Shown: positions 1 through 64,000 of the stretch, piece after piece
Position numbering within the stretch: the stretch's first letter is position 1
Layout: each line of letters starts with the position of its first letter
Source of the DNA: an uncultured Erythrobacter sp.
Lineage (GTDB): Bacteria > Pseudomonadota > Alphaproteobacteria > Sphingomonadales > Sphingomonadaceae
Reading direction: 5' to 3'
Assembly: GCA_947502815.1 (NCBI GenBank)
Contig: CANNBH010000001.1
Span: 1,054,001 to 1,118,000, forward strand
DNA length: 64,000 bases
Notes under the pieces: generated by a model
The model's database searches: none
Seen by the model: the letters and a program-made list of their open reading frames with translations, nothing else
Told to the model about the DNA's origin: nothing
Position numbers and translations under genes: made by a program

Positions 1-2
1 CC

Positions 3-1337
3 TTTGGCGCCACTTCGACCTTCGACGTTGAAGTTCTTCCGGACGGCACCAGCGATCTGCTTGCGGCAACGGGTATGGTTACGATCGAAGGCGGAACAGT
101 GAATGTTCTCGCAGGAAGCACAAACTTCAACTTCACGACCAATTACACCATCATCACTGCAGATGGCGGCGTTGATGGACAATTCGACGAGGTCACATCG
201 GATCTGGCGTTCTTGACGCCTACCTTGAGCTACAGCGACAATGCAGTGATGCTCAACCTCACCCGCAATGATGTGGACTTTGGGGCCGTTGGTCAGACAG
301 CAAACCAAGTTGCGGTTGGCAATTCGTTGCAAAACCAACGCACCGGCGAATTGACCAACATTATCATCAACCTTGATGCGGCCACGGCGCGCGATGCGTT
401 TGATCAGCTTTCGGGCGAAGTGCACCCATCCGCTCGCACAGCCATGACAGAGGATATGCGCCTTGTTCGCAATGCGATCCTTAATCACCTGTCCTACAAT
501 GAAGGTGGTCACATCTGGGGCCAAGCTTGGGGCTTCAACGGCGATACAGATGGAGACGGCAACGCAACCGGCCTTTCACGCGACGGTTACGGCATTCTCT
601 TGGGTGCAGACGTCTCTGTTGGTGAAGGCGCCAGCCTTGGTGTGACCGGTAGCTACTCGGATACAGATTTCGATCTCGATCCGCGTGCTGGCGGCAGCAA
701 CACCAATCCTGGCACGGGCAGCGTCCAAACACTCAGCGTCTTGGGCTATGTGGGTGTTGATATGGGCGGACTGCGGCTTCGCGCAGGCGGCGGTTATGGC
801 TGGAGCGAAGTGTCGACAGAGCGCAATGTTGCGTTTGGCACCTTCAGCGACACATTGGCGGCCAATTATGATGGTTCGGTGACCTTCGGCTTCGTCGAAG
901 CTGGTTTCCCGCTCGATATGGGTGATGGAATGCTGGAGCCTTATGCTGGGTTCACGTTTGGTGAAGCGAACACCGATGGCTTCACCGAAACGGGCGGCTC
1001 TGCTGCGCTTCGTATTGCAAGCGGCATCGAAAACTCCAGCACCGCTGTCGCCGGTATCCGCTTCGGGACGGACGAGGACAATGCGTTCCAACTGCGCGCT
1101 AATGCCGGTTACCAGCATGGCCTCAACGATCTTGAGCCGCTGGCCACCGCAAACTTCTCAACCGGCAGCTCGTTCACCGTTGCAGGTGCTCCGCAATCTC
1201 GCAGCTCCGGCTTCTTGCAAGCAGAGGCAAGCTTCCAGCTTGGTGAGAACAGCTCTGTCGGCGTCAGCTATGACGGTATCTACGGTAGCAACACCCAAGA
1301 TCACGCAGGGGTGGTTCGGGTCACAATCGGCTTCTAA
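3..1337 (+). CDS. Autotransporter, C-terminal part (5' partial)
   Basis: The reading frame is open to the left edge of the window, so the N-terminal passenger and signal peptide lie outside it. The visible part has the end of a beta-helical passenger rich in T, N and G. A linker containing [12 protein letters not shown] follows, and then about 270 residues of alternating aromatic and glycine strands ([10 protein letters not shown] onward). The protein ends in VRVTIGF, a terminal Phe typical of outer-membrane beta-barrels. This is the type V autotransporter barrel that carries its own passenger to the cell surface. The passenger's function cannot be told from here. A strong terminator lies 38 bases after the stop. 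Confidence 0.88.
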
Positions 1338-1375
1338 TCTTGCCGTGAGACAGTGGCTCCCATTAGCCGACGATT

Positions 1376-1412
1376 AAAAGGGCCCCGCTGGTTATCCAGT
1401 GGGGCCCTTTTT
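1376..1412 (+). terminator. Rho-independent terminator after the autotransporter
   Basis: A near-perfect stem pairs AAAAGGGCCCCGCTGG with CCAGTGGGGCCCTTTT across a TTAT loop and runs into a T tract. The A tract on the left also makes it usable from the opposite strand, so it may end the Lrp-family gene too. Confidence 0.88.
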
Positions 1413-1476
1413 GTTGGAATGCAGAGATTGGGCCATCTGCGAACTCACCCAAGCGCGCAGCTTGCGGATTGAGCTC

Positions 1477-1986
1477 TCATGGCTGATTTTGCGCTGCCCA
1501 ATGCGTTAGCGATCCGCGTGACTTGATTGTTTTGAGACAGATCGTTGTTGAACTGGAAGTAACGCCGGGCAGTTTGGAAATTTCGTGACGCAACAATTCG
1601 TCAAGATGATCGACAGAGCGGGCGTAGACGCGCAGCAAGTAATCGCTGGACCCTGCTGTGGTGTGGCATTCGACAATGGCAGGGTGATCGCAAACTGCCT
1701 GTTCAAAGGCGGTGTAAGCATCAAATCGGATGGTGACCGAGATTTGGCTCAACACGCCAAGGCCTAGTCGCCCGGGATCAAATTGTGCGGCGTAACCAAG
1801 CAGCAAGCCTGATCGCTCCATCTCCCTTACCCGTGTCCAGCAAGGCGATTTGGAAAGACCGATATCCGCCGAAAGATCGGCAAAGGATCGGCGTCCATCG
1901 GCCTCCAACGCCTCCGCAATTTTCCAGTCAATATTATCCAAGTCCCGCTCTCCCATCGTCGCCCCATCAATAGGCCGTTGTGACAC
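1477..1986 (-). CDS. Lrp/AsnC-family transcriptional regulator (KynR-like)
   Basis: The 169-residue protein has an N-terminal winged helix-turn-helix (around residues 17-60, with NIDWKIAEALEADGR and LSKSPCWTRVREME) followed by a RAM/AsnC ligand-binding domain (ECHTTAGSSDYLLRVYA). This is the standard Lrp/AsnC layout. A second possible start is Met11 (MGERDLDNIDW), which fits the usual N-terminus better. The gene is divergent from kynA-kynB-kynU. Lrp-family regulators named KynR control kynurenine genes in other proteobacteria, so control of this operon is likely. That role and the ligand (kynurenine or tryptophan) are inferred from position only. Confidence 0.88.
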   Translation of the reverse strand: MSQRPIDGATMGERDLDNIDWKIAEALEADGRRSFADLSADIGLSKSPCWTRVREMERSGLLLGYAAQFDPGRLGLGVLSQISVTIRFDAYTAFEQAVCDHPAIVECHTTAGSSDYLLRVYARSVDHLDELLRHEISKLPGVTSSSTTICLKTIKSRGSLTHWAAQNQP

Positions 1987-2034
1987 TAAACTGATGCATC
2001 AAAGAACGAAAGGTGGGTGTTTAGGATTTAAGAG

Positions 2035-2064
2035 GGAAAATATTCTGAATTAGGCGAATTTTCC
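2035..2064. promoter_or_regulatory. Candidate operator between the Lrp-type regulator and kynA
   Basis: The inverted repeat GGAAAAT (2035-2041) and ATTTTCC (2058-2064) encloses an inner palindrome ATTCTGAAT (2042-2050). AT-rich imperfect dyads are typical Lrp/AsnC targets, and this one lies in the divergent intergenic region. Binding is inferred; no consensus for this regulator is known to me. Confidence 0.4.
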
Positions 2065-2165
2065 GGATCAAACGGGATGATGTTTTTGAGCGCCTTTGCT
2101 AGATAGGAGCAATCCCATTTCGATTGCACGGCGGCTTCTTCCGGCCGCAATCCCTCCAAAGGTGT

Positions 2166-3098
2166 ATGATGAAAGATCCAGCAGACTTCAATTTGCCAGA
2201 GGCCAACTCGGCCGCAATCCGCCGCACCACCGTCGGCGGCGTCGAGACCTTCGAAGCGCATATTGCAGGCGAAACAATTCAATGGGATCGCGGCCTGTCC
2301 TATGGGCAGCATTTGCAAACTGGCCGATTGCTGAATGCGCAAGGCCCCGTTTCTGACAAGCCTGATGAAATGCTCTTCATCATCATGCACCAGACAATGG
2401 AGCTTTGGATAAAGCTGATGTTGCATGAATTGCGCGTGGCGATGGCGCATTTGCGCGGCGATGAATTGGATAAGGCGGGCCGAACGCTCGACCGCACCGC
2501 GACGATCATGCAGCATATGATCCATTCTTGGGAAGTGCTGGCCACGTTAAGCCCGCATGATTTCATGACCTTCCGCGGCTATCTGGGCAAGGCTTCTGGG
2601 TTTCAATCACAGCAATATCGTGAGCTTGAATTCCTGTTGGGGTTGAAACGCCCCGATCTTATCCTTGTCCACAATGGAGACGAGGCGGCGCAGGCGGCTT
2701 TGAATAAGACGTTGGGGGAACCATCTCTTTATGACGAAGTGATCGGCGTGCTGTCGCGGCATGGTTTCACCATTCCAGACAGCAGCCTGAGCCGTGATTG
2801 GTCAAAGCCCTATGCGCCTAGTGTTGAAGTAGAAGAGGCCTGGCTCACCATCTACAACGATCCCAATGCGCATTGGACTCTCTACGATCTGGGAGAGAAG
2901 GTCACCGCACTGGAATACTACTTTCAGGAATGGCGTTTTAAACATATGAAGACGGTCGCGCGCGTGATTGGCCATCGCCATGGCACAGGCGGATCGGCGG
3001 GGGTGCATTATCTGGTCAAAGCGCTTGATTTGCAGTTCTTTCCTGAACTGTGGTCAATGCGAACGCGGATGGAAGCGCATCCCGTGGCAGGTAAATGA
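2166..3098 (+). CDS. kynA: Tryptophan 2,3-dioxygenase
   Basis: This heme enzyme opens the indole ring of L-tryptophan with O2 to give N-formylkynurenine, the first step of the kynurenine pathway. Family hallmarks are visible: LSYGQHLQTGRLLNAQ, the helix MHQTMELWIKLMLHEL with a distal His, FKHMKTV with the probable proximal heme His, and the GTGGSAG substrate loop. Two adjacent ATG codons at 2166 and 2169 follow an AAGG element. The frame is open further up to 2124, but that extension has no family similarity. From 2166 the protein is 310 residues, about the usual length. First gene of the kynA-kynB-kynU operon. Confidence 0.95.
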   Translation: MMKDPADFNLPEANSAAIRRTTVGGVETFEAHIAGETIQWDRGLSYGQHLQTGRLLNAQGPVSDKPDEMLFIIMHQTMELWIKLMLHELRVAMAHLRGDELDKAGRTLDRTATIMQHMIHSWEVLATLSPHDFMTFRGYLGKASGFQSQQYRELEFLLGLKRPDLILVHNGDEAAQAALNKTLGEPSLYDEVIGVLSRHGFTIPDSSLSRDWSKPYAPSVEVEEAWLTIYNDPNAHWTLYDLGEKVTALEYYFQEWRFKHMKTVARVIGHRHGTGGSAGVHYLVKALDLQFFPELWSMRTRMEAHPVAGK

Positions 3099-3123
3099 TG
3101 ACTGCCAATAATATGGAAATGAA

Positions 3124-3759
3124 ATGAGCGAACCTCACATCTGGGATATTTCACAGCGTATTGGCTCTGCAACGCCGCTTTGGCCGGGGGAGCCGCCCGT
3201 GCGGGTCACACGCCATGCGAACATCGGGCCGGATTGCCCCGTCAACATCGGGGCGGTGTCGATGCCGGTTCATACTGGCACCCATGCCGATGCTCCCTTG
3301 CATTACAGTGATGACGGTTTGGCTTCGGCGGATTGCGACATTGCACCCTATGTGGGCCGCTGCGTTGTCGTGGATGTCACCGGAGCAGGGGATCAGGTGG
3401 AGTGTGATGATTGTGATTGGGACGCGATTGCGGGCCATCAGCGGGTAATTCTGCGAACCTATGACCGGTTTCCGCATGATGTTTGGGACGATGGTTTCAC
3501 TGCGATTGCAGCACCTGTGATCGAACGGCTCGGCGCCATGGGCGTGCGGCTAATTGGGGTGGATACACCGTCGCTCGACCCGCAGATTTCCAAGACGATG
3601 GATGCGCATCACGCCGTGTTGGCGGCCGATATGCGCATATTAGAAGGGTTGGTTCTCGATGGCGTGTGCGCCGGTGAGTATGAGCTTGTTGCTCTTCCGC
3701 TTAAGATTGAGGGCGCGGATGCAAGCCCAGTTAGAGCCATTCTTAGAGAGGCCATCTAA
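3124..3759 (+). CDS. kynB: Kynurenine formamidase (arylformamidase)
   Basis: The enzyme hydrolyses N-formylkynurenine to kynurenine and formate. The 211-residue protein belongs to the metal-dependent cyclase/KynB family: it opens with WDISQRIGSATPLWPGEPP and carries the metal-binding motif HTGTHADAPLHY (about residues 50-62). Asp and Ser residues of the second conserved block follow (GVDTPSLDP). The gene starts 25 bases after kynA and its TAA directly abuts the ATG of kynU, so translation of the last two genes is probably coupled. Confidence 0.95.
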   Translation: MSEPHIWDISQRIGSATPLWPGEPPVRVTRHANIGPDCPVNIGAVSMPVHTGTHADAPLHYSDDGLASADCDIAPYVGRCVVVDVTGAGDQVECDDCDWDAIAGHQRVILRTYDRFPHDVWDDGFTAIAAPVIERLGAMGVRLIGVDTPSLDPQISKTMDAHHAVLAADMRILEGLVLDGVCAGEYELVALPLKIEGADASPVRAILREAI

Positions 3760-5013
3760 ATGCCTGATTTCGTTGATGCGCAATTGTTGGGCAAGGCGCG
3801 CGACTTGGACGCGCAAGATCCACTGGCGCGCTTTCGTGATCGGTTCCAGATGCGTGAGGGGTTGATCTATCTCGATGGCAATTCTCTTGGCTGCATGCCC
3901 AAGGCGACGCCGGATAGGATGGCCGACACTCTTTCACGCGAATGGGGCGAGGGGCTGATCACATCGTGGCTGGACGCGGATTGGGCGAATGCGCCGCAGC
4001 GCGTTGGCGACAAGATCGCCCAATTGATCGGCGCGCTGCCCGGCGAAGTGATTGCGGCCGATTCCACCTCTGTGAACATTTTCAAGGCGTTGACCGGTGC
4101 ACTTTCCTTGCGTCCTGAACGCTCAACCATCCTTACAGAGACAACGAATTTCCCCACCGACAGTTATATGATGCAAGGCATAGAGCAATTTTCCGGCGGG
4201 CGGATACAGGCGCGGGCTGTTGCTCCCAATGATGTTTTGGACGCCGTGGATGAGACGACGGCGGCTGTCTTGCTCACCCATGTTCATTACAAGTCTGCCA
4301 AGGCGCGCGACTTGGCCGAAACGACGCGCCGCATTCAGGCATCGGGCGCGCTGGTGATTTGGGATTTGAGCCACAGCACCGGCGCGGTTGATATCGATCT
4401 TGGCGCGGCCAATGCCGATTTTGCGGTTGGATGCGGGTACAAGTTCTTAAATGGCGGGCCGGGTGCGCCGGCTTTCATCTATGTCGCACGCCGCAATCAA
4501 TCAGCCTCTCCGGTTCTGTCTGGCTGGTTTGGCCATGCAAATCCGTTCGCCTTTGAAGAAGGGTATCGTCCTGCCGAAGGGGTAGACCGCTTCCTATGCG
4601 GTACACCCTATGTGCTGGGCCTCGCCGCGCTCGAAGTGGGGGTCGATATGATGTTGGAAGCGGAGATGAGAGCCGTCCGGGCCAAATCAATTGCACTTGG
4701 CCAATTGCTGATAGAAGCGATGGAGCCGCTTTGCGCGGAGCATGGCTTTGTATTGGCGAGCCCTGCCGATCCCAATCACCGCGGCAGCCACGTCGGATAC
4801 GCGCATGAAAACGCCTATGCGATGGTTCAGGCTTTGCGTGATGAAGAGGATGTCATCGCCGATTTCCGGACGCCGGATATCATTCGGTTTGGCCTGACTC
4901 CGCTGACTTTGAGGCATGCGGATATCGTCGAGGCGGTTCGCCGGTTGCAGTCGGTGTGCGCATCAAAAAGCTGGGACAAACCTGCCTATCGAACCCTTTC
5001 CGCGGTCACGTGA
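3760..5013 (+). CDS. kynU: Kynureninase
   Basis: This PLP-dependent enzyme cleaves kynurenine to anthranilate and L-alanine. In its 417 residues the PLP lysine is K228 in GCGYKFLNGGPG, and WDLSHSTGA (about 201-209) supplies cofactor-contacting Asp and His. YLDGNSLGCMP near the N-terminus is the conserved kynureninase opening. It is the last gene of the operon, with its ATG immediately after the kynB stop. Its last 8 bases overlap the 3' end of the convergent ATPase gene. The alanine produced could feed the alanine dehydrogenase at 19.3 kb, but that link is only metabolic inference. Confidence 0.96.
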   Translation: MPDFVDAQLLGKARDLDAQDPLARFRDRFQMREGLIYLDGNSLGCMPKATPDRMADTLSREWGEGLITSWLDADWANAPQRVGDKIAQLIGALPGEVIAADSTSVNIFKALTGALSLRPERSTILTETTNFPTDSYMMQGIEQFSGGRIQARAVAPNDVLDAVDETTAAVLLTHVHYKSAKARDLAETTRRIQASGALVIWDLSHSTGAVDIDLGAANADFAVGCGYKFLNGGPGAPAFIYVARRNQSASPVLSGWFGHANPFAFEEGYRPAEGVDRFLCGTPYVLGLAALEVGVDMMLEAEMRAVRAKSIALGQLLIEAMEPLCAEHGFVLASPADPNHRGSHVGYAHENAYAMVQALRDEEDVIADFRTPDIIRFGLTPLTLRHADIVEAVRRLQSVCASKSWDKPAYRTLSAVT

Positions 5014-5419
5014 TCGTTAGGCTTAGGGTGTTGAGGTTGCCGCTGCGCGAATAGGCGATGTTGCTGCCCCATGTGTGCACAATCGCCAGACCAACGCCGC
5101 CGCCTGTCTGCGGATCGGGGCCGGTGAATTCCGGGGCTGCCGCAGGGTCAAAGGCCTGGCCGTCATCCTCAATACGCAGATCGACGCCTGCACCGGTATC
5201 CTGCAGCGAAACCCACAAGGCGATGTCCCTGTCTGGCCCGCCATGATGTAAACAATTGGATACTAACTCCTCCACGATGATCGCCGCCTTGACACGGGCG
5301 CGTTCATCAAGGCAGCTTTCGGGAAGAAAGTCGCGCGCGAATTGCAGCGCTTCCATTATTGTGGAGCGCGGATCGCTTCCGCTGGCAACGAATGCCGAAA
5401 ATCGTCTCTTGTGAGCCAC
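5006..5419 (-). CDS. RsbW-like serine kinase / GHKL ATPase
   Basis: The 137-residue cytosolic protein is a single GHKL ATPase domain (HATPase_c_2). The N box is EELVSNCLHHGG with E51 and N55, the G1 box is IEDDGQAFDP (84-91), and the G2 box is GGGVGLAIVH (107-115). It has no histidine-phosphotransfer region, as expected of anti-sigma-factor serine kinases of the RsbW/SpoIIAB type. Such kinases phosphorylate a STAS antagonist, and a STAS protein (9.7 kb) and a PP2C phosphatase (6.6 kb) lie nearby. No sigma-factor gene is visible in the window, so its final target is unknown. Confidence 0.88.
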   Translation of the reverse strand: MAHKRRFSAFVASGSDPRSTIMEALQFARDFLPESCLDERARVKAAIIVEELVSNCLHHGGPDRDIALWVSLQDTGAGVDLRIEDDGQAFDPAAAPEFTGPDPQTGGGVGLAIVHTWGSNIAYSRSGNLNTLSLTIT

Positions 5420-5456
5420 GATTCTATGCTAACACGATATCTGTCTGGGGGAATAC

Positions 5457-5891
5457 ATGAGAAAATTTGCTATCCTTATCGTTGCCATGGCCGCCTTGGT
5501 CGCGCAACCGGCATTGGCTGATATCGGGCGGATCAAAAATGTGACCAGCGGAGTGCAGGTTATTCGCGATGGCCGCGCCATTACCGCACGCCCCGGCTTA
5601 CGTCTCAGGGAAGGCGATGTCATTGTCACATCGCGCCGGTCGCGGGTTGGCATCACCCTGTCCGATGATACGCGCATGGCGCTTGGCCCAAACAGCCGGG
5701 TCACTCTGGATGAATATGAATATGATCGCCGCCGCCAAACAGGCCGGTCGGTAACGTCGATCAATCGCGGATCCTTGGGCGTGACATCCGGCAACATCAC
5801 CCGCAGCGGCCGTGACCGGATGCGTGTGCGCACGCCAACATCGACATTGGGTGTGCGCGGGACGACCTTTGTGGTTGAGGTTTCGGGATAA
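5457..5891 (+). CDS. Secreted FecR-domain protein
   Basis: The 144-residue protein has a signal peptide of about 21 residues ending in PALA. A FecR-type domain follows: GVQVIRDGRAITARPGLRLREGD, a predicted beta sandwich, and TPTSTLGVRGTTFVVEV, the characteristic end of stand-alone periplasmic FecR proteins. It is not a classical FecR anti-sigma regulator because it lacks a cytoplasmic or membrane segment. Its stop overlaps the start of the OmpA-like lipoprotein gene (TAATG), so the two are coupled. It probably acts in the periplasm; a ligand cannot be named. Confidence 0.85.
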   Translation: MRKFAILIVAMAALVAQPALADIGRIKNVTSGVQVIRDGRAITARPGLRLREGDVIVTSRRSRVGITLSDDTRMALGPNSRVTLDEYEYDRRRQTGRSVTSINRGSLGVTSGNITRSGRDRMRVRTPTSTLGVRGTTFVVEVSG

Positions 5892-6559
5892 TGCGGCTGG
5901 CTCTAGCGCTCGGCACCGCCCTTACACTCAGCGCCTGCGCCGGCGACCGAGTTACCTTGCTTTCGCACGCTGATGGTGGCCCGATTGGATCGGTGGCTGT
6001 GCTGCAAGAGGGCGACGAAGACGTCGTTCTGGATACAGAAAATCAGCAGGTAAAGTTGCGCGCAGGCCGCCCGCGATTGCGGCAATTGGCGCAGTCCAAT
6101 CCTGACCATGCCGAGCTTTTGCAATATTTGCCTTCGGCTCCAATCTCTTATGTCCTGCCTAATTTTCCTGTCGGCAGTTTTTCCCTAAGCGATGAAAGCA
6201 AGGAAGAGATCGAAGCCTTCATGTGCTTGGCCGAATTTAGGGAAGGGTGCGCGCGTTTCTTCCCCGAATGTTCAGAGCCAACGGACGTGGAGCTGCAGGC
6301 AGCAGGCAAATGCCCCGTTCCGCGGCCCGGGTATAAGGTTGAAATCCGGGGTTTCACAGACACGACCGGCGGCGATTCTTTAAACGATGATGTCTCGCAG
6401 AACCGGGCCACAGAGGTCGCTGAAGCTATGCGGGCGCTTGGTTATAACATCGACCTTAGCGACGCTTTGGGTTTGGGTGAGGGCCCTGCCAAAAGAAGCG
6501 GTGTGGCAGATGAATTCGATATCGGTGAATGGCGCAAGGTCGAAATCGTCATTCGTTGA
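5891..6559 (+). CDS. OmpA-like lipoprotein
   Basis: The 222-residue protein has a lipobox LSAC with lipidation at Cys16, a poorly conserved middle region, and a C-terminal OmpA-like peptidoglycan-binding domain (about 130-220). The latter contains VEIRGFTDTTGG, SQNRATEVAEAMRALG and WRKVEIVIR. Four Cys residues at about 105-135 could form disulfides inside an insertion of the OmpA fold. The domain normally holds the protein on the cell wall. Its TAATG overlap with the FecR-domain gene implies a joint envelope role. Confidence 0.83.
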   Translation: MRLALALGTALTLSACAGDRVTLLSHADGGPIGSVAVLQEGDEDVVLDTENQQVKLRAGRPRLRQLAQSNPDHAELLQYLPSAPISYVLPNFPVGSFSLSDESKEEIEAFMCLAEFREGCARFFPECSEPTDVELQAAGKCPVPRPGYKVEIRGFTDTTGGDSLNDDVSQNRATEVAEAMRALGYNIDLSDALGLGEGPAKRSGVADEFDIGEWRKVEIVIR

Positions 6560-6602
6560 TCTATCGCGCCCCATTCGCGGCTCCAGTCGCGGCGCCAGTC
6601 GC

Positions 6603-8720
6603 CTACTGAGTCTCTGGGGCATCATCGCCAAGATAACGCAGCGCAAAGATCGTCAGGTCGTCCGTGGGATCATTCGTCCCTTCGAACAGGCGAACTTGCC
6701 TAGCGAGCCGCGATGCGCGTCCCTTTGCCGTGGTTTCGCCCTTGGCCGAAAGTGACGCCAAGACGCCGCCCATGCCAAACAACTCGTCCTTCTCATTGGC
6801 GGCCTCTGTCGCGCCATCGGTGATCACAATCAGAGTTTCACCTTTGGCCAGCTCGATCGTTTCCACAGGGTAGGGGAATTCGATCACACATAGGGGCGGT
6901 CCGCCGATCATCTCGAATGTGTTGACGCTGTTGTCTGCGCCCACAATCATTGGGTTTTCGTGACCGGCGTTGATCAATTGTGCTGCTCCGGTCCGACAAT
7001 CGATCGTGCCAACCAGCATGGTCAGCCCCATCTCATCATCGGCCTCATCCATCAGATCGCGATTGAGCGCCGCCACGGCCTTGACCAAGCCATCTCCGGC
7101 CCGCGCCAAATTGCTTTTTGAAAGGGTTTTGGACAGGGCCATGAACAGGGCCGCTGGCACCCCTTTGCCGGTTACATCGCCCACCATGAAAAGCAGCAAA
7201 TTTTCGTTGATCTTCACCGCATCAAAAAAGTCCCCGCCGACTGATTTTGCGGGTTCTAAAACTGCACCGATTTCGGTGCGCCGATCGAGGCGTGCGAGCG
7301 CTTTGTCACCCGGCACCATACTCATCTGAATCCGCCGTGCTGCGTCCAATTCGCCCTTTTGCACCGATGCCTTGATACGTTCTTCGACCAATTCATCGGC
7401 GAGCCGTTTGCGCTCTGCGCGCGCGATTGCGTAACGGGCGATTGTCAGCGCGACGGCCGCGCAGACTGCGACCAGCAAGGGGCGCACCGGGTCGAACAAG
7501 AGATTGGCCTGCGTGTATGCGAGCCAAGAACCAAACGGCAAAGCCAGCGCAGTGCCAAACGCGATCCACAAAGGCCAAGTTCGCGCGGTAAGGGCGGCGG
7601 CTAAGACCAGCGCCAACAGCAACCCGGCAAAGGCCAATTCCAGCGCAATCATAGAGGCAGGCCGCGATAACCACGCCTGTTCTAGAATCGCATCGACCGC
7701 TTGTGCCTGAACCATAACGCCGAACGCATTGCTGTTCAGGGGGGTTGAGACGATGTCGTAGGTGCCAGTGGCGATAACGCCAATAATGACCACCTTGCCT
7801 GCAAAAACATCTGGAGGAACCTGTTGGTCCAAAACGTCGATAGCTGAAACTTGCGCTGCACCCGGCAGATCGCCCATGCGAAACTGCATATTCGCGCCAT
7901 CATCGGCAGGCACCAGGGTTTCGCCAAAGGCCAAAGCGCCGTCTGACCATTCCAACTGTTCCACATCCAAGGCGATCCGGGCCAATTCAGCGGCAAATCC
8001 AGCGGCTTGCGTATCGCTCACTTGTGTTGCCAGCGGCACCCGGCGGACCAAACCGTCTTTGTCCGGCTCACCGTTGAGCATGCCGTGGCCCATGGCCACT
8101 TCATCAAGGACAAAGATGCTGGCGAGCACCCGGTCGGCGGTGAGGATGTCGGGCGGCGGTGTGCCTGTAACCTCTGGGTTGAAGAAATATTGATCGACCG
8201 TTTCACCGCGGCCATTGGCCGCCACACGGCCCAAAACGCTGGGCGTTTGGCCCAAAACCGCGCCCAGATAGGTGTCCATATCAGGCAGAGCGAGTACTTT
8301 CTCGCGGGTCTCAAGATCCAATTCTTCATCGTGATATCGGTCGGCGAACATTCGCGGGCTAAGCGGGTCGGGTTCGGTGAAATAGATGTCGATCCCGACC
8401 GCTTTGGGCCCAGCGGCAGCGATTTCATTGATCAATTGCGCGGTGACATAGCGCGGCCAAGGCCAGACGCCGGGGCCGTCTTCTGCCGCTTGCTCAATGC
8501 TGTAATCGTCGACCAGAACAACAACGACATTGTCCGCGGTAATCTCTCGCGGGGAGATGCGCTGCCATGTGTCAAACAGAGTGCGGCGTTCAAAATCACC
8601 GGCGAAGAATGTCAGCAAGGCGCCGATCAAACCGCCCATTAAGACGGCGCGTATAAGAGGGGAACGGCGCGAAGTCGGCGCGTCTTGCAGGTCAGATTTA
8701 GATTTCGACACAGAGCCCAT
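6603..8720 (-). CDS. CHASE2-domain PP2C (SpoIIE/RsbU-type) phosphatase
   Basis: The protein of about 705 residues has a membrane segment at about 24-42 and then a CHASE2 extracytoplasmic sensor (about 45-345, with VVVVLVDDYSIEQ, GPKAVGIDIYF and GKVVIIG). Three membrane segments (355-430) and a coiled linker follow. The cytoplasmic PP2C domain contains AKSVGGDFFD with metal Asp498, VGDVTGKGVPAALFMA with Asp516, and DPTDDLTIFAL. SpoIIE-type phosphatases dephosphorylate STAS antagonists, and one is encoded two genes upstream in the same operon. Two adjacent ATGs occur at 8723 and 8720. The start overlaps the end of the MBL-fold gene by about 25 bases, indicating coupling. Confidence 0.92.
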   Translation of the reverse strand: MGSVSKSKSDLQDAPTSRRSPLIRAVLMGGLIGALLTFFAGDFERRTLFDTWQRISPREITADNVVVVLVDDYSIEQAAEDGPGVWPWPRYVTAQLINEIAAAGPKAVGIDIYFTEPDPLSPRMFADRYHDEELDLETREKVLALPDMDTYLGAVLGQTPSVLGRVAANGRGETVDQYFFNPEVTGTPPPDILTADRVLASIFVLDEVAMGHGMLNGEPDKDGLVRRVPLATQVSDTQAAGFAAELARIALDVEQLEWSDGALAFGETLVPADDGANMQFRMGDLPGAAQVSAIDVLDQQVPPDVFAGKVVIIGVIATGTYDIVSTPLNSNAFGVMVQAQAVDAILEQAWLSRPASMIALELAFAGLLLALVLAAALTARTWPLWIAFGTALALPFGSWLAYTQANLLFDPVRPLLVAVCAAVALTIARYAIARAERKRLADELVEERIKASVQKGELDAARRIQMSMVPGDKALARLDRRTEIGAVLEPAKSVGGDFFDAVKINENLLLFMVGDVTGKGVPAALFMALSKTLSKSNLARAGDGLVKAVAALNRDLMDEADDEMGLTMLVGTIDCRTGAAQLINAGHENPMIVGADNSVNTFEMIGGPPLCVIEFPYPVETIELAKGETLIVITDGATEAANEKDELFGMGGVLASLSAKGETTAKGRASRLARQVRLFEGTNDPTDDLTIFALRYLGDDAPETQ

Positions 8721-9663
8721 CATACGAACACAGCACTTTTAACTCAGCGCCATTGCGGGTCAGTTCTTCGTACCTGATGGTTTCGCCATGCATCCGTTCG
8801 ATATCTGCGTCGCTGTAGGTGGGTTCATGGTGAAACAATGCCAGACGCTTGGCCCCGGCCTGATGGCATAAATCCACTGCCACGATGTTGGAGGAATGGC
8901 CCCAGTCTTCCTTCATGGAAACGCTATCAGCGAGAGAATACATCGTGTCAGCAATCACCAGATCAGCCTCCGCGATAAAGTCCACCATCGCAGATTCGGT
9001 GTCCATATTTTCAATCTTATATTCGGCATCGGTTGAATAAATTGCGACCTTACCGTCGGCATCGCAAAAACGATAACCATAGCTGGCGTGGCTGTGTTCC
9101 TGCTGGATTAGCGATACGGTCAGTTCGCCGATTTTATAGTCTTGGCCCGTTTCCAGCGTCCGAAACTCGATATCCGCTTTCAACCAATGGAATGGCACGG
9201 GAAAGGAGATTTCTTCCTGCTGCCGGCGCAGCGCTTCTTCGGCATCGGCGTGGCCTGCGTGGATGATGACCTTTGCCCCTTCGACGAAGGCGGGCACAAA
9301 GAAAGGGAACCCCATTATGTGGTCCCAATGCAGATGCGAAAGGAAGAAATGCCATTCCTTTGGCCGGTGCCCGTCAGACAATCGCCGCAGCGTGTCGAGG
9401 CCAAATTCGCGCAGGCCCGATCCCATGTCGCACACGACGAAAGCGCCTTTACCTGCATCCACTTCAACACAGCTGGTTGCGCCGCCATAACCTTGCCCCA
9501 CGGCAAAGCTTAATTCGTCGCGGGCATAGGCCGCAGCCGCTTCTTTGTCGGTGAAGCTCTTGCCATTGGCATGGACGAGAGCGTCTGCGATCTTATCAGT
9601 GATTGTCGAGGCGTGCGGCGCCACAGGCAGCGACCCGCGCGTTCCCCAAAACCGGATCTGCAT
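8698..9663 (-). CDS. MBL-fold metallohydrolase (candidate cyclic nucleotide phosphodiesterase)
   Basis: The 321-residue cytosolic protein opens with RFWGTRGSLPV, seen in PhnP/RNase Z-like and cyclic-nucleotide-phosphodiesterase-like members of the metallo-beta-lactamase superfamily. Metal ligands are visible in SHLHWDHIMGF (HxHxDH), in the EHSH region, in STDAEY, in WGHSS and in LFHHEP. The substrate is not known. A cAMP phosphodiesterase role is only suggested by the adenylate cyclase encoded next door. It lies between the STAS gene (22 bases upstream) and the CHASE2 phosphatase (overlapping), so it belongs to this operon. Confidence 0.85.
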   Translation of the reverse strand: MQIRFWGTRGSLPVAPHASTITDKIADALVHANGKSFTDKEAAAAYARDELSFAVGQGYGGATSCVEVDAGKGAFVVCDMGSGLREFGLDTLRRLSDGHRPKEWHFFLSHLHWDHIMGFPFFVPAFVEGAKVIIHAGHADAEEALRRQQEEISFPVPFHWLKADIEFRTLETGQDYKIGELTVSLIQQEHSHASYGYRFCDADGKVAIYSTDAEYKIENMDTESAMVDFIAEADLVIADTMYSLADSVSMKEDWGHSSNIVAVDLCHQAGAKRLALFHHEPTYSDADIERMHGETIRYEELTRNGAELKVLCSYDGLCVEI

Positions 9664-9685
9664 ATTCCCCCCTAAAACCTAAGAG

Positions 9686-10036
9686 CTAGTGCCCGATTGC
9701 ATCCTCAATCGTGTCAGCGACCCGAAAGACCATATCGTAACGGCTGATCGCCAATATTTCCCGCATCGTTTCATTGGGGCGGGCCAAAACAATCGTTGTG
9801 TCTGATCCTTGTCCAGCGCGCTGAGCCAGCGTCAATGCGCGCAGCCCCCGCGATGACATATACTCAACGCCGCCGAGGTCGATCACCGCAATGGCAGGCC
9901 CTTTTCCCATCGCATCAAGCAAGTGGTCTTTAAAGGCATCGGCGGTCGTTTCATCGACCCGGCCGGTGGGTGCAAGCACGGTTGCGCCCGCGCGTTCTTC
10001 GCTGTTCCAGTCCAGAGAGCCGCTTTCCATCGCCAA
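9686..10036 (-). CDS. STAS-domain anti-sigma factor antagonist (RsbV-like)
   Basis: The 116-residue single STAS domain contains VLAPTGRVDETTADAFK and the conserved VEYMSSRGLRAL, where a Ser of the SS pair (about residues 62-63) is the predicted phosphorylation site. Such proteins free a sigma factor or another target when unphosphorylated. The partners are probably the GHKL kinase at 5.0 kb and the CHASE2-PP2C phosphatase in the same operon. It is the first gene of the three-gene minus-strand operon and is divergent from the cyclase gene. Confidence 0.9.
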   Translation of the reverse strand: MAMESGSLDWNSEERAGATVLAPTGRVDETTADAFKDHLLDAMGKGPAIAVIDLGGVEYMSSRGLRALTLAQRAGQGSDTTIVLARPNETMREILAISRYDMVFRVADTIEDAIGH

Positions 10037-10178
10037 TGCATAGCGCGGCTTGTCCCGATTGCCAAATACATGGCTCTAGGCACGATGCTCCACTGAACCT
10101 GTAGGGACATCCACGACCAAGACGCCTTGCGCGAACGGGGTAAAACCGCTTTGCTGATGCCACGTGGGGGAAACGCGA

Positions 10179-12287
10179 ATGTCTGACGAATCAAAATCGA
10201 ACAAGCGCCGGGGATTGATTGCTCGTGGTTGGCGCAGTGTTCGAGAGGCGAGCTCAATCCAGTTGTTTGCGACCTGCCTGTTTTTGGCGTTCGCGATATT
10301 CCTGGCCCGGTTCAGTTGGATACTCCCCGGCGGCGAGCCAACCCCGCTGACCAATGCGGCCGAACAGGCATTGTACGACACCCGCGCATATCTTTCATCT
10401 GAACTGGTGGAGCAGGATGATCGCATCGTTCTTGTCGTTTACGATGATCAGGCGCTGATCAATCTTGAACAACGATCGCCTCTGCCGCGTGACGCGTTGG
10501 CGGAGGCGCTGGGCAATTTGGATCAAATGGGCGCAAAGGCGATTGGGATCGATATTCTCTTCGATCAACCGCAAGCCGATGATGACCTGCTGATCGAAAC
10601 CCTCCGCAACATGCAGACCCCCACAGCGGTCGGCTATGCCAATGTCGCCACCAATGAAAGCGACATTGTGTTTGCGCAGCAGGCATTCCTCGATGAGTTT
10701 ATGGCCCAACTCGAAGGGACGAATTCCCGCCCGGCTAGCATCCGGCTCGACAATTCCTTTGGCGCGACGCGCATTTGGCCCTCTATCGAACCCGGCCTGC
10801 CGCCGCTTCTTGGCAGAGCAATGTTGGAGGATTCCGGCGGCCCGTTTGAGGCATTCACCGATTACCAAGGCGCGATTGAGTACCGCCGGGCCCTGCGCGC
10901 AGACTTTGAAAACGGTGAACTAGAAGGGGCAGGCGAAGAGGCCGTTCAGGCAGACATTGAAGAACCTCTATTCCAAGGTGTCTCAATTGAATTGTTCACC
11001 AATCTTGACCCGGCGGTGGCAGAATATGTCGCGCAGGAGATTGAGGGCAAATATGTCCTCATCGGCGGTGACATCGTTGATTATGACCGGGTCGAAACTT
11101 CCTTCACATCCTTCACCGGCTTCGAACCATCCGGTCTGTCTGTGCACGGCGAGATGATTGCGCAAATGCTTGATGGCAAAGTGCTTCCCGAAATGCCCAA
11201 CTGGGCGCTGTGGGCGATCTCCATTTTGGTGGTGACGAGCGCGGCTCTTACTGCATTGCTTGAATGGCCTGCATTCAAACTTGTGCCGCTTTTTGTGGTG
11301 ATGTTTGTCCTGTTCGTGGGCGCACCCTTTGCGCTTCACTTCCAAGACGTAGACACATACGGCCTGCCCGCGGTGGGTTGGTTGGTCGCCTGGATTATCG
11401 CCTTTACCGTGGTGACATCGGCGGCGCGATCGGCTGGCGCGGCGCAGCGCAGCTTTGCGCAAGGCGCGCTGGGTAAATACATTCCGCGCGATATCGCCCA
11501 GCAGATCATTGATGATCCCGATTTGCTCTCTTTGGGAGGGGAAAAGCGTGAAATCTATGTCCTGTTCAGCGATCTCGAGGGCTTCACAAAGATGAGCCAC
11601 GCGATTGAGCCGGAAATGGTCGCAAAGTTGCTCAACCGATATTTGGAAATGTTGAGCAATGTTGTGCTGGAACATGGCGGGGTCATCGACAAATTCGTGG
11701 GCGATGCTGTGGTTGCGTTTTGGGGCGCTCCGATTGCGCGTCCTGATGATGCAGAGCGTGCGGCCAATGCTGGATATGCAATGTGGAAGGCCGGCGAAGA
11801 TTTTCGCAAGGAGGTCGCCGCAATGGATGACAGCCTGCCGAAAATTGGCAAAACGCGGGTTGGCCTGCATTACGGCGAAGCGGTGATCGGCAATTTTGGC
11901 GGCGAAACGCGGATTCAATACACCGCCCTTGGCGACAGTATGAACACCGCTGCCCGGTTAGAAGCGGCCAACAAACCGCTGGAATCGAGTGTTTCTGCTA
12001 GCCGTGAGTTCATTGAGCGTTCCGCACCCGATTGGTGGGTGCCGATGGGGCGGATTGTTCTGCGCGGCCGGGCGCAACCGGTCGATATTTATCAACCCAT
12101 GCCCGATTTTCCGCCAGACCATCGCGCCAAACTGATTGAGGCCGCTCAGCTTAGCGAAAGCAAACATGACGTAGCGATACAATTAATCGACGAAGTGGCT
12201 GCTATGCATCCGGAGAACCCGGCGCTGCGTAACTATTGCAGTCGCATTCGAAATTTGAATGAGGGGGGAGCTTATGTTCTCGGATAA
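10179..12287 (+). CDS. CHASE2-domain adenylate cyclase (class III)
   Basis: The roughly 702-residue protein has a membrane anchor (about 28-47) and a CHASE2 sensor (about 60-335, with RIVLVVYDD, GAKAIGIDILF and GKYVLIGG). Three membrane helices (342-415) and a class III cyclase domain (about 455-640) follow. Catalytic motifs are intact: VLFSDLEGFT (metal Asp), DKFVGDAVVAFWG (substrate Lys and second metal Asp) and YTALGDSMNTAARLE, where Lys and Thr point to ATP rather than GTP. ATG 10179 is preferred over GTG 10164 because GGGGGA lies 7 bases before it. It should make cAMP in response to an envelope signal. It overlaps the next gene. Confidence 0.93.
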   Translation: MSDESKSNKRRGLIARGWRSVREASSIQLFATCLFLAFAIFLARFSWILPGGEPTPLTNAAEQALYDTRAYLSSELVEQDDRIVLVVYDDQALINLEQRSPLPRDALAEALGNLDQMGAKAIGIDILFDQPQADDDLLIETLRNMQTPTAVGYANVATNESDIVFAQQAFLDEFMAQLEGTNSRPASIRLDNSFGATRIWPSIEPGLPPLLGRAMLEDSGGPFEAFTDYQGAIEYRRALRADFENGELEGAGEEAVQADIEEPLFQGVSIELFTNLDPAVAEYVAQEIEGKYVLIGGDIVDYDRVETSFTSFTGFEPSGLSVHGEMIAQMLDGKVLPEMPNWALWAISILVVTSAALTALLEWPAFKLVPLFVVMFVLFVGAPFALHFQDVDTYGLPAVGWLVAWIIAFTVVTSAARSAGAAQRSFAQGALGKYIPRDIAQQIIDDPDLLSLGGEKREIYVLFSDLEGFTKMSHAIEPEMVAKLLNRYLEMLSNVVLEHGGVIDKFVGDAVVAFWGAPIARPDDAERAANAGYAMWKAGEDFRKEVAAMDDSLPKIGKTRVGLHYGEAVIGNFGGETRIQYTALGDSMNTAARLEAANKPLESSVSASREFIERSAPDWWVPMGRIVLRGRAQPVDIYQPMPDFPPDHRAKLIEAAQLSESKHDVAIQLIDEVAAMHPENPALRNYCSRIRNLNEGGAYVLG

Positions 12288-13032
12288 ATTTATGGGCCGC
12301 TTTGCCGGTCGCTTTTTGAGCGTCGCACTCGTTGGTGCCGCTATGACAATCCCGGCAGCGGCGTCTGCCGGAGTGGTCGTGAAATCTACCGGTCCATCAT
12401 CGGGCACATATCCCGTGGGTCAACAGGTCGACGATTCTTCAACAATCACGTTGCGAGCAGGCGACAAAATCACTGTCCTCACCGATGGTGGGACGCGGGT
12501 ATTGCAAGGGCCGGGCACGTTCCGTGTCGGCGCAGGCGCGACGCGCACACGCACTCAGTTTTCAAACCTTACCCGCCGCGGCAATCGCGGCCGGGCACGC
12601 ACTGGAGCGGTCCGGGGTACGGCTGTATCGTCCGGCAATCCCAACCTTTGGTTCGTGAATGTCGCCGCGTCAGGCCCTGTCTGCTTGTACGATCTGGAAG
12701 CTGTGCGTCTGTGGCGTCCGGTCGCAGAGGGTGCGCAGACCTATCAAATTACGGATCAAGCATCGGAAACCACATTGGATGTGAATTTCGTTGAAACAGA
12801 AAGCCTGCGGGCGCTGGATCCTGAAGGTCTCACACTGGTCGATGGCAACAGCTACACGGTCACCGCACCTGCTGGCGAAGATGGTGCGACCACTTCGGTC
12901 GAAATGACCTTTGTTAAATTGACAGAGGAAGATCTGTCGCCGGGTGAACTGGCTCAGACGTTGATTGAGAATGGCTGTATGACCCAATTGGGTCAACTGG
13001 CTGACCGGTTGGAGGCATCCGCAGCTCCATAA
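12274..13032 (+). CDS. Secreted FecR-like protein coupled to the cyclase
   Basis: The 252-residue protein has a signal peptide (cleavage near PAAASA). A beta-rich FecR-like segment follows (ITLRAGDKITVLTDGGTRVLQG, then GPGTFRV), then a basic stretch rich in R and G and an acidic C-terminal half with two Cys in reach of each other. ATG 12274 is chosen because GGGGGGAG sits 6-7 bases upstream; ATG 12259 lacks a site. It overlaps the cyclase stop by 14 bases, so co-translation with the CHASE2 sensor is likely. A periplasmic partner role is inferred. A terminator follows. Confidence 0.72.
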   Translation: MFSDKFMGRFAGRFLSVALVGAAMTIPAAASAGVVVKSTGPSSGTYPVGQQVDDSSTITLRAGDKITVLTDGGTRVLQGPGTFRVGAGATRTRTQFSNLTRRGNRGRARTGAVRGTAVSSGNPNLWFVNVAASGPVCLYDLEAVRLWRPVAEGAQTYQITDQASETTLDVNFVETESLRALDPEGLTLVDGNSYTVTAPAGEDGATTSVEMTFVKLTEEDLSPGELAQTLIENGCMTQLGQLADRLEASAAP

Positions 13033-13058
13033 TTTCTCTACGATCTCACATGATAGAC

Positions 13059-13085
13059 AAGGGGCCGCTTTTGCGGCCCCTTTTT
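13059..13085 (+). terminator. Rho-independent terminator of the cyclase operon
   Basis: A perfect stem AAGGGGCCGC / GCGGCCCCTT with a TTTT loop is followed by a T run. It closes the cyclase-FecR unit 27 bases after the stop. Confidence 0.9.
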
Positions 13086-13238
13086 ATGCGCGAACGGACC
13101 CGGCTGCATCTTAAACGGACGGTCAACCAATAAACTTTTCCTTTTCCTTTTTGCGCTAGGTGCCGCTCATCCGGCGATGCAGATCGGCGGGTATTGGCAT
13201 GCGGCAATTCAGGCGGTCGCGACGCGTAGGAGGAATTG

Positions 13239-14621
13239 ATGGACGTTTCACGTCGCGCGGTGTTGGCCGGCGCTGCGGCAAGTGTGGCTGCGACTGGGCT
13301 ATCGGGATGCGCAACCGCATCCTTTGGCTCACGCTCGAGTTATCTCACCAACATTGTTGATCCGCGCAACACCAACACGGTGTATCACTGGGTCGATATC
13401 GCCATGCAACAAGTGCGCGATCAACGCGTTGCACCTCCGCGCGCCGCTTACAATTTTGCTGCTCCTATGGTGGCTGGCTTTGCGGCGGCCAATGCCATTA
13501 TTGGGCGGTATGACATGCCCTACGATCTGGGAGAGGCGCCCGTTGGGGCCGATCCAGAGGTTGCCTATGGCGTCGCCTTTGCCACCGCTGCCGCTGAGTG
13601 TTTCCAGCAGCCCTTCCTGTGGGAGCGGCGCGGGTTCTTAAGCCGGTTTGATAGCGGAGAGGCCAAAGAATTAGGAGCGGCATGGGGACGCCACGTTGGC
13701 ATCGCCATCAACAAAATGCGCACCCATGACGGGGCTCAGCCAGACCGCGTAAATTACTATCTTGGCCGGTATCCGCGCCGCGATGATGCGCTGAAATGGA
13801 CCCCCACTGGCCCCACTTACAGCGCGGGTCCCGGCCCGGCTGTCGGGGCCTATGATCGCGGCCTTTTCCCCGGACATGGCCAGATCACCCCGTGGACAAT
13901 GACTTCGCCTTCGCAATTCCGGGTCGATCCCTTTCCCGATCCGCGCAGCCCCGAATTCGCGGCTCAATTTGAACAAGTGTGCGCTTTAGGCGGCAAGGAT
14001 TCGATGGAGCGCACGGCAGATCAGTCGGAGATTGCGCTGTTTTGGGAGGATGGCCCATGGGGTATCACCCCGCCGGGGCATTTCCTCTACATCGGTTTGC
14101 AGGTCATGCAGGATCGCGGTTTTGATTTCCTAGACCATGCGCGCCATTTCGCGCTGATGGGGGCAACGCAAGCGGATGCCTCGATCAATGCGTGGGACAG
14201 CAAATACACCTATGACGTGCTGCGCCCAGAAACGGCGATTAAGTTTCGCTGCGGGGAATTTGGCAATCCTGACCCGCGCGTCGCTGCGCAGCCGCAATGG
14301 CAAAGCTATATTCCAACTCCCAATTTCCCCGCCTACACATCGGGACATTCGACCTTTGGCGCCGCAGGCGTGGAAATGGTGAAACTGTTGATCGGAACGG
14401 ATGCCGTTCGATTCAGTCATGAAAGCCCTGACCAAGTTCTGTGGCCAAGCCTAACGGGCAAACGCCGCCATTTCACCAGTCTGGATCAGGCCGCGCATGA
14501 AAATGGATGGAGCCGGATTTATGGCGGCGTCCACTGGATGCAAGATCACGATGCAGCCGACTATGCCGGACGCCAGATTGCCCGCCATGCCTTTCAAACC
14601 ATGTTCCGGCGCAAGGTGTAA
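13239..14621 (+). CDS. Exported vanadium-haloperoxidase / PAP2-superfamily protein
   Basis: The 460-residue protein begins with an RR-containing signal (SRRAVLAGAAASVAATG) and a lipobox-like LSGC, suggesting Tat export with possible lipidation. All three superfamily motifs are visible: KYTYDVLRP (K-x6-RP), YTSGHS (SGH core) and SRIYGGVHWMQD (SR-x5-H-x3-D). These bind vanadate in haloperoxidases or phosphate in phosphatases. The length and the HW after GGV favour the vanadium-dependent haloperoxidase-like branch, but halide oxidation is not proven. ATG 13239 is preceded by TAGGAGG; the in-frame TTG just before it is not needed. Confidence 0.85.
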   Translation: MDVSRRAVLAGAAASVAATGLSGCATASFGSRSSYLTNIVDPRNTNTVYHWVDIAMQQVRDQRVAPPRAAYNFAAPMVAGFAAANAIIGRYDMPYDLGEAPVGADPEVAYGVAFATAAAECFQQPFLWERRGFLSRFDSGEAKELGAAWGRHVGIAINKMRTHDGAQPDRVNYYLGRYPRRDDALKWTPTGPTYSAGPGPAVGAYDRGLFPGHGQITPWTMTSPSQFRVDPFPDPRSPEFAAQFEQVCALGGKDSMERTADQSEIALFWEDGPWGITPPGHFLYIGLQVMQDRGFDFLDHARHFALMGATQADASINAWDSKYTYDVLRPETAIKFRCGEFGNPDPRVAAQPQWQSYIPTPNFPAYTSGHSTFGAAGVEMVKLLIGTDAVRFSHESPDQVLWPSLTGKRRHFTSLDQAAHENGWSRIYGGVHWMQDHDAADYAGRQIARHAFQTMFRRKV

Positions 14622-14624
14622 GCA

Positions 14625-15662
14625 ATGCATAAAGGCAGAAAATGCGCTCTTGGTCTTGGGTCGGCGCTCGGCATCGCGCTCACCCCTGGTGCTGTCCACG
14701 CTCAGGATGTGAACCTCAATTACGACCGGCTTTCTTCGTTGGAAGAACCGATCGCCTATGACTTTGCAGGGATCACGCTTTCGCTGACCGGGCTGGTGGA
14801 TGTGCCTGTTGTCGCAGAATTTGACGAAGTGACCGGCGGCGATGACGTCAATGTCGAAATCGTTGGCAATTTTCAGTTCACCGCTGAAACAAAGCTCGCC
14901 AATCGTTGGACTGTCGGGGCGGTCTATTTCGGCCAATATTCATCCGCACCGATGGATGGATTTGGCGGATCTCAAGATTATTCGGACAATGTCGCAGGCT
15001 TCGTCGCCACCAGTTTCGGCACAGTCATTGGGGGCAATGTTAATCAGCAAGTGCGCGAATTGACCCGGCGGCGTCGCGGGGTCGGCAATGGCTTTTTGGC
15101 GTTTGACGATTTTCTAGGCGGTTTGGACAATTGGGGCGGGGCCTATGTTGGCCGTTTTGGTCCCAGCGTGATCGGCGTTACCGTGGATGAGAACGCCGAT
15201 TTCGAAGTGGGCGGTGTTTTTCAGCGGCCTATCGGCGTGCGCGACCTGCGCTTTGCCGCGCGTTATCGCGAAGGGCGCTTTACCGCCGCCGATGGCATCA
15301 CTGATTTTGAAACGCGCGGCGCGGCGATTGTTGGCGAATTTGTTTATGGCAGCTCACTGTTCGATCTGGGCGCGGGGTATGAACAATTGGACGGGACCGT
15401 GACAGAGCTTGATCGCTGGTTCGTTTCAGCCGGTGCGCAGACCCAAATGGGTCCGCTTCAGCTTTCGGCAGAAGGGCATTATGGACGCGCGGCTGGGGAT
15501 GAAGAAATCTCGGTTGGGTTGGGCGCAGATTACGCAGTGGCCCGCGGGCTTTCGCTCAACCTCGGCCTCAATCACGCCGATGCAACGATTGTGTCTGACG
15601 GGGTCACATTGGTCGAAACCGATGAAGTGAAGGCGATTGGCTCGATCCGGTTCAGCTATTGA
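14625..15662 (+). CDS. Porin-like outer membrane beta-barrel protein
   Basis: The 345-residue protein has a signal peptide (to about VHAQ) and alternating amphipathic strands such as FQFTAETKLANRWTVGAVYFG, here spanning positions 14865-14932. A C-terminal strand VKAIGSIRFSY ends in Tyr after Phe, as in porins. It resembles the general Gram-negative porin family of alphaproteobacteria. It starts 3 bases after the haloperoxidase-like gene, so the two may be co-transcribed. The substrate is unknown. Confidence 0.75.
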   Translation: MHKGRKCALGLGSALGIALTPGAVHAQDVNLNYDRLSSLEEPIAYDFAGITLSLTGLVDVPVVAEFDEVTGGDDVNVEIVGNFQFTAETKLANRWTVGAVYFGQYSSAPMDGFGGSQDYSDNVAGFVATSFGTVIGGNVNQQVRELTRRRRGVGNGFLAFDDFLGGLDNWGGAYVGRFGPSVIGVTVDENADFEVGGVFQRPIGVRDLRFAARYREGRFTAADGITDFETRGAAIVGEFVYGSSLFDLGAGYEQLDGTVTELDRWFVSAGAQTQMGPLQLSAEGHYGRAAGDEEISVGLGADYAVARGLSLNLGLNHADATIVSDGVTLVETDEVKAIGSIRFSY

Positions 15663-15710
15663 TGGAGGTTGCGCCTTGAAAAGCCGCGCCCGGCCCCGCA
15701 CATCAATTGT

Positions 15711-16088
15711 ATGGACGCGCGCGCACATCCCTCTGATCACGACGTCAGGTTAAAGGTCTGGTTCGATGGCGCTTGCCCCCTGTGCCGGCGGGAAATTGCG
15801 CTGATGAAACGGCTGGATCAGGCAGGGGCGATCAATTTTATCGATGTCTCTGGCGATGGCGATCCCAGTTGCCCCATTGATCAGGCGCAATTGTTGGCGC
15901 GCTTTCATGCTGAGGAAAACGGCGTCGTGCTGTCAGGCGCGGCAGCCTTTGCAGCAATGTGGCGGGCAATACCCCGGCTTCGCATTCTTGGCCGGATGGC
16001 GCGCAACCCGTGGGTTTTGACTGTGTTGGAGCGGCTGTACCTCATAGGTCTGCGTATTCGCCCGGCTTTGCAAAAACTGGCCCGATAA
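15711..16088 (+). CDS. Thiol-disulfide DCC-family protein (DUF393)
   Basis: The roughly 125-residue protein has the family signature VWFDGACPLCRREIALMKR with a CPLC thioredoxin-like pair, followed by LLARFHAEENG and SGAAAFAAMWRAIP. DCC proteins are thought to act in thiol redox reactions; their substrates are mostly unknown. The frame extends to a TTG at 15669 that directly abuts a GGAGG, too close for initiation, so ATG 15711 is preferred with moderate confidence. Confidence 0.8.
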   Translation: MDARAHPSDHDVRLKVWFDGACPLCRREIALMKRLDQAGAINFIDVSGDGDPSCPIDQAQLLARFHAEENGVVLSGAAAFAAMWRAIPRLRILGRMARNPWVLTVLERLYLIGLRIRPALQKLAR

Positions 16089-16167
16089 ACTTCACAAAAG
16101 ACTTGCCGCTCCGCGCGACTTCGTCTCTCTTCCTTGCAAGCACACCATGCGGGAAGAGGGTCACATC

Positions 16168-17331
16168 ATGCAGAATTATGGCGGCATGCAGAACGAAATC
16201 TACAATGCCGGTTTGCAGGGGCTCTTGCCCGATTACCCGGTCGATTTCGCCACGTTGGAAAAACGCGCTCACGATGCGCTGGGCCCAATGATGACGAATT
16301 ATGTCGCTGGTGGTTGCGGCGATGAACACACTCAAGATGCCAACGCCAGCGCGTTCCACCATTGGGGTATGATCCCCCGGATGATGGTCGATTGCACCCA
16401 GCGGGACCTGTCGATTGATTTGTTCGGAATGACTTTGCCCAGCCCGCTTTTCATGGCGCCGATTGGCCTGAATGGAGAGGCAACTCAGGATCGGCACGGC
16501 GATATGGCCGCGGCGCGGGCGTCGGCGATGACGGGTGTTCCGTTTTGCGCATCGACGCTTTCTAATGATCCGTTGGAGGATGTGGCCGCAGCAACGGGCG
16601 ACACGCCAGCGTTTTTCCAACTTTACACCCCGCGCAATCGGGATCTTGCAGAGAGCCTGATCAAGCGCGCGGAAAAGGCGGGCTATAAAGCGATCGTTGT
16701 AACGCTGGATACGTGGGTCACGGGCTGGCGTCCGCGTGATTTGAACGCTTCGAATTTCCCGCAATTGCGCGGCAAGGTGATGCAGAACTATTTTTCTGAC
16801 CCGGTGTTTCGCTCATTGCTTGAAAAGCCGCCGGAGGAAGATCCGAGGGCAGCGATCATGCTGTTTGCAGCGATTTTTGGCCAAGTGCTGACGTGGGAAG
16901 ATGTCGCTTGGTTCAAGTCAGTCACCGATTTGCCGATCGTTCTTAAAGGCATCTGCCACCCAGACGATGCACGCCGCGCGGTCGATAGCGGGGCCGATGC
17001 GGTCTATTGTTCCAACCATGGCGGACGCCAGGCAAACGGCGGCATTGCGACTATCGATCTGCTGGGTGATGTGGTGAAGGCCAGCGGCGATTGCCCGGTT
17101 CTGTTCGACAGCGGCATCCGCTCTGGCAGCGACGCCATTAAGGCCTTGGCGATTGGGGCAACCGCTGTCGGTGTTGGCCGCCCTTACACATATGGCCTCG
17201 CGCTGGGCGGAGCAGAGGGGGCCGCATGGGTGCTGAGATCAATATTGGCAGAGGCTGATTTGCTGATGGCGGTGAACGGGTATCCGAGCTTGGCCGATGT
17301 AAGAGAGGCTGGAGTTCAGCGCACGGTGTGA
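16168..17331 (+). CDS. FMN-dependent alpha-hydroxy-acid oxidase (lactate 2-monooxygenase-like)
   Basis: The protein of about 387 residues belongs to the FMN-dependent 2-hydroxyacid oxidase family. It shows MAPIGLNGEATQDRHGDMA, FFQLYTPRN, VVTLDTWVTGWRPRDLN, the FMN/phosphate-binding CSNHGGRQANGG with catalytic His and substrate Arg, and LFDSGIRSGSDAIKALAIGA. The WVTGWRPRDL stretch is like lactate 2-monooxygenases, but the exact 2-hydroxyacid cannot be read. ATG 16168 is favoured by GGAAGAGGG 8 bases upstream; an in-frame ATG at 16147 would add seven residues. Confidence 0.87.
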   Translation: MQNYGGMQNEIYNAGLQGLLPDYPVDFATLEKRAHDALGPMMTNYVAGGCGDEHTQDANASAFHHWGMIPRMMVDCTQRDLSIDLFGMTLPSPLFMAPIGLNGEATQDRHGDMAAARASAMTGVPFCASTLSNDPLEDVAAATGDTPAFFQLYTPRNRDLAESLIKRAEKAGYKAIVVTLDTWVTGWRPRDLNASNFPQLRGKVMQNYFSDPVFRSLLEKPPEEDPRAAIMLFAAIFGQVLTWEDVAWFKSVTDLPIVLKGICHPDDARRAVDSGADAVYCSNHGGRQANGGIATIDLLGDVVKASGDCPVLFDSGIRSGSDAIKALAIGATAVGVGRPYTYGLALGGAEGAAWVLRSILAEADLLMAVNGYPSLADVREAGVQRTV

Positions 17332-17382
17332 ACGATTATGCTGTGAAATGGGTGAAAGTCACAGCTTTATAATAGCCTCAAC

Positions 17383-17419
17383 TTGACCGAATTTCCGATT
17401 CCATTTGCCGATCGGTCAA
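17383..17419. repeat. Inverted repeat upstream of a small ORF
   Basis: The perfect 8-base arms TTGACCGA (17383-17390) and TCGGTCAA (17412-17419) are 21 bases apart. A second short dyad, GCTGTGA / TCACAGC, lies just upstream at 17340-17365 and ends in TTTAT. The first could be a regulator site and the second a weak terminator for the oxidase gene. Neither matches a consensus I recognise. Confidence 0.4.
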
Positions 17420-17493
17420 ATTGGGACTCAGTTTTCCACAGAGTTAGTGTTAGCATACGCAACATAACGAATCGCGAATCGGGGACGCGGCAT

Positions 17494-17652
17494 ATGGAAA
17501 AACCAACAATTGTCTCATCGGGGCCGGACCACATGGGCAGAACCGTTTGTTTTGGCGACGAAAATTCGCGCCGGGCACGCTATGGCCGGATTCAGCCTAT
17601 GCCTCAAAACAACGCGCTTCGGCGTGTCTTCTCACGGCTCAATTGGCTGTGA
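17494..17652 (+). CDS. Small basic protein of unknown function (52 aa)
   Basis: From ATG 17494, preceded by GGGGAC, the frame encodes 52 residues beginning MEKPTIVSSGPDHMGR and ending LRRVFSRLNWL, with six or more Arg in the C-terminal half. There is no signal peptide or membrane segment. The open frame extends up to 17383 but that part looks non-coding. I recognise no family. Support is the ribosome site, an isolated promoter-like region and a plausible protein composition; it could still be spurious. Confidence 0.42.
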   Translation: MEKPTIVSSGPDHMGRTVCFGDENSRRARYGRIQPMPQNNALRRVFSRLNWL

Positions 17653-17705
17653 TCGATGCCTCGGTTGACTCAGTGAGTTAGCCGAATTGACTAAAACGGG
17701 GCCGA

Positions 17706-19157
17706 TTACGGCGCGGATTTCGCGACCGTGACCAATTTTGTTTCGGTATAGCCGAGATACCCCTCAACCCCGCTTTCCGAACCAAATCCGCTGTCACCAA
17801 CGCCGCCAAATGGTGTTTCTGGCGATCCTACCGCGAAGTGGTTGATTGCCACCATGCCTGCGCGCAGCGAGCGGCCAAGGTAATGGCTTTCATCGAGATT
17901 GGCCGTGAACGCATAAGCGGCCAATCCGTACCGCAACGAATTGGCAATGCGCACGGCATCTTCGATATCATCGTAGGGCACAATCCCGGCAACCGGGCCA
18001 AAGGGTTCCTGTGTCATCATCGCGCTGTCGAGCGACGGGGCAGCGATGACGGTGGGTTCAAAGAAGTGACCGGGCCCTTCGATGGCGCGGCCGCCGCTGA
18101 CAATCTCGCCCTTATCCCCGCCTAGCGCCCCCATCAGATTGGCCATCGCATCAACTCGGCCGCCGTGGGCAAGTGGCCCCATGCCAACGCTGTCATCGGT
18201 GCTGGCATCGCCGATTTTGATTTCTTGTGACCGTTTGGAAAATTCGCTGACGAATTTGTCGTACATACCCCGCGCCACGAGGAAACGTGTTGGTGACACG
18301 CACACTTGGCCTGCATTGCGGAACTTGGTTCCGACACAGGCGGCAATGGTGCGTTCAAAATCGGCGCTTTCGCCAATGACGACCGGCGCGTGGCCACCCA
18401 GTTCGGGGGTAAAGCGCTTCATGTTCTGCGCCGCCAATGCGCCCAAGTGTTTGCCGACCGCAGTCGATCCGGTGAAGCTGACTTTACGAGTGATGGGTGA
18501 TGCGATCAGGTGCTCTGAGATCATCCCCGGGTCGCCATAGACGCAATTGATAATTCCAGCTGGTACGCCGGCATCGACAAAGCACTCGATCAACATTTGG
18601 CTGGAGCGCGGAGTGGTTTCGGCAGGTTTCAGGATCACTGAGCAGCCTGCTGCCAACGCGCCGCCCAATTTCTTTGCGGCCAAATTGATTGGGAAATTCC
18701 ACGGGGTCAGCAGAACCGCCGGACCGATGGGTTCTTGCGTGACGCGCTGTTCCAACAGGTTGGCGCTGCGCACAGGGACCAGACGGCCACCTTGGCGCTT
18801 GGCTTCTTCAGCAAGGAAATCGATCAGATCGGCCGCTCCCGCTGCCTCGCCCAAAGCCTGAGTATGGGGTTTTCCCATTTCGAGGGTAACGATCCGCGCG
18901 ATGGTGGGGGCGCGTTCCCGCAACAATTCCGCTGCGCCGCGCAAGGCGCGATACCGCTCAATACCCGGCGTGTTGCTCCAAAGAGTAAACCCCGCATCCG
19001 CGGCGGCCAAAGCGGCATCGAGCTGTTCGATGGAGGCTTTGGGACATTGGCCGATCACTTGCTCTGTTGCGGGGTTGATGACCGGCATCATGCCCGCACC
19101 GCCATCAGCCACCCACTCACCAGCGATCAGCATTTTTGCGTTTGTGTAGTCGGTCAT
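17706..19157 (-). CDS. gabD: NAD(P)-dependent succinate-semialdehyde dehydrogenase
   Basis: The 483-residue aldehyde dehydrogenase has the cofactor motif LTPWNFPINLAAKK, the catalytic Glu in PELGGHAP, the catalytic Cys in NAGQVCVSPTRF, and EPFGPVAGIVPYDD. Together with the GabD-like C-terminus (GDSGFGSESGVEGYLGYTETK), these match succinate-semialdehyde dehydrogenases that pass 4-aminobutyrate carbon to succinate. A related semialdehyde substrate cannot be excluded. It is divergent from alanine dehydrogenase. Confidence 0.9.
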   Translation of the reverse strand: MTDYTNAKMLIAGEWVADGGAGMMPVINPATEQVIGQCPKASIEQLDAALAAADAGFTLWSNTPGIERYRALRGAAELLRERAPTIARIVTLEMGKPHTQALGEAAGAADLIDFLAEEAKRQGGRLVPVRSANLLEQRVTQEPIGPAVLLTPWNFPINLAAKKLGGALAAGCSVILKPAETTPRSSQMLIECFVDAGVPAGIINCVYGDPGMISEHLIASPITRKVSFTGSTAVGKHLGALAAQNMKRFTPELGGHAPVVIGESADFERTIAACVGTKFRNAGQVCVSPTRFLVARGMYDKFVSEFSKRSQEIKIGDASTDDSVGMGPLAHGGRVDAMANLMGALGGDKGEIVSGGRAIEGPGHFFEPTVIAAPSLDSAMMTQEPFGPVAGIVPYDDIEDAVRIANSLRYGLAAYAFTANLDESHYLGRSLRAGMVAINHFAVGSPETPFGGVGDSGFGSESGVEGYLGYTETKLVTVAKSAP

Positions 19158-19233
19158 GTGCGGGTTCCTGTCTTTTTGACTGTCCAGCGTTCCTCACAAA
19201 GGCGAAGGGCAAATGCAATAGTATTCGTTACGA

Positions 19234-19262
19234 TTGAAACTTTATTACGCGGCGAGTATTAA
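19234..19262 (+). promoter_or_regulatory. Sigma70-type promoter for alanine dehydrogenase
   Basis: TTGAAA (19234-19239) and TATTAA (19257-19262) are separated by 17 bases. A CAGGAGAC ribosome site and the ATG at 19293 follow at a normal distance. Confidence 0.55.
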
Positions 19263-19292
19263 AGGGCAGTCCGATTCCCTCAGGAGACAATC

Positions 19293-20378
19293 ATGCTTGT
19301 TGGCGTTCCCAAAGAAATCAAGAACCACGAATACCGTGTCGGTCTAACACCGGAGGCAGCGCGCGAATATGTCGCGATGGGCCACAGCGTTGTTGTTGAA
19401 AGCGGGGCTGGGTTGGGCATCAGCAAGACCGATGATGATTACCGCACGATTGGTGCAGAGATCGTCGGCACCGCTGAAGAAGTCTTTGCCCGCGCCGAAA
19501 TGGTGGTGAAGGTCAAAGAACCTCAACCCGGTGAATGGGTGCAACTGCGCGAGGGGCAGATCCTGTTCACCTATCTCCACCTTGCTCCAGATCCGGATCA
19601 GGCAAAGGGCCTGATGGACAGCGGCGTTTCGGCGGTTGCTTATGAAACGGTGACGGCGTCTGACGGATCGCTGCCTCTGCTCGCACCGATGAGCGAAGTC
19701 GCGGGGCGTCTATCCATCGAGGCCAGCGCGCATTCCAGCCATAAAACCAATGGCGGACGCGGCATTCTGATGGGCGGCGTGCCCGGTGTTCTTCCAGCCA
19801 AGGTCGTAGTGATCGGCGGCGGCGTTGTCGGCACTCAAGCGGCGCGTATGGCCGTCGGGCTTGGCGCGAATGTGGAGATCCTTGACCGGTCACTGCCGCG
19901 CATTCGCGAGCTCGATGATATGTTCCAAGGGCGCGCAACGACGCGTTATTCCAACGCTGGCACGATTGAGAATGCCATCACCGAAGCCGATGTTGTGATC
20001 GGCGCTGTTCTGGTTCCCGGCGCAAGCGCGCCGCGGCTTGTCACACGCGATATGTTGAGCCTGATGAAGCACCGCGCTGTGCTGGTCGATGTTGCGATTG
20101 ATCAAGGCGGCTGCTTTGAAACGTCCAAACCGACGACCCACGCGGACCCGACCTATCTGGTGGATGACATCATCCATTATTGCGTCGCCAACATGCCCGG
20201 CGCGGTTCCTCACACGTCGAGCTATGCGCTCAACAATGCGACGTTGCCGTTTGGTTTGGCGCTGGCGAACAAGGGCGTTGTTGCAGCATGTGAAGCGGAC
20301 CCGCACCTTGCTCTGGGCCTCAATGTGCATGAGGGGAAGATTGTAAATTCTGCAGTGGCAGAGAGCTTGGGGTTCTGA
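19293..20378 (+). CDS. ald: Alanine dehydrogenase
   Basis: The enzyme interconverts L-alanine and NAD with pyruvate, ammonia and NADH. The 361-residue protein opens with MLVGVPKEIKNHEYRVGLTP (substrate Arg), carries VVKVKEPQP with the catalytic Lys region, the conserved Gly-rich segment SSHKTNGGRGILMGGVPGV (19737-19793), and GGGVVGTQAARMA for NAD binding. The catalytic Asp lies in LVDVAIDQGG. A promoter and a GGAGA ribosome site precede it. The alternative oxidase gene follows 93 bases later on the same strand. Confidence 0.96.
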   Translation: MLVGVPKEIKNHEYRVGLTPEAAREYVAMGHSVVVESGAGLGISKTDDDYRTIGAEIVGTAEEVFARAEMVVKVKEPQPGEWVQLREGQILFTYLHLAPDPDQAKGLMDSGVSAVAYETVTASDGSLPLLAPMSEVAGRLSIEASAHSSHKTNGGRGILMGGVPGVLPAKVVVIGGGVVGTQAARMAVGLGANVEILDRSLPRIRELDDMFQGRATTRYSNAGTIENAITEADVVIGAVLVPGASAPRLVTRDMLSLMKHRAVLVDVAIDQGGCFETSKPTTHADPTYLVDDIIHYCVANMPGAVPHTSSYALNNATLPFGLALANKGVVAACEADPHLALGLNVHEGKIVNSAVAESLGF

Positions 20379-20471
20379 TTGTTGCATAAAACCGCACAAA
20401 CCTTGTGCCGGTTACGCGGGTAATTTGGCCGCCAGTCTCTTATATGAAGGTCACAGGAATAGAGGTGCCCC

Positions 20472-21137
20472 ATGCAAAAGCTTGATACCCGCCCGCTTGT
20501 CCGTCAGGTCAATCACGACGCCGTGATCGACAGCCATGTCGCGCCCAGTTCGGTCAGCGACAAGGTTGCGTTTGCATTCGTCAAAATGCTCCGGTTCTTT
20601 GCCGACACCTTCTTTGCGCATCGTTATGGCCACCGCGCTGTTGTGCTCGAAACCGTTGCCGCTGTGCCCGGCATGGTTGGCGGTTTGTGGCAGCATCTGC
20701 GCGCGCTGCGTATGATGCGTGATGATGGTGGGTGGATCCGCACTCTGCTCGATGAAGCAGAGAATGAACGGATGCACCTCATGACCTTTGTCGAGATCGC
20801 TCAACCCAATTGGTTTGAGCGGGCGTTGATCGTTGCGGTGCAGATGATCTTCTACAATTTCTACTTTTTCCTCTACCTCTTTGCCCCGCGCACCGCTCAC
20901 CGCGTGGTCGGCTATTTCGAAGAAGAGGCCGTGATCAGCTACACCGCCTATCTCGCCGAAGTGGACAGCGGTCGCCACGCCAATATCCCTGCGCCGCAGA
21001 TCGCCGTCGACTATTGGCAATTGCCCGCCGATGCGCACCTTCGCGATGTGATCATTGCCGTGCGCGCGGACGAAGCCGAGCACCGCGATGTGAACCACGC
21101 CTTCGTCGATATCATCGACGAAAGACGCATGTCCTGA
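20472..21137 (+). CDS. aox: Alternative oxidase (non-heme diiron ubiquinol oxidase)
   Basis: The 221-residue protein is a bacterial member of the mitochondrial-type alternative oxidase family, which passes electrons from ubiquinol to O2 without pumping protons. All diiron motifs are present: [28 protein letters not shown] and [12 protein letters not shown], supplying four Glu and two His. The hydrophobic helices around [17 protein letters not shown] dip into one membrane leaflet. It lacks the plant-type N-terminal regulatory Cys extension. The gene lies downstream of ald and converges on the FAA hydrolase gene with 4 bases between. Confidence 0.95.
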
Positions 21138-21141
21138 GGCC

Positions 21142-22152
21142 TTATACGCCGACCACTTCTTGTTCGATGGCGCCGAAGATTGAGTGGTTGTCGCTATCGC
21201 GCATCTCGATCTTCACCGTGTCACCGGGTGCCATGAATCGGGTGGATGCCTCACCATCGCGGATGGTTTCGATCATGCGGATTTCGGCAATGCACGAATA
21301 GCCAAGCCCGCCTTCAGCAACAGGTTTGCCCGGTCCGCCATCGGCGCCTTTGTTCGATACGGTGCCCGATCCGATGATTGTGCCAGCCGATAGGTCGCGC
21401 GTCTTGGCGGCGTGGGCAACCAGCTGTGCCAGATTGAAGGTTGCGTCTTTGGCAGCCTCTGCACGGCCAAACGGTTCACCGTTGTAATCGACCATCAAAG
21501 GCAAATGGATGAGGCTGTCTTTCCACGCATCGCCCAATTCCTCTGGCGTGACGGCCACGGGAGAGAACGCGCTGGCCGGTTTCGATTGGAAGAAGCCAAA
21601 ACCCTTGGCCAGCTCACCTGGGATCAGACCGCGCAGTGACACGTCATTGACGAGCATGATCAGCTTGATGTGACCCGCCGCGTCTTTGGCGCTTACGCCC
21701 ATAGGCACGTCATCGACCACGACCGCGACTTCGCCTTCCATATCGCAGCCCCACGCCGTGTCGCCCAAGGGGATGTCAGCGCGCGGCGCTAGGAAGCCGT
21801 CGCTGCCCCCCTGATACATCAGGGGATCGTGGTAGAAGCTGTCGGGAACAGTCGCGCCGCGGGCCTGCCGAACCAGTTCGACATGGTTGATATAGGCGCT
21901 GCCATCGGCCCATTGGTATGCGCGGGGCAAAGGCGAGTGGGCCTGACGTTCGTGGAACCGTTCGCACGGCACCGTTTCATGCTCAACATCGCGGGCCAGC
22001 ACTTCAAGCTCTGGCGCAATCCGCGCCCAATCGTCCAGCGCTGCTTGCATTGTCGGGGCGATATAGCCCGCCGCACAGCAGCGCGTGAGGTCTTTTGATA
22101 CAACGACCAGCTTGCCGTCGCGTGTGCCATCATTGAGTGTCGCTAGCTTCAT
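21142..22152 (-). CDS. Fumarylacetoacetate hydrolase family protein
   Basis: The 336-residue protein has the FAH fold: a metal site formed by DMEGEVAVVVDD, VNDVSLRGLIP with the catalytic-site Asp/Arg, GFGFFQSKPASAFSP with the Lys, and GTIIGSGTVSNKG. It cleaves a beta-diketone acid, probably fumarylacetoacetate to fumarate and acetoacetate, the last step of tyrosine catabolism. The adjacent maleylacetoacetate isomerase gene, 11 bases upstream on the same strand, supports this. It is shorter than eukaryotic FAH but normal for this bacterial subgroup. Confidence 0.88.
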   Translation of the reverse strand: MKLATLNDGTRDGKLVVVSKDLTRCCAAGYIAPTMQAALDDWARIAPELEVLARDVEHETVPCERFHERQAHSPLPRAYQWADGSAYINHVELVRQARGATVPDSFYHDPLMYQGGSDGFLAPRADIPLGDTAWGCDMEGEVAVVVDDVPMGVSAKDAAGHIKLIMLVNDVSLRGLIPGELAKGFGFFQSKPASAFSPVAVTPEELGDAWKDSLIHLPLMVDYNGEPFGRAEAAKDATFNLAQLVAHAAKTRDLSAGTIIGSGTVSNKGADGGPGKPVAEGGLGYSCIAEIRMIETIRDGEASTRFMAPGDTVKIEMRDSDNHSIFGAIEQEVVGV

Positions 22153-22163
22153 GTCAGACCTTC

Positions 22164-22808
22164 TTATGCAGAATTTGCAGGATTATCGGGTTGGTTGTCG
22201 GGATGCGCGCGCTGGAACGCGGGCAGGGCAAGGCACGCGGCCTCTATCTGGGTGATGCAGGGATGCTGCGCCATATCGTATTTGAAGCGGCGCGCGTTGT
22301 AGACTTGCGGGATCAGGATGCATTCAAACACGCCCGGAGCATCGAACAGGAAGCTCGCCGTTCCAAGCTGTTCCAGCCGCGCCTCCACCGGGCCCAATGT
22401 GCGTTTCAGCCAGTGGCGATACCAATCGTCCACTTCCTCCTGCGAATGGCCCAGCGGCTCCTTCAGGTACTTCAGCACCGGTAGGTTGAGCGGCGCGTGC
22501 AGCTCTGTCGCGATGGCATAGGTCAGCTCGCGCGCGGTGTAGCGGTCTTCGATATCGGCTGGCATCAACGGCTGATCAGGATAGGCCTCATCCAGCCATT
22601 CGATCATCGCCATGCTTTGCGCCCGGTCGCGGCCATTCGCTTCTAGCATGGGGACGGAGGCGAAGGGGTTGCGGCTGGTGTAGCCGGGCTCCTTTTGCGC
22701 GGCTTTGAGCAGGTTCACCGGGTCTTGTTCGTATTCGATGCCTTTCAGCTCAAGCGCGATGCGCAGGCGGTAGCTGGTTGAGCTGCGGTAGTAGCCGTGG
22801 AGCTTCAT
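22164..22808 (-). CDS. maiA: Maleylacetoacetate isomerase (zeta-class GST)
   Basis: The glutathione-dependent enzyme converts maleylacetoacetate to fumarylacetoacetate. From ATG 22808 the protein is 214 residues and begins MKLHGYYRSSTSYRLRIAL, the zeta-class active-site Ser motif. NPFASVPMLE and SMAMIEWLDE form the glutathione site, and the C-terminal GST helix includes LIPQVYNARRFKYDM. An upstream extension to 22844 has no family support. It directly precedes the FAA hydrolase gene, as expected for the homogentisate branch; the hmgA gene is not in this window. Confidence 0.93.
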   Translation of the reverse strand: MKLHGYYRSSTSYRLRIALELKGIEYEQDPVNLLKAAQKEPGYTSRNPFASVPMLEANGRDRAQSMAMIEWLDEAYPDQPLMPADIEDRYTARELTYAIATELHAPLNLPVLKYLKEPLGHSQEEVDDWYRHWLKRTLGPVEARLEQLGTASFLFDAPGVFECILIPQVYNARRFKYDMAQHPCITQIEAACLALPAFQRAHPDNQPDNPANSA

Positions 22809-22880
22809 ACAATGCCCATCTTGGCCGATGATACACAGAGACATGGACCGGATGTTACACAGTCCAGAAGGCTTTTGTGC

Positions 22881-22976
22881 CGCACCCCATCCGGGGTGCG
22901 AACCCCTCGCTCACACGGCCTAAAGGCCGCGTCGCTGCGGGCTGCCAGTCGGCCTTGCGGTTTGCTTTGCAAACCG
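22881..22976. repeat. Three-hairpin intergenic element
   Basis: Between glutaryl-CoA dehydrogenase and maiA lie three perfect short hairpins. They are CGCACCCC/GGGGTGCG (22881-22900, 4-base loop), CGGCCT/AGGCCG (22916-22929) and CGGTTTGC/GCAAACCG (22958-22976, 3-base loop). None has a T tract, so these are not simple terminators. This looks like a REP/BIME-type dispersed repeat or a structured RNA leader. Confidence 0.5.
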
Positions 22977-23067
22977 GATTGATCGAATTGCGGCTTCACT
23001 ACCATATGTTTAGCATACGGCATTGGACCGTTGTAGGACAGCGGTCCCAGTCTCCGGCCCGCACCAA

Positions 23068-24285
23068 TCACCCAAACGCCGCAATGCCGGTGACCGCGCG
23101 GCCCAGGATCAAAGCGTGGACATCATGTGTGCCCTCATAGGTGTTCACTGTCTCAAGGTTCACCGCATGCCGGATCACTTGGTATTCTTCGGAAATGCCG
23201 TTGCCGCCGTGCATGTCGCGGGCCTGCCGGGCGATGTCCAAAGCTTTGCCCACATTGTTGCGTTTCACGATGGAGATCATGTCGGGGGCAAAGCGCCCTT
23301 CGTCCATCAAACGGCCCACGCGCAGGCTTGCTTGCAGCGACAATGCAATGTCGCTCATCATATCGGCGAGTTTTTTCTGGAACAGCTGCGTTGCGGCCAA
23401 GGGCGCGCCGAATTGCTTGCGATCCAGGCCGTATTGGCGCGCGGCGTGCAGGCAGAATTCGGCTGCACCCATCGCGCCCCAGCTGATCCCATAACGCGCG
23501 CGGTTGAGACAGCCAAATGGCCCTTTCAACCCTTGCACATTGGGCAGCAAAGCGTCTGCGGGCAGTTTTACATCGTCCATCATAATCATGCCGGTGGTGG
23601 ATGCGCGCAGCGAGATTTTGCCTTCGATCTTTGGTGCGGAAAGGCCCTCCATCCCTTTTTCAAGGATAAAGCCGCGAATGCCGCCGCCGTGTTCCTCGCT
23701 CTTTGCCCAGACGACAAATACGTCCGCGAAGGGCGAATTGGAAATCCATGTTTTCGCGCCAGAGATAGAATAGCCGTCGCCGTCTTTCTTGGCATAGGTG
23801 CGCATGCCGGCCGGGTCGCTGCCCGCGTCGGGTTCGGTCAGGCCGAAACATCCGATCAATTCGCCAGAGGCAAGGCCGGGCAGGTATTTCTTGCGTTGTT
23901 CTTCGGAACCGTAGGCATAGATTGGATGCATCACTAGGCTGGATTGCACGCTCGCCATCGAACGATACCCGCTGTCCACGCGTTCGATTTCGCGCGCGAT
24001 CAAGCCGTAAGAGACATAGCCCGCATCCGCGCCGCCATATTCCTCTGGAATGGTTGCCCCCAGCAATCCCGCCTGACCCATCAAAGGGAACAGTTCGGGC
24101 GCGCTGGTCTCATTGCGAAACGCTTCGATCACGCGCGGCTGCAATTCGCTTTGCGCAAAGCCATGCGCGGCGTCGCGGATCATCCGCTCGTCTTCAGTCA
24201 GCTGGCTTTCCAGATCGAATGGATCTTCCCAATTGAACGGGACGATTCCGGCATTCGCTAGGTCGGGTGAGGAGGGGGCGTGCAC
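23068..24285 (-). CDS. gcdH: Glutaryl-CoA dehydrogenase
   Basis: This FAD-dependent enzyme oxidises and decarboxylates glutaryl-CoA to crotonyl-CoA in lysine and tryptophan catabolism. The 405-residue protein shows the acyl-CoA dehydrogenase core ([24 protein letters not shown]) and features typical of this subfamily: [17 protein letters not shown] with the substrate-binding Arg, [28 protein letters not shown], and the catalytic Glu in [17 protein letters not shown]. It lies upstream of maiA but separated by the hairpin element, so joint transcription is uncertain. Confidence 0.95.
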
Positions 24286-24387
24286 TGGTTGCTCCTGAAA
24301 CTTGTCTGCCCCGCTTTCGCAGGCTTGGGCAATCGCCGCAAGCTTTGTGGCGGCAAAGATCGGTTTCAGAACGCTGGCTTTACTTCG

Positions 24388-24759
24388 TCAATCGCAGGCA
24401 GCGGCGCACTCTTCCAAGGCGCCGTTCACCGCGCGCAGCATTTCGGCAGGAGGGCAAGGTTTTGCCAGTGTGATGGCGGTTGGAAACTTCTCCGCCAGCT
24501 CTGCCCGGCTGTGTTCGCCTGAATGAAAAATGATCGGGATGTCTTCTGCGGTGAGCGTTTGCGCCAGGGCAAAGACATTGCCGTCATCCAAAGTGATATC
24601 GAGGATCGCCAGATCCGGTTTCTCTTTTTGAAAGGCCAGCATTGCAGAGGAAATGCCCGCATGCGGACCTTCTACTTCAAAGCCTGCTTCTTCGACTGTG
24701 TCACACAGATCGAAGGCGATAACCATTTCGTCTTCGGCGACTAAAATTCGTTGGCCCAC
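24388..24759 (-). CDS. Single-domain response regulator (CheY-like receiver)
   Basis: The 123-residue protein is a stand-alone receiver domain. It has the acidic pair in VAEDEMVIA, a phosphorylatable Asp in LAILDITLDDG (about residue 54), a Ser in place of the usual Thr (FHSGEH) and the conserved Lys in LAKPCPP. It has no output domain, so it would act by protein contact. No histidine kinase gene is adjacent. It resembles single-domain regulators of alphaproteobacteria that pair with HWE or HisKA2 kinases. Confidence 0.88.
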   Translation of the reverse strand: MGQRILVAEDEMVIAFDLCDTVEEAGFEVEGPHAGISSAMLAFQKEKPDLAILDITLDDGNVFALAQTLTAEDIPIIFHSGEHSRAELAEKFPTAITLAKPCPPAEMLRAVNGALEECAAACD

Positions 24760-24831
24760 GACATTTTCCCCTTCCGCTCATCCATCCCGCGAAGAGGTGT
24801 AACACGGTTTTGACGCCGGCCTTCGATTGTT

Positions 24832-25365
24832 TCATCCATTCTGACCAAATTTGGAAGAAAAGGCGCTTTCTTCCCCAGATTCCAGCAACTTTGCCTGTTC
24901 AACCCATTGATCGCGGGTGATCCGGCCAGCGAACCGGCCAAGTGTCGCATCGACCCGTTCAATGTCTGCATCGTTCCATGCAGCGATCTGAGCGAAGGAG
25001 GTGATCCCTTGTTCTGCAAGCATGGCGACCAGTTTGGGGCCGACCCCTTTGATTTTGCGCAAATCGTCCGCTTCGGCTGTGGCAGTTGGTGCCGGTGGAG
25101 GCGTTGGTGCGGGTGCGGGGGGCGCAACAGGAACGGGCTCTGGCGTCTTCAACGCAAGGGGCGCATCAACTGATCGCGGCGCATCAATCAGCGCTTGATT
25201 GCGTTCCGCGGGGGCAGCCCCTTCATCCAGCACATCTTTGGCGCTGGCTTCATCGCCAACAATCGTCGTCTTGCGGTTGGCGCGCACCACCAACCAAATG
25301 GCCAAAAGAACGAAGATAATGCCGAGCCCGATTAAGGCCGCAGCTTGCATGTATTCAGGCGTCAT
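24832..25365 (-). CDS. Membrane-anchored helix-hairpin-helix protein
   Basis: The 177-residue protein has an N-terminal membrane helix (AAALIGLGIIFVLLAIWLVV, about residues 8-27) and a Pro/Ala-rich linker (VAPPAPAPTPPPAPTA). A C-terminal helix-hairpin-helix domain follows (DDLRKIKGVGPKLVAMLAEQ, then ITSFAQIAAWNDADIERVD). The KGVGPKLVAML core is like the DNA-contacting HhH of ribosomal-S13/flap-type domains, so a membrane-tethered nucleic-acid or protein adaptor is possible. Its function is unknown; similar domains are often appended to ribosomal or NADH-dehydrogenase proteins. Confidence 0.75.
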   Translation of the reverse strand: MTPEYMQAAALIGLGIIFVLLAIWLVVRANRKTTIVGDEASAKDVLDEGAAPAERNQALIDAPRSVDAPLALKTPEPVPVAPPAPAPTPPPAPTATAEADDLRKIKGVGPKLVAMLAEQGITSFAQIAAWNDADIERVDATLGRFAGRITRDQWVEQAKLLESGEESAFSSKFGQNG

Positions 25366-25468
25366 GGAGAAATCTTTCCCTGCAAAACAAAAGCGTGCGC
25401 GCTCTTAGCAGGTCAGCGGCCCCATATTCAAATGCGCGGACTCAATTTCTGTGCGCATTTGCGCAGGA

Positions 25469-27454
25469 TTATCCGCCGTCTTGCAAACCACCCGCTGCCG
25501 CGTTGAGCCCCAGAAATTCCCGCCGCAACAGGCTGTCTTGATCGCCGGCAAGGGTGCTGATGTCGGAATGGTCAAATCCCATCATAAATTCATCCCCGCG
25601 CAGCACTTGGCCAAAGGCGGCGACGGACGCGGCAAAGGCGAAATCGCCGGTTGGCGCGTCGGCCTGCATAAAGGCTTCGCCGTTCACCACCCGCTCAATC
25701 AACTGCGAGGTGTCGCCGTCGGGCATTTTGAAGCGCAATTTCACATGCGCCGCTTCGGTAAGGCGGTTCATTGCGGCCTCGGCTGGCGCGTCCTCATACC
25801 GGCGCGGGGCGATCCATCCGTCTGTGCCGGTGGGCACCACTTCGTACAGGGCGGTCACCTGATGCCCGGCACCAATATCGCCAGCATCCACCGCATCATT
25901 GTCAAAATCTTCCTCCCGCAATGCCCGGTTTTCGTACCCGATCAAACGGTATTGGCCGATCACGGCAGGGTTAAATTCCACTTGAATTTTGACATCTTTG
26001 GCAATGGTAAACAGCGTCGCGCTCATTTCATCGACGAGCACTTTGCGCGCTTCGAACGCGCTGTCGATATAGGCGTAATTGCCGTTACCGTGATTGGCGA
26101 TTTGCTCCATCAGGGCTTCGTTGTAATTGCCTGTGCCAAAGCCAAGCGTCGTCAAGGTCACGCCGCTTTCGCGCTTTTGCTCGATCAATTCGATCAGAGC
26201 GCTCCGGTCCCGAATGCCGACATTGAAATCGCCATCGGTGGCCAAGATCACGCGGTTGACGCCGCCCTCGATGAAATTGTCCTGTGCGATGTTATAGGCC
26301 AGCTGAATTCCAGCGCCGCCTGCGGTTGATCCGCCAGCCCGCATGGAGACAAGCGCGCGTTGAATTTCGCAGACGTCATTGGTTGGCTCGAGCACGAGGC
26401 CCGCCGCGCCTGCGTAAACGACAATCGAAACGCGATCATTCTCGCCCAGTTCATTGGCCAGTCCGTTTAGCGCCGTTTTGACCAAAGGAAGCTTGTCCGG
26501 GCGGTTCATCGATCCGGATACATCCATCAGGAACACCAAGTTTGCAGGTGGGCGTTCCTGTTCAGAGATGTCATAGCCGCGGAGGCCAATCCGCATCAAA
26601 TATGTGTCTTCATTCCACGGTGTGCGGGCCACATCTGTGGTGATGCTGAACGGCATATCGCGACCCTCTGGCCGGGCGTAGTCATAGCGGAAATAATTGA
26701 TCATTTCCTCTGTGCGCACGGCGGCCTGCGGGGGCCTTTGTCCGTCGGACAAGAACCGGCGCGCGTTCGAATAGGCGCCCGTGTCGACATCGACGCCGAA
26801 TGTGCTGACGGGCTCTGCGTTGGTCAGTTTGATGGGAGATATCTCTTCGCCATCATATTGCTCGCGGCCCGGATCGGTTGGCACGACGACAGGGCGGACA
26901 TTGATGAACTGCTCGGATTCCGAGGAGCTGCGAACGGCTCCAGTACGGACGCGGTTGGGTGATGCAACGACCAACGCGGGGGGCGGCGGAGAAGAGAGCG
27001 CTGGCGGAGGCGGCGGTGGAGGCGGCGGTGGTGCTGGCGGAGCAGGCGGAGAAATCGGCGCGTGCGAACTCGCCTGATCATTGCTGCTAGGCAACTGCTC
27101 AGAGCCAACCACCGACACGGCCACCGGCATCTCTTGCACTGCTTGCGGTTGGCGGCGTGCTCCTGTCACCACAATTGATTGATCCGATACAGTGTCTGGG
27201 CCTTGCTCTATCGGCGGGCAAGACGGCGATGGATATTGCGAAAACTGGCTCAGTTCTTCGTAAGTCGGCGGCGCTCTTACCGCAGCAGGCTCTGGCGCAA
27301 CCGGCACCGCAGGCATCGCTGATCGCGTCTGGGAGGCTTCGCTGCTGGCCAAAGAGCTGGCGATTGCGCCTGAGTTTTGAGCGCAGCCCGAAAGCGTTAA
27401 ACTCACCATCACTGCGCCTGAAACCAACAGCCGCGCGCGCTTAAATCCAACCAT
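25469..27454 (-). CDS. YfbK-type von Willebrand factor A lipoprotein with plug-like insert
   Basis: The 661-residue protein has a lipobox LSGC (Cys24), a low-complexity segment, a TonB-receptor-plug-like peptide (about 92-121) and a poly-proline tract (about 135-160). A YfbK N-terminal domain follows (FGVDVDTGAYSNARRFLSDG, EEMINYFRYDY). The VWA domain has an intact MIDAS (DVSGSMN, Asp311, and ATDGDFNVG), and the C-terminal DUF3520 region ends in SLLRREFL. It should sit on the periplasmic face and bind a divalent cation and a protein partner. No moxR-type ATPase is adjacent. Confidence 0.88.
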   Translation of the reverse strand: MVGFKRARLLVSGAVMVSLTLSGCAQNSGAIASSLASSEASQTRSAMPAVPVAPEPAAVRAPPTYEELSQFSQYPSPSCPPIEQGPDTVSDQSIVVTGARRQPQAVQEMPVAVSVVGSEQLPSSNDQASSHAPISPPAPPAPPPPPPPPPPALSSPPPPALVVASPNRVRTGAVRSSSESEQFINVRPVVVPTDPGREQYDGEEISPIKLTNAEPVSTFGVDVDTGAYSNARRFLSDGQRPPQAAVRTEEMINYFRYDYARPEGRDMPFSITTDVARTPWNEDTYLMRIGLRGYDISEQERPPANLVFLMDVSGSMNRPDKLPLVKTALNGLANELGENDRVSIVVYAGAAGLVLEPTNDVCEIQRALVSMRAGGSTAGGAGIQLAYNIAQDNFIEGGVNRVILATDGDFNVGIRDRSALIELIEQKRESGVTLTTLGFGTGNYNEALMEQIANHGNGNYAYIDSAFEARKVLVDEMSATLFTIAKDVKIQVEFNPAVIGQYRLIGYENRALREEDFDNDAVDAGDIGAGHQVTALYEVVPTGTDGWIAPRRYEDAPAEAAMNRLTEAAHVKLRFKMPDGDTSQLIERVVNGEAFMQADAPTGDFAFAASVAAFGQVLRGDEFMMGFDHSDISTLAGDQDSLLRREFLGLNAAAGGLQDGG

Positions 27455-27569
27455 GTCAGGTCCCCACGAATTACCCAGCCTGAAAAGTCAGCCCGCGCCC
27501 GTTAATCGCAACTGAACGCGGCTGTAAGGTGGATGAAATCTGGTGGATGCGCCGTTCGATTGGGGCGGA

Positions 27570-28268
27570 TCAATAGGTCCCAACAACCAATCCGTTGCAG
27601 AGCAGTTCGTGGGTGTTGATGTCGATCATATGTCCGCCTGAACACTCGCTCGGCGGGGCGCCGTCCCCGCTAAGGATGCGCAGCAGGGCGATCGATGAGA
27701 TGGCCACGATACTGCCAATCAGCATGGTGTCGCGTTCCTGACTTGTCATCGGGCGCTGGCGTTGTTGACCGCGCATTGCCTGAATGCTGCGCCGCACGCT
27801 TTCCTGCAATTCAGCAAAGGTCTTTTCCGGCGGCAACATTGCGAGATAGACACCGGCAATCTGGGACCCATCCCTGTACGCGGCTTTGAACCGGGCGCGG
27901 GGCTGGCCCACACTGCCGCCGCGCGCGAGATTCACCCGGCCCCATTGAAAATTTATGCGCGGGTTGGTCTGATCCGCTTGGAATGCGCGGAAACAGTATA
28001 GATACGCCGAGATGGTGTTCACATCGGCATCCGCGGCCACCCCCTCAACCCCGTCGGGACGCATAGGGTCGAGCGGATGCGAGGCGTAATGGTCGCATCC
28101 CGCAATCGCTTGCTCATCGGTCAAAGATTGAAATTCAGGAGAGTTGAAACTGGATAGCGGCGGCGGCCCCGCCGATGCAGGGGATGCCGCCAAGGCTGCG
28201 GCGATCAATCCCGCCGCTAAGGCCGGTGTTCGCGCACCGCGTCTGGGTTTTGCCTGCAAACTCACCAT
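27570..28268 (-). CDS. Secreted protein of unknown function
   Basis: The 232-residue protein has an n-region with several Arg and Lys, a hydrophobic stretch (AAGLIAAALAASPASA) acting as signal peptide, and a soluble part with CDHYASHPLDPMRPDG, ISAYLYCFRAF and INFQWGRVNLARGG. A hydrophobic segment (MLIGSIVAISSIALLRIL) and a Cys-containing tail complete it. The helical repeat-like middle, with alternating small residues, resembles Sel1/TPR-type proteins, but I cannot assign a family. It stands alone between the VWA and flippase genes. Confidence 0.6.
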   Translation of the reverse strand: MVSLQAKPRRGARTPALAAGLIAAALAASPASAGPPPLSSFNSPEFQSLTDEQAIAGCDHYASHPLDPMRPDGVEGVAADADVNTISAYLYCFRAFQADQTNPRINFQWGRVNLARGGSVGQPRARFKAAYRDGSQIAGVYLAMLPPEKTFAELQESVRRSIQAMRGQQRQRPMTSQERDTMLIGSIVAISSIALLRILSGDGAPPSECSGGHMIDINTHELLCNGLVVGTY

Positions 28269-28314
28269 TGGCCTTCTCCTATTCAGGGAAGGCTATGGCG
28301 CGTCGCTCTCTGGG

Positions 28315-29892
28315 TCAAGTTTTTGCTTTTTCATCAGCGGCTTGCGGCGCAGGCACCACATTTTTGCGGAACAGCACTTTGTCCTCTTCGCCAAATCCGC
28401 GTTTCCAAATCACAAACAGATAAACCGCGAGGATAGCCGGGCCGCCGATCACAATCTCTGCCCATTCAGGCAGGAAGGTGGAGGCGTATCCCACCACCAC
28501 GGCCGGCGCGGCGGCGTAGACCAAGGCCCAGCGCCAGTTGGAAACCGGCGCTTTCAACAAGGCTTTAAGCACGATGGATTTGACCAAGCTCGACACGCCC
28601 AGCGCCACAAACAAGGCGGCGGCGGCGCTGGCGGCTTGGAACCCTTCGCCATAGCCAAGATGCCGTGTGAGCAGAATGAAGCCGATCGTCAGCGCTCCTT
28701 GCAAGGTTATCACCCCAACAGAGATCAACAGGTTCCGTTTGCGCGCAATATAGACCAGCACGCTTTCTGACACGACCGCCATCGATGCGATCACTTCAGC
28801 GGCCAGCAGGATCGCCAACGCGCCTGTGCCGCCAACGATGGCAGGCCCGCCAAGGCCCATGACCGCTTCGCCCGGAATGGCCAGCATCAATGCAATGCCA
28901 AACTGAAGAGCGATGATCCAAAAACCAACTTGGCGCACTTGGGATGCGATGGCTTCCATATTGCCGATTTTCAGATTTTTGGTGATTACCGGAGAGAGGA
29001 TCGGTTCAAAGCTGGTTTTGAGCTTTTGCGGCAGGCTGACGACTTCTTTCGCAAACCAATAAATCCCCACTGTTCCGGCGGATGTAAACTGGCCAAGCAA
29101 GAACACGTCGAGCAGGCGCGTGCCGCGTTCAATCACATCGGCCCCGATCAATGGCAGCGCGCGTGCCGTCATCGATGTCAGATACCGGGGACGCGGCCGC
29201 CAGCCTTTTGGCCAGCCATAGGTTTTTATGAAAGACCATGCGGCGGTGAACAAAGCGGCGTAAATCGACGCCAAGAATGCAAGCGCAATCCCCCCTGCGG
29301 CGAGCGCGGGAACAAAGAACAATCCGGCGACCAAGATCGATTTGGTCCATGGCTCCACCACCGCGCGGGCGCGCACCGTGGTCGCAATGTCATAGCGATA
29401 GGCCTGCGCCGCCAGAAGGATTTCGGTCAGCGCAAAGGCAGGGATCGCCGCGATCATCCACATGTCAAATTCGCTGTTGGTGCCGCTGGGGAATATGATC
29501 ACGGGAAATGTGACAAGCAACGCGCAGGCGGCCAGCGAGACAATCAGAGAGGTAAGCAGCCCGTCAAAAACCAGATTGACGGGCGAACCGCTGCCATCGG
29601 GGTGCTCTCCCGCGCCTTCGGTCAGGCGCTGCGCCAGACCGCGTTTTTCGCCCAGCGCGCAGATCAGAGCGAAAATTTCGATGACCACAAAGGCCGCGGC
29701 AAACCGGCCCATTTCGTCAACGCCGTACAGACGAAATCCGACGAACAGAAACGGGATACCGCCGAGCAACCGCAGGAAAAAACCCAGCGTGTTGGTGCGT
29801 CCCCCTTTGGCCAGGGTCGCCATATCATCGCCGCCTTTATCGGCGCGCAGCGGCGGTGTGCCAGCGTTGGAAGAAGGGCCGGTTTCGGTCAT
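28315..29892 (-). CDS. Wzx/MATE-type polysaccharide flippase
   Basis: The 525-residue integral membrane protein has about 12-14 predicted helices arranged in a MATE/Wzx pattern (NTLGFFLRLLGGIPFLFVGF at the start). PLIGADVIERGTRLLDVFLLG and IYWFAKEVVSLPQKLKTSFEP are typical of oligosaccharide-lipid flippases. It probably moves a lipid-linked polysaccharide unit across the inner membrane. No glycosyltransferase is nearby. Its start overlaps the gpsA stop by 4 bases. Confidence 0.8.
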   Translation of the reverse strand: MTETGPSSNAGTPPLRADKGGDDMATLAKGGRTNTLGFFLRLLGGIPFLFVGFRLYGVDEMGRFAAAFVVIEIFALICALGEKRGLAQRLTEGAGEHPDGSGSPVNLVFDGLLTSLIVSLAACALLVTFPVIIFPSGTNSEFDMWMIAAIPAFALTEILLAAQAYRYDIATTVRARAVVEPWTKSILVAGLFFVPALAAGGIALAFLASIYAALFTAAWSFIKTYGWPKGWRPRPRYLTSMTARALPLIGADVIERGTRLLDVFLLGQFTSAGTVGIYWFAKEVVSLPQKLKTSFEPILSPVITKNLKIGNMEAIASQVRQVGFWIIALQFGIALMLAIPGEAVMGLGGPAIVGGTGALAILLAAEVIASMAVVSESVLVYIARKRNLLISVGVITLQGALTIGFILLTRHLGYGEGFQAASAAAALFVALGVSSLVKSIVLKALLKAPVSNWRWALVYAAAPAVVVGYASTFLPEWAEIVIGGPAILAVYLFVIWKRGFGEEDKVLFRKNVVPAPQAADEKAKT

Positions 29893-30905
29893 TGGCCGCC
29901 GGATTGTTCCGCCTTAAGAGGCCGGGCGAGCAACGCCGCGACAACTTCGCGCGGGGAAGCGCCCGATAAGATCGCGGTCACCGCATCGACGATGGGCATA
30001 GCGATGCCGCGCTTGTGGGCCAGCTCTGCCAAGACGGGGGCGGTGTGCGCCCCTTCGGCAACGGTGGTGCGGTCGGCCATCAGTTCGACTGCGCTTTTTC
30101 CTTCTCCCAAGGCTTTGCCAAGCGAGAAATTGCGGCTGGAGGTTGAGGAGCAGGTGAGGACCAAATCGCCAAGGCCGCACAATCCGGCAAGCGTTTCGGC
30201 CCGCGCGCCCAATTCCCCGCCAAAACGCAGCATTTCGGCATAGCCGCGCGCGATCAAGGCGGCGCGGGCATTTTGGCCCAGATCCAATCCATCAACCACG
30301 CCGCACGCTATCGCGAGGACATTTTTGATCGATCCGCCAATTTCTGCCCCGGTTACATCGTCTGAAAAATAGGGGCGAAACGCGGGGCGGGCGATTGCTG
30401 GCGAAAGGCGATCCCATTGTTCAACGCCGCCTTCGCATGCAAGCGTCACGGCGGTTGGCAATCCGGCGGCGACTTCATGCGCGAATGTTGGCCCAGATAG
30501 GACGGCGATTTGTGCGCCGGGGGCGGCATCGCGGGCGACATCGTTCATCAACCGCTCTGTGCCTGCTTCGATCCCCTTTGAACACAGCACAAGGTCACGG
30601 GGTGTGTGCGTGAGACCGCTTAAGACTTTGCCCAAAACTTGAGCCGGGGTGACAGCAAGAATGGTGTCTATCCCGGCCAGATCGGCCATATCGCCGGTTG
30701 CGCGGATTGTTTTGTGCAGGGCTGCGCCGGGCAAATAAAGCGGGTTGCGGCGATCGGTGTTGATCGCCTCCACCACGTCGGCTTCGAATGCCCAAAGCAC
30801 CACATGGCGCCCGTCACTGGCGAGCATTTGCGCCAGAGCTGTGCCCCAAGCGCCTGCGCCGATCACGCCGATTGTTTCGCCTTCGCTCATTCCATCACGC
30901 TTCAT
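29889..30905 (-). CDS. gpsA: Glycerol-3-phosphate dehydrogenase [NAD(P)+]
   Basis: The enzyme makes sn-glycerol-3-phosphate from dihydroxyacetone phosphate for phospholipid synthesis. The 338-residue protein has the nucleotide motif [49 protein letters not shown] with the catalytic Lys, and [14 protein letters not shown]. Met1 overlaps the end of tsaD by 4 bases; an alternative start is Met6 ([11 protein letters not shown]). It is the middle gene of the tsaD-gpsA-flippase operon. Confidence 0.95.
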
Positions 30906-31972
30906 GCTTTCACTCCGGCTCCGCGCACCGCCTCCGCCTCTGGATCAAGCGGCCAGCGAGGACGCGCTTTAATGTCCAATGGGTCGCCTGCAAAGTCTGG
31001 CTCCATCGCCAACCGCTCGCATCCCGCCCATGCGATCATAGCGGCATTGTCGGTGCAAAGCGCCAGTGGCGGGGCGGTAAAACGCATGGTGTGCGTGTCG
31101 GCCAAGCTTTCCAACGCGCCGCGCACGCTTTGATTGGCGGCCACTCCACCCGCCACGACAAGCGCGGGGAAAGGCGGATTTTCGCGCAACGCTTTGCTGA
31201 GCCGGTCGATCAGGCAATCAATCGCAGCCTGTTGAAAACTGGCGGCGATGTCGGCGGGCGCGTGTTCGCCGCTTTCATAGGCGCGCATCACCGCGCTCTT
31301 AAGACCGGCAAAGGAGAAATGCGGTTCCTTCGATCCTTTCAGAGGCCGGGGCAGGGGCACCGCCTTTGGATCGCCTTGCCGCGTCAATTGCTCCACCGCC
31401 GGCCCGCCCGGATAGCCAAGGCCAAGGATCTTGGCGGTTTTATCGAAAGCTTCGCCCAGTGCATCATCAATCGTGGTGGCAAGGCGGCGGTATTGGCCCA
31501 CGCCTTCGACGCTCAAAATCTGACAATGCCCCCCTGACACAAGCAGGAGCAGGTAGGGAAAGCCCAATTCCCGATCCGCCAACCGCGGCGACAGGGCGTG
31601 CCCTTCCAAATGGTTGACCGCGATCAAGGGCTTATCCGCTGCCATGGCCAATGCCTTGCCGCTGACCAGCCCAACCATGACGCCCCCGATCAGGCCGGGA
31701 CCGGCGGTCGCCGCAATGGCATCAACATCGCCCACCGCCATGCCTGCATCGGCCAGAACGGCCTCTATCATCGGGGCCAGACGCTGGGCATGGGCGCGCG
31801 CGGCAATTTCTGGCACAACGCCGCCATAGGGCGCGTGTTCAGCCTCTTGGCTGGCAATGCGTTGAGCCACAATCGTGCGATCCCCGGTGACAATCGCCAC
31901 GGCGGTTTCATCGCAGCTGGACTCAATGCCCAGAATAATGCGCGCTTCAGAATTGTTCTGCGTCGATCCCAT
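30902..31972 (-). CDS. tsaD: tRNA N6-threonylcarbamoyladenosine transferase
   Basis: The protein forms t6A37 in ANN-decoding tRNAs together with TsaB, TsaC and TsaE. The 356-residue sequence shows [13 protein letters not shown] at the start, [10 protein letters not shown] with the metal-binding Hxxx[24 protein letters not shown] and [11 protein letters not shown], all standard for the Kae1/TsaD/Qri7 family. It is the first gene of its operon and divergent from hemC. Confidence 0.97.
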
Positions 31973-32016
31973 CGCGCTTCCATCTAAGGTGTGTAGCGGT
32001 TAGAGCAAGCTCACCT

Positions 32017-32979
32017 ATGAATGATGCACCCAATTCTGCCGCTCAGACTGAGCATCAGACTAACCCCAAAATCCGGTTAGGCACCCGCAATTCACCGCTC
32101 GCCATGGCGCAAGCGCATGAAACGCGCGCGCGTCTTTGCGCAGCGCATGGCTGGGATGAAAGCGCGGTCGAACTGGTCCCGGTTGTGGCCAGCGGCGATA
32201 AAGTGCTCGACCGGCCTTTGGCGGAAATTGGCGGCAAGGCTTTGTGGACCAAGGAATTGGACGCGTGGCTGGGCAAAGGATTGATTGATGTCGCGGTCCA
32301 TTCGGCCAAAGACGTGGAGACGATCCGTCCCGATGGGTTCCATTTCGCAGGGTTATTGCCGCGTGCAGACCGGCGCGATTCATTGGTTGGCGCAGACAGC
32401 ATCGCCGCCATTCCAAAAGGCGCGGTCGTGGGCACCTCCGCCCCGCGCAGAGCCTCCCAATTGCTCAACCTTCGCCCTGACTGCCGCGTTGTGACCTTTA
32501 GAGGCAACGTCGCGACCAGACTGGGCAAATTGGAAGCCGGCGAGGCGGATGTCACCTTTCTGGCGGCGGCGGGCCTAGAACGGCTCGGACGATCGGCCGT
32601 TGGCGCGCCATTAGATGAAGCCGAATGGGTGCCTGCCGCAGCGCAAGGGGTGATCGCGTTGGAATGCCGCAAGGATGATGTGGCAACAACCGCCGCTGTT
32701 GCCGTGATCGATGATGCGGCAACGCGCGCAGAATTGCTGGCAGAACGGGCGCTGCTGACGCATTTGGGCGGGACATGCCATTCGCCGATTGCGGTCCTAT
32801 GCCGAAACGGCGCAAACAGTTTGAGCATGCGCGCGGTTCTGTTCAGCCCCGATGGGAGCGAGAGGATCGAGGGAGAGGCTACCTTTACTGAAGGGGACTA
32901 CGGGCCGGTCCGTTCACTCGCGTCCGATTTGCTCGCCCGCGCAACACCCGGCATCGCGCCGCATTTCGGCAAGTTTTAG
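32017..32979 (+). CDS. hemC: Hydroxymethylbilane synthase (porphobilinogen deaminase)
   Basis: The enzyme condenses four porphobilinogen units into hydroxymethylbilane during heme synthesis. The 320-residue protein shows IRLGTRNSPLAMAQA, VVASGDKVLDRPL, DVAVHSAKDVET, TSAPRRASQL, PAAAQGVIALECR and GGTCHSPIAV, where the Cys holds the dipyrromethane cofactor. It is followed by hemD after 10 bases. Confidence 0.97.
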   Translation: MNDAPNSAAQTEHQTNPKIRLGTRNSPLAMAQAHETRARLCAAHGWDESAVELVPVVASGDKVLDRPLAEIGGKALWTKELDAWLGKGLIDVAVHSAKDVETIRPDGFHFAGLLPRADRRDSLVGADSIAAIPKGAVVGTSAPRRASQLLNLRPDCRVVTFRGNVATRLGKLEAGEADVTFLAAAGLERLGRSAVGAPLDEAEWVPAAAQGVIALECRKDDVATTAAVAVIDDAATRAELLAERALLTHLGGTCHSPIAVLCRNGANSLSMRAVLFSPDGSERIEGEATFTEGDYGPVRSLASDLLARATPGIAPHFGKF

Positions 32980-32989
32980 GCGCACACGG

Positions 32990-33697
32990 ATGGCAGGGTA
33001 TGTTCTCGTCGTTCGGCCAGAGCCTGGGCTTTCCGCCACGGTCGCAGCGGCGAATGCGATGGGTCTCAATGCGCTGGGGTATCCGCTGTTTGAGATTGAG
33101 CCTTGCCCGTGGGATGCCCCCGATCCATCCGCGATTGACGCGCTGTTGATTGGCAGCGCCAACGCCATCCGTCACGGCGGCCCTGAATTGACCAAATACC
33201 TTGGAAAACCGGTCTATGCCGTTGGTCAAACCACAGCAGAGGAGGCTCGCAACGCGGGCTTCGAAATTGCCGATATCGGGACGGGCGGTTTGCAAAATGT
33301 GATCGACGCCATTCCAGCGCCATTGCGGCTATTGCGGATTGCAGGGTCAAGCCACGTGGACCTATCTTTGCCCAAAGATATCGAAATGCGCACAATAATC
33401 GCCTATAAAACTGTGCCGCAGGAATTGCCCGAACCGCTGCGGCCGCTGCACGATTTGGGCCTTACTGTGATGCTGCATTCGGCCGCCGCAGCAGAGCAAT
33501 TCGTGCGTGAAAGCAAGCGCTTGACTCTTCAACGGGGGCGTATTGCCCTGATCGCGATCGGGCCGCGAGTGGCGGAGGCGGCGGGGGCGGGCTGGCGCGC
33601 TATCCACGTTTGTGACACGCCAAGCGACCGCGCAATGTTGGAAATGGCTCAAACAATGGCCATACAGTATGATACAAGTTCCCCAGCGCGCGGATAA
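32990..33697 (+). CDS. hemD: Uroporphyrinogen-III synthase
   Basis: The enzyme cyclises hydroxymethylbilane to uroporphyrinogen III. The real start is ATG 32990 (MAGYVLVVRPEPG), 10 bases after the hemC stop; the longer open frame upstream overlaps hemC and is not coding. The roughly 235-residue protein has low similarity, as is usual for HemD, but shows VLVVRPEPG, IGSANAIRHGGPEL, VYAVGQTTAEEA, and MLHSAAAAEQFV with LIAIGPRVAEAAGA. Its order after hemC supports the call. Confidence 0.9.
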   Translation: MAGYVLVVRPEPGLSATVAAANAMGLNALGYPLFEIEPCPWDAPDPSAIDALLIGSANAIRHGGPELTKYLGKPVYAVGQTTAEEARNAGFEIADIGTGGLQNVIDAIPAPLRLLRIAGSSHVDLSLPKDIEMRTIIAYKTVPQELPEPLRPLHDLGLTVMLHSAAAAEQFVRESKRLTLQRGRIALIAIGPRVAEAAGAGWRAIHVCDTPSDRAMLEMAQTMAIQYDTSSPARG

Positions 33698-33730
33698 GCG
33701 TGATAGCGGGTCGCAAGATACGGATATGTG

Positions 33731-34684
33731 ATGGAATCGAAATATGGCAGCCGCAAAAAGCCGACCTCATTGAAGGGCGTTGCGCTGGCCACTTTGGGCT
33801 CATTTTTGATCGGCGGTGCGCTGGTTGGATATGTGGTGTGGCACAATTTTGGATCTGAAGAAGAAACCGCCGCCGTGGCGTCTGACACGCCGCCTGCTTT
33901 GCCCAACGCTCCGGTGATTGAAGGGGACGCGGAAACCGTGCCTACGGGTGAAATCATCGCCTCTCCCAGCCCCTTGGCTGATGCGGTTGCAGCATTGGAA
34001 GGGGAAGACGCCGAAGTGGCCGCCGAAGCGGTGAACCGGGTCGTCGATCAACAAGGCGGGATCGATCAACGTCTGGCGGCGGCGGAACAGCGCCTCGCAC
34101 GGCTCGACCTTCAGGCCCAAGCAGCAGCCGGAAACGCCGCGCGCGCAGAGGGCCTATTGATCGCCTTTGCCACACGGCGTGCGGTCGAACGCGGGGCAGA
34201 GCTGGGCTATTTGGCCGACCAATTGCGCCTGCGTTTCTCCGATCAATGGCCCAACGCGGTCAGCCGCATCATCACCTTTGCGCGCGAGCCCATTCGGATC
34301 GATAATCTGACGGCACGGCTTGATGGGCTGGGCCCTGAATTGGTGGAACGCGACGAAGGCATGAGCTGGGAACGGGTTCAGCGCGAGATCGGCGAATTGT
34401 TCGTCGTGCGCCGCGAAAGCACCCCTTCGCCGCAACCTGAACTGCGATTGGAACGCGCGCGGACCGCGCTTGAGCAAGGCCGGTATCAGAACGCGATTGA
34501 CGAGATTAAGGGCATGCCGGGCGCAGAGGCGGCGGACAATTGGATCGCCGATGCAGAACGGTACCGCGATGCGATGGAAGCGCTTGAAGTGATCGAAACC
34601 GCCGCTGTGCTTGACCAAAGCGGCCTGCGCGATGGCGCGGGCAATGTGGTGCGTCAGCCAAGCCCGATTGAGCAGGCAGACTAA
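33731..34684 (+). CDS. Mitofilin-like / HemX-type membrane protein
   Basis: The 317-residue protein has one N-terminal membrane helix (VALATLGSFLIGGALVGYVV) and a long periplasmic helical region with coiled-coil character (RLAAAEQRLARLDLQAQAAA). The C-terminal region (RFSDQWPNAVSRIITFA, YQNAIDEIKGMPGAEAA) matches alphaproteobacterial mitofilin/COG4223 proteins found after hemC-hemD. In alphaproteobacteria these contribute to envelope architecture. ATG 33731 is used; the upstream GTG 33728 is unlikely. Confidence 0.8.
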   Translation: MESKYGSRKKPTSLKGVALATLGSFLIGGALVGYVVWHNFGSEEETAAVASDTPPALPNAPVIEGDAETVPTGEIIASPSPLADAVAALEGEDAEVAAEAVNRVVDQQGGIDQRLAAAEQRLARLDLQAQAAAGNAARAEGLLIAFATRRAVERGAELGYLADQLRLRFSDQWPNAVSRIITFAREPIRIDNLTARLDGLGPELVERDEGMSWERVQREIGELFVVRRESTPSPQPELRLERARTALEQGRYQNAIDEIKGMPGAEAADNWIADAERYRDAMEALEVIETAAVLDQSGLRDGAGNVVRQPSPIEQAD

Positions 34685-34687
34685 ACT

Positions 34688-35929
34688 CTAAGCTTTCAAG
34701 AGTTCAGGCAGCGCGCCGGACACGCCGCGTGCCTCGTCCATAAAGAACGTTTTCAGCATCGGAGTGCGTTGCACCGCGCCCATGCCGAACCTGCGCACAG
34801 CAGAGGCGGTTTTGCCGGGAACGCCGAAAATCCGGGTCAGGCCATCGGTTGCCAGCGCGACCATGAAACTGTCGAGTCCGCGCCATGTCTCATAGCGATT
34901 GAGCAAGCTAGCGTCCCCCGGATCGAGGCCAATCCGCGCTCCATCGGCGATCACTTCGACCAACGCCGCCGCATCGCGCAGGCCAAGGTTCAATCCCTGT
35001 CCTGCAATCGGATGGATGCCGTGGGCCGCATCGCCAATCAATGCCAGCCGTTCGCTTGTGATTTTGGCCGTGTGGTGGAAACCCAGCGGCCAGCTTGAGC
35101 GGGCGCCGACACTGGTCACTTCGCCCAAGATATCGCCCATCCGCTTTTGCACTTCGGCCAGAAACGCGCGGTCGCCCAATTTGGTGACAGCCTTTCCGTC
35201 TTCCTCTGACACGGTCCAGACCAAGGATGATCGGTGGGTGCCATCGGCGTCGTTATTCATCGGCAGCAAAGCAAAGGGACCGGCGGGAAAGAAGATTTCC
35301 CACGCCACATTGTCGTGCGGCTGTGAGTGGGTCAGTCCGGCGATTACCGCGCGGTGTTTGTAATCCCATTTGGCAATGGTGATCCCGGCGCTTTCGCGTG
35401 TGGGCGATCCGCGCCCTTCGGCGGCGATCATCAACCGGCCTTTGAGCTTGCGCCCATCTTGAAGCACCGCCGCAACGCCAAATTCGCTGCGTTGACGCTC
35501 TGTAATCTCTGCTTTGGACGCCCAATTGATCAGAGGCTCTTTGGCCGCTGCCTCAAACATCGCGAGCCGCAATTGGCGGTTGGGGAACATCCGGCCCAGC
35601 GTGCCTTCATGCGCTTCGGGTGTGAAATCGAGCCTGCCGGGCTTGTTCTGATCGGTCACCGCAATGCTGGCGATGTCGCAGGCGAATTCCTCAAGCCCTT
35701 CGGCGGTGCCGATGTTGGTGAACAGGTGCCAGCTGGCCGTGGAGATCGCGGTGGCGCGGTCATCAAAGCCGGGTGCGGTCAATTCCGCAGGGTCCGCGCG
35801 GTCAATCACATGGCTAGTCAAACCCTGTTTTGCAGCGGCAAGCGCGAGCGTCATGCCCACCAATCCACCACCCAGAATCAGGAGATCGCGGGTTTCTGTA
35901 TCGGCGCTGTTTTTGGATGCGTTGCTCAT
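34688..35929 (-). CDS. UbiH/COQ6-family FAD-dependent monooxygenase
   Basis: The 413-residue flavoprotein belongs to the UbiH/UbiF/VisC/COQ6 family that hydroxylates ubiquinone precursors. It has the FAD motif LLILGGGLVGMTLALAAA, the substrate-side DRADP, the GD-rich LALIGDAAHGIHPIAGQGLN, and NLGLRDAAALVEVI. The ring position it hydroxylates cannot be told, since alphaproteobacteria use UbiH, UbiL or UbiM variants. Its end nearly meets the mitofilin-like gene (3 bases apart, convergent). Confidence 0.9.
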   Translation of the reverse strand: MSNASKNSADTETRDLLILGGGLVGMTLALAAAKQGLTSHVIDRADPAELTAPGFDDRATAISTASWHLFTNIGTAEGLEEFACDIASIAVTDQNKPGRLDFTPEAHEGTLGRMFPNRQLRLAMFEAAAKEPLINWASKAEITERQRSEFGVAAVLQDGRKLKGRLMIAAEGRGSPTRESAGITIAKWDYKHRAVIAGLTHSQPHDNVAWEIFFPAGPFALLPMNNDADGTHRSSLVWTVSEEDGKAVTKLGDRAFLAEVQKRMGDILGEVTSVGARSSWPLGFHHTAKITSERLALIGDAAHGIHPIAGQGLNLGLRDAAALVEVIADGARIGLDPGDASLLNRYETWRGLDSFMVALATDGLTRIFGVPGKTASAVRRFGMGAVQRTPMLKTFFMDEARGVSGALPELLKA

Positions 35930-36036
35930 GCGATTGTCCGTAACCCTTCAACCAGTCTTTGCCGAACCCTATTTGGCCCGCTAGGCGTATTTTTTCCGCC
36001 ACTCTCTCTACGCTGGCCATTTGATAAGAGGCAAGA

Positions 36037-38145
36037 TTGTTCGCTGCATCCCCCTTTACACCAAAAGCAACTCTGCATGCCCGACTGTCTTTGATGCTAA
36101 CATCGCTTGTGTGCTTGCTTGCCGCATTCACCTTGCCGGTCGCGGCTCTTGCGCAAGGCAGCGATGCACCGCGAGAGGCGCGGTACGGTGATGACAACAT
36201 TGCGGTGGAATTGTTCGCCGATGGTATGCCGCGCGCGGGCGAAGAATGGATGCTGGCGCTGCGGTTTACGCCCGCCGCGCCGGAATGGCATGGATATTGG
36301 TCAAACCCCGGCGATGCGGGGCTGGGCATGGTCGTGTCGCTTGACCTGCCAGAGGGATGGATCGCTGGCGAGGCGCTGTACCCGGTCCCCAAAACGCTGC
36401 TGATCTCAGGCCTGATGAACCACATTTACGAAGGGCAATATGTGGTCCTGATCCCGGTGCGCGTGCCCGATGATGCGGTGATTGATGGGCTGCCTGCAGT
36501 GAACGGTTTTGCCGAATATCTCGCCTGCACCGATCAGATTTGCGTGCCGCAGGATGCTGTGTTGAGCGCGGGGCAGGGTGGGGATTTTCCCTTGTGGCGG
36601 GCGGAGATTGCACCGACATTGGATGCGGTGAGCCTGTTTGAAGTAACTGCCAGCACTCTTCGCCTGTCGATCCCGCTGCCAGAGGCGGTCACGCTCTCAA
36701 ACCTGCATGTCTTTATCGCCAACACGGACCTGGTTGATTACGCCGCCGTTCAAACGTTCCGCCGCGCGGGCGATGCGGTGATTGTGGATATTCCCTTGAG
36801 CGAATATCGCGGCGATGGGGGCGATCCCAGCGCGATTGGCGGCATGCTCTCGATTGGCGAAGGCACCGGGGTGGAGTTCGGCGCGATCCCCGGCACTGTC
36901 CCCACCGGAGGTACTATGATCGCGGGGCCTGTTGGCACCGGCACGCCGCCGCTTTGGACGCTGATCCTCGGCGCGCTTGTCGGCGGGCTTATCCTCAACA
37001 TCATGCCCTGCGTGTTCCCAATCCTTAGCCTAAAGGCAATGGCGCTGGTTCGTGCAGGCGGCAGCGAGGCTGAGGCGCGGGTGGAGGGCATTGCCTACAC
37101 CACCGGCGTGGTGATCGCCTGTGTTGTATTGGGCGCTCTGATGCTGGCCTTGCGCGCGGCGGGAGAGCAGGTGGGTTGGGCGTTCCAATTGCAAAGCCCC
37201 AGCGTGGTGATCGTGCTGCTGGTGCTCGCTGTGGTGATCACAGCCAATTTCGCGGGCACATTTGAATTGCCCAGCATCGACACAGGCTCTGGCGCGCGCA
37301 AAGGCGCTGGCGGCGCGTTTGCCACCGGCTTGCTAGCCGCCTTTGCCGCCACACCGTGCACGGGTCCATTTATGGCGGCGGCATTGGGCGCGGCTTTGTT
37401 GCTGCCGACGCCGCTGGCGTTGTTGCTGTTTGCGATGTTGGGACTGGGGCTGGCTTTGCCGTTCCTGTTGATCGGGCTTGTTCCAGCCTTGCGGCGCGTT
37501 TTGCCAAAGCCGGGCGCATGGATGGACACTTTCCGCCGCATCATGGCGATCCCGATGGGCCTAACGGCGCTCGCGCTTATTTGGCTCTCGGCGCAGCTGG
37601 GCGGGCGCGGTTTTGCTCTGTTTGCGCTCGTGATGCTGTTCGGGATTGTGCTGGCGCTGGGCGTGGTTGGCCGGTTGCAGCGCGCGGGCAAGATGGCGTG
37701 GCCAGCCTTTGGTCTGATTGCTGCGCCGTTCCTGATCTTTGGTGGTTTTGCCCTGCCATCCAGTTACGAAGCAGGCGGCGGACGCAGCGCGAGTGAGAGC
37801 ATTCTTTCACCCCAAGAGTTTTCCCGCGAAGCCCTGACACAGGCGCGCGCGTCAGGTCAGCCTGTGTTCGTGTGGTTCACCGCCGATTGGTGCGTCACCT
37901 GCAAAGTGAATGAAGGCATTGCGATAGAGCGCGACTCAACCGCAGAAGCTTTTGAACAAGCGGGTGTGATCGCGATGGTTGGCGATTGGACTGTGCGCGA
38001 TGAAGAAATCACCGCGTTCCTAACCGAGCAAGGCGCAGCGGGCGTGCCGCTGTATCTGTGGTATGAACCCGGCGCAGAGCCAGAGCAGCTGCCGCAAGTG
38101 TTGACCGCCGATATGCTGACGCAGCGCGCCTTACGCGGGCGGTGA
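36037..38145 (+). CDS. DsbD-like thiol:disulfide interchange protein
   Basis: The protein of about 702 residues carries electrons from cytosolic thioredoxin to the periplasm. It has a signal peptide, an N-terminal DsbC/D-alpha-like domain (about 50-290, with Cys in ACTDQICVPQDA), and eight CcdA-like membrane helices with the Cys-containing NIMPCVFPILSLKAM and ATPCTGPFMAAALG. A C-terminal thioredoxin domain has CxxC in WFTADWCVTCKVNE. TTG 36037 is preceded by AAGAGG at good spacing. ATG 36094 would give a shorter signal (MLTSLVCLLAAF) but has no ribosome site, so the TTG is preferred. Confidence 0.9.
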   Translation: MFAASPFTPKATLHARLSLMLTSLVCLLAAFTLPVAALAQGSDAPREARYGDDNIAVELFADGMPRAGEEWMLALRFTPAAPEWHGYWSNPGDAGLGMVVSLDLPEGWIAGEALYPVPKTLLISGLMNHIYEGQYVVLIPVRVPDDAVIDGLPAVNGFAEYLACTDQICVPQDAVLSAGQGGDFPLWRAEIAPTLDAVSLFEVTASTLRLSIPLPEAVTLSNLHVFIANTDLVDYAAVQTFRRAGDAVIVDIPLSEYRGDGGDPSAIGGMLSIGEGTGVEFGAIPGTVPTGGTMIAGPVGTGTPPLWTLILGALVGGLILNIMPCVFPILSLKAMALVRAGGSEAEARVEGIAYTTGVVIACVVLGALMLALRAAGEQVGWAFQLQSPSVVIVLLVLAVVITANFAGTFELPSIDTGSGARKGAGGAFATGLLAAFAATPCTGPFMAAALGAALLLPTPLALLLFAMLGLGLALPFLLIGLVPALRRVLPKPGAWMDTFRRIMAIPMGLTALALIWLSAQLGGRGFALFALVMLFGIVLALGVVGRLQRAGKMAWPAFGLIAAPFLIFGGFALPSSYEAGGGRSASESILSPQEFSREALTQARASGQPVFVWFTADWCVTCKVNEGIAIERDSTAEAFEQAGVIAMVGDWTVRDEEITAFLTEQGAAGVPLYLWYEPGAEPEQLPQVLTADMLTQRALRGR

Positions 38146-38166
38146 TCCCTCGGCGGTTTCGTCCGC

Positions 38167-38778
38167 CTAGCCTTCCGCCTCGCCATCCAAATTCGCCTCC
38201 GGCTCCGTTTTCTGCCCATCTTCTGGCAATTCGCTTGCGATTGGCGGTTCAAACGGTTCGCCCCGGCGGCAGGCTTCTATCAACTCACCCGGTAACGCGC
38301 TGGGGTTTAGCGTCACGATCCCTGCGCCCGGCACAGTCAGCGTCAATTGCCGCGGTCCAGACAGCGCTTCCCACGCCGTATCCGCAGCGGGCGCTCCGCC
38401 ATGCCAAACTCCGCGGCCCCTGACATCGGTGGAATCGACCGGGATCCGGCCAATATGACCGTTGCCAACAATCGCCAGCAACGCCTTTGCCCCTTCATCG
38501 GCAGGCGACAAACGCGTGATCTGCAGAGCTGGAATCATATCATCGGGGCTAACGCAGGTCAGCGCGGCAAGCGGCGGCTGGCCGCTGACACCATAGATTA
38601 TGCGCGCCTCATCTGGTGAAGGAACCGCCCAAAACGCCCCTTCGGTATCGGGTGACGCAAGCGGGTCCGACGCGAAGATCGCAGCTTCCTGCGGCATATC
38701 GCGCACCATATCCGCATCGGTCGGCGGAGGCTTGCATGATGCCAGCAGCAGCACAGTGACGGCAGCAATAATCCTCAC
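38167..38778 (-). CDS. Lipoprotein of unknown function
   Basis: The 203-residue protein has a lipobox LLASC (Cys15), a region with [18 protein letters not shown], a Cys in LTCVSPDD, and an acidic C-terminal tail ([19 protein letters not shown]). Its start overlaps the uvrB stop by 4 bases (ATGA), so it is co-translated with uvrB. I recognise no family. Confidence 0.68.
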
Positions 38779-40970
38779 GGCTTCCCGCCCATAAACTTGG
38801 TTTTCTTCTTGCCATACCGCGTGTTGCGGGTGCCCGGTCGGCCTGCGTCTGATCGGCCCACTCTTGGCGCTTTCTTTTGATCATCGGGCAGGCCAAGCTC
38901 GTCATTTTCCAGCCGCCGGATTTCATCGCGCAACCGGCCTGCTTCCTCAAATTCAAGGTTGGCTGCGGCATCGCGCATGCGTTTTTCGAGGTCTTCGATA
39001 TAGCTGCGCAAATTATGCCCGACGAGGTTGTTGACCGCATCATCGCCAATGTCGACCGTGACGCCATCCTGTGCGGCGGAATGCGCGACAATGTCGGCAA
39101 TGTCGCGCTTGATCGTGGTTGGCGTGATGCCGTGCTCTTCGTTATAGGCCTTTTGTTTTTCGCGGCGGCGATCGGTTTCGGCCATGGCGCGTTCCATGCT
39201 GCCGGTGATCCGATCAGCATATAGGATCACTTTGCCATCCACGTTGCGGGCCGCGCGGCCAATGGTTTGGACAAGGCTGGTTTCAGAACGAAGAAAGCCT
39301 TCCTTATCCGCGTCCAAAATCGCCACCAATCCGCATTCCGGAATATCGAGCCCTTCGCGCAGCAGGTTGATCCCGATCAGCACATCGTAAACCCCCATGC
39401 GCAGGTCGCGGATCAGCTCAATCCGTTCCAGCGTTTCAACATCGGAGTGCATATAGCGGACGCGTACACCCGCCTCGTGCATGAATTCGGTCAGGTCTTC
39501 GGCCATGCGTTTGGTCAGCGTGGTGACGAGCGTGCGGTAACCTTTCTTGGCCGTGGCGAGGCATTCTTGGATGCAATCTTGCACCTGATCTTCGACCGGA
39601 CGGATTTCGACCGGCGGATCGATCAGGCCGGTGGGGCGGATAACCTGTTCGGCAAAGACGCCGCCGGTTTGCTCCATCTCCCAATTGCCGGGCGTCGCGC
39701 TGACGGCGAAAGTTTGCGGGCGCATCGCGTCCCATTCGTTGAAGCGCAGCGGACGGTTGTCGATGCACGAGGGCAAGCGAAAGCCGTGCTCTGCCAATGT
39801 GATTTTGCGGCGGTGGTCGCCTTTTGACATCGCGCCAATTTGCGGCACGGTCTGGTGGCTTTCATCAACGAACAACAGCGCGTTTTCGGGCAGATATTCA
39901 AACAATGTGGGCGGCGGTTCGCCCGGCAAGCGTCCGGTTAGGAAGCGGGAGTAATTCTCAATCCCTGCGCAGCTGCCCGTGGCCGCAATCATCTCCAGAT
40001 CGAAATGGGTGCGCTGCTCCAGCCGCTGATGCTCCAGCAGCTTGCCTTCCGCCTCCAGCTCTTTCAGCCGCTCGCCCAGCTCAAATTTGATCGCATCGGC
40101 GGCCTGTTTCATGGTTGGCCCCGGCGTGACATAGTGCGAATTGGCATAGACGCGGACAGTCTCCAGCACCGCGCCTTTCTTGCCGGTCAGCGGGTCGAAT
40201 TCCGCGATTTCTTCGATGTCATCGCCAAAGAAGCTGATGCGCCACGCCATGTCTTCATAATGGCTGGGATAAATCTCAAGATTGTCACCGCGCACCCTGA
40301 AATTCCCGCGCGCAAAGGCCGCGTCGTTGCGTTTGTATTGCAGCGAGACCAGTTTGCGGATCAATTCGCGTTGATCGATCACATCGCCCGCTTTGATGTC
40401 GAAAATCATGGCAGAATATGTCTCTACCGATCCGATACCATACAGGCACGAAACAGAGGCAACGATGATCACGTCATCGCGTTCAAGCAGCGATCGTGTT
40501 GCCGAATGCCGCATCCGGTCAATCGCCTCATTCACGCTCGACTCTTTCTCAATATACGTGTCGGAGCGCGGGACATAGGCTTCGGGCTGGTAATAGTCGT
40601 AATAGGATACGAAATATTCGACCGCGTTTTCGGGAAAGAAGCTCTTGAACTCGCCATAAAGCTGCGCCGCGAGGATTTTGTTGGGCGCAAGGATCAGGGC
40701 AGGGCGTTGAAGCGTTTCAATCACCTTGGCCATGGTGAAGGTTTTACCGGAGCCGGTCACACCCAGCAGTGTCTGCGTTTTTTCGTCATCCTGCGTGCCG
40801 GCGACAAGCTCCGCAATCGCGGTAGGTTGATCCCCTGCGGGTTCGTAATCCGACACGAGTTTAAACGGTTTGCCTGGCATTGATTTTTCCGGGCGTGCGG
40901 GCCGGTGCGGGGTGAAATCGTCGCCGGTTTCCGGTTCGGCTAGGCCGCGTCTGATGATCAATTCTGACAT
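38775..40970 (-). CDS. uvrB: UvrABC excinuclease subunit B
   Basis: UvrB is the damage-verification helicase of nucleotide excision repair. From ATG 40970 (MSELIIRRG) the protein is about 731 residues. It has Walker [35 protein letters not shown], the beta-hairpin region, Walker [13 protein letters not shown], helicase motifs ([22 protein letters not shown]), and a C-terminal UVR coiled coil ([20 protein letters not shown]). An upstream start at 40988 would add six residues. I saw no LexA-type GTTC-N7-GTTC box upstream. Confidence 0.97.
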
Positions 40971-41035
40971 ATGTTGTTTATATGGCAATGAAGAACAGAA
41001 AGGCTATAACGCACTTAACAAATTAGGGGTGCGAA

Positions 41036-41761
41036 GTGGTATTTGGCGAATTTGGACCGATTATTGAAGCGGTCAAGGATTCATGGGGGTTTCTGGCGCT
41101 CGGAGTGCTTGTGCTAGGCGTCTTGGCGGTCAAAATGACCGATGGTGTCAGGCCTGAAATTCGGGCTGGGATATTTGTCTTTATATTCTTGAGTTTCGCT
41201 CTCCTAGTTACCGCGCTGGCTCTACCCAACCCAAGCGAAGGCTCTCAAGAATCGCAGGCTTCCAGACCTGAAGTTGATCCTATCGACAACGGCGCGCCAG
41301 AACCAAACCCAGAGCAGACCGAAAGCTCTGATCTGGTGAGCGCGGCGCCCTCTAACTTAGATTCACCGCCGCAACTTGAGGAATACGCCCAAGCGGTGGT
41401 GAGCCTTTATGGCTCCGAGGGTCGTTTCGATTACCGAGTTTGGGTTGCTGAAACCGACCAGCAACAGGCGGTGGGATTGAGGTTCCTTCCTAGATTATTG
41501 GTCGGACAAGGAATGATTTTTCCGTCCGAAACGCCGATTGCCCGCTCGTTTTGGATGAGAGATTCAGGCAATTCGCTCGACTGGATCTTTATTGATGAGC
41601 GCGGTCGGGTTAATTTGATTCATGAAAGGGCGGAACCATTCAGTTCAGACTCTATTCTGTCGGACGGCCCAGTAATCGCAGTTTTAGGGTTAGGCGCCGG
41701 TGAAGTTGAGCGCACGGGATTGCGAGTTGGCGATGTCATTGCCTCTTCCGTCCTCGAATGA
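41036..41761 (+). CDS. Membrane-anchored DUF192 protein
   Basis: The 241-residue protein starts at GTG 41036. Two membrane helices (about 18-35 and 43-62) are followed by an acidic Pro/Glu/Ser linker and a C-terminal DUF192 domain (about 105-235) with YRVWVAETDQQQAVGLRFL, GQGMIF, RSFWMRDSGNSLDWIFIDE and AVLGLGAGEVERTGLRVGD. DUF192 has a small beta fold with an unknown function and is usually a secreted 150-residue protein; here it is tethered by a two-helix anchor. Codon use looks less GC-rich than its neighbours. Confidence 0.8.
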   Translation: MVFGEFGPIIEAVKDSWGFLALGVLVLGVLAVKMTDGVRPEIRAGIFVFIFLSFALLVTALALPNPSEGSQESQASRPEVDPIDNGAPEPNPEQTESSDLVSAAPSNLDSPPQLEEYAQAVVSLYGSEGRFDYRVWVAETDQQQAVGLRFLPRLLVGQGMIFPSETPIARSFWMRDSGNSLDWIFIDERGRVNLIHERAEPFSSDSILSDGPVIAVLGLGAGEVERTGLRVGDVIASSVLE

Positions 41762-41827
41762 CCCCTGTGAAGTGACGAGTTGAACCGTAGCCACAATGCT
41801 AATTTGATAAGGAAGGTCTTTTTAGGA

Positions 41828-42391
41828 ATGACGACACACAAATTCATGGGCGCAGTTGCGCTAGTATCCGCTTTGGCTTTGACCGCATGCGGCGGTGCAG
41901 GCGGCGCGGTTGATGCCGATGCGGATGGCGACGGCGAAGTGACACAGGAAGAGGCGCAGGCCGCTTCTGAACAATTGAGCGATCAGATTAAGCCAGAGCC
42001 GGGCCAATACCGCGCGACGATGAATTTTGTGTCCGCCGAAATCCCCGGCGCTCCGCCAGAAATGGTGGAAATGATGAGCCTCGCATCGGGCCAAACAAAC
42101 GAATTTTGCTTGACCCAGGAAATGGCCGATGCCGGTTATGGCGAGGCGATGAAGGAAAATCAGGACGACACTTGCACAATCAACCGCTTAAAGATTGATG
42201 GCGGCGAGATGGACATGGCGATGACGTGCAATCCCCCTCAGGTGGGCGAAGTGACGATTTCCATGACTGGCACGGTTGCGCCCACTCGTTCGGATATGAC
42301 GATGACGTCCGAAGGCTCCTTTGGCCCGCTGGGTGAAGGCAAGATGGAGATGAACATCGTGCAAGAGCGTATTGGCGATTGCGCAGAATGA
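41828..42391 (+). CDS. DUF3617 lipoprotein with an EF-hand-like loop
   Basis: The 187-residue protein has a lipobox LTAC and then DADGDGEVTQEE, which fits the 12-residue EF-hand loop with Asp at 1, 3 and 5, Gly at 6, a hydrophobic at 8 and Glu at 12. The DUF3617 domain follows (KPEPGQYRATMNFVSAEIPG, FCLTQEMADAGYGEAM, CTINRLKIDGGEMDMAM), with paired Cys that may form disulfides. DUF3617 proteins are common in sphingomonads and have no known role. ATG 41828 follows GGAAGG at 41811-41816. Confidence 0.82.
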   Translation: MTTHKFMGAVALVSALALTACGGAGGAVDADADGDGEVTQEEAQAASEQLSDQIKPEPGQYRATMNFVSAEIPGAPPEMVEMMSLASGQTNEFCLTQEMADAGYGEAMKENQDDTCTINRLKIDGGEMDMAMTCNPPQVGEVTISMTGTVAPTRSDMTMTSEGSFGPLGEGKMEMNIVQERIGDCAE

Positions 42392-42532
42392 CGGCCAATG
42401 CCGATTGCTAATTAAGCAGCAGCGGGGCGGTGAAGGGCAAACCTTTCCCGCCCTAGTTGTTTGTGATCCGATGCGCGTGCGGGCGAACTCTTCATTGCCT
42501 ATTCAGTGGGATAGGCTACTTTCGCGCGCTCG

Positions 42533-43309
42533 ATGACAAAACGCGAAAACCTGTTGGACATGTCCAAATCCGCGCTGAGCGAGACGGAAGTGGCGCGGCG
42601 CATTGCGCTGGCGACGGAGGATTATCCCGATGATGAGCGCGGTAAGCCTGATCTGCTGCGCTTTATGGGTGAACTTGATCTGCTGTTAGAACCTGCGCGC
42701 AGGCCGTTCAGGCGTTTCCAAATCCCCAAAACCGCCCGCCCACAAACCATCATTGTCATGCCCGGCTTTGCCACGGGCCCCAACCGCATGCGCTATATGG
42801 CGCGCAAGCTGGAGCAAGCAGGGCACCGAACCAAGCGCTGGGGACTGGGCCGCAACTGGGGCGTGGCAGAGGCATCAATGGACCGGCTGGAGGCGCGGCT
42901 GGTGGATGTTTGCGAACGCTATGACGATCGGGTCGCGCTGCTGGGTTGGAGCCTAGGAGGGCTTTACGCGCGCGAACTGGCCAAACGCCACCCTGACCGC
43001 ATTTCCAAAGTTATCACGATGGGATCGCCGTTCTCTGGCTCTCCGCGCGCGAACAATGTTTGGCGCGCCTATCAGGCGATTGCTGGGCACCGCGTTGACC
43101 AACCTCCGATTGAGGCAGATGTCGCGGCCAAACCGCCGGTTGAAACGATTGCTTTGTGGAGCCCCAGCGACGGCTGTATCGCCCCGCGCAGCGCCGCCGG
43201 GCAGCCGGGAGAACGCGACCGCGCGGTTGCTCTGCGGTGCACCCATGCCGGCTTTACCTACACGGCGGAATCCATCCTTGCGGTTTTGGCGGAACTGGAA
43301 CGGGATTAG
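42533..43309 (+). CDS. Alpha/beta hydrolase (lipase/esterase-like)
   Basis: The 258-residue protein has an N-terminal helical extension and an alpha/beta-hydrolase core. The nucleophile is Ser in GWSLGGLYA, the acid is probably Asp in SPSDGCIAP, and the base is His in CTHAGFTY. TIIVMPGFATGPNRM forms the oxyanion-side strand and MGSPFSGSP is lipase-like. No signal peptide is seen, so it is probably cytosolic. ATG 42533 or 42560 are both possible starts. Substrate unknown. Confidence 0.83.
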   Translation: MTKRENLLDMSKSALSETEVARRIALATEDYPDDERGKPDLLRFMGELDLLLEPARRPFRRFQIPKTARPQTIIVMPGFATGPNRMRYMARKLEQAGHRTKRWGLGRNWGVAEASMDRLEARLVDVCERYDDRVALLGWSLGGLYARELAKRHPDRISKVITMGSPFSGSPRANNVWRAYQAIAGHRVDQPPIEADVAAKPPVETIALWSPSDGCIAPRSAAGQPGERDRAVALRCTHAGFTYTAESILAVLAELERD

Positions 43310-43386
43310 GTCTTTCTATTCTATAGCGTCCCGTTAGAACCAAGGGGCGAGCGAATATACGCAGCATCGAACAGCCGGGGGTATCG

Positions 43387-44814
43387 GTGGCGGATCAGGG
43401 TCCAAATTTTGATGAAATGTTCGATGCGAACGGCGACACCCGCCCCGCTTATGGTGATTTTTGCGGGTGGTATGATGAACAGGAACCCGCTTGGCTCAAC
43501 CGCAAGAACCGTGAAGCGGACGAAAGCTTTCGCCGCACCGGTATTACTTTCAATGTCTATGGTGAAGATGACGCCGAAGAGCGCCTGATCCCGTTTGATA
43601 TGGTGCCGCGCATTATCACGGCAGGTGAATGGCGGCGGCTGACCCGCGGGATTGAACAGCGCGTTCGGGCGCTCAACGCCTTTCTTTACGATCTGTATCA
43701 CCGGCAAGAGATTATCCGAGCCGGACGCCTGCCTGAACGGCTGCTGCGGGGTAACGATGCGTGGTTGCCGCATATGGTCGGCATGACGCCGCCGGGCGGA
43801 ATTTACACGCATATTGTCGGGATTGATTTGGTTCGCACGGGCCCGGATGAATGGTTCGTGTTGGAGGATAACGCGCGCACACCATCGGGCGTTTCCTACA
43901 TGCTGGAAAATCGCGAAACGATGATGTCCATGTTCCCGGACCTGTTCAGCAGGGTTGGGGTTGAAAGCGTCTCCAATTATCCGCGCCGCCTAGCGCGCAG
44001 CCTTGCCGCGTGCGCTCCGCCAAAGTGTGAGGGCAAACCCAATGTCGCGGTGCTTACGCCCGGCATCTACAATTCGGCCTATTTTGAACACGCATTCCTC
44101 GCCGATCAAATGGGCGCCGAACTGGTCGAAGGCAGCGATCTTCGCGTGGTGGGCGGACGGGTCCAAATGCGCACGACGCGCGGGTTTGAACCGGTTGATG
44201 TGCTCTATCGCCGGGTGGACGATGATTATCTCGACCCGCTGACCTTTGAACCCGACAGCGTGCTGGGTGTGCCGGGCATTATGGATGTCTATCGTTCGGG
44301 CGGGATCACGATTGCCAATGCGCCGGGAACAGGCGTCTCGGACGACAAAGCGATATATTCGTTCATGCCGGAAATCGTCGAGTTTTATACCGGCGAAAAG
44401 CCGCTGTTGCCCAATGTGCAAACATGGCGCTGCGCCGACAGCGACAGCCTCGCCTATGTGCTCGACAACCTAGAGGAGCTGGTGGTCAAAGAAGTGCACG
44501 GTTCGGGCGGATACGGCATGTTGATCGGGCCAACCGCGACGAAGAAAGAGATACGGGCGTTCCGCGCGAAGCTGGAATCCAACCCCGACAATTACATCGC
44601 GCAGCCTACGCTCTCGCTGTCTACCTGTCCGATTTACACCAAGAAAGGCCTCGCCCCGCGCCACGTCGATCTGCGGCCTTATGTGCTGGTTTCGCCCGAT
44701 GGGATCGACATCACACCGGGCGGCCTATCGCGGGTTGCTCTCAAAAAAGGGTCACTGGTGGTCAATTCCTCGCAAGGTGGAGGCACCAAGGACACTTGGG
44801 TGCTTAAGGATTAA
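43387..44814 (+). CDS. Circularly permuted ATP-grasp type 2 protein (COG2308)
   Basis: The 475-residue protein starts at GTG 43387 with GGGGG 6 bases upstream. It shows the family features FDMVPRIITAGEWRRLTRGI, NAFLYDLYH, GIDLVRTGPDEWFVLEDNAR, PSGVSYMLENRE, VVKEVHGSGGYGMLIGP and YIAQPTLSLS. The permuted ATP-grasp fold is expected to join an acid and an amine using ATP, perhaps to make short peptides. It is the first gene of a four-gene cluster with the alpha-E, transglutaminase and Anbu genes. No substrate is known. Confidence 0.92.
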   Translation: MADQGPNFDEMFDANGDTRPAYGDFCGWYDEQEPAWLNRKNREADESFRRTGITFNVYGEDDAEERLIPFDMVPRIITAGEWRRLTRGIEQRVRALNAFLYDLYHRQEIIRAGRLPERLLRGNDAWLPHMVGMTPPGGIYTHIVGIDLVRTGPDEWFVLEDNARTPSGVSYMLENRETMMSMFPDLFSRVGVESVSNYPRRLARSLAACAPPKCEGKPNVAVLTPGIYNSAYFEHAFLADQMGAELVEGSDLRVVGGRVQMRTTRGFEPVDVLYRRVDDDYLDPLTFEPDSVLGVPGIMDVYRSGGITIANAPGTGVSDDKAIYSFMPEIVEFYTGEKPLLPNVQTWRCADSDSLAYVLDNLEELVVKEVHGSGGYGMLIGPTATKKEIRAFRAKLESNPDNYIAQPTLSLSTCPIYTKKGLAPRHVDLRPYVLVSPDGIDITPGGLSRVALKKGSLVVNSSQGGGTKDTWVLKD

Positions 44815-44820
44815 GGACTG

Positions 44821-45765
44821 ATGTTAGGCCGGACCGCAAATGGATTGTTCTGGATGTTCCGCTATCTTGAGCGGGCAGAGAACACCGCGCGCTTGCTGGA
44901 TGCAGGCCTGCGCATGGCGCTGACGCGTGATCTGGAAACGGCTGAGGCTGAATGGCGCTCCGTCATCGCAACCTTGGGTCAAAAGGCCCAGTTTGAAGCG
45001 GTGCATGACACCTATGACGGGGTGTCGGTGTGGAATTTTGTTCTGCGCGACAAATCAAACCCGGCCAATGTGCGCGAAATGTTTGCCGCCATGCGCAACA
45101 ACGCCCGGACCGCGCGGACCAATATTTCAAGCGAGGTGTGGGAAGCGGTCAACGAAAACTGGATGAAACTCGACAAGCTTTTGGCGCGTCCGGTCAGCCA
45201 GGGACAGGTTGGCGAGGTCGTGTCACTCCTGCGCCGCACTGGCACTCAAGTGCACGGTGCGTTGGATGGTTCGGTGTTGCGCAACGAAGGGTATCACTTC
45301 GCCCGCGCTGGCACCTTTATCGAGCGTGCGGAAAGCACCGCACGTATTCTCGACATGAAGTATTATTTGCTGCTTCCGACTCTGTCGCATGTCGGGTCCA
45401 GCCTCGATTCTGGGCAATGGGATCAGGTTTTGCGTTCGGTCGCCGGGGCCAGCGCGTACAATTGGCTCAACGCTGGACAGATCGATGCGCGCGGGATCGT
45501 TGAATTCCTTGTGTTAGACGACCGGTTCCCGCGCAGCCTTGCTTTTTGCCGCAGCGCTCAGCGGTTGACCCTTGCCGCGCTCGCCCGAATGCATGGGACA
45601 GAAGGGCGCTCAAACGAGCTGATGCGCGAAGCCGATATAGACATCACCGACCTGACGGTGGAGCAGGTTTTTGAAAACGGTCTGCATCAATTCCTTATTG
45701 ATTACATCGCGCGCAACGCGGCCATCGCAGAGGCGATCGGCGAAGACTACAGATTTTTGGCATGA
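44821..45765 (+). CDS. Alpha-E domain protein (COG2307)
   Basis: The 314-residue all-helical protein opens with MLGRTANGLFWMFRYLERAENTA (44821-44889), the classic alpha-E start. It also has SNPANVREMFAAMRNNAR, ISSEVWEAVNENWM, YHFARAGTFIERAESTARIL, and LDDRFPRSLAFC at the end. Alpha-E proteins always accompany the permuted ATP-grasp protein, here 6 bases upstream, and probably form a complex with it. No catalytic residues are known. Confidence 0.92.
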   Translation: MLGRTANGLFWMFRYLERAENTARLLDAGLRMALTRDLETAEAEWRSVIATLGQKAQFEAVHDTYDGVSVWNFVLRDKSNPANVREMFAAMRNNARTARTNISSEVWEAVNENWMKLDKLLARPVSQGQVGEVVSLLRRTGTQVHGALDGSVLRNEGYHFARAGTFIERAESTARILDMKYYLLLPTLSHVGSSLDSGQWDQVLRSVAGASAYNWLNAGQIDARGIVEFLVLDDRFPRSLAFCRSAQRLTLAALARMHGTEGRSNELMREADIDITDLTVEQVFENGLHQFLIDYIARNAAIAEAIGEDYRFLA

Positions 45766-45775
45766 GGGGCCGGGC

Positions 45776-46612
45776 ATGAGACTGTCGATCAGCCACACGA
45801 CCCGGTATTCTTTCAAAGATCCGGTGGTTCACGCGCTTCAGCGGCTGCGGCTGACGCCAAAGGAAACGCAGGGTCAGAAAATCCTCGATTGGGAAATGCA
45901 GTATGAGAACGCGCATCTCGAGCTGGAATTTGACGATCAAAACTACAACACGGTGACATTGGTCGCGGTCCAGCCGGGTGCCAGCGAAGTGACCATCACT
46001 TGCCGCGGAACGGTAGAAACAGAGGACAATGCCGGCGTAATCGGGCGCCATTCGGGGCATTTGCCTTTGTGGAGTTTTCTGGGGCAGACAAAGCTGACCA
46101 AGCCCGGGCCAAAATTGCGCGCTTTGATGCGTGACGTGCCAGTTTCCCCCAAGAGGCCGGAGGACGGCGCAAAGCTTGATTATCTTCATGCCCTATCGGC
46201 GCACATCCGCGATGCCGTGACCTATCAAACCGGTACAACTCAAGTAACAACCACCGCCGAAGAAGCCGTCGCCGAATGCAACGGTGTGTGTCAGGATCAC
46301 GCCCACATCTTTATTTCCGCCGCCCGCGCGGCCGATATTCCTGCCCGCTATGTTAGCGGCTATCTGATGATGAATGACCGAATATCGCAAGAGGCAACCC
46401 ACGCTTGGGCGGAGGCGCATATTGATGGGCTTGGCTGGGTTGGGTTTGATGTTTCTAACGGGATCAGCCCCGATCCGCGTTATGTTCGCGTGGCCACAGG
46501 CCGTGATTACCGCGACGCAGCGCCCGTGACCGGGATCAGCTTTGGTTCAACCGAGCAGGTCCTCACCGTCGATGTCGCTGTTGAACAGCAAACAGTGAAT
46601 CAGCAGCAATAA
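45776..46612 (+). CDS. Transglutaminase-like peptidase
   Basis: From ATG 45776 the 278-residue protein shows an N-terminal domain (ISHTTRYSFKDPVVHALQRL, LRLTPKETQGQ) and a transglutaminase/protease core. Catalytic Cys lies in AVAECNGVCQDHAHIF, His in EATHAWAEAHIDGLGWVGFD, and Asp in VGFDVSNGISPD. The upstream open frame overlaps the alpha-E gene and is not used. These proteins act as peptidases or isopeptidases. It follows the alpha-E gene by 10 bases. Confidence 0.92.
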   Translation: MRLSISHTTRYSFKDPVVHALQRLRLTPKETQGQKILDWEMQYENAHLELEFDDQNYNTVTLVAVQPGASEVTITCRGTVETEDNAGVIGRHSGHLPLWSFLGQTKLTKPGPKLRALMRDVPVSPKRPEDGAKLDYLHALSAHIRDAVTYQTGTTQVTTTAEEAVAECNGVCQDHAHIFISAARAADIPARYVSGYLMMNDRISQEATHAWAEAHIDGLGWVGFDVSNGISPDPRYVRVATGRDYRDAAPVTGISFGSTEQVLTVDVAVEQQTVNQQQ

Positions 46613-46671
46613 GGCTTGCGCAGGGCTGTGCTTAGGCTATTTGCCCGCGCCTGTTTTTCGGAGAATTCGCG

Positions 46672-47415
46672 ATGACTTACTGCGTCGGTATGATGGTGGA
46701 CAAAGGCCTTGTCCTGATGAGCGATACGCGCACCAATTCTGGCGTCGATAACATCTCTGTGTTTCGCAAAATGTTCCATTGGCAGGTTCCCGGCGAACGC
46801 ATGATCGCGGTGATGACGGCAGGCAATCTGGCGACGACGCAGGCGGTGATCAGCCAGCTGGAAGAGCGCACCAAACAACCCGAAGACCGCGAAACCACCC
46901 TGCTTAGCGGCCCCACCATGTTCAGCGTGGTGAGCGAAATCGGCAAATTGCTGCGCAAAACGATCGACACGCAGCAAAAGGCCAATGGCGACCGGGGCAA
47001 GGGGAAATTCACAGCAAGCATGATCGTCGCCGGGCAGATAGCCGGAATGGAACCGCGCCTGTTCATGATCTATCCCGAAGGCAACTTTATCGAAGCCAGC
47101 ACGGACACCCCGTTCTTTCAGATCGGAGAGACCAAATATGGCCGGCCGATCCTGATCCGCGGTTATGACCACGATATGAGTTTCGAGGATGCGGTGAAAT
47201 TGGTCATGGTGTCGTTCGATTCCACCCTAAAGGCAAACCTGTCGGTAGGATTGCCGCTCGACCTGCTTGTAATCGGGAAGGATGAATTTGGCCCCACGCA
47301 CCAACATCGCGTGACCGCCAATGATCCCTATTTCGATAAAATATCGTCTGGCTGGGGCGATGCGTTGCGTTCCGCATTCCACTCTTTGCCGGACTACAGA
47401 TTCGAGTCGGAATAG
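46672..47415 (+). CDS. Anbu-type proteasome-like peptidase
   Basis: The 247-residue protein is a member of the ancestral beta-subunit (Anbu, COG3484) family, related to HslV and proteasome beta subunits. The catalytic Thr2 follows Met directly (MTYCVGMMV). The family pattern GLVLMSDTRTNSGVDNIS, FRKMFHW, MIAVMTAGNLATTQAV and the Lys near FRKMF are visible. Anbu assembles into ring or helical stacks. It closes the ATP-grasp / alpha-E / transglutaminase cluster, suggesting peptide hydrolysis of their products. Confidence 0.92.
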   Translation: MTYCVGMMVDKGLVLMSDTRTNSGVDNISVFRKMFHWQVPGERMIAVMTAGNLATTQAVISQLEERTKQPEDRETTLLSGPTMFSVVSEIGKLLRKTIDTQQKANGDRGKGKFTASMIVAGQIAGMEPRLFMIYPEGNFIEASTDTPFFQIGETKYGRPILIRGYDHDMSFEDAVKLVMVSFDSTLKANLSVGLPLDLLVIGKDEFGPTHQHRVTANDPYFDKISSGWGDALRSAFHSLPDYRFESE

Positions 47416-47588
47416 CCAATTTGCCGCTTGGCCGGCAATTATGGGAATTACTTAAGGAGTTTAAGGTTCGATTTGGAGTTAGTTTTTGGCGCTTTTCGGG
47501 CGACTTAACGGCTCGCTAAGCAAGTATACCTCCAGATCGGGCTAAGTCTGAGATGCATTAATTCCGACCGGCGCGCACCACAGTCGGC

Positions 47589-48215
47589 ATGACACGAAAA
47601 GCTTCACTCCACTTCATTGATTCCAACAGCCGCCACCGTGCTGAATTGGCGAGGGTCGGGTTCTCACTCGGTCATCACTCAGAAGTATACGGCGAACTGT
47701 CCGAATTGTCTGTTCACCCACCACGCGAAGGGATCATCATCGCCCGCGATGCACCGGGGGAGGGCGGGGTCGCGATGATCCTCGAACGCCTCAGCCGGTT
47801 GGGCATTTGGTTGCCCCTGATCGCCATCGATGCCGAACCGCGACCGGGTCGCATAGTTGAGGCGATAAAGGCGGGCGCGCTGGATTATCTTTCACTTCCC
47901 CTGGAAACAGAGCGGTTTGAGAGGTGCCTAAGCCGGATCGAGAAAGAGGCAGAAGTCTTTGGTGCAGCCCGCCGCCGCATGATCGAAGCGCGAGACCGCA
48001 TCTCCAGCCTTTCGACACGGGAACGCGAAGTGCTCGAATGGCTGTCCGAAGGCAGCAGCAACAAAGTGATCGCGCGCGAATTGGAAATCAGCCCGCGAAC
48101 GGTTGAAATCCACCGCGCCAATATGATGCACAAATTGGGCGCTCGTCACGCGGCGGAGGCGGTGCGACTGAAACTCGAAGCGAAACTTGAGCCCAAGATT
48201 GAGGTTCATCACTAA
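47589..48215 (+). CDS. LuxR-type regulator with degenerate receiver domain
   Basis: The 208-residue protein has an N-terminal receiver-like fold (1-115) and a C-terminal LuxR/GerE helix-turn-helix (about 140-200) with STREREVLEWLSEG, SNKVIARELEISPRTVEIHR and ANMMHKLGARHAAEA. In the receiver the usual acidic pair is replaced (HFIDSNSR), the Asp loop is short (ARDAPGEGG) and the switch Lys is lost (DYLSLPL). It probably acts without phosphorylation. It follows the Anbu gene after 173 bases and may regulate that cluster. Confidence 0.85.
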   Translation: MTRKASLHFIDSNSRHRAELARVGFSLGHHSEVYGELSELSVHPPREGIIIARDAPGEGGVAMILERLSRLGIWLPLIAIDAEPRPGRIVEAIKAGALDYLSLPLETERFERCLSRIEKEAEVFGAARRRMIEARDRISSLSTREREVLEWLSEGSSNKVIARELEISPRTVEIHRANMMHKLGARHAAEAVRLKLEAKLEPKIEVHH

Positions 48216-48254
48216 TCCTGCGGGATGTGATCAATATGAACCTTAGACACTCCC

Positions 48255-48272
48255 GATAGGGCGACCCCTATC
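48255..48272. other. Short hairpin between convergent genes
   Basis: The perfect arms GATAGGG (48255-48261) and CCCTATC (48266-48272) have a 4-base loop. There is no T tract. It may end transcription of the LuxR gene or the extensin-like gene weakly. Confidence 0.3.
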
Positions 48273-48403
48273 CCCTTTCGGTACCCCGCACGGCCTCGGC
48301 ATCTTATTGATGGCGGGGCCGTGTATCGTTTCGGCGCGGGTAAATGCGCCAGAGCCTCTGCAATGACGGCGGGAATTATGCTGGAATACCGCTGCTGCAG
48401 AAT

Positions 48404-49168
48404 TTAGCGGCAATAGCCTGAGCCGGTTCCTTCGAGATGGAAGTGGTCGGCATGGGCGCGGTTGTATTCCGGGCCAAGCACCGTGCCAAAGCGTTTGCAC
48501 GCGCTGCCATGCACCACGCGCAGGAATTCGCGCTCTGCCGCGGTGCCGCCATCCCAATCATTCACCAAGGATATCCGGCGGCCGTCTTCCAAGACAAAAC
48601 CGGACACATCGATTGCCTCGGCCCGCGCGTGCGCAGATCGCCGATCGGACCCGGCAACATTCCGGCAGGCATAGCTGCCCATGGTTTCAATGCGGGCCAG
48701 CGGACTGCCCAAAATCTGGCGCGCAGCCCGGTCAACACCAAAGCGTGCCCAATTGCCGAACGCATTGGCCACGCGGCATTGCACTGCGCCAATATTGCTG
48801 ATCCCGAATTGGCCGCTGTCACCGGCCAAAGCGGAAAGCTGCACCGTGCCCAAGCGATTGCAGCCCGGCGCGGCATAGGTATCGGGCAGGGGGTTGAACC
48901 GTGCGCCGGTCGCGCTGAGATTTGAGATGCATTGGGCATCTTCGGCGCGCGGTGCAACGCTCTGCGGGGCAGAGGCAACCCGGCGCGGCGCGGTGCGGGA
49001 ATATGAGCCATTGCTGCTGGATGAGGCGTTGGAGGCGCTGTTTGAAGCAACGCCATTGCCGCCCACTCCATTGCCAGAATTGCTGGCAGGAATGACGGAT
49101 CCGCATCCCGCAAGCGCGAGAGCAGCCACGATAGGGGTCAGGGCCCGTAGATATACCGAGTGGTTCAT
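48404..49168 (-). CDS. Extensin-like C-domain lipoprotein (putative LAS metallopeptidase)
   Basis: The 254-residue protein has a lipobox LAGC (Cys22), an Asn/Ser/Gly-rich linker and an extensin-like C-terminal domain. The latter shows HARAEAIDVSGF (His-x6-Asp) and HADHFHLEG (HxH), the zinc-ligand arrangement of LAS/VanY-type peptidoglycan peptidases. It also has four Cys likely to pair (CISNLSA, CNRLGTV, CRVANAF, CRNVAG). It is probably a periplasmic cell-wall peptidase. The plant name extensin is a historical label. Confidence 0.85.
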   Translation of the reverse strand: MNHSVYLRALTPIVAALALAGCGSVIPASNSGNGVGGNGVASNSASNASSSSNGSYSRTAPRRVASAPQSVAPRAEDAQCISNLSATGARFNPLPDTYAAPGCNRLGTVQLSALAGDSGQFGISNIGAVQCRVANAFGNWARFGVDRAARQILGSPLARIETMGSYACRNVAGSDRRSAHARAEAIDVSGFVLEDGRRISLVNDWDGGTAAEREFLRVVHGSACKRFGTVLGPEYNRAHADHFHLEGTGSGYCR

Positions 49169-49286
49169 ACTTAAGGACCACTACGGTGTAACGGTTAAAG
49201 CAGAAGCAAGTTTTAGCGTTAATGGAGTCCTAACAGCACCCTACGCGATGGAACGGTGTGTATTCGCGGTGAGCTTTATCAAAGGG

Positions 49287-49691
49287 TTAGGGTAATTGCT
49301 CCTCGACTTGCTCCCAAAGCTCGATCTTTACTCCATTGGGATCAAGGACCCATGCGAATTTACCATATCCTTCATCAGCGGTGTCGAGCACATCGACGTC
49401 CCGTGACTTCAAGACTTCGACAAAGCCATCGAGATCGTTGACCCGCAGGTTGATCATAAAGCCGCCTTTGCCCGGTTTGATATAGGCGTCGTCCTTGAAG
49501 TGGCTGATCAGGGAGTAGGGATTGGGCTTTGGCTCTTCTGACCATGCGAGCTGCGGACCGTATTCGCCGTCCACGCCCAGCTTGTCGCGATACCACGCGC
49601 GGGTCGCCTCTGGATCAGGGGCCACGTAAAAGACGCCGCCCAGTCCGGTAATGCGCGGGCCGTTCCCGCTGGTTCCTGCTTGCTCAGACAT
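49287..49691 (-). CDS. VOC-family (glyoxalase/bleomycin resistance-like) protein
   Basis: From ATG 49691, preceded by AAGGAGGG, the 134-residue protein has one VOC domain: GVFYVAPDPEATRAWYRDKLG, YSLISHF, MINLRVNDLDGFVEVLKSRDV and the C-terminal VLDPNGVKIELWEQ with the metal Glu. The upstream frame to 49787 is not needed. VOC members include glyoxalases, dioxygenases and resistance proteins, and the exact reaction is unknown. Confidence 0.88.
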   Translation of the reverse strand: MSEQAGTSGNGPRITGLGGVFYVAPDPEATRAWYRDKLGVDGEYGPQLAWSEEPKPNPYSLISHFKDDAYIKPGKGGFMINLRVNDLDGFVEVLKSRDVDVLDTADEGYGKFAWVLDPNGVKIELWEQVEEQLP

Positions 49692-49783
49692 AGATTGCCC
49701 TCCTTGTGAACCCCTCGAACATGGCGCAAATGCGCGCGCCTGCAAAGGGTGGTTGCAATCAGGATGCCGAAAATAGGCGGGCG

Positions 49784-50503
49784 TCAAAAACTGGTGGTGA
49801 AGCGGATCACGCTTTCAGGAAGCAAATCGAGCACGGCAATCTCAAGCACTTTGTCAAAGCCCGTAAGGACCATCAACCCAACCAGCAACAAGGTCGCGCC
49901 GAACAGAGGCTTTCCATACTTCGCCAACCAAGCGAGCGATTGCCGGCGCTGCCCCATGGCCTTGCGAGAGCCATAGGCAAAGGCCAGCACCGATGTCGCA
50001 ACACCCACGCCAAAGATGGCGAATATGGCGAAACTGCCGGCAAGGTTCTCTCCCATGCTGGCCGCCGCAATCGCAACGCCAAGTGTGGGGCCAACGCAAG
50101 GCGCCCAGACAACGCCAAGCAGCAGGCCAACCGCAAATTGCCCATGCCATCCATCACCGCTGATCTTTGCCAGCCGCTGATTGCCAAAATTGGCAATCGG
50201 AGCCGCCGCTGCGGAGAGAGCGGCCTGCGCCTGCGGAACGAGCAGCACAGCCCCGGCGATGGCCAATACAGCGCCCGCAAACAGACGGACCATCTGTTCA
50301 TCAATGCCCAGTGAATAGCCGAAAGCGATCACGGTAAAGCCAAACAGCGTGAAGCTGACCACCAATCCCCCAGCCAGCGCAAGCGGGCCAAACCGGCTCT
50401 TACCCAAGGCCGATGCAACAAGGATCGGGATCAAGGGTAAGACGCAGGGATTGAGGATCGTGACCAATCCCGCGATGAAGGAAAGGACGGCGCTGGAGAA
50501 CAT
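49784..50503 (-). CDS. CcdA-family cytochrome c biogenesis / thiol-transport protein
   Basis: The 239-residue membrane protein has six helices with the redox Cys in ILNPCVLPLIPILVAS and VVWAPCVGPTLGVAI. CcdA passes reducing power from cytosolic thioredoxin to periplasmic thioredoxin-like proteins. A gene for a secreted thioredoxin lies 32 bases upstream on the same strand, which should be its partner. This is a second periplasmic thiol-reduction module beside the DsbD-like protein at 36 kb. Confidence 0.88.
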   Translation of the reverse strand: MFSSAVLSFIAGLVTILNPCVLPLIPILVASALGKSRFGPLALAGGLVVSFTLFGFTVIAFGYSLGIDEQMVRLFAGAVLAIAGAVLLVPQAQAALSAAAAPIANFGNQRLAKISGDGWHGQFAVGLLLGVVWAPCVGPTLGVAIAAASMGENLAGSFAIFAIFGVGVATSVLAFAYGSRKAMGQRRQSLAWLAKYGKPLFGATLLLVGLMVLTGFDKVLEIAVLDLLPESVIRFTTSF

Positions 50504-50535
50504 GTTGATCGGACCTTTTTAGGGGATCGAGACGC

Positions 50536-50937
50536 TTAAAGTGCGCCTAGAACCACGCTGCGCAAACGGGCCCGGTTGGTCTCTGCGATTGAACGCGCGA
50601 TCTCTGTCGTTCCATCAAACACCAAGACGGTGGATTGGCGCGGAACACGGTGAGCGCGCAGGAACGCCTTCTCCTCATCGAAATTGACCTTCACGAACAG
50701 AACGTCGCCGTTTGCGCGTTCCTGACGCAACTCGTCTAGGATAGGGGCCTGTGCACGGCATGTAGGGCACCAATCGGCGTAGATATCGACGACAATGGTC
50801 TTCCCCTTTTCCTGCGCCATCAGGAACTCTGCCTCATCATAGGTTTGCCAACCGGCGGTGTTCGCCTGCGCGTTCAATTGCATGGCGCCGATAGCGATAG
50901 CGCCAATAGCGGCGATAAGGATGAAAAGGCGGATCAT
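50536..50937 (-). CDS. Secreted thioredoxin-like protein
   Basis: The 133-residue protein has an N-terminal hydrophobic signal/anchor (LFILIAAIGAIAIGAMQL). A thioredoxin fold follows with active-site WCPTC in VVDIYADWCPTCRAQAP, the cis-Pro in VPRQSTVLVF and a partial C-terminal helix. It should be a periplasmic partner of the CcdA-family protein encoded next. A cytochrome c maturation or peptidase-reduction role cannot be distinguished. Confidence 0.87.
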   Translation of the reverse strand: MIRLFILIAAIGAIAIGAMQLNAQANTAGWQTYDEAEFLMAQEKGKTIVVDIYADWCPTCRAQAPILDELRQERANGDVLFVKVNFDEEKAFLRAHRVPRQSTVLVFDGTTEIARSIAETNRARLRSVVLGAL

Positions 50938-51030
50938 AACTCACTGCTCCAACAAGTATAATCGGCACAATGCCGACCGTGTCACAGTGAGTTCGCGCGT
51001 TACGCCAAACCGGTTACAGCAAACGCGGAA

Positions 51031-52509
51031 TTATTCTGGTGCGCCTGTGAAGGGCTCTGCGCCTTCGGTCATCTTGCTAACAAGCACTATGGCGATCCAT
51101 GCTGCGGCAAAGCCTGGAACGATCTCATAAAGCCCTTCGCCGCCGCCCATATCGGCGTTGAGGCCCAGCGCGATCCAAGCGCCTGTCACCAACGCTCCCG
51201 TGACGAGCCCAGCCACCGCACCAGCGCCCGTCATGCCTCGCCACATCAGGGCTAGGATGATGAGTGGCCCGAATGCAGCGCCAAACCCAGCCCACGCATT
51301 GGCGACAAGGCCCAGAACCTGACTTTCGGGATTGCTTGCCAGCACCATCGCGGCCACCGCCACCAGAGCCACGCATACGCGTCCGACATTCACCGCCTCG
51401 GTTTCGCCCGCTTCCTTACGCAGGAACAGACGGTAGAAATCCTCCGTCAGCGAGCTGGAGCTGACCAGCAGTTGCGACGAAATCGTGCTCATGATCGCTG
51501 CCAACAATGCGGCATAGAGGAACCCGGTGATCGCCGGGTGGAACAGCAATTCGGCCAGCACGATGAAGATCGTTTCTGCATCGTCCACCACAATGCCGTT
51601 CGCCAGCGTATAGGCGCGCCCGCAGATGCCGACCCCGACCGCGCCGATCAATGCGACCGCCATCCATGTGAGGCCGATCGTGCGCGCGCGTGCGACCTTC
51701 TCAACCGTATCAATCGCCATAAAGCGCACGATGATGTGCGGCTGTCCAAAGTAGCCCAGGCCCCAAGTCACCGCGCTGATGAAGCCCAGCAGCGTTACGC
51801 CTTCGGTGAGGCTGAGAAACCCGTCCACAGGCACAGCATCAAACGAAGAGCCGCCCCCGTCGCCCCCGAACATCACCACCAGCGGCATGATGATGAGCGC
51901 GAGGACCATGATGATCCCTTGCACAAAGTCGGTGAGGCTGACCGCCAGAAAGCCGCCAACCATCGTATAGGCGAGCACGATCCCGGCGGTGATGACGATC
52001 CCCATCGCATAGTCGCTCAATCCGGTCTCAGGCAGCACGCCGGCAAAGGCGGTTTCGAACAGCTTGCCCCCGCCGACTAGGCCAGCGGCAGTGTAGACAG
52101 TGAAGAACACGACGATCACGATGGCGCTGATCACGCGCAGGTTCACACCTTGATCGGGGAAGCGATTGGCGAGGAACTGAGGGATGGTGAGCGCATTGCC
52201 GTATGCCTCGGTCTGCGCGCGTAGACGCGGTGCCACGAGAATCCAGTTTGCCGCGGCACCCACAAACAGCCCAATCCCAATCCAAACCGCGCTAAGCCCG
52301 CTGAGATACAGCGCGCCCGGCAACCCAAGCAGCAACCACCCCGACATGTCCGACGCACCCGCGCTCAATGCCGCGACCGACGGCGGCAGATTGCGCCCGG
52401 CCAGCAGATAGCCCGCGCTGTCCGACGTGGACTTGCGCCATGCGTACAGGCCAATCCCGATCATCAAGGCGAAGTAGGCGGCGAGCGATAGGAGCGTTGC
52501 TGTGTTCAT
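51031..52509 (-). CDS. putP: Sodium/proline symporter
   Basis: The 492-residue membrane protein has about 13 helices and the SSS-family PutP pattern: YLLAGRNLPPSVAALSAGASDMSGW (52361-52429), WILVAPRLRAQTEAYGNALT, GGGKLFETAF, SAVTWGLGYFGQPHIIVRFMA, LAAIMSTISSQLLVSSSSLTED. It imports L-proline with Na+. No putA is nearby in the window. Confidence 0.95.
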   Translation of the reverse strand: MNTATLLSLAAYFALMIGIGLYAWRKSTSDSAGYLLAGRNLPPSVAALSAGASDMSGWLLLGLPGALYLSGLSAVWIGIGLFVGAAANWILVAPRLRAQTEAYGNALTIPQFLANRFPDQGVNLRVISAIVIVVFFTVYTAAGLVGGGKLFETAFAGVLPETGLSDYAMGIVITAGIVLAYTMVGGFLAVSLTDFVQGIIMVLALIIMPLVVMFGGDGGGSSFDAVPVDGFLSLTEGVTLLGFISAVTWGLGYFGQPHIIVRFMAIDTVEKVARARTIGLTWMAVALIGAVGVGICGRAYTLANGIVVDDAETIFIVLAELLFHPAITGFLYAALLAAIMSTISSQLLVSSSSLTEDFYRLFLRKEAGETEAVNVGRVCVALVAVAAMVLASNPESQVLGLVANAWAGFGAAFGPLIILALMWRGMTGAGAVAGLVTGALVTGAWIALGLNADMGGGEGLYEIVPGFAAAWIAIVLVSKMTEGAEPFTGAPE

Positions 52510-52846
52510 GATCCGCAGGCGGGTAACAGGCGGCGGCGCGCTTGGCCACCGAAGGGCCGGATTGCGCAGTCCATGGACCGCATAACCCTATGCTTTGGAA
52601 AACTATGGTTGGACCGCAGCACGTTGAAAGCGAACGAAAATCCGAAAAATTCGCGCGACCAAGTGTCAGCTTCCAGATTTTGAGCGCTCAGCAAGCCTGC
52701 GTACTGCGAAGTGGCGCGAAAATAGGGCTCTGCAAACATAAGATGCGACCTTGGTCATAGGGCAAGGGCGCGCAGCTTAGCGAAGCGGCGGGGTGTAGGA
52801 AAATTCACAGCAAGAGACCTAGCTTATTTTGACCGGTCTGGGTGCC
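52510..52846. other. Non-coding interval upstream of putP
   Basis: These 337 bases between two minus-strand genes contain no credible ORF. A perfect 10-base palindrome GTCCATGGAC (52569-52578) and a direct repeat GGACCGCA (52575-52582 and 52611-52618) lie just upstream of putP and could be regulatory. Nothing else stands out. Confidence 0.35.
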
Positions 52847-54505
52847 CTACTGGTGCGGAGACAACGTTCCTTTATACGAACAAATAGGCCCAACGATGGG
52901 GGCTGCCAGTTCGACATCGAATTTGAAGAGTCCATCTTCCTGCGCCTCAAAAGTGTTACCTTTGGGCAGAAGGGCTTTAGGCAATGGGATCCCAAAAATT
53001 GCCCAGCGTCTCGGAACAAGCCAGAGCTGATTTCCTTTGATAACCAGTGCAAGCGCCACATCGATTGGCCCGAACGCCTCGACGATCAGATGCGCGTTTT
53101 TCCCTTTGCCGACCCGCTGGTGTGACTTGAAAAATTTTCCGCCAAAATCGCGTGTCCATAATTCCCCTTTGCCATCTGGCTGAAAGGTGACTGTGACAGG
53201 CGTATTATCTCCAGTTGGTGGAGCATTGATGCATTGGGCCACAAGTCTGGCAAGCAAGCCGGAGCCTCTCTTAACCTGCGCAATTCCGCTCCATTGCCGT
53301 TTTGAAGTGCTGTCATGCAGGGCGGCGATTTGCGGCGCTAAACTATCAAAAGCTGAACCTAAGACAGTTCGATATATCGGCCCGTCCCGCAATTCATCGC
53401 GTATTCCAGTGTAGATTGCGCGGTCTGCAAACAGCGCGTCATAGTCGGACAGCTCAAGTGCATCGACCGCCGGTCTCGCGCCAGCAATCGGTTTTTCTCC
53501 CGCCATAAACTTTCGGATAATTGCCTCTATCGCCATCGAAGGGATGAATGGGCCATCATCGCCTTCGGCAAGCAAATGCCAGCTTTTCTTAGCGGGTTTT
53601 CCGTTTGCTCGCCCCGAAACCGTGATGAACATACCGCCTCTATGTTCCCCGAATTTCATCAGGTTTAAAACACGGTAGAATAGCGGCGATAGCGGCGCGA
53701 GAGATGGCAATTTCAACCGATATCTTGCCTTAGCCAAAAGGTTTAGAGCCCGGTGAAGCACCTCTGGAATAGGCCCTGCGCCCATCCAAATGTCGGTCAT
53801 CGTTGGGTGTTGAGGTGGGATTACCTGCAAGTCTGGGACATCAACCAAAGAAAAGTGGATGTTGCGTAGGGGAACCCGCCCCGGAACCGCGATCGTAAAG
53901 CGCTGACTTTCCGCTAAGCCAACGCCAAGGCTCTCCTTGCCATCGCGCCAGAGCTTGACCGGACTTCCGGCATAGCCGACCACAGCGCGCATCACATTGA
54001 GCCCGATCCCTGCATAAGGTGACGGAGCAATCCCGCCGATCACCTTTTCAATTTCCATCACTTTTGAAAATTCACGCAAGACAGCCGCTGTGAGGACCGG
54101 AAAACTGCTTACGCCTGAGAGCAGACAGACTCCCGCGTCTTTCGCGGCTTTGTCATAGTCCGAAATCCCGCGAACAAAGTCCGCGCCATCAGCAAAATCA
54201 AGGTAATCGACCCGCGCATCAATACATGCTTCCACCACCGAATAGGGGGCAGTGCCATATTGCTGGAATGGACCCGAGGCATCCACCAAGAGGTCTGGTT
54301 TAACCTTGCTCAGGGCAGCAACAATATCGAGCCGGTCAAGCGCAAGAGGCTCCATTTGAGTCGCGCCAGTTAGGGATCTGCAAAAAACGCGTGCTTTTTC
54401 TTTATCCCTACCGGCGATGATTAAAGACAGATTTGGAACATCGCGCAGCAAACGTACCAGTCGCCCGCCAAATACTCCATACCCGCCAAGGATAAGAACC
54501 TTCAT
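52847..54505 (-). CDS. Saccharopine dehydrogenase-like protein with DUF4166
   Basis: From ATG 54505 (MKVLILGGYGVFG) the 552-residue protein has an N-terminal Rossmann domain of the saccharopine dehydrogenase NADP-binding family (GGYGVFGGRLVRLL, DLLVDASGPFQQYG). A substrate domain follows, then a C-terminal DUF4166 domain (about 390-550, with TVTFQPDGKGELWTRDFGGK and PLPKALLPKG). It is probably a cytosolic oxidoreductase of unknown substrate. Base and codon use look less GC-rich than the surrounding genes, which may mean recent acquisition. Confidence 0.82.
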   Translation of the reverse strand: MKVLILGGYGVFGGRLVRLLRDVPNLSLIIAGRDKEKARVFCRSLTGATQMEPLALDRLDIVAALSKVKPDLLVDASGPFQQYGTAPYSVVEACIDARVDYLDFADGADFVRGISDYDKAAKDAGVCLLSGVSSFPVLTAAVLREFSKVMEIEKVIGGIAPSPYAGIGLNVMRAVVGYAGSPVKLWRDGKESLGVGLAESQRFTIAVPGRVPLRNIHFSLVDVPDLQVIPPQHPTMTDIWMGAGPIPEVLHRALNLLAKARYRLKLPSLAPLSPLFYRVLNLMKFGEHRGGMFITVSGRANGKPAKKSWHLLAEGDDGPFIPSMAIEAIIRKFMAGEKPIAGARPAVDALELSDYDALFADRAIYTGIRDELRDGPIYRTVLGSAFDSLAPQIAALHDSTSKRQWSGIAQVKRGSGLLARLVAQCINAPPTGDNTPVTVTFQPDGKGELWTRDFGGKFFKSHQRVGKGKNAHLIVEAFGPIDVALALVIKGNQLWLVPRRWAIFGIPLPKALLPKGNTFEAQEDGLFKFDVELAAPIVGPICSYKGTLSPHQ

Positions 54506-54659
54506 GAACGACTCCCGCAAAACGCGATTGATGTAAGCGTTATGTTAGGTGCCGACGCAAAAGTCAGCAAGGGAGACACCAGCCCAATACGCAGCAGAAA
54601 TCGCGTGCCGGAATTGCGGCTTCGGCGGCGCGGATGCGCTCCTCAGCCAGACTAAGCTC

Positions 54660-56516
54660 TTACGCCTTCTTCTTACGGTTCGCCTTTTTGCGCTCATGTG
54701 GGCACAGCAAGGTTTTGCGCAGGCGGATGCTTTGCGGCGTCACTTCGACCATTTCATCGGTGTCGATATAGGCGATGCTTTGCTCAAGGCTCATGCGGCG
54801 CGGGGGCGTTAGGCGGATGGCGTCGTCCTTACCGGTGGAGCGAACGTTGGAAAGCTGCTTGGCTTTCATCGGGTTCACTTCCAGATCGTCCGGCTTGGAA
54901 TTTTCGCCGATGACCATGCCTTCATACACTTCCATGGTGGCGCCGATGAACATTTCGCCGCGCTCCTCCAGCATGTTAAGCGCATAGGCGTTGGACAGGC
55001 CGTTTCCGTTGGAGAGAAGAACGCCGTTGCTGCGTCCCTCGATCGAACCGCGATAGGGGCCGTATTTTTCGAACAAGCGGTTCATGATACCGGTGCCGCG
55101 CGTGTCGGACAGGAACTCACCGTGATAGCCGATCAACCCGCGCGATGGGGCGGAGAAGGTGATGCGGGTCTTGCCCACGCCCGATGGGCGCATTTCGGTA
55201 AGGTCGGCCTTACGCTTTTGCATCTTTTCAACAACGGTGCCAGAGTGTTCATCATCCACGTCGATCACGACGGTTTCAAATGGCTCCATGCGCTTGCCGT
55301 CTTCTTCGCGGAACAGCACGACCGGGCGGCTGATGCCCAGCTCAAACCCTTCGCGGCGCATGGTTTCGATCAAAACGCCCAGTTGAAGCTCACCGCGGCC
55401 AGCAACTTCGAACGCGTCTTTGTCGTCGGCTTCGGTGATGCGGATCGCGACGTTGGTCTCTGCTTCACGCAGCAAACGGTCGCGGATCATCCGGCTGGTA
55501 ACCTTGGTGCCTTCGCGGCCGGCCAGCGGGCTGTCATTGACAGAGAAGCGCATGGCGAGCGTTGGCGGGTCAATTGGTTGTGCGGCGATAGGCTCTGACA
55601 CGGATGGATCACAGATCGTGTTGGACACGGTCGCTTTTTCCAAACCGGCCAGCGCGATGATGTCGCCAGCTTGCGCGGTTTCAACTGGAACGCGGTCCAG
55701 ACCGTCAAAACTCATCAGTTTGGTTGCGCGGCCCACTTCGACGATGTTGCCGTCCATGTCGATTGCATGGATGGGATCGTTGACGTTGACTGTGCCCGAT
55801 TGCACGCGGCCGGTCAGAACACGGCCCATGAAATTGTCACGGTCGAGCAAAGTTGCAAGGAAGCTGAACTTGCCGCCGGTGTCGAGGTTTGGCGCAGGGA
55901 CATGCTTTGTAATAAGCTCAAACAAAGGCGCCAAGGAGCCTTCGCGCGCATTTTCATCGTCGCTGGCATAACCATCGCGGCCCGATGCCCACAATGATGG
56001 GAAATCAAGCTGATCATCGTCCGCGTCGAGGGAAGTGAACAGGTCGAACACTTCGTCGAGCACTTCTTGCGGGCGGCCATCGGGACGGTCGATCTTATTG
56101 ACGACCACGATGGGCTTAAGGCCCAGAGCCAACGCTTTACCGGTCACGAATTTCGTTTGCGGCATCGCCCCTTCGGCGCTGTCGACGAGCAGGATAACGC
56201 CGTCGACCATGGAGAGGATGCGTTCCACTTCCGCGCCAAAGTCGGCGTGTCCGGGCGTGTCGACAATGTTGATGCGGGTGGTTTCGCCATCGGCGCCTTC
56301 CCATTCAACGCTGGTGCACTTCGCCAGGATCGTAATGCCGCGTTCTTTTTCCAGGTCGCCCGAATCCATGGCGCGTTCTTCGACCCGTTGATTCTCACGA
56401 AAAGTGCCGGACTGGCGGAACAATTGGTCGACCAAAGTCGTCTTTCCGTGGTCAACGTGCGCAATAATTGCGATGTTTCGGAGCGAATTTGGACGTTGCG
56501 GTGAATTTGCGGACAT
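54660..56516 (-). CDS. typA: Ribosome-associated translational GTPase TypA/BipA
   Basis: From ATG 56516 the protein is 618 residues. G-domain motifs are [15 protein letters not shown] (G1), RGITI (G2), DTPGHADFG (G3) and NKIDRPDGR (G4). EF-G-like domains follow, and the C-terminal TypA domain has [28 protein letters not shown] and [13 protein letters not shown]. It acts on the 50S subunit during stress and low-temperature growth. The TTG start at 56525 adds three residues and is not needed. The tail is Lys/Arg rich. Confidence 0.97.
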
Positions 56517-56525
56517 TTTTGTCAA

Positions 56526-56937
56526 TTTCCATCAGGAGCGCGGCTCGCATTACACGAGGCCGGGCGTTGCGCGATTGTGTGGCGCGATTAGGGTGCGTAT
56601 GTGACGGGTCTGCAACAGGCGGTTCGACGCTACGGAAAGCTTCAAAGACCGCTTTAGCATGTTGCATTGCACCATCGAAGCGAGTGTGAGCGCGCGCCTA
56701 GCGCAGCAAACGCAAGGCGGCAAGCTTTGACGCGCACAACGCGCTTTATTCCGCGGCTTTAAGTGTGTCGGTCTTGCAACATTATGCGCGAACCCCTCGT
56801 GATTCTGCGGTTTAGCAGCTTGTCGCTGATACAACACTGCCCTATCATAAATGCAGATCGACGCCGCCGGGAACGCATCTGGGGATGCAAACCAACTGTC
56901 CGGTGAGTGATCGATGGGATTTGAGGAGAGAGAATCC
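56526..56937. other. Divergent non-coding interval between typA and the TonB receptor
   Basis: About 410 bases separate the divergent typA and receptor genes. Apart from the promoter-like pair at 56820-56848 I see no ORF with family support, no tRNA and no riboswitch I recognise. The long leader after the promoter (about 85 bases) includes the GAGGAGAG ribosome site. Confidence 0.4.
56820..56848 (+). promoter_or_regulatory. Sigma70-like promoter of the TonB-dependent receptor
   Basis: TTGTCG (56820-56825) and TATCAT (56843-56848) are spaced by 17 bases, upstream of the receptor start. No Fur box or other operator could be recognised with confidence. Confidence 0.42.
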
Positions 56938-59538
56938 ATGCGTTCCAATATTTCCGGCACTGCCGGGTCGTACCGTTTCACCCTGCTTGCAGGTGCTGCG
57001 GCTGTTTCTGTTGCCATGCCAAGCGTGGCGTTTGCCCAAGATGGCGAACAACCTGAGCTAGAAGCTCCACAAGCTAGCAATCAAATTATCGTGACCGCGT
57101 CGAAGCGTGAGCAAACGCTTCAAGAAACGCCAATCTCGGTTTCTGTGACCTCGGGCGAAACGCTCCAAAACGCACAGATCCGCGACGTGCTCGACCTGCA
57201 AACGGTCACCCCGTCGCTGCGCGTTAGCCAGCTGCAAACATCGTCAGCATCCACCTTCATTATTCGCGGTTTCGGTAACGGCGATAACAACTTTGGTATC
57301 GAACCATCGGTTGGCGTCTTTATTGACGGCGTTTTCCGGTCGCGTTCGGCCGCGGCACTGGGCGATCTTCCCAATGTTCAGCGCATCGAAGTTTTGAACG
57401 GTCCGCAATCGACCCTGTTCGGTAAGAACGCATCGGCGGGTGTTATCTCGGTTGTGACCCGCGAACCGCAATTTGAATTCGGCGGCAGCGTCGAAGCGGT
57501 TTACGGCAACTTCAACACAGTCTTCCTTAAAGGTGACGTGACCGGTCCTATCACGGACAACATCGCATTCTCGCTTGATGGCAACTACCAACAGCGCGAC
57601 GGTTACTCGACCATCGTCAATCTTGACGAAGAGCAAAACAACCGTGACCGTTATTCGGTTCGCGGCCAATTGCTGATCGAGCCAAGCCCGGATTTCAAAA
57701 TCCGCGCAATTGTCGATTATTCGGAAATTGACGAAGTTTGCTGTCAGGTTGGCACGCTTGTAGCCGGTCCAACGGTCGCTGCGATCAACGCCGTTGGTGG
57801 TCAAATCGGTGCTCCAGCTGATTTCTTCAATTACGAAGCGAATTTGAACTTCGTTCCGACCAACCAGGTTGAGAACTACGGCGGTTCGATCCAGATGGAT
57901 TACAACGCCGGTCCGCTCCAGTTTACGTCGATCACGGCCTACCGTGAACTGCGCAACTTCTTCCTGTCGGATATCGATTACACCAGCGCTGCGCTCGCAA
58001 CAGAAACACGCGATCAGGCGGTGGACACCTTCACTCAGGAATTCCGGATCACGTCAGACTTTGACGGTCCGATCAACTTCCTGCTTGGCGGTTACTATTT
58101 CGACGAAACCATCACCCAAGACAGCGCGATCCAAAATGGCGCTGACATCCGTGACGTGTTTGAATTGCTCGCTGGCGGCGACCCCGCCGACGTTCTAAGC
58201 GGCGCGCCTAGCGTGTTCAACGGCGTTGAACTGGGTCTTGGCCTGCCTCAGGAAAGCATTTTCCTCACGCCATTGCTCAGCGATGAGTTCTTCACAATGG
58301 ACAACACGTCCTACTCTATTTTCGGTACCGTTGATTTTGAACCAGTAGACGGCCTCGTGCTGACTGGCGGCTTCAACTACACCGATGACAGCAAAACATT
58401 TGCGCTTGAGCAGCAGAGCTTCGATCCATTGGGTCAGATCAATCTGGTTGATGCGTTTATCGTAGGCGCAACAGGCGGAACGGTCACGACCCGTGATCAA
58501 TTCCAGGCTTTGCCACAAGCGAACCAGGATGCGCTGCTTGCTGCTGCGCTTGATCCGACGGTTAACCCGTTGATTGGTTTGGCTGGCTTCCAATTTCAGC
58601 CACCGTTCTTGACCATTCCGAACGCTGTTGAAGATGGCAAGACTAACGATGACAAGCTGACTTATCTGTTCCGTGCAGCGTATCAGGCTTCGAACGAAAT
58701 CAACGTTTACGCCAGCTACGCAACCGGTTTTAAAGCCAGCTCGGTCAACCTGTCGCGTGACAGCCGCCCATCCAGCACCGACTTTGTCGCTGGCCCAGGT
58801 GGTTCGACCTTCGCTGCGCCATCATCGCCAATTCTGGACGCTGGTTTGGCCATTCCAAACCTAGTTTCAGGTTCGCGGTCCGCTGGCCCAGAGAACGCCG
58901 AAGTCTACGAAATCGGTTTGAAAGCGCAGTGGGAAGGCTTTGGCTTTAACCTCGCTTTGTTCGACCAAACGATTGACGGCTTCCAAAGCCTTGCTTTCAC
59001 CGGCACAGGTTTTGCACTCCAAAACGCGGGTAGCCAATCGGTTAAGGGTGCAGAATTCGATGCGACCATCGTTCCAACTGATGGCCTAGTGCTGACGTTT
59101 GCGATGACCTACCTCGATCCGCTCTTTGATGATTTCCCAGGCAGCGTTTTGGGTGATCTGACCGGCGTTCGTCCGGCTGGTATCCCAGAAATCGCAATTG
59201 CGACGAGTGCGACTTACACGCACGAATGGGACAGCGGTATGCGCGTAATCAGCCGGATCGATTACAATCATGAGAGCAACACGCCGATCAACAACGGCCT
59301 GCCAACCTTTAACGCTGCGCTGGGCAACACCCAGATCTTCAGCCGCGAAGTGAACCTTGTGAACGCCTCGCTTACGCTGGTGCTGAACAACGGTCTGGAA
59401 GTGGGTGCGTACGCTCGTAACCTTACCGACGATCAGTTCATCACCACAGTCTTTGACGGTGTCGCACAGGCCGGTACGGTTTCGGGTTACCCGAACCAGC
59501 CGCGCACATACGGCGGCGTTGTCCGTTTCCGCTTCTGA
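56938..59538 (+). CDS. TonB-dependent outer membrane receptor
   Basis: From ATG 56938, preceded by GAGGAGAG, the 866-residue protein has a signal peptide (AVSVAMPSVAFAQ), a TonB-box/plug start (QIIVTASKREQTLQ, TPISVSV), the plug domain (SAGVISVVTREPQFEFGGSV) and a 22-strand barrel ending RTYGGVVRFRF with terminal Phe. The plug motif KREQTLQETPISVSV is that of the large sphingomonad receptor group that takes up siderophores, sugars or aromatic compounds. The ligand is unknown. A terminator follows directly. Confidence 0.94.
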   Translation: MRSNISGTAGSYRFTLLAGAAAVSVAMPSVAFAQDGEQPELEAPQASNQIIVTASKREQTLQETPISVSVTSGETLQNAQIRDVLDLQTVTPSLRVSQLQTSSASTFIIRGFGNGDNNFGIEPSVGVFIDGVFRSRSAAALGDLPNVQRIEVLNGPQSTLFGKNASAGVISVVTREPQFEFGGSVEAVYGNFNTVFLKGDVTGPITDNIAFSLDGNYQQRDGYSTIVNLDEEQNNRDRYSVRGQLLIEPSPDFKIRAIVDYSEIDEVCCQVGTLVAGPTVAAINAVGGQIGAPADFFNYEANLNFVPTNQVENYGGSIQMDYNAGPLQFTSITAYRELRNFFLSDIDYTSAALATETRDQAVDTFTQEFRITSDFDGPINFLLGGYYFDETITQDSAIQNGADIRDVFELLAGGDPADVLSGAPSVFNGVELGLGLPQESIFLTPLLSDEFFTMDNTSYSIFGTVDFEPVDGLVLTGGFNYTDDSKTFALEQQSFDPLGQINLVDAFIVGATGGTVTTRDQFQALPQANQDALLAAALDPTVNPLIGLAGFQFQPPFLTIPNAVEDGKTNDDKLTYLFRAAYQASNEINVYASYATGFKASSVNLSRDSRPSSTDFVAGPGGSTFAAPSSPILDAGLAIPNLVSGSRSAGPENAEVYEIGLKAQWEGFGFNLALFDQTIDGFQSLAFTGTGFALQNAGSQSVKGAEFDATIVPTDGLVLTFAMTYLDPLFDDFPGSVLGDLTGVRPAGIPEIAIATSATYTHEWDSGMRVISRIDYNHESNTPINNGLPTFNAALGNTQIFSREVNLVNASLTLVLNNGLEVGAYARNLTDDQFITTVFDGVAQAGTVSGYPNQPRTYGGVVRFRF

Positions 59539-59562
59539 TCTGAACCGATCAGAACGGCTTAC

Positions 59563-59599
59563 AAAAAGGGGCTCCGCCAGCAGTGGCGGGGCCCCTTTT
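59563..59599 (+). terminator. Rho-independent terminator of the receptor gene
   Basis: The stem AAAAGGGGCTCCGCCA / TGGCGGGGCCCCTTTT with a short GCAG loop ends in a T tract, 25 bases after the receptor stop. Confidence 0.9.
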
Positions 59600-59604
59600 C
59601 TGTT

Positions 59605-59825
59605 GCGGCTCTATCCCCAGCATCGCCGTGGCAGTCCGGCGTTTGCATGATCGGGATATGTCCGGCTGGTGGTATTTGGGCGCTATTGTCGCGTCGATGA
59701 TACCATTTGTCGGCTTTATCGCCAGCATTGCATTCTTGGTGGTTATGTTCTTGCCGGGAACAGTCGGCCCCAACCGTTTCGGACCCGATCCAAAAGGCGG
59801 GGTGGATCCAGAAACGTTCACCTGA
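59605..59825 (+). pseudogene. Truncated DUF805 membrane protein remnant
   Basis: The frame gives SIPSIAVAVRRLHDRDMSGWW, two hydrophobic segments and MFLPGTVGPNRFGPDPKGG, the C-terminal half of a DUF805 inner-membrane protein. The N-terminal helices expected in the family (usually 110-150 residues) are absent, because the similarity begins just inside the receptor terminator. The only in-frame start (GTG 59583) lies in the terminator stem. A second terminator follows 24 bases after the stop. It is probably a decayed fragment, though a short protein is not excluded. Confidence 0.6.
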
Positions 59826-59848
59826 TTGCCAACCGATCACTGGAATAG

Positions 59849-59885
59849 AAAAGGGGCGGCGAGCATATGCTCACCGCCCCTTTTT
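59849..59885 (+). terminator. Rho-independent terminator after the DUF805 remnant
   Basis: The long stem AAAAGGGGCGGCGAGC / GCTCACCGCCCCTTTT around ATAT ends in a T run. The A-rich left side also makes it usable as the terminator of the minus-strand ABC permease gene. Confidence 0.9.
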
Positions 59886-59907
59886 CGTGCGCAGAGAATA
59901 GGCGTTC

Positions 59908-62454
59908 TTAAAGCTCTCGCAATGCCTGCGCTGGTTTCGCCCGTAACAGCGGCAATGATCCGCCCAGCGCAAAGGCGAGCACGATCACAAGGCCGAGGCA
60001 AAGAACCGCCAGAACAGCGCCCCAATCGGGCAGCCAGTCGAATTCGAACAATTGCGTGATAATCACCCAAGCAAGGCCCGAGCCCAGCGCCAGCGCCACC
60101 AGAGCCAATGCCGCTGCGATAAGGCCGTATTCCGCCAATTGCAGGCCAAGGATTTGCCTGCGGCTTGCGCCCAGAACCCGCAAGACTACCGTGTCATAGG
60201 TCCGCGCGGCCCGCGCCGCCGCAATCGCGCCCATCAGCACCGCCAATCCGGCGAGCACAGCGACCGCCGCCGCAGCAAGGGTGGCTAAGCCGACTTGTTC
60301 AAGCAACGTGCGCGCCTGTCCCAAGACTTCGCCGACTTCGATGACGGAGGCTGAGGGGTATTCCTGCGCCATGTTGCGCAAAAGCTGCCCCTGATCCGCT
60401 GGATCAACTGTTTCAGGCAGATCGATTGTCGCAGACAGTTTGTGCGGCGCGTCGGAAATGGCGTTGCGAGAAAAAACGAGGGTGAAGTTGAAGCCCATCG
60501 TCTCCCACTCAATCTCGCGCAGATTGGCGATCCGAGCGTTTCGCTCCACACCCAGAATACCGATGGTCAGCATATCGCCAACCTCCAGCCCCGCAGCCTC
60601 AGCAAACTCAGCATCGATCGAGACCAACGGTTCGCCAGAATGATCCGCATCCCACCATTCGCCCTCGACCACGCGGCTGCCCTCCGGCGCTGCGTCAGCA
60701 TAGGTGATGCCGCGTTCCCCGCGCAGAGCCCATGCGCCGTCAGGGATTTCTTCAAGGTCGGCGGTGCGTTGCATGTCGCCTTCGGGCCCAAAGGCGAGGA
60801 TCGCGCCGCGCATTGTGGGCACCGTCCGCAACTCTGCGTCGGGGAAGGGCGTTTGCACCAATTCGTAGAAACGCTCTTCGCCCTCTGGTGGCAAATCGAT
60901 CACCACGTAGTCTGGGGCCTGTTGCGGGACGCGGCTTTGGATGTTGCCGTCAATCGCGCTCTGAATCGCGGCGAGCAGCACGAACGAGGCCAATCCAAAG
61001 CCAAGCGCGGTTACAAGCGCACTGGTGGGCGCGCCGGGGCGGTGAATGTTCGACAGGGCGGAACGCATGATCGGGTTGGAAGGACGCGGAATGCGACGCG
61101 CGGCGCTTTGCAAGGCAAGGCCAAGCCCTGCGAGCAGCACCAATGCGCCCGCCGCTCCAACCAAGAACCCTCCAGCGAGCAAAGGCTGGGCCGTGGTGAC
61201 CAAGGCAAGCACACAGATCGCGGCAAGGCCAATCCCGGTGGCAATAAGCGCCCTTTTGTCGCGTGCCAGCGGCACAATGCGCGACCGCATCAAAGCCATC
61301 GCCGGGAAAGAACGCGCGCGCAGCAAAGGCGCAGCGGCAAAGGCAAAGGCCACAAGCAGCCCATATGTCCCAGCAAGGATGAGCGGAGCAGCCTCAATCA
61401 CAAAGCCGGCTTCAACCGGAAGCAATCCATCCAGCGCGGCACCCAGCAGCGGTGTCACAAGGACGCCCGTAGCAAGGCCCAACACGCTGCCAATGATCGC
61501 CGCCACAGCGATTTGCAGCGCATAGACGCGTACAATATCGCGCGATGATGCACCCAGAACTTTGAGCGTAGCGATGCTGGCCCGGCGTTGATCGAGGTAG
61601 GAAGATACGCCGCCCGCAATCCCGATCCCAGCGATCACCAAGGCGGCGAGACCCACCAGCGTCAGAAAATCGCTCATCTGGCGAACGAAGCGGTCTGCGC
61701 CCGGTGACGCGCGGTCGCGTGTGCGAAAGTCAAATCCCGCGTTGGGAAAGGCTTCGGTTAGGGCTTCCTCTACCGTTTCGGGATTGGCGGCGCTGTCGGC
61801 AAAGGCGACGCGGTATTTGGTTTCATACAGCGACCCTGGCTGTTGCAATCCGGCCATCTCCGGCACGCCGCGCGCGACAAGCACTGTTGGGCCAAGCTGG
61901 AACCCTTCTGAAAGGCGGTCGGGTTCATTGTCGATCACACCGGCGGCGGTCAGCGTTACCGTGCCCATGCGGAATGTGTCGCCCACTGTGATATTCAACC
62001 GATCCATCGCGCCTTTCGCGAGGTATGCATCGGTGCCGGTCGGCGCGGCAGTTTCGCCGCCATCCGCGATGGTGAACGCACCATAAAGCGGCCACTGCGC
62101 ATCGACGGCTTTCAGTTCGACCGGAGCGGCGGCGTCATCGGTGCTGGCCATCGCCTGCATCCGAAAGCCGCCGGAAATTTCGCCATATTCACGAAGCGCC
62201 GCGAGTTCCTCTGCGCTCAGATCGCGCTGCCAGATTTCAACCTCAAGATCACCGCCGAGCAGTTCTTGGCCAGAAGTCTGCAATTCCCGCTCAATCGACG
62301 CAGTTAGCGTGCCAATCGCGGCCAGCGCGGCGGTGCCAAGGAATATGCACACCAGCAGCAGTCGCAGCCCGCGAAAACGCGCGTTGAGGTCACGCTTTGC
62401 AAGTTGCCACGCTCCAGCCCAACCCAGCCCGCCTTGATCACCGATGGCGCTCAT
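59908..62454 (-). CDS. FtsX-like ABC transporter permease (YbbP type)
   Basis: The 848-residue membrane protein has an N-terminal helix, a large periplasmic domain, and two FtsX-type four-helix permease units: about 270-420 (LVGLAALVIAGIGIAGGVSS) and about 720-840 (VGLATLAAAAVAVLAGLAVL). This layout is that of YbbP-like permeases that pair with a LolD/YbbA ATPase. It may extract or export a lipophilic substrate or act mechanically; the substrate is unknown. It overlaps the ATPase gene by 4 bases (ATGA). Confidence 0.9.
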   Translation of the reverse strand: MSAIGDQGGLGWAGAWQLAKRDLNARFRGLRLLLVCIFLGTAALAAIGTLTASIERELQTSGQELLGGDLEVEIWQRDLSAEELAALREYGEISGGFRMQAMASTDDAAAPVELKAVDAQWPLYGAFTIADGGETAAPTGTDAYLAKGAMDRLNITVGDTFRMGTVTLTAAGVIDNEPDRLSEGFQLGPTVLVARGVPEMAGLQQPGSLYETKYRVAFADSAANPETVEEALTEAFPNAGFDFRTRDRASPGADRFVRQMSDFLTLVGLAALVIAGIGIAGGVSSYLDQRRASIATLKVLGASSRDIVRVYALQIAVAAIIGSVLGLATGVLVTPLLGAALDGLLPVEAGFVIEAAPLILAGTYGLLVAFAFAAAPLLRARSFPAMALMRSRIVPLARDKRALIATGIGLAAICVLALVTTAQPLLAGGFLVGAAGALVLLAGLGLALQSAARRIPRPSNPIMRSALSNIHRPGAPTSALVTALGFGLASFVLLAAIQSAIDGNIQSRVPQQAPDYVVIDLPPEGEERFYELVQTPFPDAELRTVPTMRGAILAFGPEGDMQRTADLEEIPDGAWALRGERGITYADAAPEGSRVVEGEWWDADHSGEPLVSIDAEFAEAAGLEVGDMLTIGILGVERNARIANLREIEWETMGFNFTLVFSRNAISDAPHKLSATIDLPETVDPADQGQLLRNMAQEYPSASVIEVGEVLGQARTLLEQVGLATLAAAAVAVLAGLAVLMGAIAAARAARTYDTVVLRVLGASRRQILGLQLAEYGLIAAALALVALALGSGLAWVIITQLFEFDWLPDWGAVLAVLCLGLVIVLAFALGGSLPLLRAKPAQALREL

Positions 62455-63200
62455 TCAGCGGCCTCGATTGACGCTGCTGCCTTGCGTTCATCAGAGATGA
62501 TCACGCCGTCGGCCATCGTCAACACCCGGTCGCACAGCGAAGCCAAGGCGGGATCATGGGTGATGATCAGCAAGGTTGCGCCGGTTTCTGCGCGGCGGGC
62601 GAACAGCAATTCTACGATTTCCTCGCCCGTGTGCACGTCGAGGTTTCCGGTCGGCTCGTCAGCAAAGATCAATCCGGGGCGGGGCGCGGTGGCGCGGGCG
62701 ATGGCAACGCGTTGCTGCTCTCCGCCTGAAAGTTCGGTTGGGTAATGGGCGATCCTGTGGCCAAGGCCCACCGCTTCAAGCTCTGCCACGGCGCGCACAG
62801 ACCCATCTGGGCTGCCCGCCAATTCCATGGGTGTCGCGACATTTTCTGCCGCAGTCATAGTGGGCAGCAGGTGGAACGCCTGAAGCACGATGCCGATCCG
62901 GCCCCGGCGCGCGGCGGCAAGGCCGTCTTCATCGAGGTTGGAGAAATCCTGACCCGTCACCATCAGCGATCCGCCGGTTGCCCGCTCTAGGCCCGACAGC
63001 ACCGCCATCAGCGAGCTTTTGCCGGAACCAGAAGGCCCCAGCAGCGCGACGACATCGCCATAGGCGATATCAAGGTCGATACCGCGCAGGATATCCACCG
63101 GCGCAGCATCGCTGCCCAAGGTTAGAGTGAGGTTGCGGGCGCTGATCGCGAGATCATTGGCCGAGTCGATGGGGGAGGTTGTAGGATTGGTCACAGTCAC
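62451..63200 (-). CDS. ABC transporter ATP-binding protein (YbbA/LolD type)
   Basis: The 249-residue ATPase has Walker A GPSGSGKSSLMAVLSG, the Q loop in IVLQAFHLLPTMTA, the signature LSGGEQQRVAIARA, Walker B LIFADEPTGNLD and the switch His in IITHDP. It belongs to the MacB/LolD/YbbA family that serves FtsX-like permeases. The gene is divergent from the GDSL esterase gene, which is the same neighbour arrangement as ybbA-ybbP beside tesA in enterobacteria. Confidence 0.94.
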   Translation of the reverse strand: MTVTNPTTSPIDSANDLAISARNLTLTLGSDAAPVDILRGIDLDIAYGDVVALLGPSGSGKSSLMAVLSGLERATGGSLMVTGQDFSNLDEDGLAAARRGRIGIVLQAFHLLPTMTAAENVATPMELAGSPDGSVRAVAELEAVGLGHRIAHYPTELSGGEQQRVAIARATAPRPGLIFADEPTGNLDVHTGEEIVELLFARRAETGATLLIITHDPALASLCDRVLTMADGVIISDERKAAASIEAAE

Positions 63201-63257
63201 CAGATGGGATAGAGAAGGGTTTCAAACAAGTACGAATAGGAAGGTTCGCAGATCAAT

Positions 63258-63986
63258 ATGGGTATCTGGCAGAAACGCACGAAGGTGGCGGTTGGTTTCA
63301 TCGGCGCAATTGCCTTGGCCAGTTGCGGCGGCGAAACGGCGACCACACCATCAAATCCGGCGGACACTGGCGAGATTGCAGAGGGCGAACTGGCGATCCC
63401 TGTGATGGGCGAACAGATTGATGTGCTCGCCTTTGGTGACAGCCTGTTTGCGGGGTATGGCCTGCGCGATCCGGGAGACAGTTATCCGGCCAAACTCGAA
63501 GCGGCCCTGCGCGCCAAGGGTACAAACGCGCGGATCGTGAACGCCGGTGTGTCGGGTGATACAACCGCGGCGGGGCTTACCCGTCTGGAGTTCACCCTCA
63601 ACGCCCAAACGGAAAAACCCGACCTGTTCATTTTGGAACTGGGCGGCAATGATCTGTTGCGCGGCCTATCCCCAGCGGAAACGCGCGCCAATTTTGAAGC
63701 GATGCTGACCACGCTGAAAGAACGCGAAATACCGGTCCTGCTGATGGGAATGCGTGCGCCGCCCAATTACGGCCCGGAATATCAGGCCGACTTTGACGCG
63801 CTTTATGGCGAATTGGCTCAAGAATACGGGGCCGATCTGATCCCGTTCTGGTTGCAGGACATTTATGAGGACGCCTCGCTGTTCCAATCCGACCGCATCC
63901 ACCCCACGGCAGAGGGGATAGAGGCGCTGGTCGCGTCAACGTTGGATGAAGTGGCGGCGGCCCTGCCTGAAGAGGGCGCCAACTAG
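63258..63986 (+). CDS. tesA: GDSL-family arylesterase lipoprotein (TesA-like)
   Basis: The 242-residue protein has a signal peptide with lipobox LASC. The SGNH/GDSL hydrolase core contains block I AFGDSLFAGYG (catalytic Ser), block II NAGVSGDTTAAG, block III LELGGNDLLRG and block V SDRIHPTAEG (catalytic Asp and His). TesA-type enzymes hydrolyse acyl-CoA thioesters and aryl esters in the periplasm. It is divergent from the YbbA-like ATPase. The protein ends 14 bases before the window edge. Confidence 0.92.
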   Translation: MGIWQKRTKVAVGFIGAIALASCGGETATTPSNPADTGEIAEGELAIPVMGEQIDVLAFGDSLFAGYGLRDPGDSYPAKLEAALRAKGTNARIVNAGVSGDTTAAGLTRLEFTLNAQTEKPDLFILELGGNDLLRGLSPAETRANFEAMLTTLKEREIPVLLMGMRAPPNYGPEYQADFDALYGELAQEYGADLIPFWLQDIYEDASLFQSDRIHPTAEGIEALVASTLDEVAAALPEEGAN

Positions 63987-64000
63987 GTCTGAACGTTAAA

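Follow-up and report, generated by a model that had tools for sequence, protein, structure and literature searches.

A conserved six-gene, probable partner-switching cassette beside a CHASE2-cyclase pair: two sensor units that may act on cAMP from opposite ends

This locus raises the question of whether two CHASE2 sensors, partner-switching proteins and an adenylate cyclase form one signalling system, and which protein the partner switch might control. The gene set was drawn from the ORF listing of the window (the whole stretch of DNA analysed, 64,000 nt) and from Pfam matches, and comprises eight proteins of the locus. All eight genes were present, grouped as a unit of six and a unit of two (Table 1), and Pfam domains bore out seven of the parts named in the first-pass annotation; for the second protein described there as FecR-type, none of 21 orthologs matched any Pfam family at E ≤ 0.01, PF04773 included. 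In unit 1, STAS, MBL and CHASE2-PP2C lie on one strand and FecR1-OmpA on the opposite one, and GHKL then follows. The overlapping starts and stops reported earlier were found: MBL and PP2C share 26 nt, the FecR1 stop and OmpA start share 1 nt (TAATG), and cyclase and FecR2 overlap by 14 nt, given a FecR2 start at the conserved Met. The two CHASE2 genes point apart, yet MBL and STAS separate them, so that they are not back to back as had been stated. The statement that no sigma factor is present was correct for the eight proteins (Pfam, NCBIfam), so that unit 1 holds no cognate sigma factor in the RsbW/sigma B sense. GGDEF likewise had no Pfam match among the eight, hence the operon has no diguanylate cyclase client as in SiaABCD. 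Across the window, no Rfam family or tRNA was found, a promoter scan gave 3 matches against 4.1 in shuffles, and cAMP receptor boxes (TGTGA-N6-TCACA, 2 mismatches) numbered 23 against 18.9 expected, which lends no support to such sites.

Table 1. Features of the locus, in positions of the window. Starts given as likely were judged likelier than the annotated ORF ends.
Feature	Position	Strand	Evidence
GHKL serine kinase (RsbW/SpoIIAB-like), cassette gene 6	5006..5419	-	Pfam HATPase_c_2, E 5.6e-14
Head-to-head gap between GHKL and FecR1 starts, 37 nt	5420..5456	.	coordinates
FecR1, predicted exported FecR-domain protein, cassette gene 5	5457..5891	+	PF04773, E 2.2e-11
OmpA-type lipoprotein with lipobox, cassette gene 4	5891..6559	+	PF00691, 7e-7
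CHASE2-SpoIIE (PP2C) membrane phosphatase, cassette gene 3	6603..8723	-	Pfam, 1.6e-48 and 3e-38 (PF07228)
MBL-fold hydrolase, cassette gene 2, putative cyclic-nucleotide phosphodiesterase	8698..9663	-	Lactamase_B_2, 1.1e-14
MBL helical insertion codons (about residues 17-57), candidate STAS docking site	9493..9615	-	alignment and model
STAS antagonist, cassette gene 1, likely start ATG 10030	9686..10036	-	PF01740, 1.6e-14
CHASE2-adenylate cyclase (Guanylate_cyc), unit 2, likely start 10179	10164..12287	+	Pfam, 2.7e-25 and 6.8e-16
FecR2, predicted exported cyclase partner, unit 2, likely start 12274	12259..13032	+	conserved adjacency to cyclase

The expectation that the genes are kept together in relatives held for STAS, MBL, CHASE2-PP2C, FecR1, OmpA and GHKL, all six of which occurred in identical order in 26 of 48 loci (the window counted among the 48). 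It mostly failed for CHASE2-cyclase and FecR2, a unit of their own that adjoins the cassette in the window and G127 only. STAS stood directly before MBL in 47/48 loci, and the phosphatase was present in 38/48, three of the remaining loci ending at contig edges. Among the 34 loci found via MBL and not PP2C, STAS adjoined MBL in 33, PP2C was present in 24 and all six genes in 13. The STAS-MBL core was kept without the phosphatase in L161, L168, L174, L177 and L072, L071 had the arrangement STAS-MBL-GHKL, and the MBL gene of G849 (L164) stood alone. Four loci, all from a single genus (L046, L166, L172 and L175), had no OmpA, FecR1 or GHKL nearby; GHKL was present in the 26 full cassettes and was not detected in every locus. 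GHKL and FecR1 starts were separated by 37-44 nt in the window and 12 further loci (L035-L045, L047), and by 177-210 nt in L067, L068 and L077. No extra gene was kept in most of the 29 neighbourhoods compared. The five cassette proteins tested shared a common divergence pattern (pairwise r 0.85-0.94; 0/999 permutations in each of 10 pairs; L038, a near-copy of L036, left out). The grouping exceeds chance, since relatives preserve gene order and strand and five proteins share this pattern. Many alphaproteobacteria keep the six signalling genes of unit 1 together as one cassette. In a phylum sample of 299 genomes, many of them alphaproteobacterial, MBL relatives at E ≤ 1e-50 occurred in the window genome and one other alphaproteobacterium (G756) only.

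Partner switches are best known for sigma factor release, and to our knowledge few of their clients set second-messenger levels (SiaD for c-di-GMP). PP2C, STAS and GHKL carried the sequence features of an RsbU/V/W or SpoIIE/IIAA/IIAB-type module. Ser61 was found in 24/24 and Ser62 in 23/24 aligned STAS sequences, one of them presumably being the phosphorylated residue. E50, E51, N55, G60, D85, G107 and G110 of GHKL, spanning its N and G boxes, were invariant in 15/15 sequences. D498, D516, D636, D688 and D689 of PP2C, which we take to be the catalytic metal-site aspartates of partner-switching phosphatases, were present in 22/22 (the PP2C, cyclase and OmpA alignments omit sequences with a stop in crude gene calls), and by these residues the phosphatase looks active.

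The MBL hydrolase, a candidate overlooked in the first-pass annotation, appears to be the likeliest client of STAS, because the STAS-MBL pair persists without the phosphatase and as STAS-MBL-GHKL. Its residues S109, H110, H112, D114, H115, H190, D212 and H278 were invariant in 26/26 aligned sequences (rows L037, L038 and L080 left out), and SHLHWDH in all 26 fits [T/S]HxHxDH, the motif of the atypical class II cyclic-nucleotide phosphodiesterases (PMC9293780). That group includes Rv1339, YhfI and C. glutamicum CpdA (PMC9293780, PMC9117128), and YhfI prefers cAMP and cGMP (PMC9117128). All 26 aligned MBLs matched NF041851 at E ≤ 1e-5; the window protein scored 57 bits against a cut-off of 400, and 61.4 bits against a cut-off of 293 for RNase Z TIGR02651, so that it falls short of both curated models, and the RNase Z models match it about as well as NF041851 does. 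The AF2 model (pLDDT 85) matched RNase Z (Z 26.6), YhfI (Z 25.9; rmsd 2.3 over 231) and yeast PDE1 (Z 22.8) in VIA-align. Cassette MBLs thus share MBL fold, motif and a close YhfI fold match with the atypical class II enzymes, whereas they differ from them in a helical N-terminal insertion, a place behind STAS and scores far below the NF041851 cut-off. The insertion puts 48 residues between RGS and GG in the window protein, with modelled helices at 18-31 and 40-50; the spacing is 11 residues in three complete non-cassette MBLs (L081, L082, L084; counted by eye) and similar in L083, and the helical insertion is absent from all four. Motif and modelled fold (YhfI/RNase Z/PDE1 group) fit a cyclic-nucleotide phosphodiesterase. 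MBL may degrade cAMP, and the two units would then work as opposing arms of a single cAMP cycle.

In unit 2, the CHASE2-cyclase and FecR2 pair was kept in 20/20 cyclase loci fetched. The cyclase joins CHASE2 to a class III cyclase domain, as do adenylate cyclases of the CyaD1/CyaK kind; D470, K510, D514, D591, N594 and R598, presumably its catalytic positions, were present in 21/21 aligned sequences, and it too looks active. The FecR2 profile bore a weak likeness to FecR1 (hhalign 38.6%, E 3e-4). Its AF2 model (pLDDT 82.6) had no PDB match at E ≤ 0.001, and the matches listed were mostly Ig/FN3-like sandwiches with low TM-scores. FecR2 is thus weakly FecR-like and a predicted exported partner of the cyclase. 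In unit 1, an N-terminal signal and Cys were seen in nine aligned OmpA lipoproteins.

Adjacency of FecR and CHASE2 genes extends beyond this locus. Across 41 genomes, at least 29 of 112 FecR genes lay within 5 kb of a listed CHASE2 gene, against 0.69 expected (about 40-fold), and at most 83 lay away from listed CHASE2 genes. The CHASE2 neighbour list omits L120, L135, L136 and L148, in which the CHASE2 ORF was not picked. With a home-made profile, FecR was found within a 13-kb stretch in 14 of 40 CHASE2 loci (one locus per genome), and the pairing was rejected as universal on this count; for 46 neighbours of FecR-less CHASE2 loci, FecR was absent among the 25 of 71 Pfam families listed, so that single cases may occur. 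In this genome each of the three genes with a Pfam FecR match sits next to a CHASE2 gene, and no two of the four CHASE2 outputs are alike (PP2C, cyclase, histidine kinase and EAL). The 40-fold adjacency among listed genes suggests that FecR-CHASE2 serves as an envelope input that can be reused with different outputs.

Whether the two units belong together was assessed from distance and gene content. They lie about 13-14 kb apart in five genomes (G163, G792-G795), and in the family sample 17 of 19 genomes with both units had the cyclase far off or on another contig. A single island of eight genes was rejected because the cyclase pair lies apart outside one clade. The cyclase was found in 19/20 cassette genomes versus 62/209 others of the family sample (Fisher p 8e-9), and by genus in 9/10 with versus 30/86 without the cassette (p 0.001). 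A control CHASE2-EAL gene occurred in 11/20 cassette genomes versus 50/209 others (p 0.005; by genus p 0.09), both tests being uncorrected for phylogeny or genome size; the control is also enriched, and therefore part of the cassette-cyclase co-occurrence is general. Cyclase without cassette was common (62/81) and cassette without cyclase rare (1/20; G896 has the full cassette and no cyclase). Class-wide, the cyclase occurred in 6/16 cassette genomes versus 2/48 without the cassette at E ≤ 2.3e-58, a threshold picked afterwards, in a sample where several genomes share a family and small ones are common among the 48 others. Gene content, with the cyclase in all but one of the 20 cassette genomes, suggests a functional tie despite the distance. 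Between the units, L035-L038 and L040/L100 carry a ShlB/FhaC-type gene together with a gene for a large exported protein without Pfam match; in L113, L114, L115 and L117 the two come after the cyclase pair. A tie to adhesin export was not adopted because this two-partner secretion pair is missing there in the window and G127.

We infer two sensor units, a partner switch controlling the MBL hydrolase and a cyclase unit, which together would set cAMP from either end, and give this reading a probability of roughly 0.45. FecR1 in the periplasm and the OmpA lipoprotein at the outer membrane and peptidoglycan would convey the state of the envelope to the phosphatase via its CHASE2 domain; the phosphatase would strip phosphate from STAS Ser61/62, and GHKL would restore it. 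Unphosphorylated STAS would bind and control the MBL hydrolase of the adjacent gene, probably via the helical insertion; the enzyme would most likely hydrolyse a cyclic mononucleotide, cAMP first. FecR2 and CHASE2-cyclase would make cAMP in response to their own envelope signal. A more specific version is offered tentatively: envelope state sensed by FecR1/OmpA/CHASE2 would gate cAMP hydrolysis by a phosphodiesterase client, with phosphorylated STAS docking on the MBL insertion, opposed by the FecR-like/CHASE2 cAMP-making unit, in an ancient, patchily kept alphaproteobacterial module.

The units could instead be independent of each other, two FecR-CHASE2 modules placed side by side by chance and occurring in the same genomes through lifestyle or large signalling repertoires. 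We consider this doubtful: the general habit of FecR beside CHASE2, with four differing outputs in this genome, the enriched control gene and the confinement of physical linkage to one clade all speak for it, but the cyclase is enriched above the control, and the asymmetry between cassettes without cyclase and cyclases without cassette argues the other way. A conventional RsbU/V/W-type switch, in which the target of STAS and GHKL is an unlinked sigma factor or another protein and MBL is an accessory (for example in RNA or metabolite hydrolysis), seems unlikely. It would accord with intact motifs in all three catalytic partners and with the Rba system of Rhodobacter, which functions although no sigma factor is linked to it or has been identified (PMC3999984, available text); however, the most constant neighbour of STAS is MBL, above phosphatase or kinase, and the 29 neighbourhoods offer no further kept gene. 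The earlier model, in which a single envelope signal feeds both a partner-switch and a cAMP branch, fits the CHASE2 sensor and exported FecR or FecR-like partner in either unit and their divergence in the window, yet it fares worst and is improbable, as the exported partners differ (FecR1 and OmpA versus FecR2) and the units mostly lie far from each other. On the two-unit reading, a STAS protein constantly tied to a hydrolase of cAMP-phosphodiesterase fold would be a directly testable case of phospho-switched cAMP degradation with a defined docking candidate, and FecR1 and FecR2 with their sensors are concrete protein pairs for asking what CHASE2 domains sense.

The literature searched held no match to a known named system. 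In SiaABCD, a membrane PP2C phosphatase, a kinase and a STAS-type protein share one operon with a second-messenger enzyme client, a diguanylate cyclase that produces c-di-GMP. Both systems pair such a set with an enzyme, an MBL hydrolase in the cassette, and the CHASE2 sensor and FecR/OmpA partners are on the cassette side; the SiaA NCBIfam model matched weakly (28.6 bits, cut-off 700). SiaABCD of Pseudomonas aeruginosa is the subject of PMC7647112, PMC8457831 and PMC7278518. RbaV/RbaW/RbaY of Rhodobacter capsulatus resemble the cassette as an alphaproteobacterial STAS, HATPase and PP2C set without an identified sigma factor, with STAS the dominant player; the Rba PP2C carries a REC domain but lacks CHASE2, and the available text names no MBL, FecR or OmpA partners (PMC3999984). 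Unit 2 resembles Sinorhizobium meliloti, where the CHASE2 cyclases CyaD1, CyaD2 and CyaK occur with NsrA and a nearby gene for the periplasmic FecR-domain protein SMc02177; an outer-membrane protein is needed there for signal perception, SMc02177 is not required for plant-signal activation, and the accessible parts of the papers describe no partner-switch cassette (PMC5498481, PMC13001267). FecR2, unlike SMc02177, is not a Pfam FecR. The BiofilmReg operon (response regulator, LysM-FecR, CHASE2 histidine kinase, DUF4136; PMC5192318) likewise pairs a FecR-type exported protein with a CHASE2 sensor, its output being two-component and not a partner switch or cyclase. A BiofilmReg-like set is also carried by this genome, at G000:C1:3132350 (L053).

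The eight genes that the first-pass annotation had joined into one envelope-signalling island were considered as two units: a six-gene cassette (STAS antagonist-type protein, MBL-fold hydrolase, CHASE2-PP2C phosphatase of SpoIIE type, OmpA-type lipoprotein, FecR1 and the putative serine kinase GHKL) and a CHASE2-cyclase with FecR2. Reading frames and Pfam searches located all eight genes where they had been placed and supported the assigned domains in seven, but FecR2 carried no Pfam domain, either in the window protein or in 20 orthologs. Gene order and strands indicated that STAS, MBL and PP2C form a single overlapping transcription unit, convergent with a separate FecR1-OmpA unit. GHKL and FecR1 lie head to head, 37 nt apart (37-44 nt in 12 relatives), leaving scant space for two ordinary promoters, and the GHKL 3' end overlaps the kynureninase gene 3' end by 8 nt.

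Features of the window (G000:C1:1054001-1118000; genome 3.15 Mb) in gene order, and two further loci of the same genome; L numbers are fetched loci
Feature	Position	Strand	Remark
Reading frame resembling an autotransporter barrel end (putative)	75-1337		related frame in L036, L038
Putative tryptophan dioxygenase, putative kynurenine formamidase, kynureninase	2124-5013		Pfam for kynureninase only; such a set adjoins the cassette also in L035, L037, L039
GHKL		-	
GHKL/FecR1 gap	5420-5456		
FecR1		+	pairs with CHASE2-PP2C
OmpA		+	
CHASE2-PP2C		-	
MBL		-	
STAS		-	
CHASE2-cyclase		+	
FecR2	12259-13032	+	
Vanadium-haloperoxidase/PAP2-like gene, putative porin, putative FMN alpha-hydroxyacid dehydrogenase	13236-17331		3' of FecR2; FMN-dehydrogenase-like gene also close to the cyclase pair of L100-L104
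LysM-FecR (L053)	G000:C1 about 3130870-3135740		pairs with CHASE2 histidine kinase
FecR protein, 745 aa (L054)	G000:C1 about 2573240-2579590		with CHASE2-EAL and ShlB-type transporter gene

We searched 196 order genomes for CHASE2-PP2C, and 337 class, 299 phylum and 229 family genomes for MBL. Near full-length PP2C matches (E<=5.1e-144) occurred in 10/196 genomes, and MBL was found in 20/229 family genomes and, in the class sample, in 15 genomes beyond the window's at E<=2e-62 (next match, 1.4e-42). Surroundings were compared by tblastn and neighbour clustering at 48 MBL loci including the window (L035-L047, L065, L067-L080, L160-L178), several of them mutually close kin and thus not independent events. 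The results showed STAS immediately before MBL in 47 loci (exception, L164) and CHASE2-PP2C after it in 38, a count biased by the 13 loci (L035-L047) found via PP2C. PP2C was missing at a contig edge in L069, L080 and L171, and absent from L161, L164, L168, L174, L177, L071 and L072. The proposed conservation in relatives held for the cassette: all six genes, with order and strands kept, were present in 26 of the 48 loci (window, L035-L045, L047, L067, L068, L077, L160, L162, L163, L165, L167, L169, L170, L173, L176, L178), the OmpA member in L042-L044, L047, L067 and L077 coming from neighbour clustering. In the 34 loci for which MBL was the only search query, STAS preceded MBL in 33, PP2C followed it in 24, and all six genes were present in 13. 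Pairwise protein distances of MBL, STAS, PP2C, FecR1 and GHKL agreed (r 0.85-0.94; 14 to 26 genomes per pair; 0/999 permutations in each), indicating that these five genes moved as a group.

Reduced cassettes retained STAS-MBL: alone in L161, L168, L174, L177 and L072, with GHKL in L071, and with PP2C in L046, L166, L172 and L175, all of one genus, where FecR1, OmpA and GHKL were undetected. Because this pair outlasts its neighbours, we read MBL as the probable client of STAS and not as a gene carried along. An insertion of about 37 residues between RGS and GG, helical in the predicted model (18-31, 40-50), is a further feature of the STAS-linked MBLs and is absent from four other alphaproteobacterial MBLs compared. 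Together, this core and the insertion suggest that STAS may act on MBL. Genomes of one genus (g462) hold a second, phosphatase-free STAS-MBL pair (L161, L168, L174, L177) besides the full cassette; in L174 and L177 the next downstream gene starts like what we take to be a tRNA pseudouridine synthase.

The MBL alignment showed the SHxHWDH motif, H190, D212 and H278 invariant in 26/26 sequences. The structural model (pLDDT 85) matched RNase Z best (Z 26.6, rmsd 2.8 over 248), in a tie with YhfI (Z 25.9, rmsd 2.3 over 231); yeast PDE1 (Z 22.8) came next, ahead of PhnP (Z 22.0), and Apyc1 was also among the Foldseek matches. In the passages seen, atypical class II cyclic-nucleotide phosphodiesterases are defined by [T/S]HXHXDH and include YhfI and Rv1339 (PMC9293780), and YhfI prefers cAMP/cGMP (PMC9117128). 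Motif and fold thus favour a phosphodiesterase-group hydrolase, but the protein scored far below cut-off against both the curated cyclic-nucleotide phosphodiesterase model (57 bits, cut-off 400) and the curated RNase Z model (61 bits, cut-off 293); a cyclic-nucleotide substrate is our best guess. On motif and fold, MBL might cleave cAMP.

The families and residues of PP2C, STAS and GHKL are present, and the three would operate as a switch through reactions predicted from these. In one open-access full-text collection, covered for CHASE2, FecR and alphaproteobacterial partner switching as titles, abstract starts and passages, we found no description of the cassette.

The cyclase retained the full set of presumed catalytic residues in 21/21 aligned sequences, and a FecR2 ortholog lay directly after it in 20/20 fetched cyclase loci (16 from the 41 order-sample cyclase genomes and 4 further). 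It adjoins the cassette in the window and G127 (L039), lies about 13-14 kb away in G163, G792, G793, G794 and G795, where genes for a ShlB-type transporter and a large exported protein intervene, and is far away or on another contig in the remaining genomes. All 10 PP2C genomes of the order sample were among the 41 with cyclase. Across the 229 family genomes, MBL occurred in 20, cyclase in 81 and both in 19; the sole exception, G896, has all six cassette genes. This association was significant by genome (Fisher p 8e-9) and by genus (9/10 vs 30/86, p 0.001). A control, the same genome's CHASE2-EAL, was also enriched (11/20 cassette genomes vs 50/209 others, p 0.005; by genus 6/10 vs 28/86, p 0.09), indicating that part of the association is general, although cyclase remained above the control; both tests are uncorrected for descent or genome size. 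The co-occurrence is consistent with MBL opposing the cyclase. The ShlB/FhaC-type gene and large exported protein stand between the units in Erythrobacter relatives (L035-L038, L040, L100-L104) and directly 3' of cyclase-FecR2 in other genera (L113, L114, L115, L117); the window and G127 lack them at that site.

Pfam identifies three FecR genes in the window genome, each of them next to one of its four CHASE2 genes. Across 41 genomes, 29/112 FecR genes had a listed CHASE2 gene no more than 5 kb away vs 0.69 expected (26/109 vs 0.66 without the window genome); the pairing is common, not universal. As far as the passages seen show, a published LysM-FecR/CHASE2 kinase pair fits the pattern (PMC5192318), as does SMc02177/CyaD1, whose FecR protein is unneeded for plant-signal activation (PMC5498481). 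By this pairing, FecR1 and OmpA could provide envelope input to CHASE2. The L053 cluster, which additionally includes genes for a response regulator and for a small lipoprotein-like product without a Pfam match, resembles the published BiofilmReg operon in gene set, and the CHASE2-EAL of L054 is a fourth CHASE2 output in the window genome.
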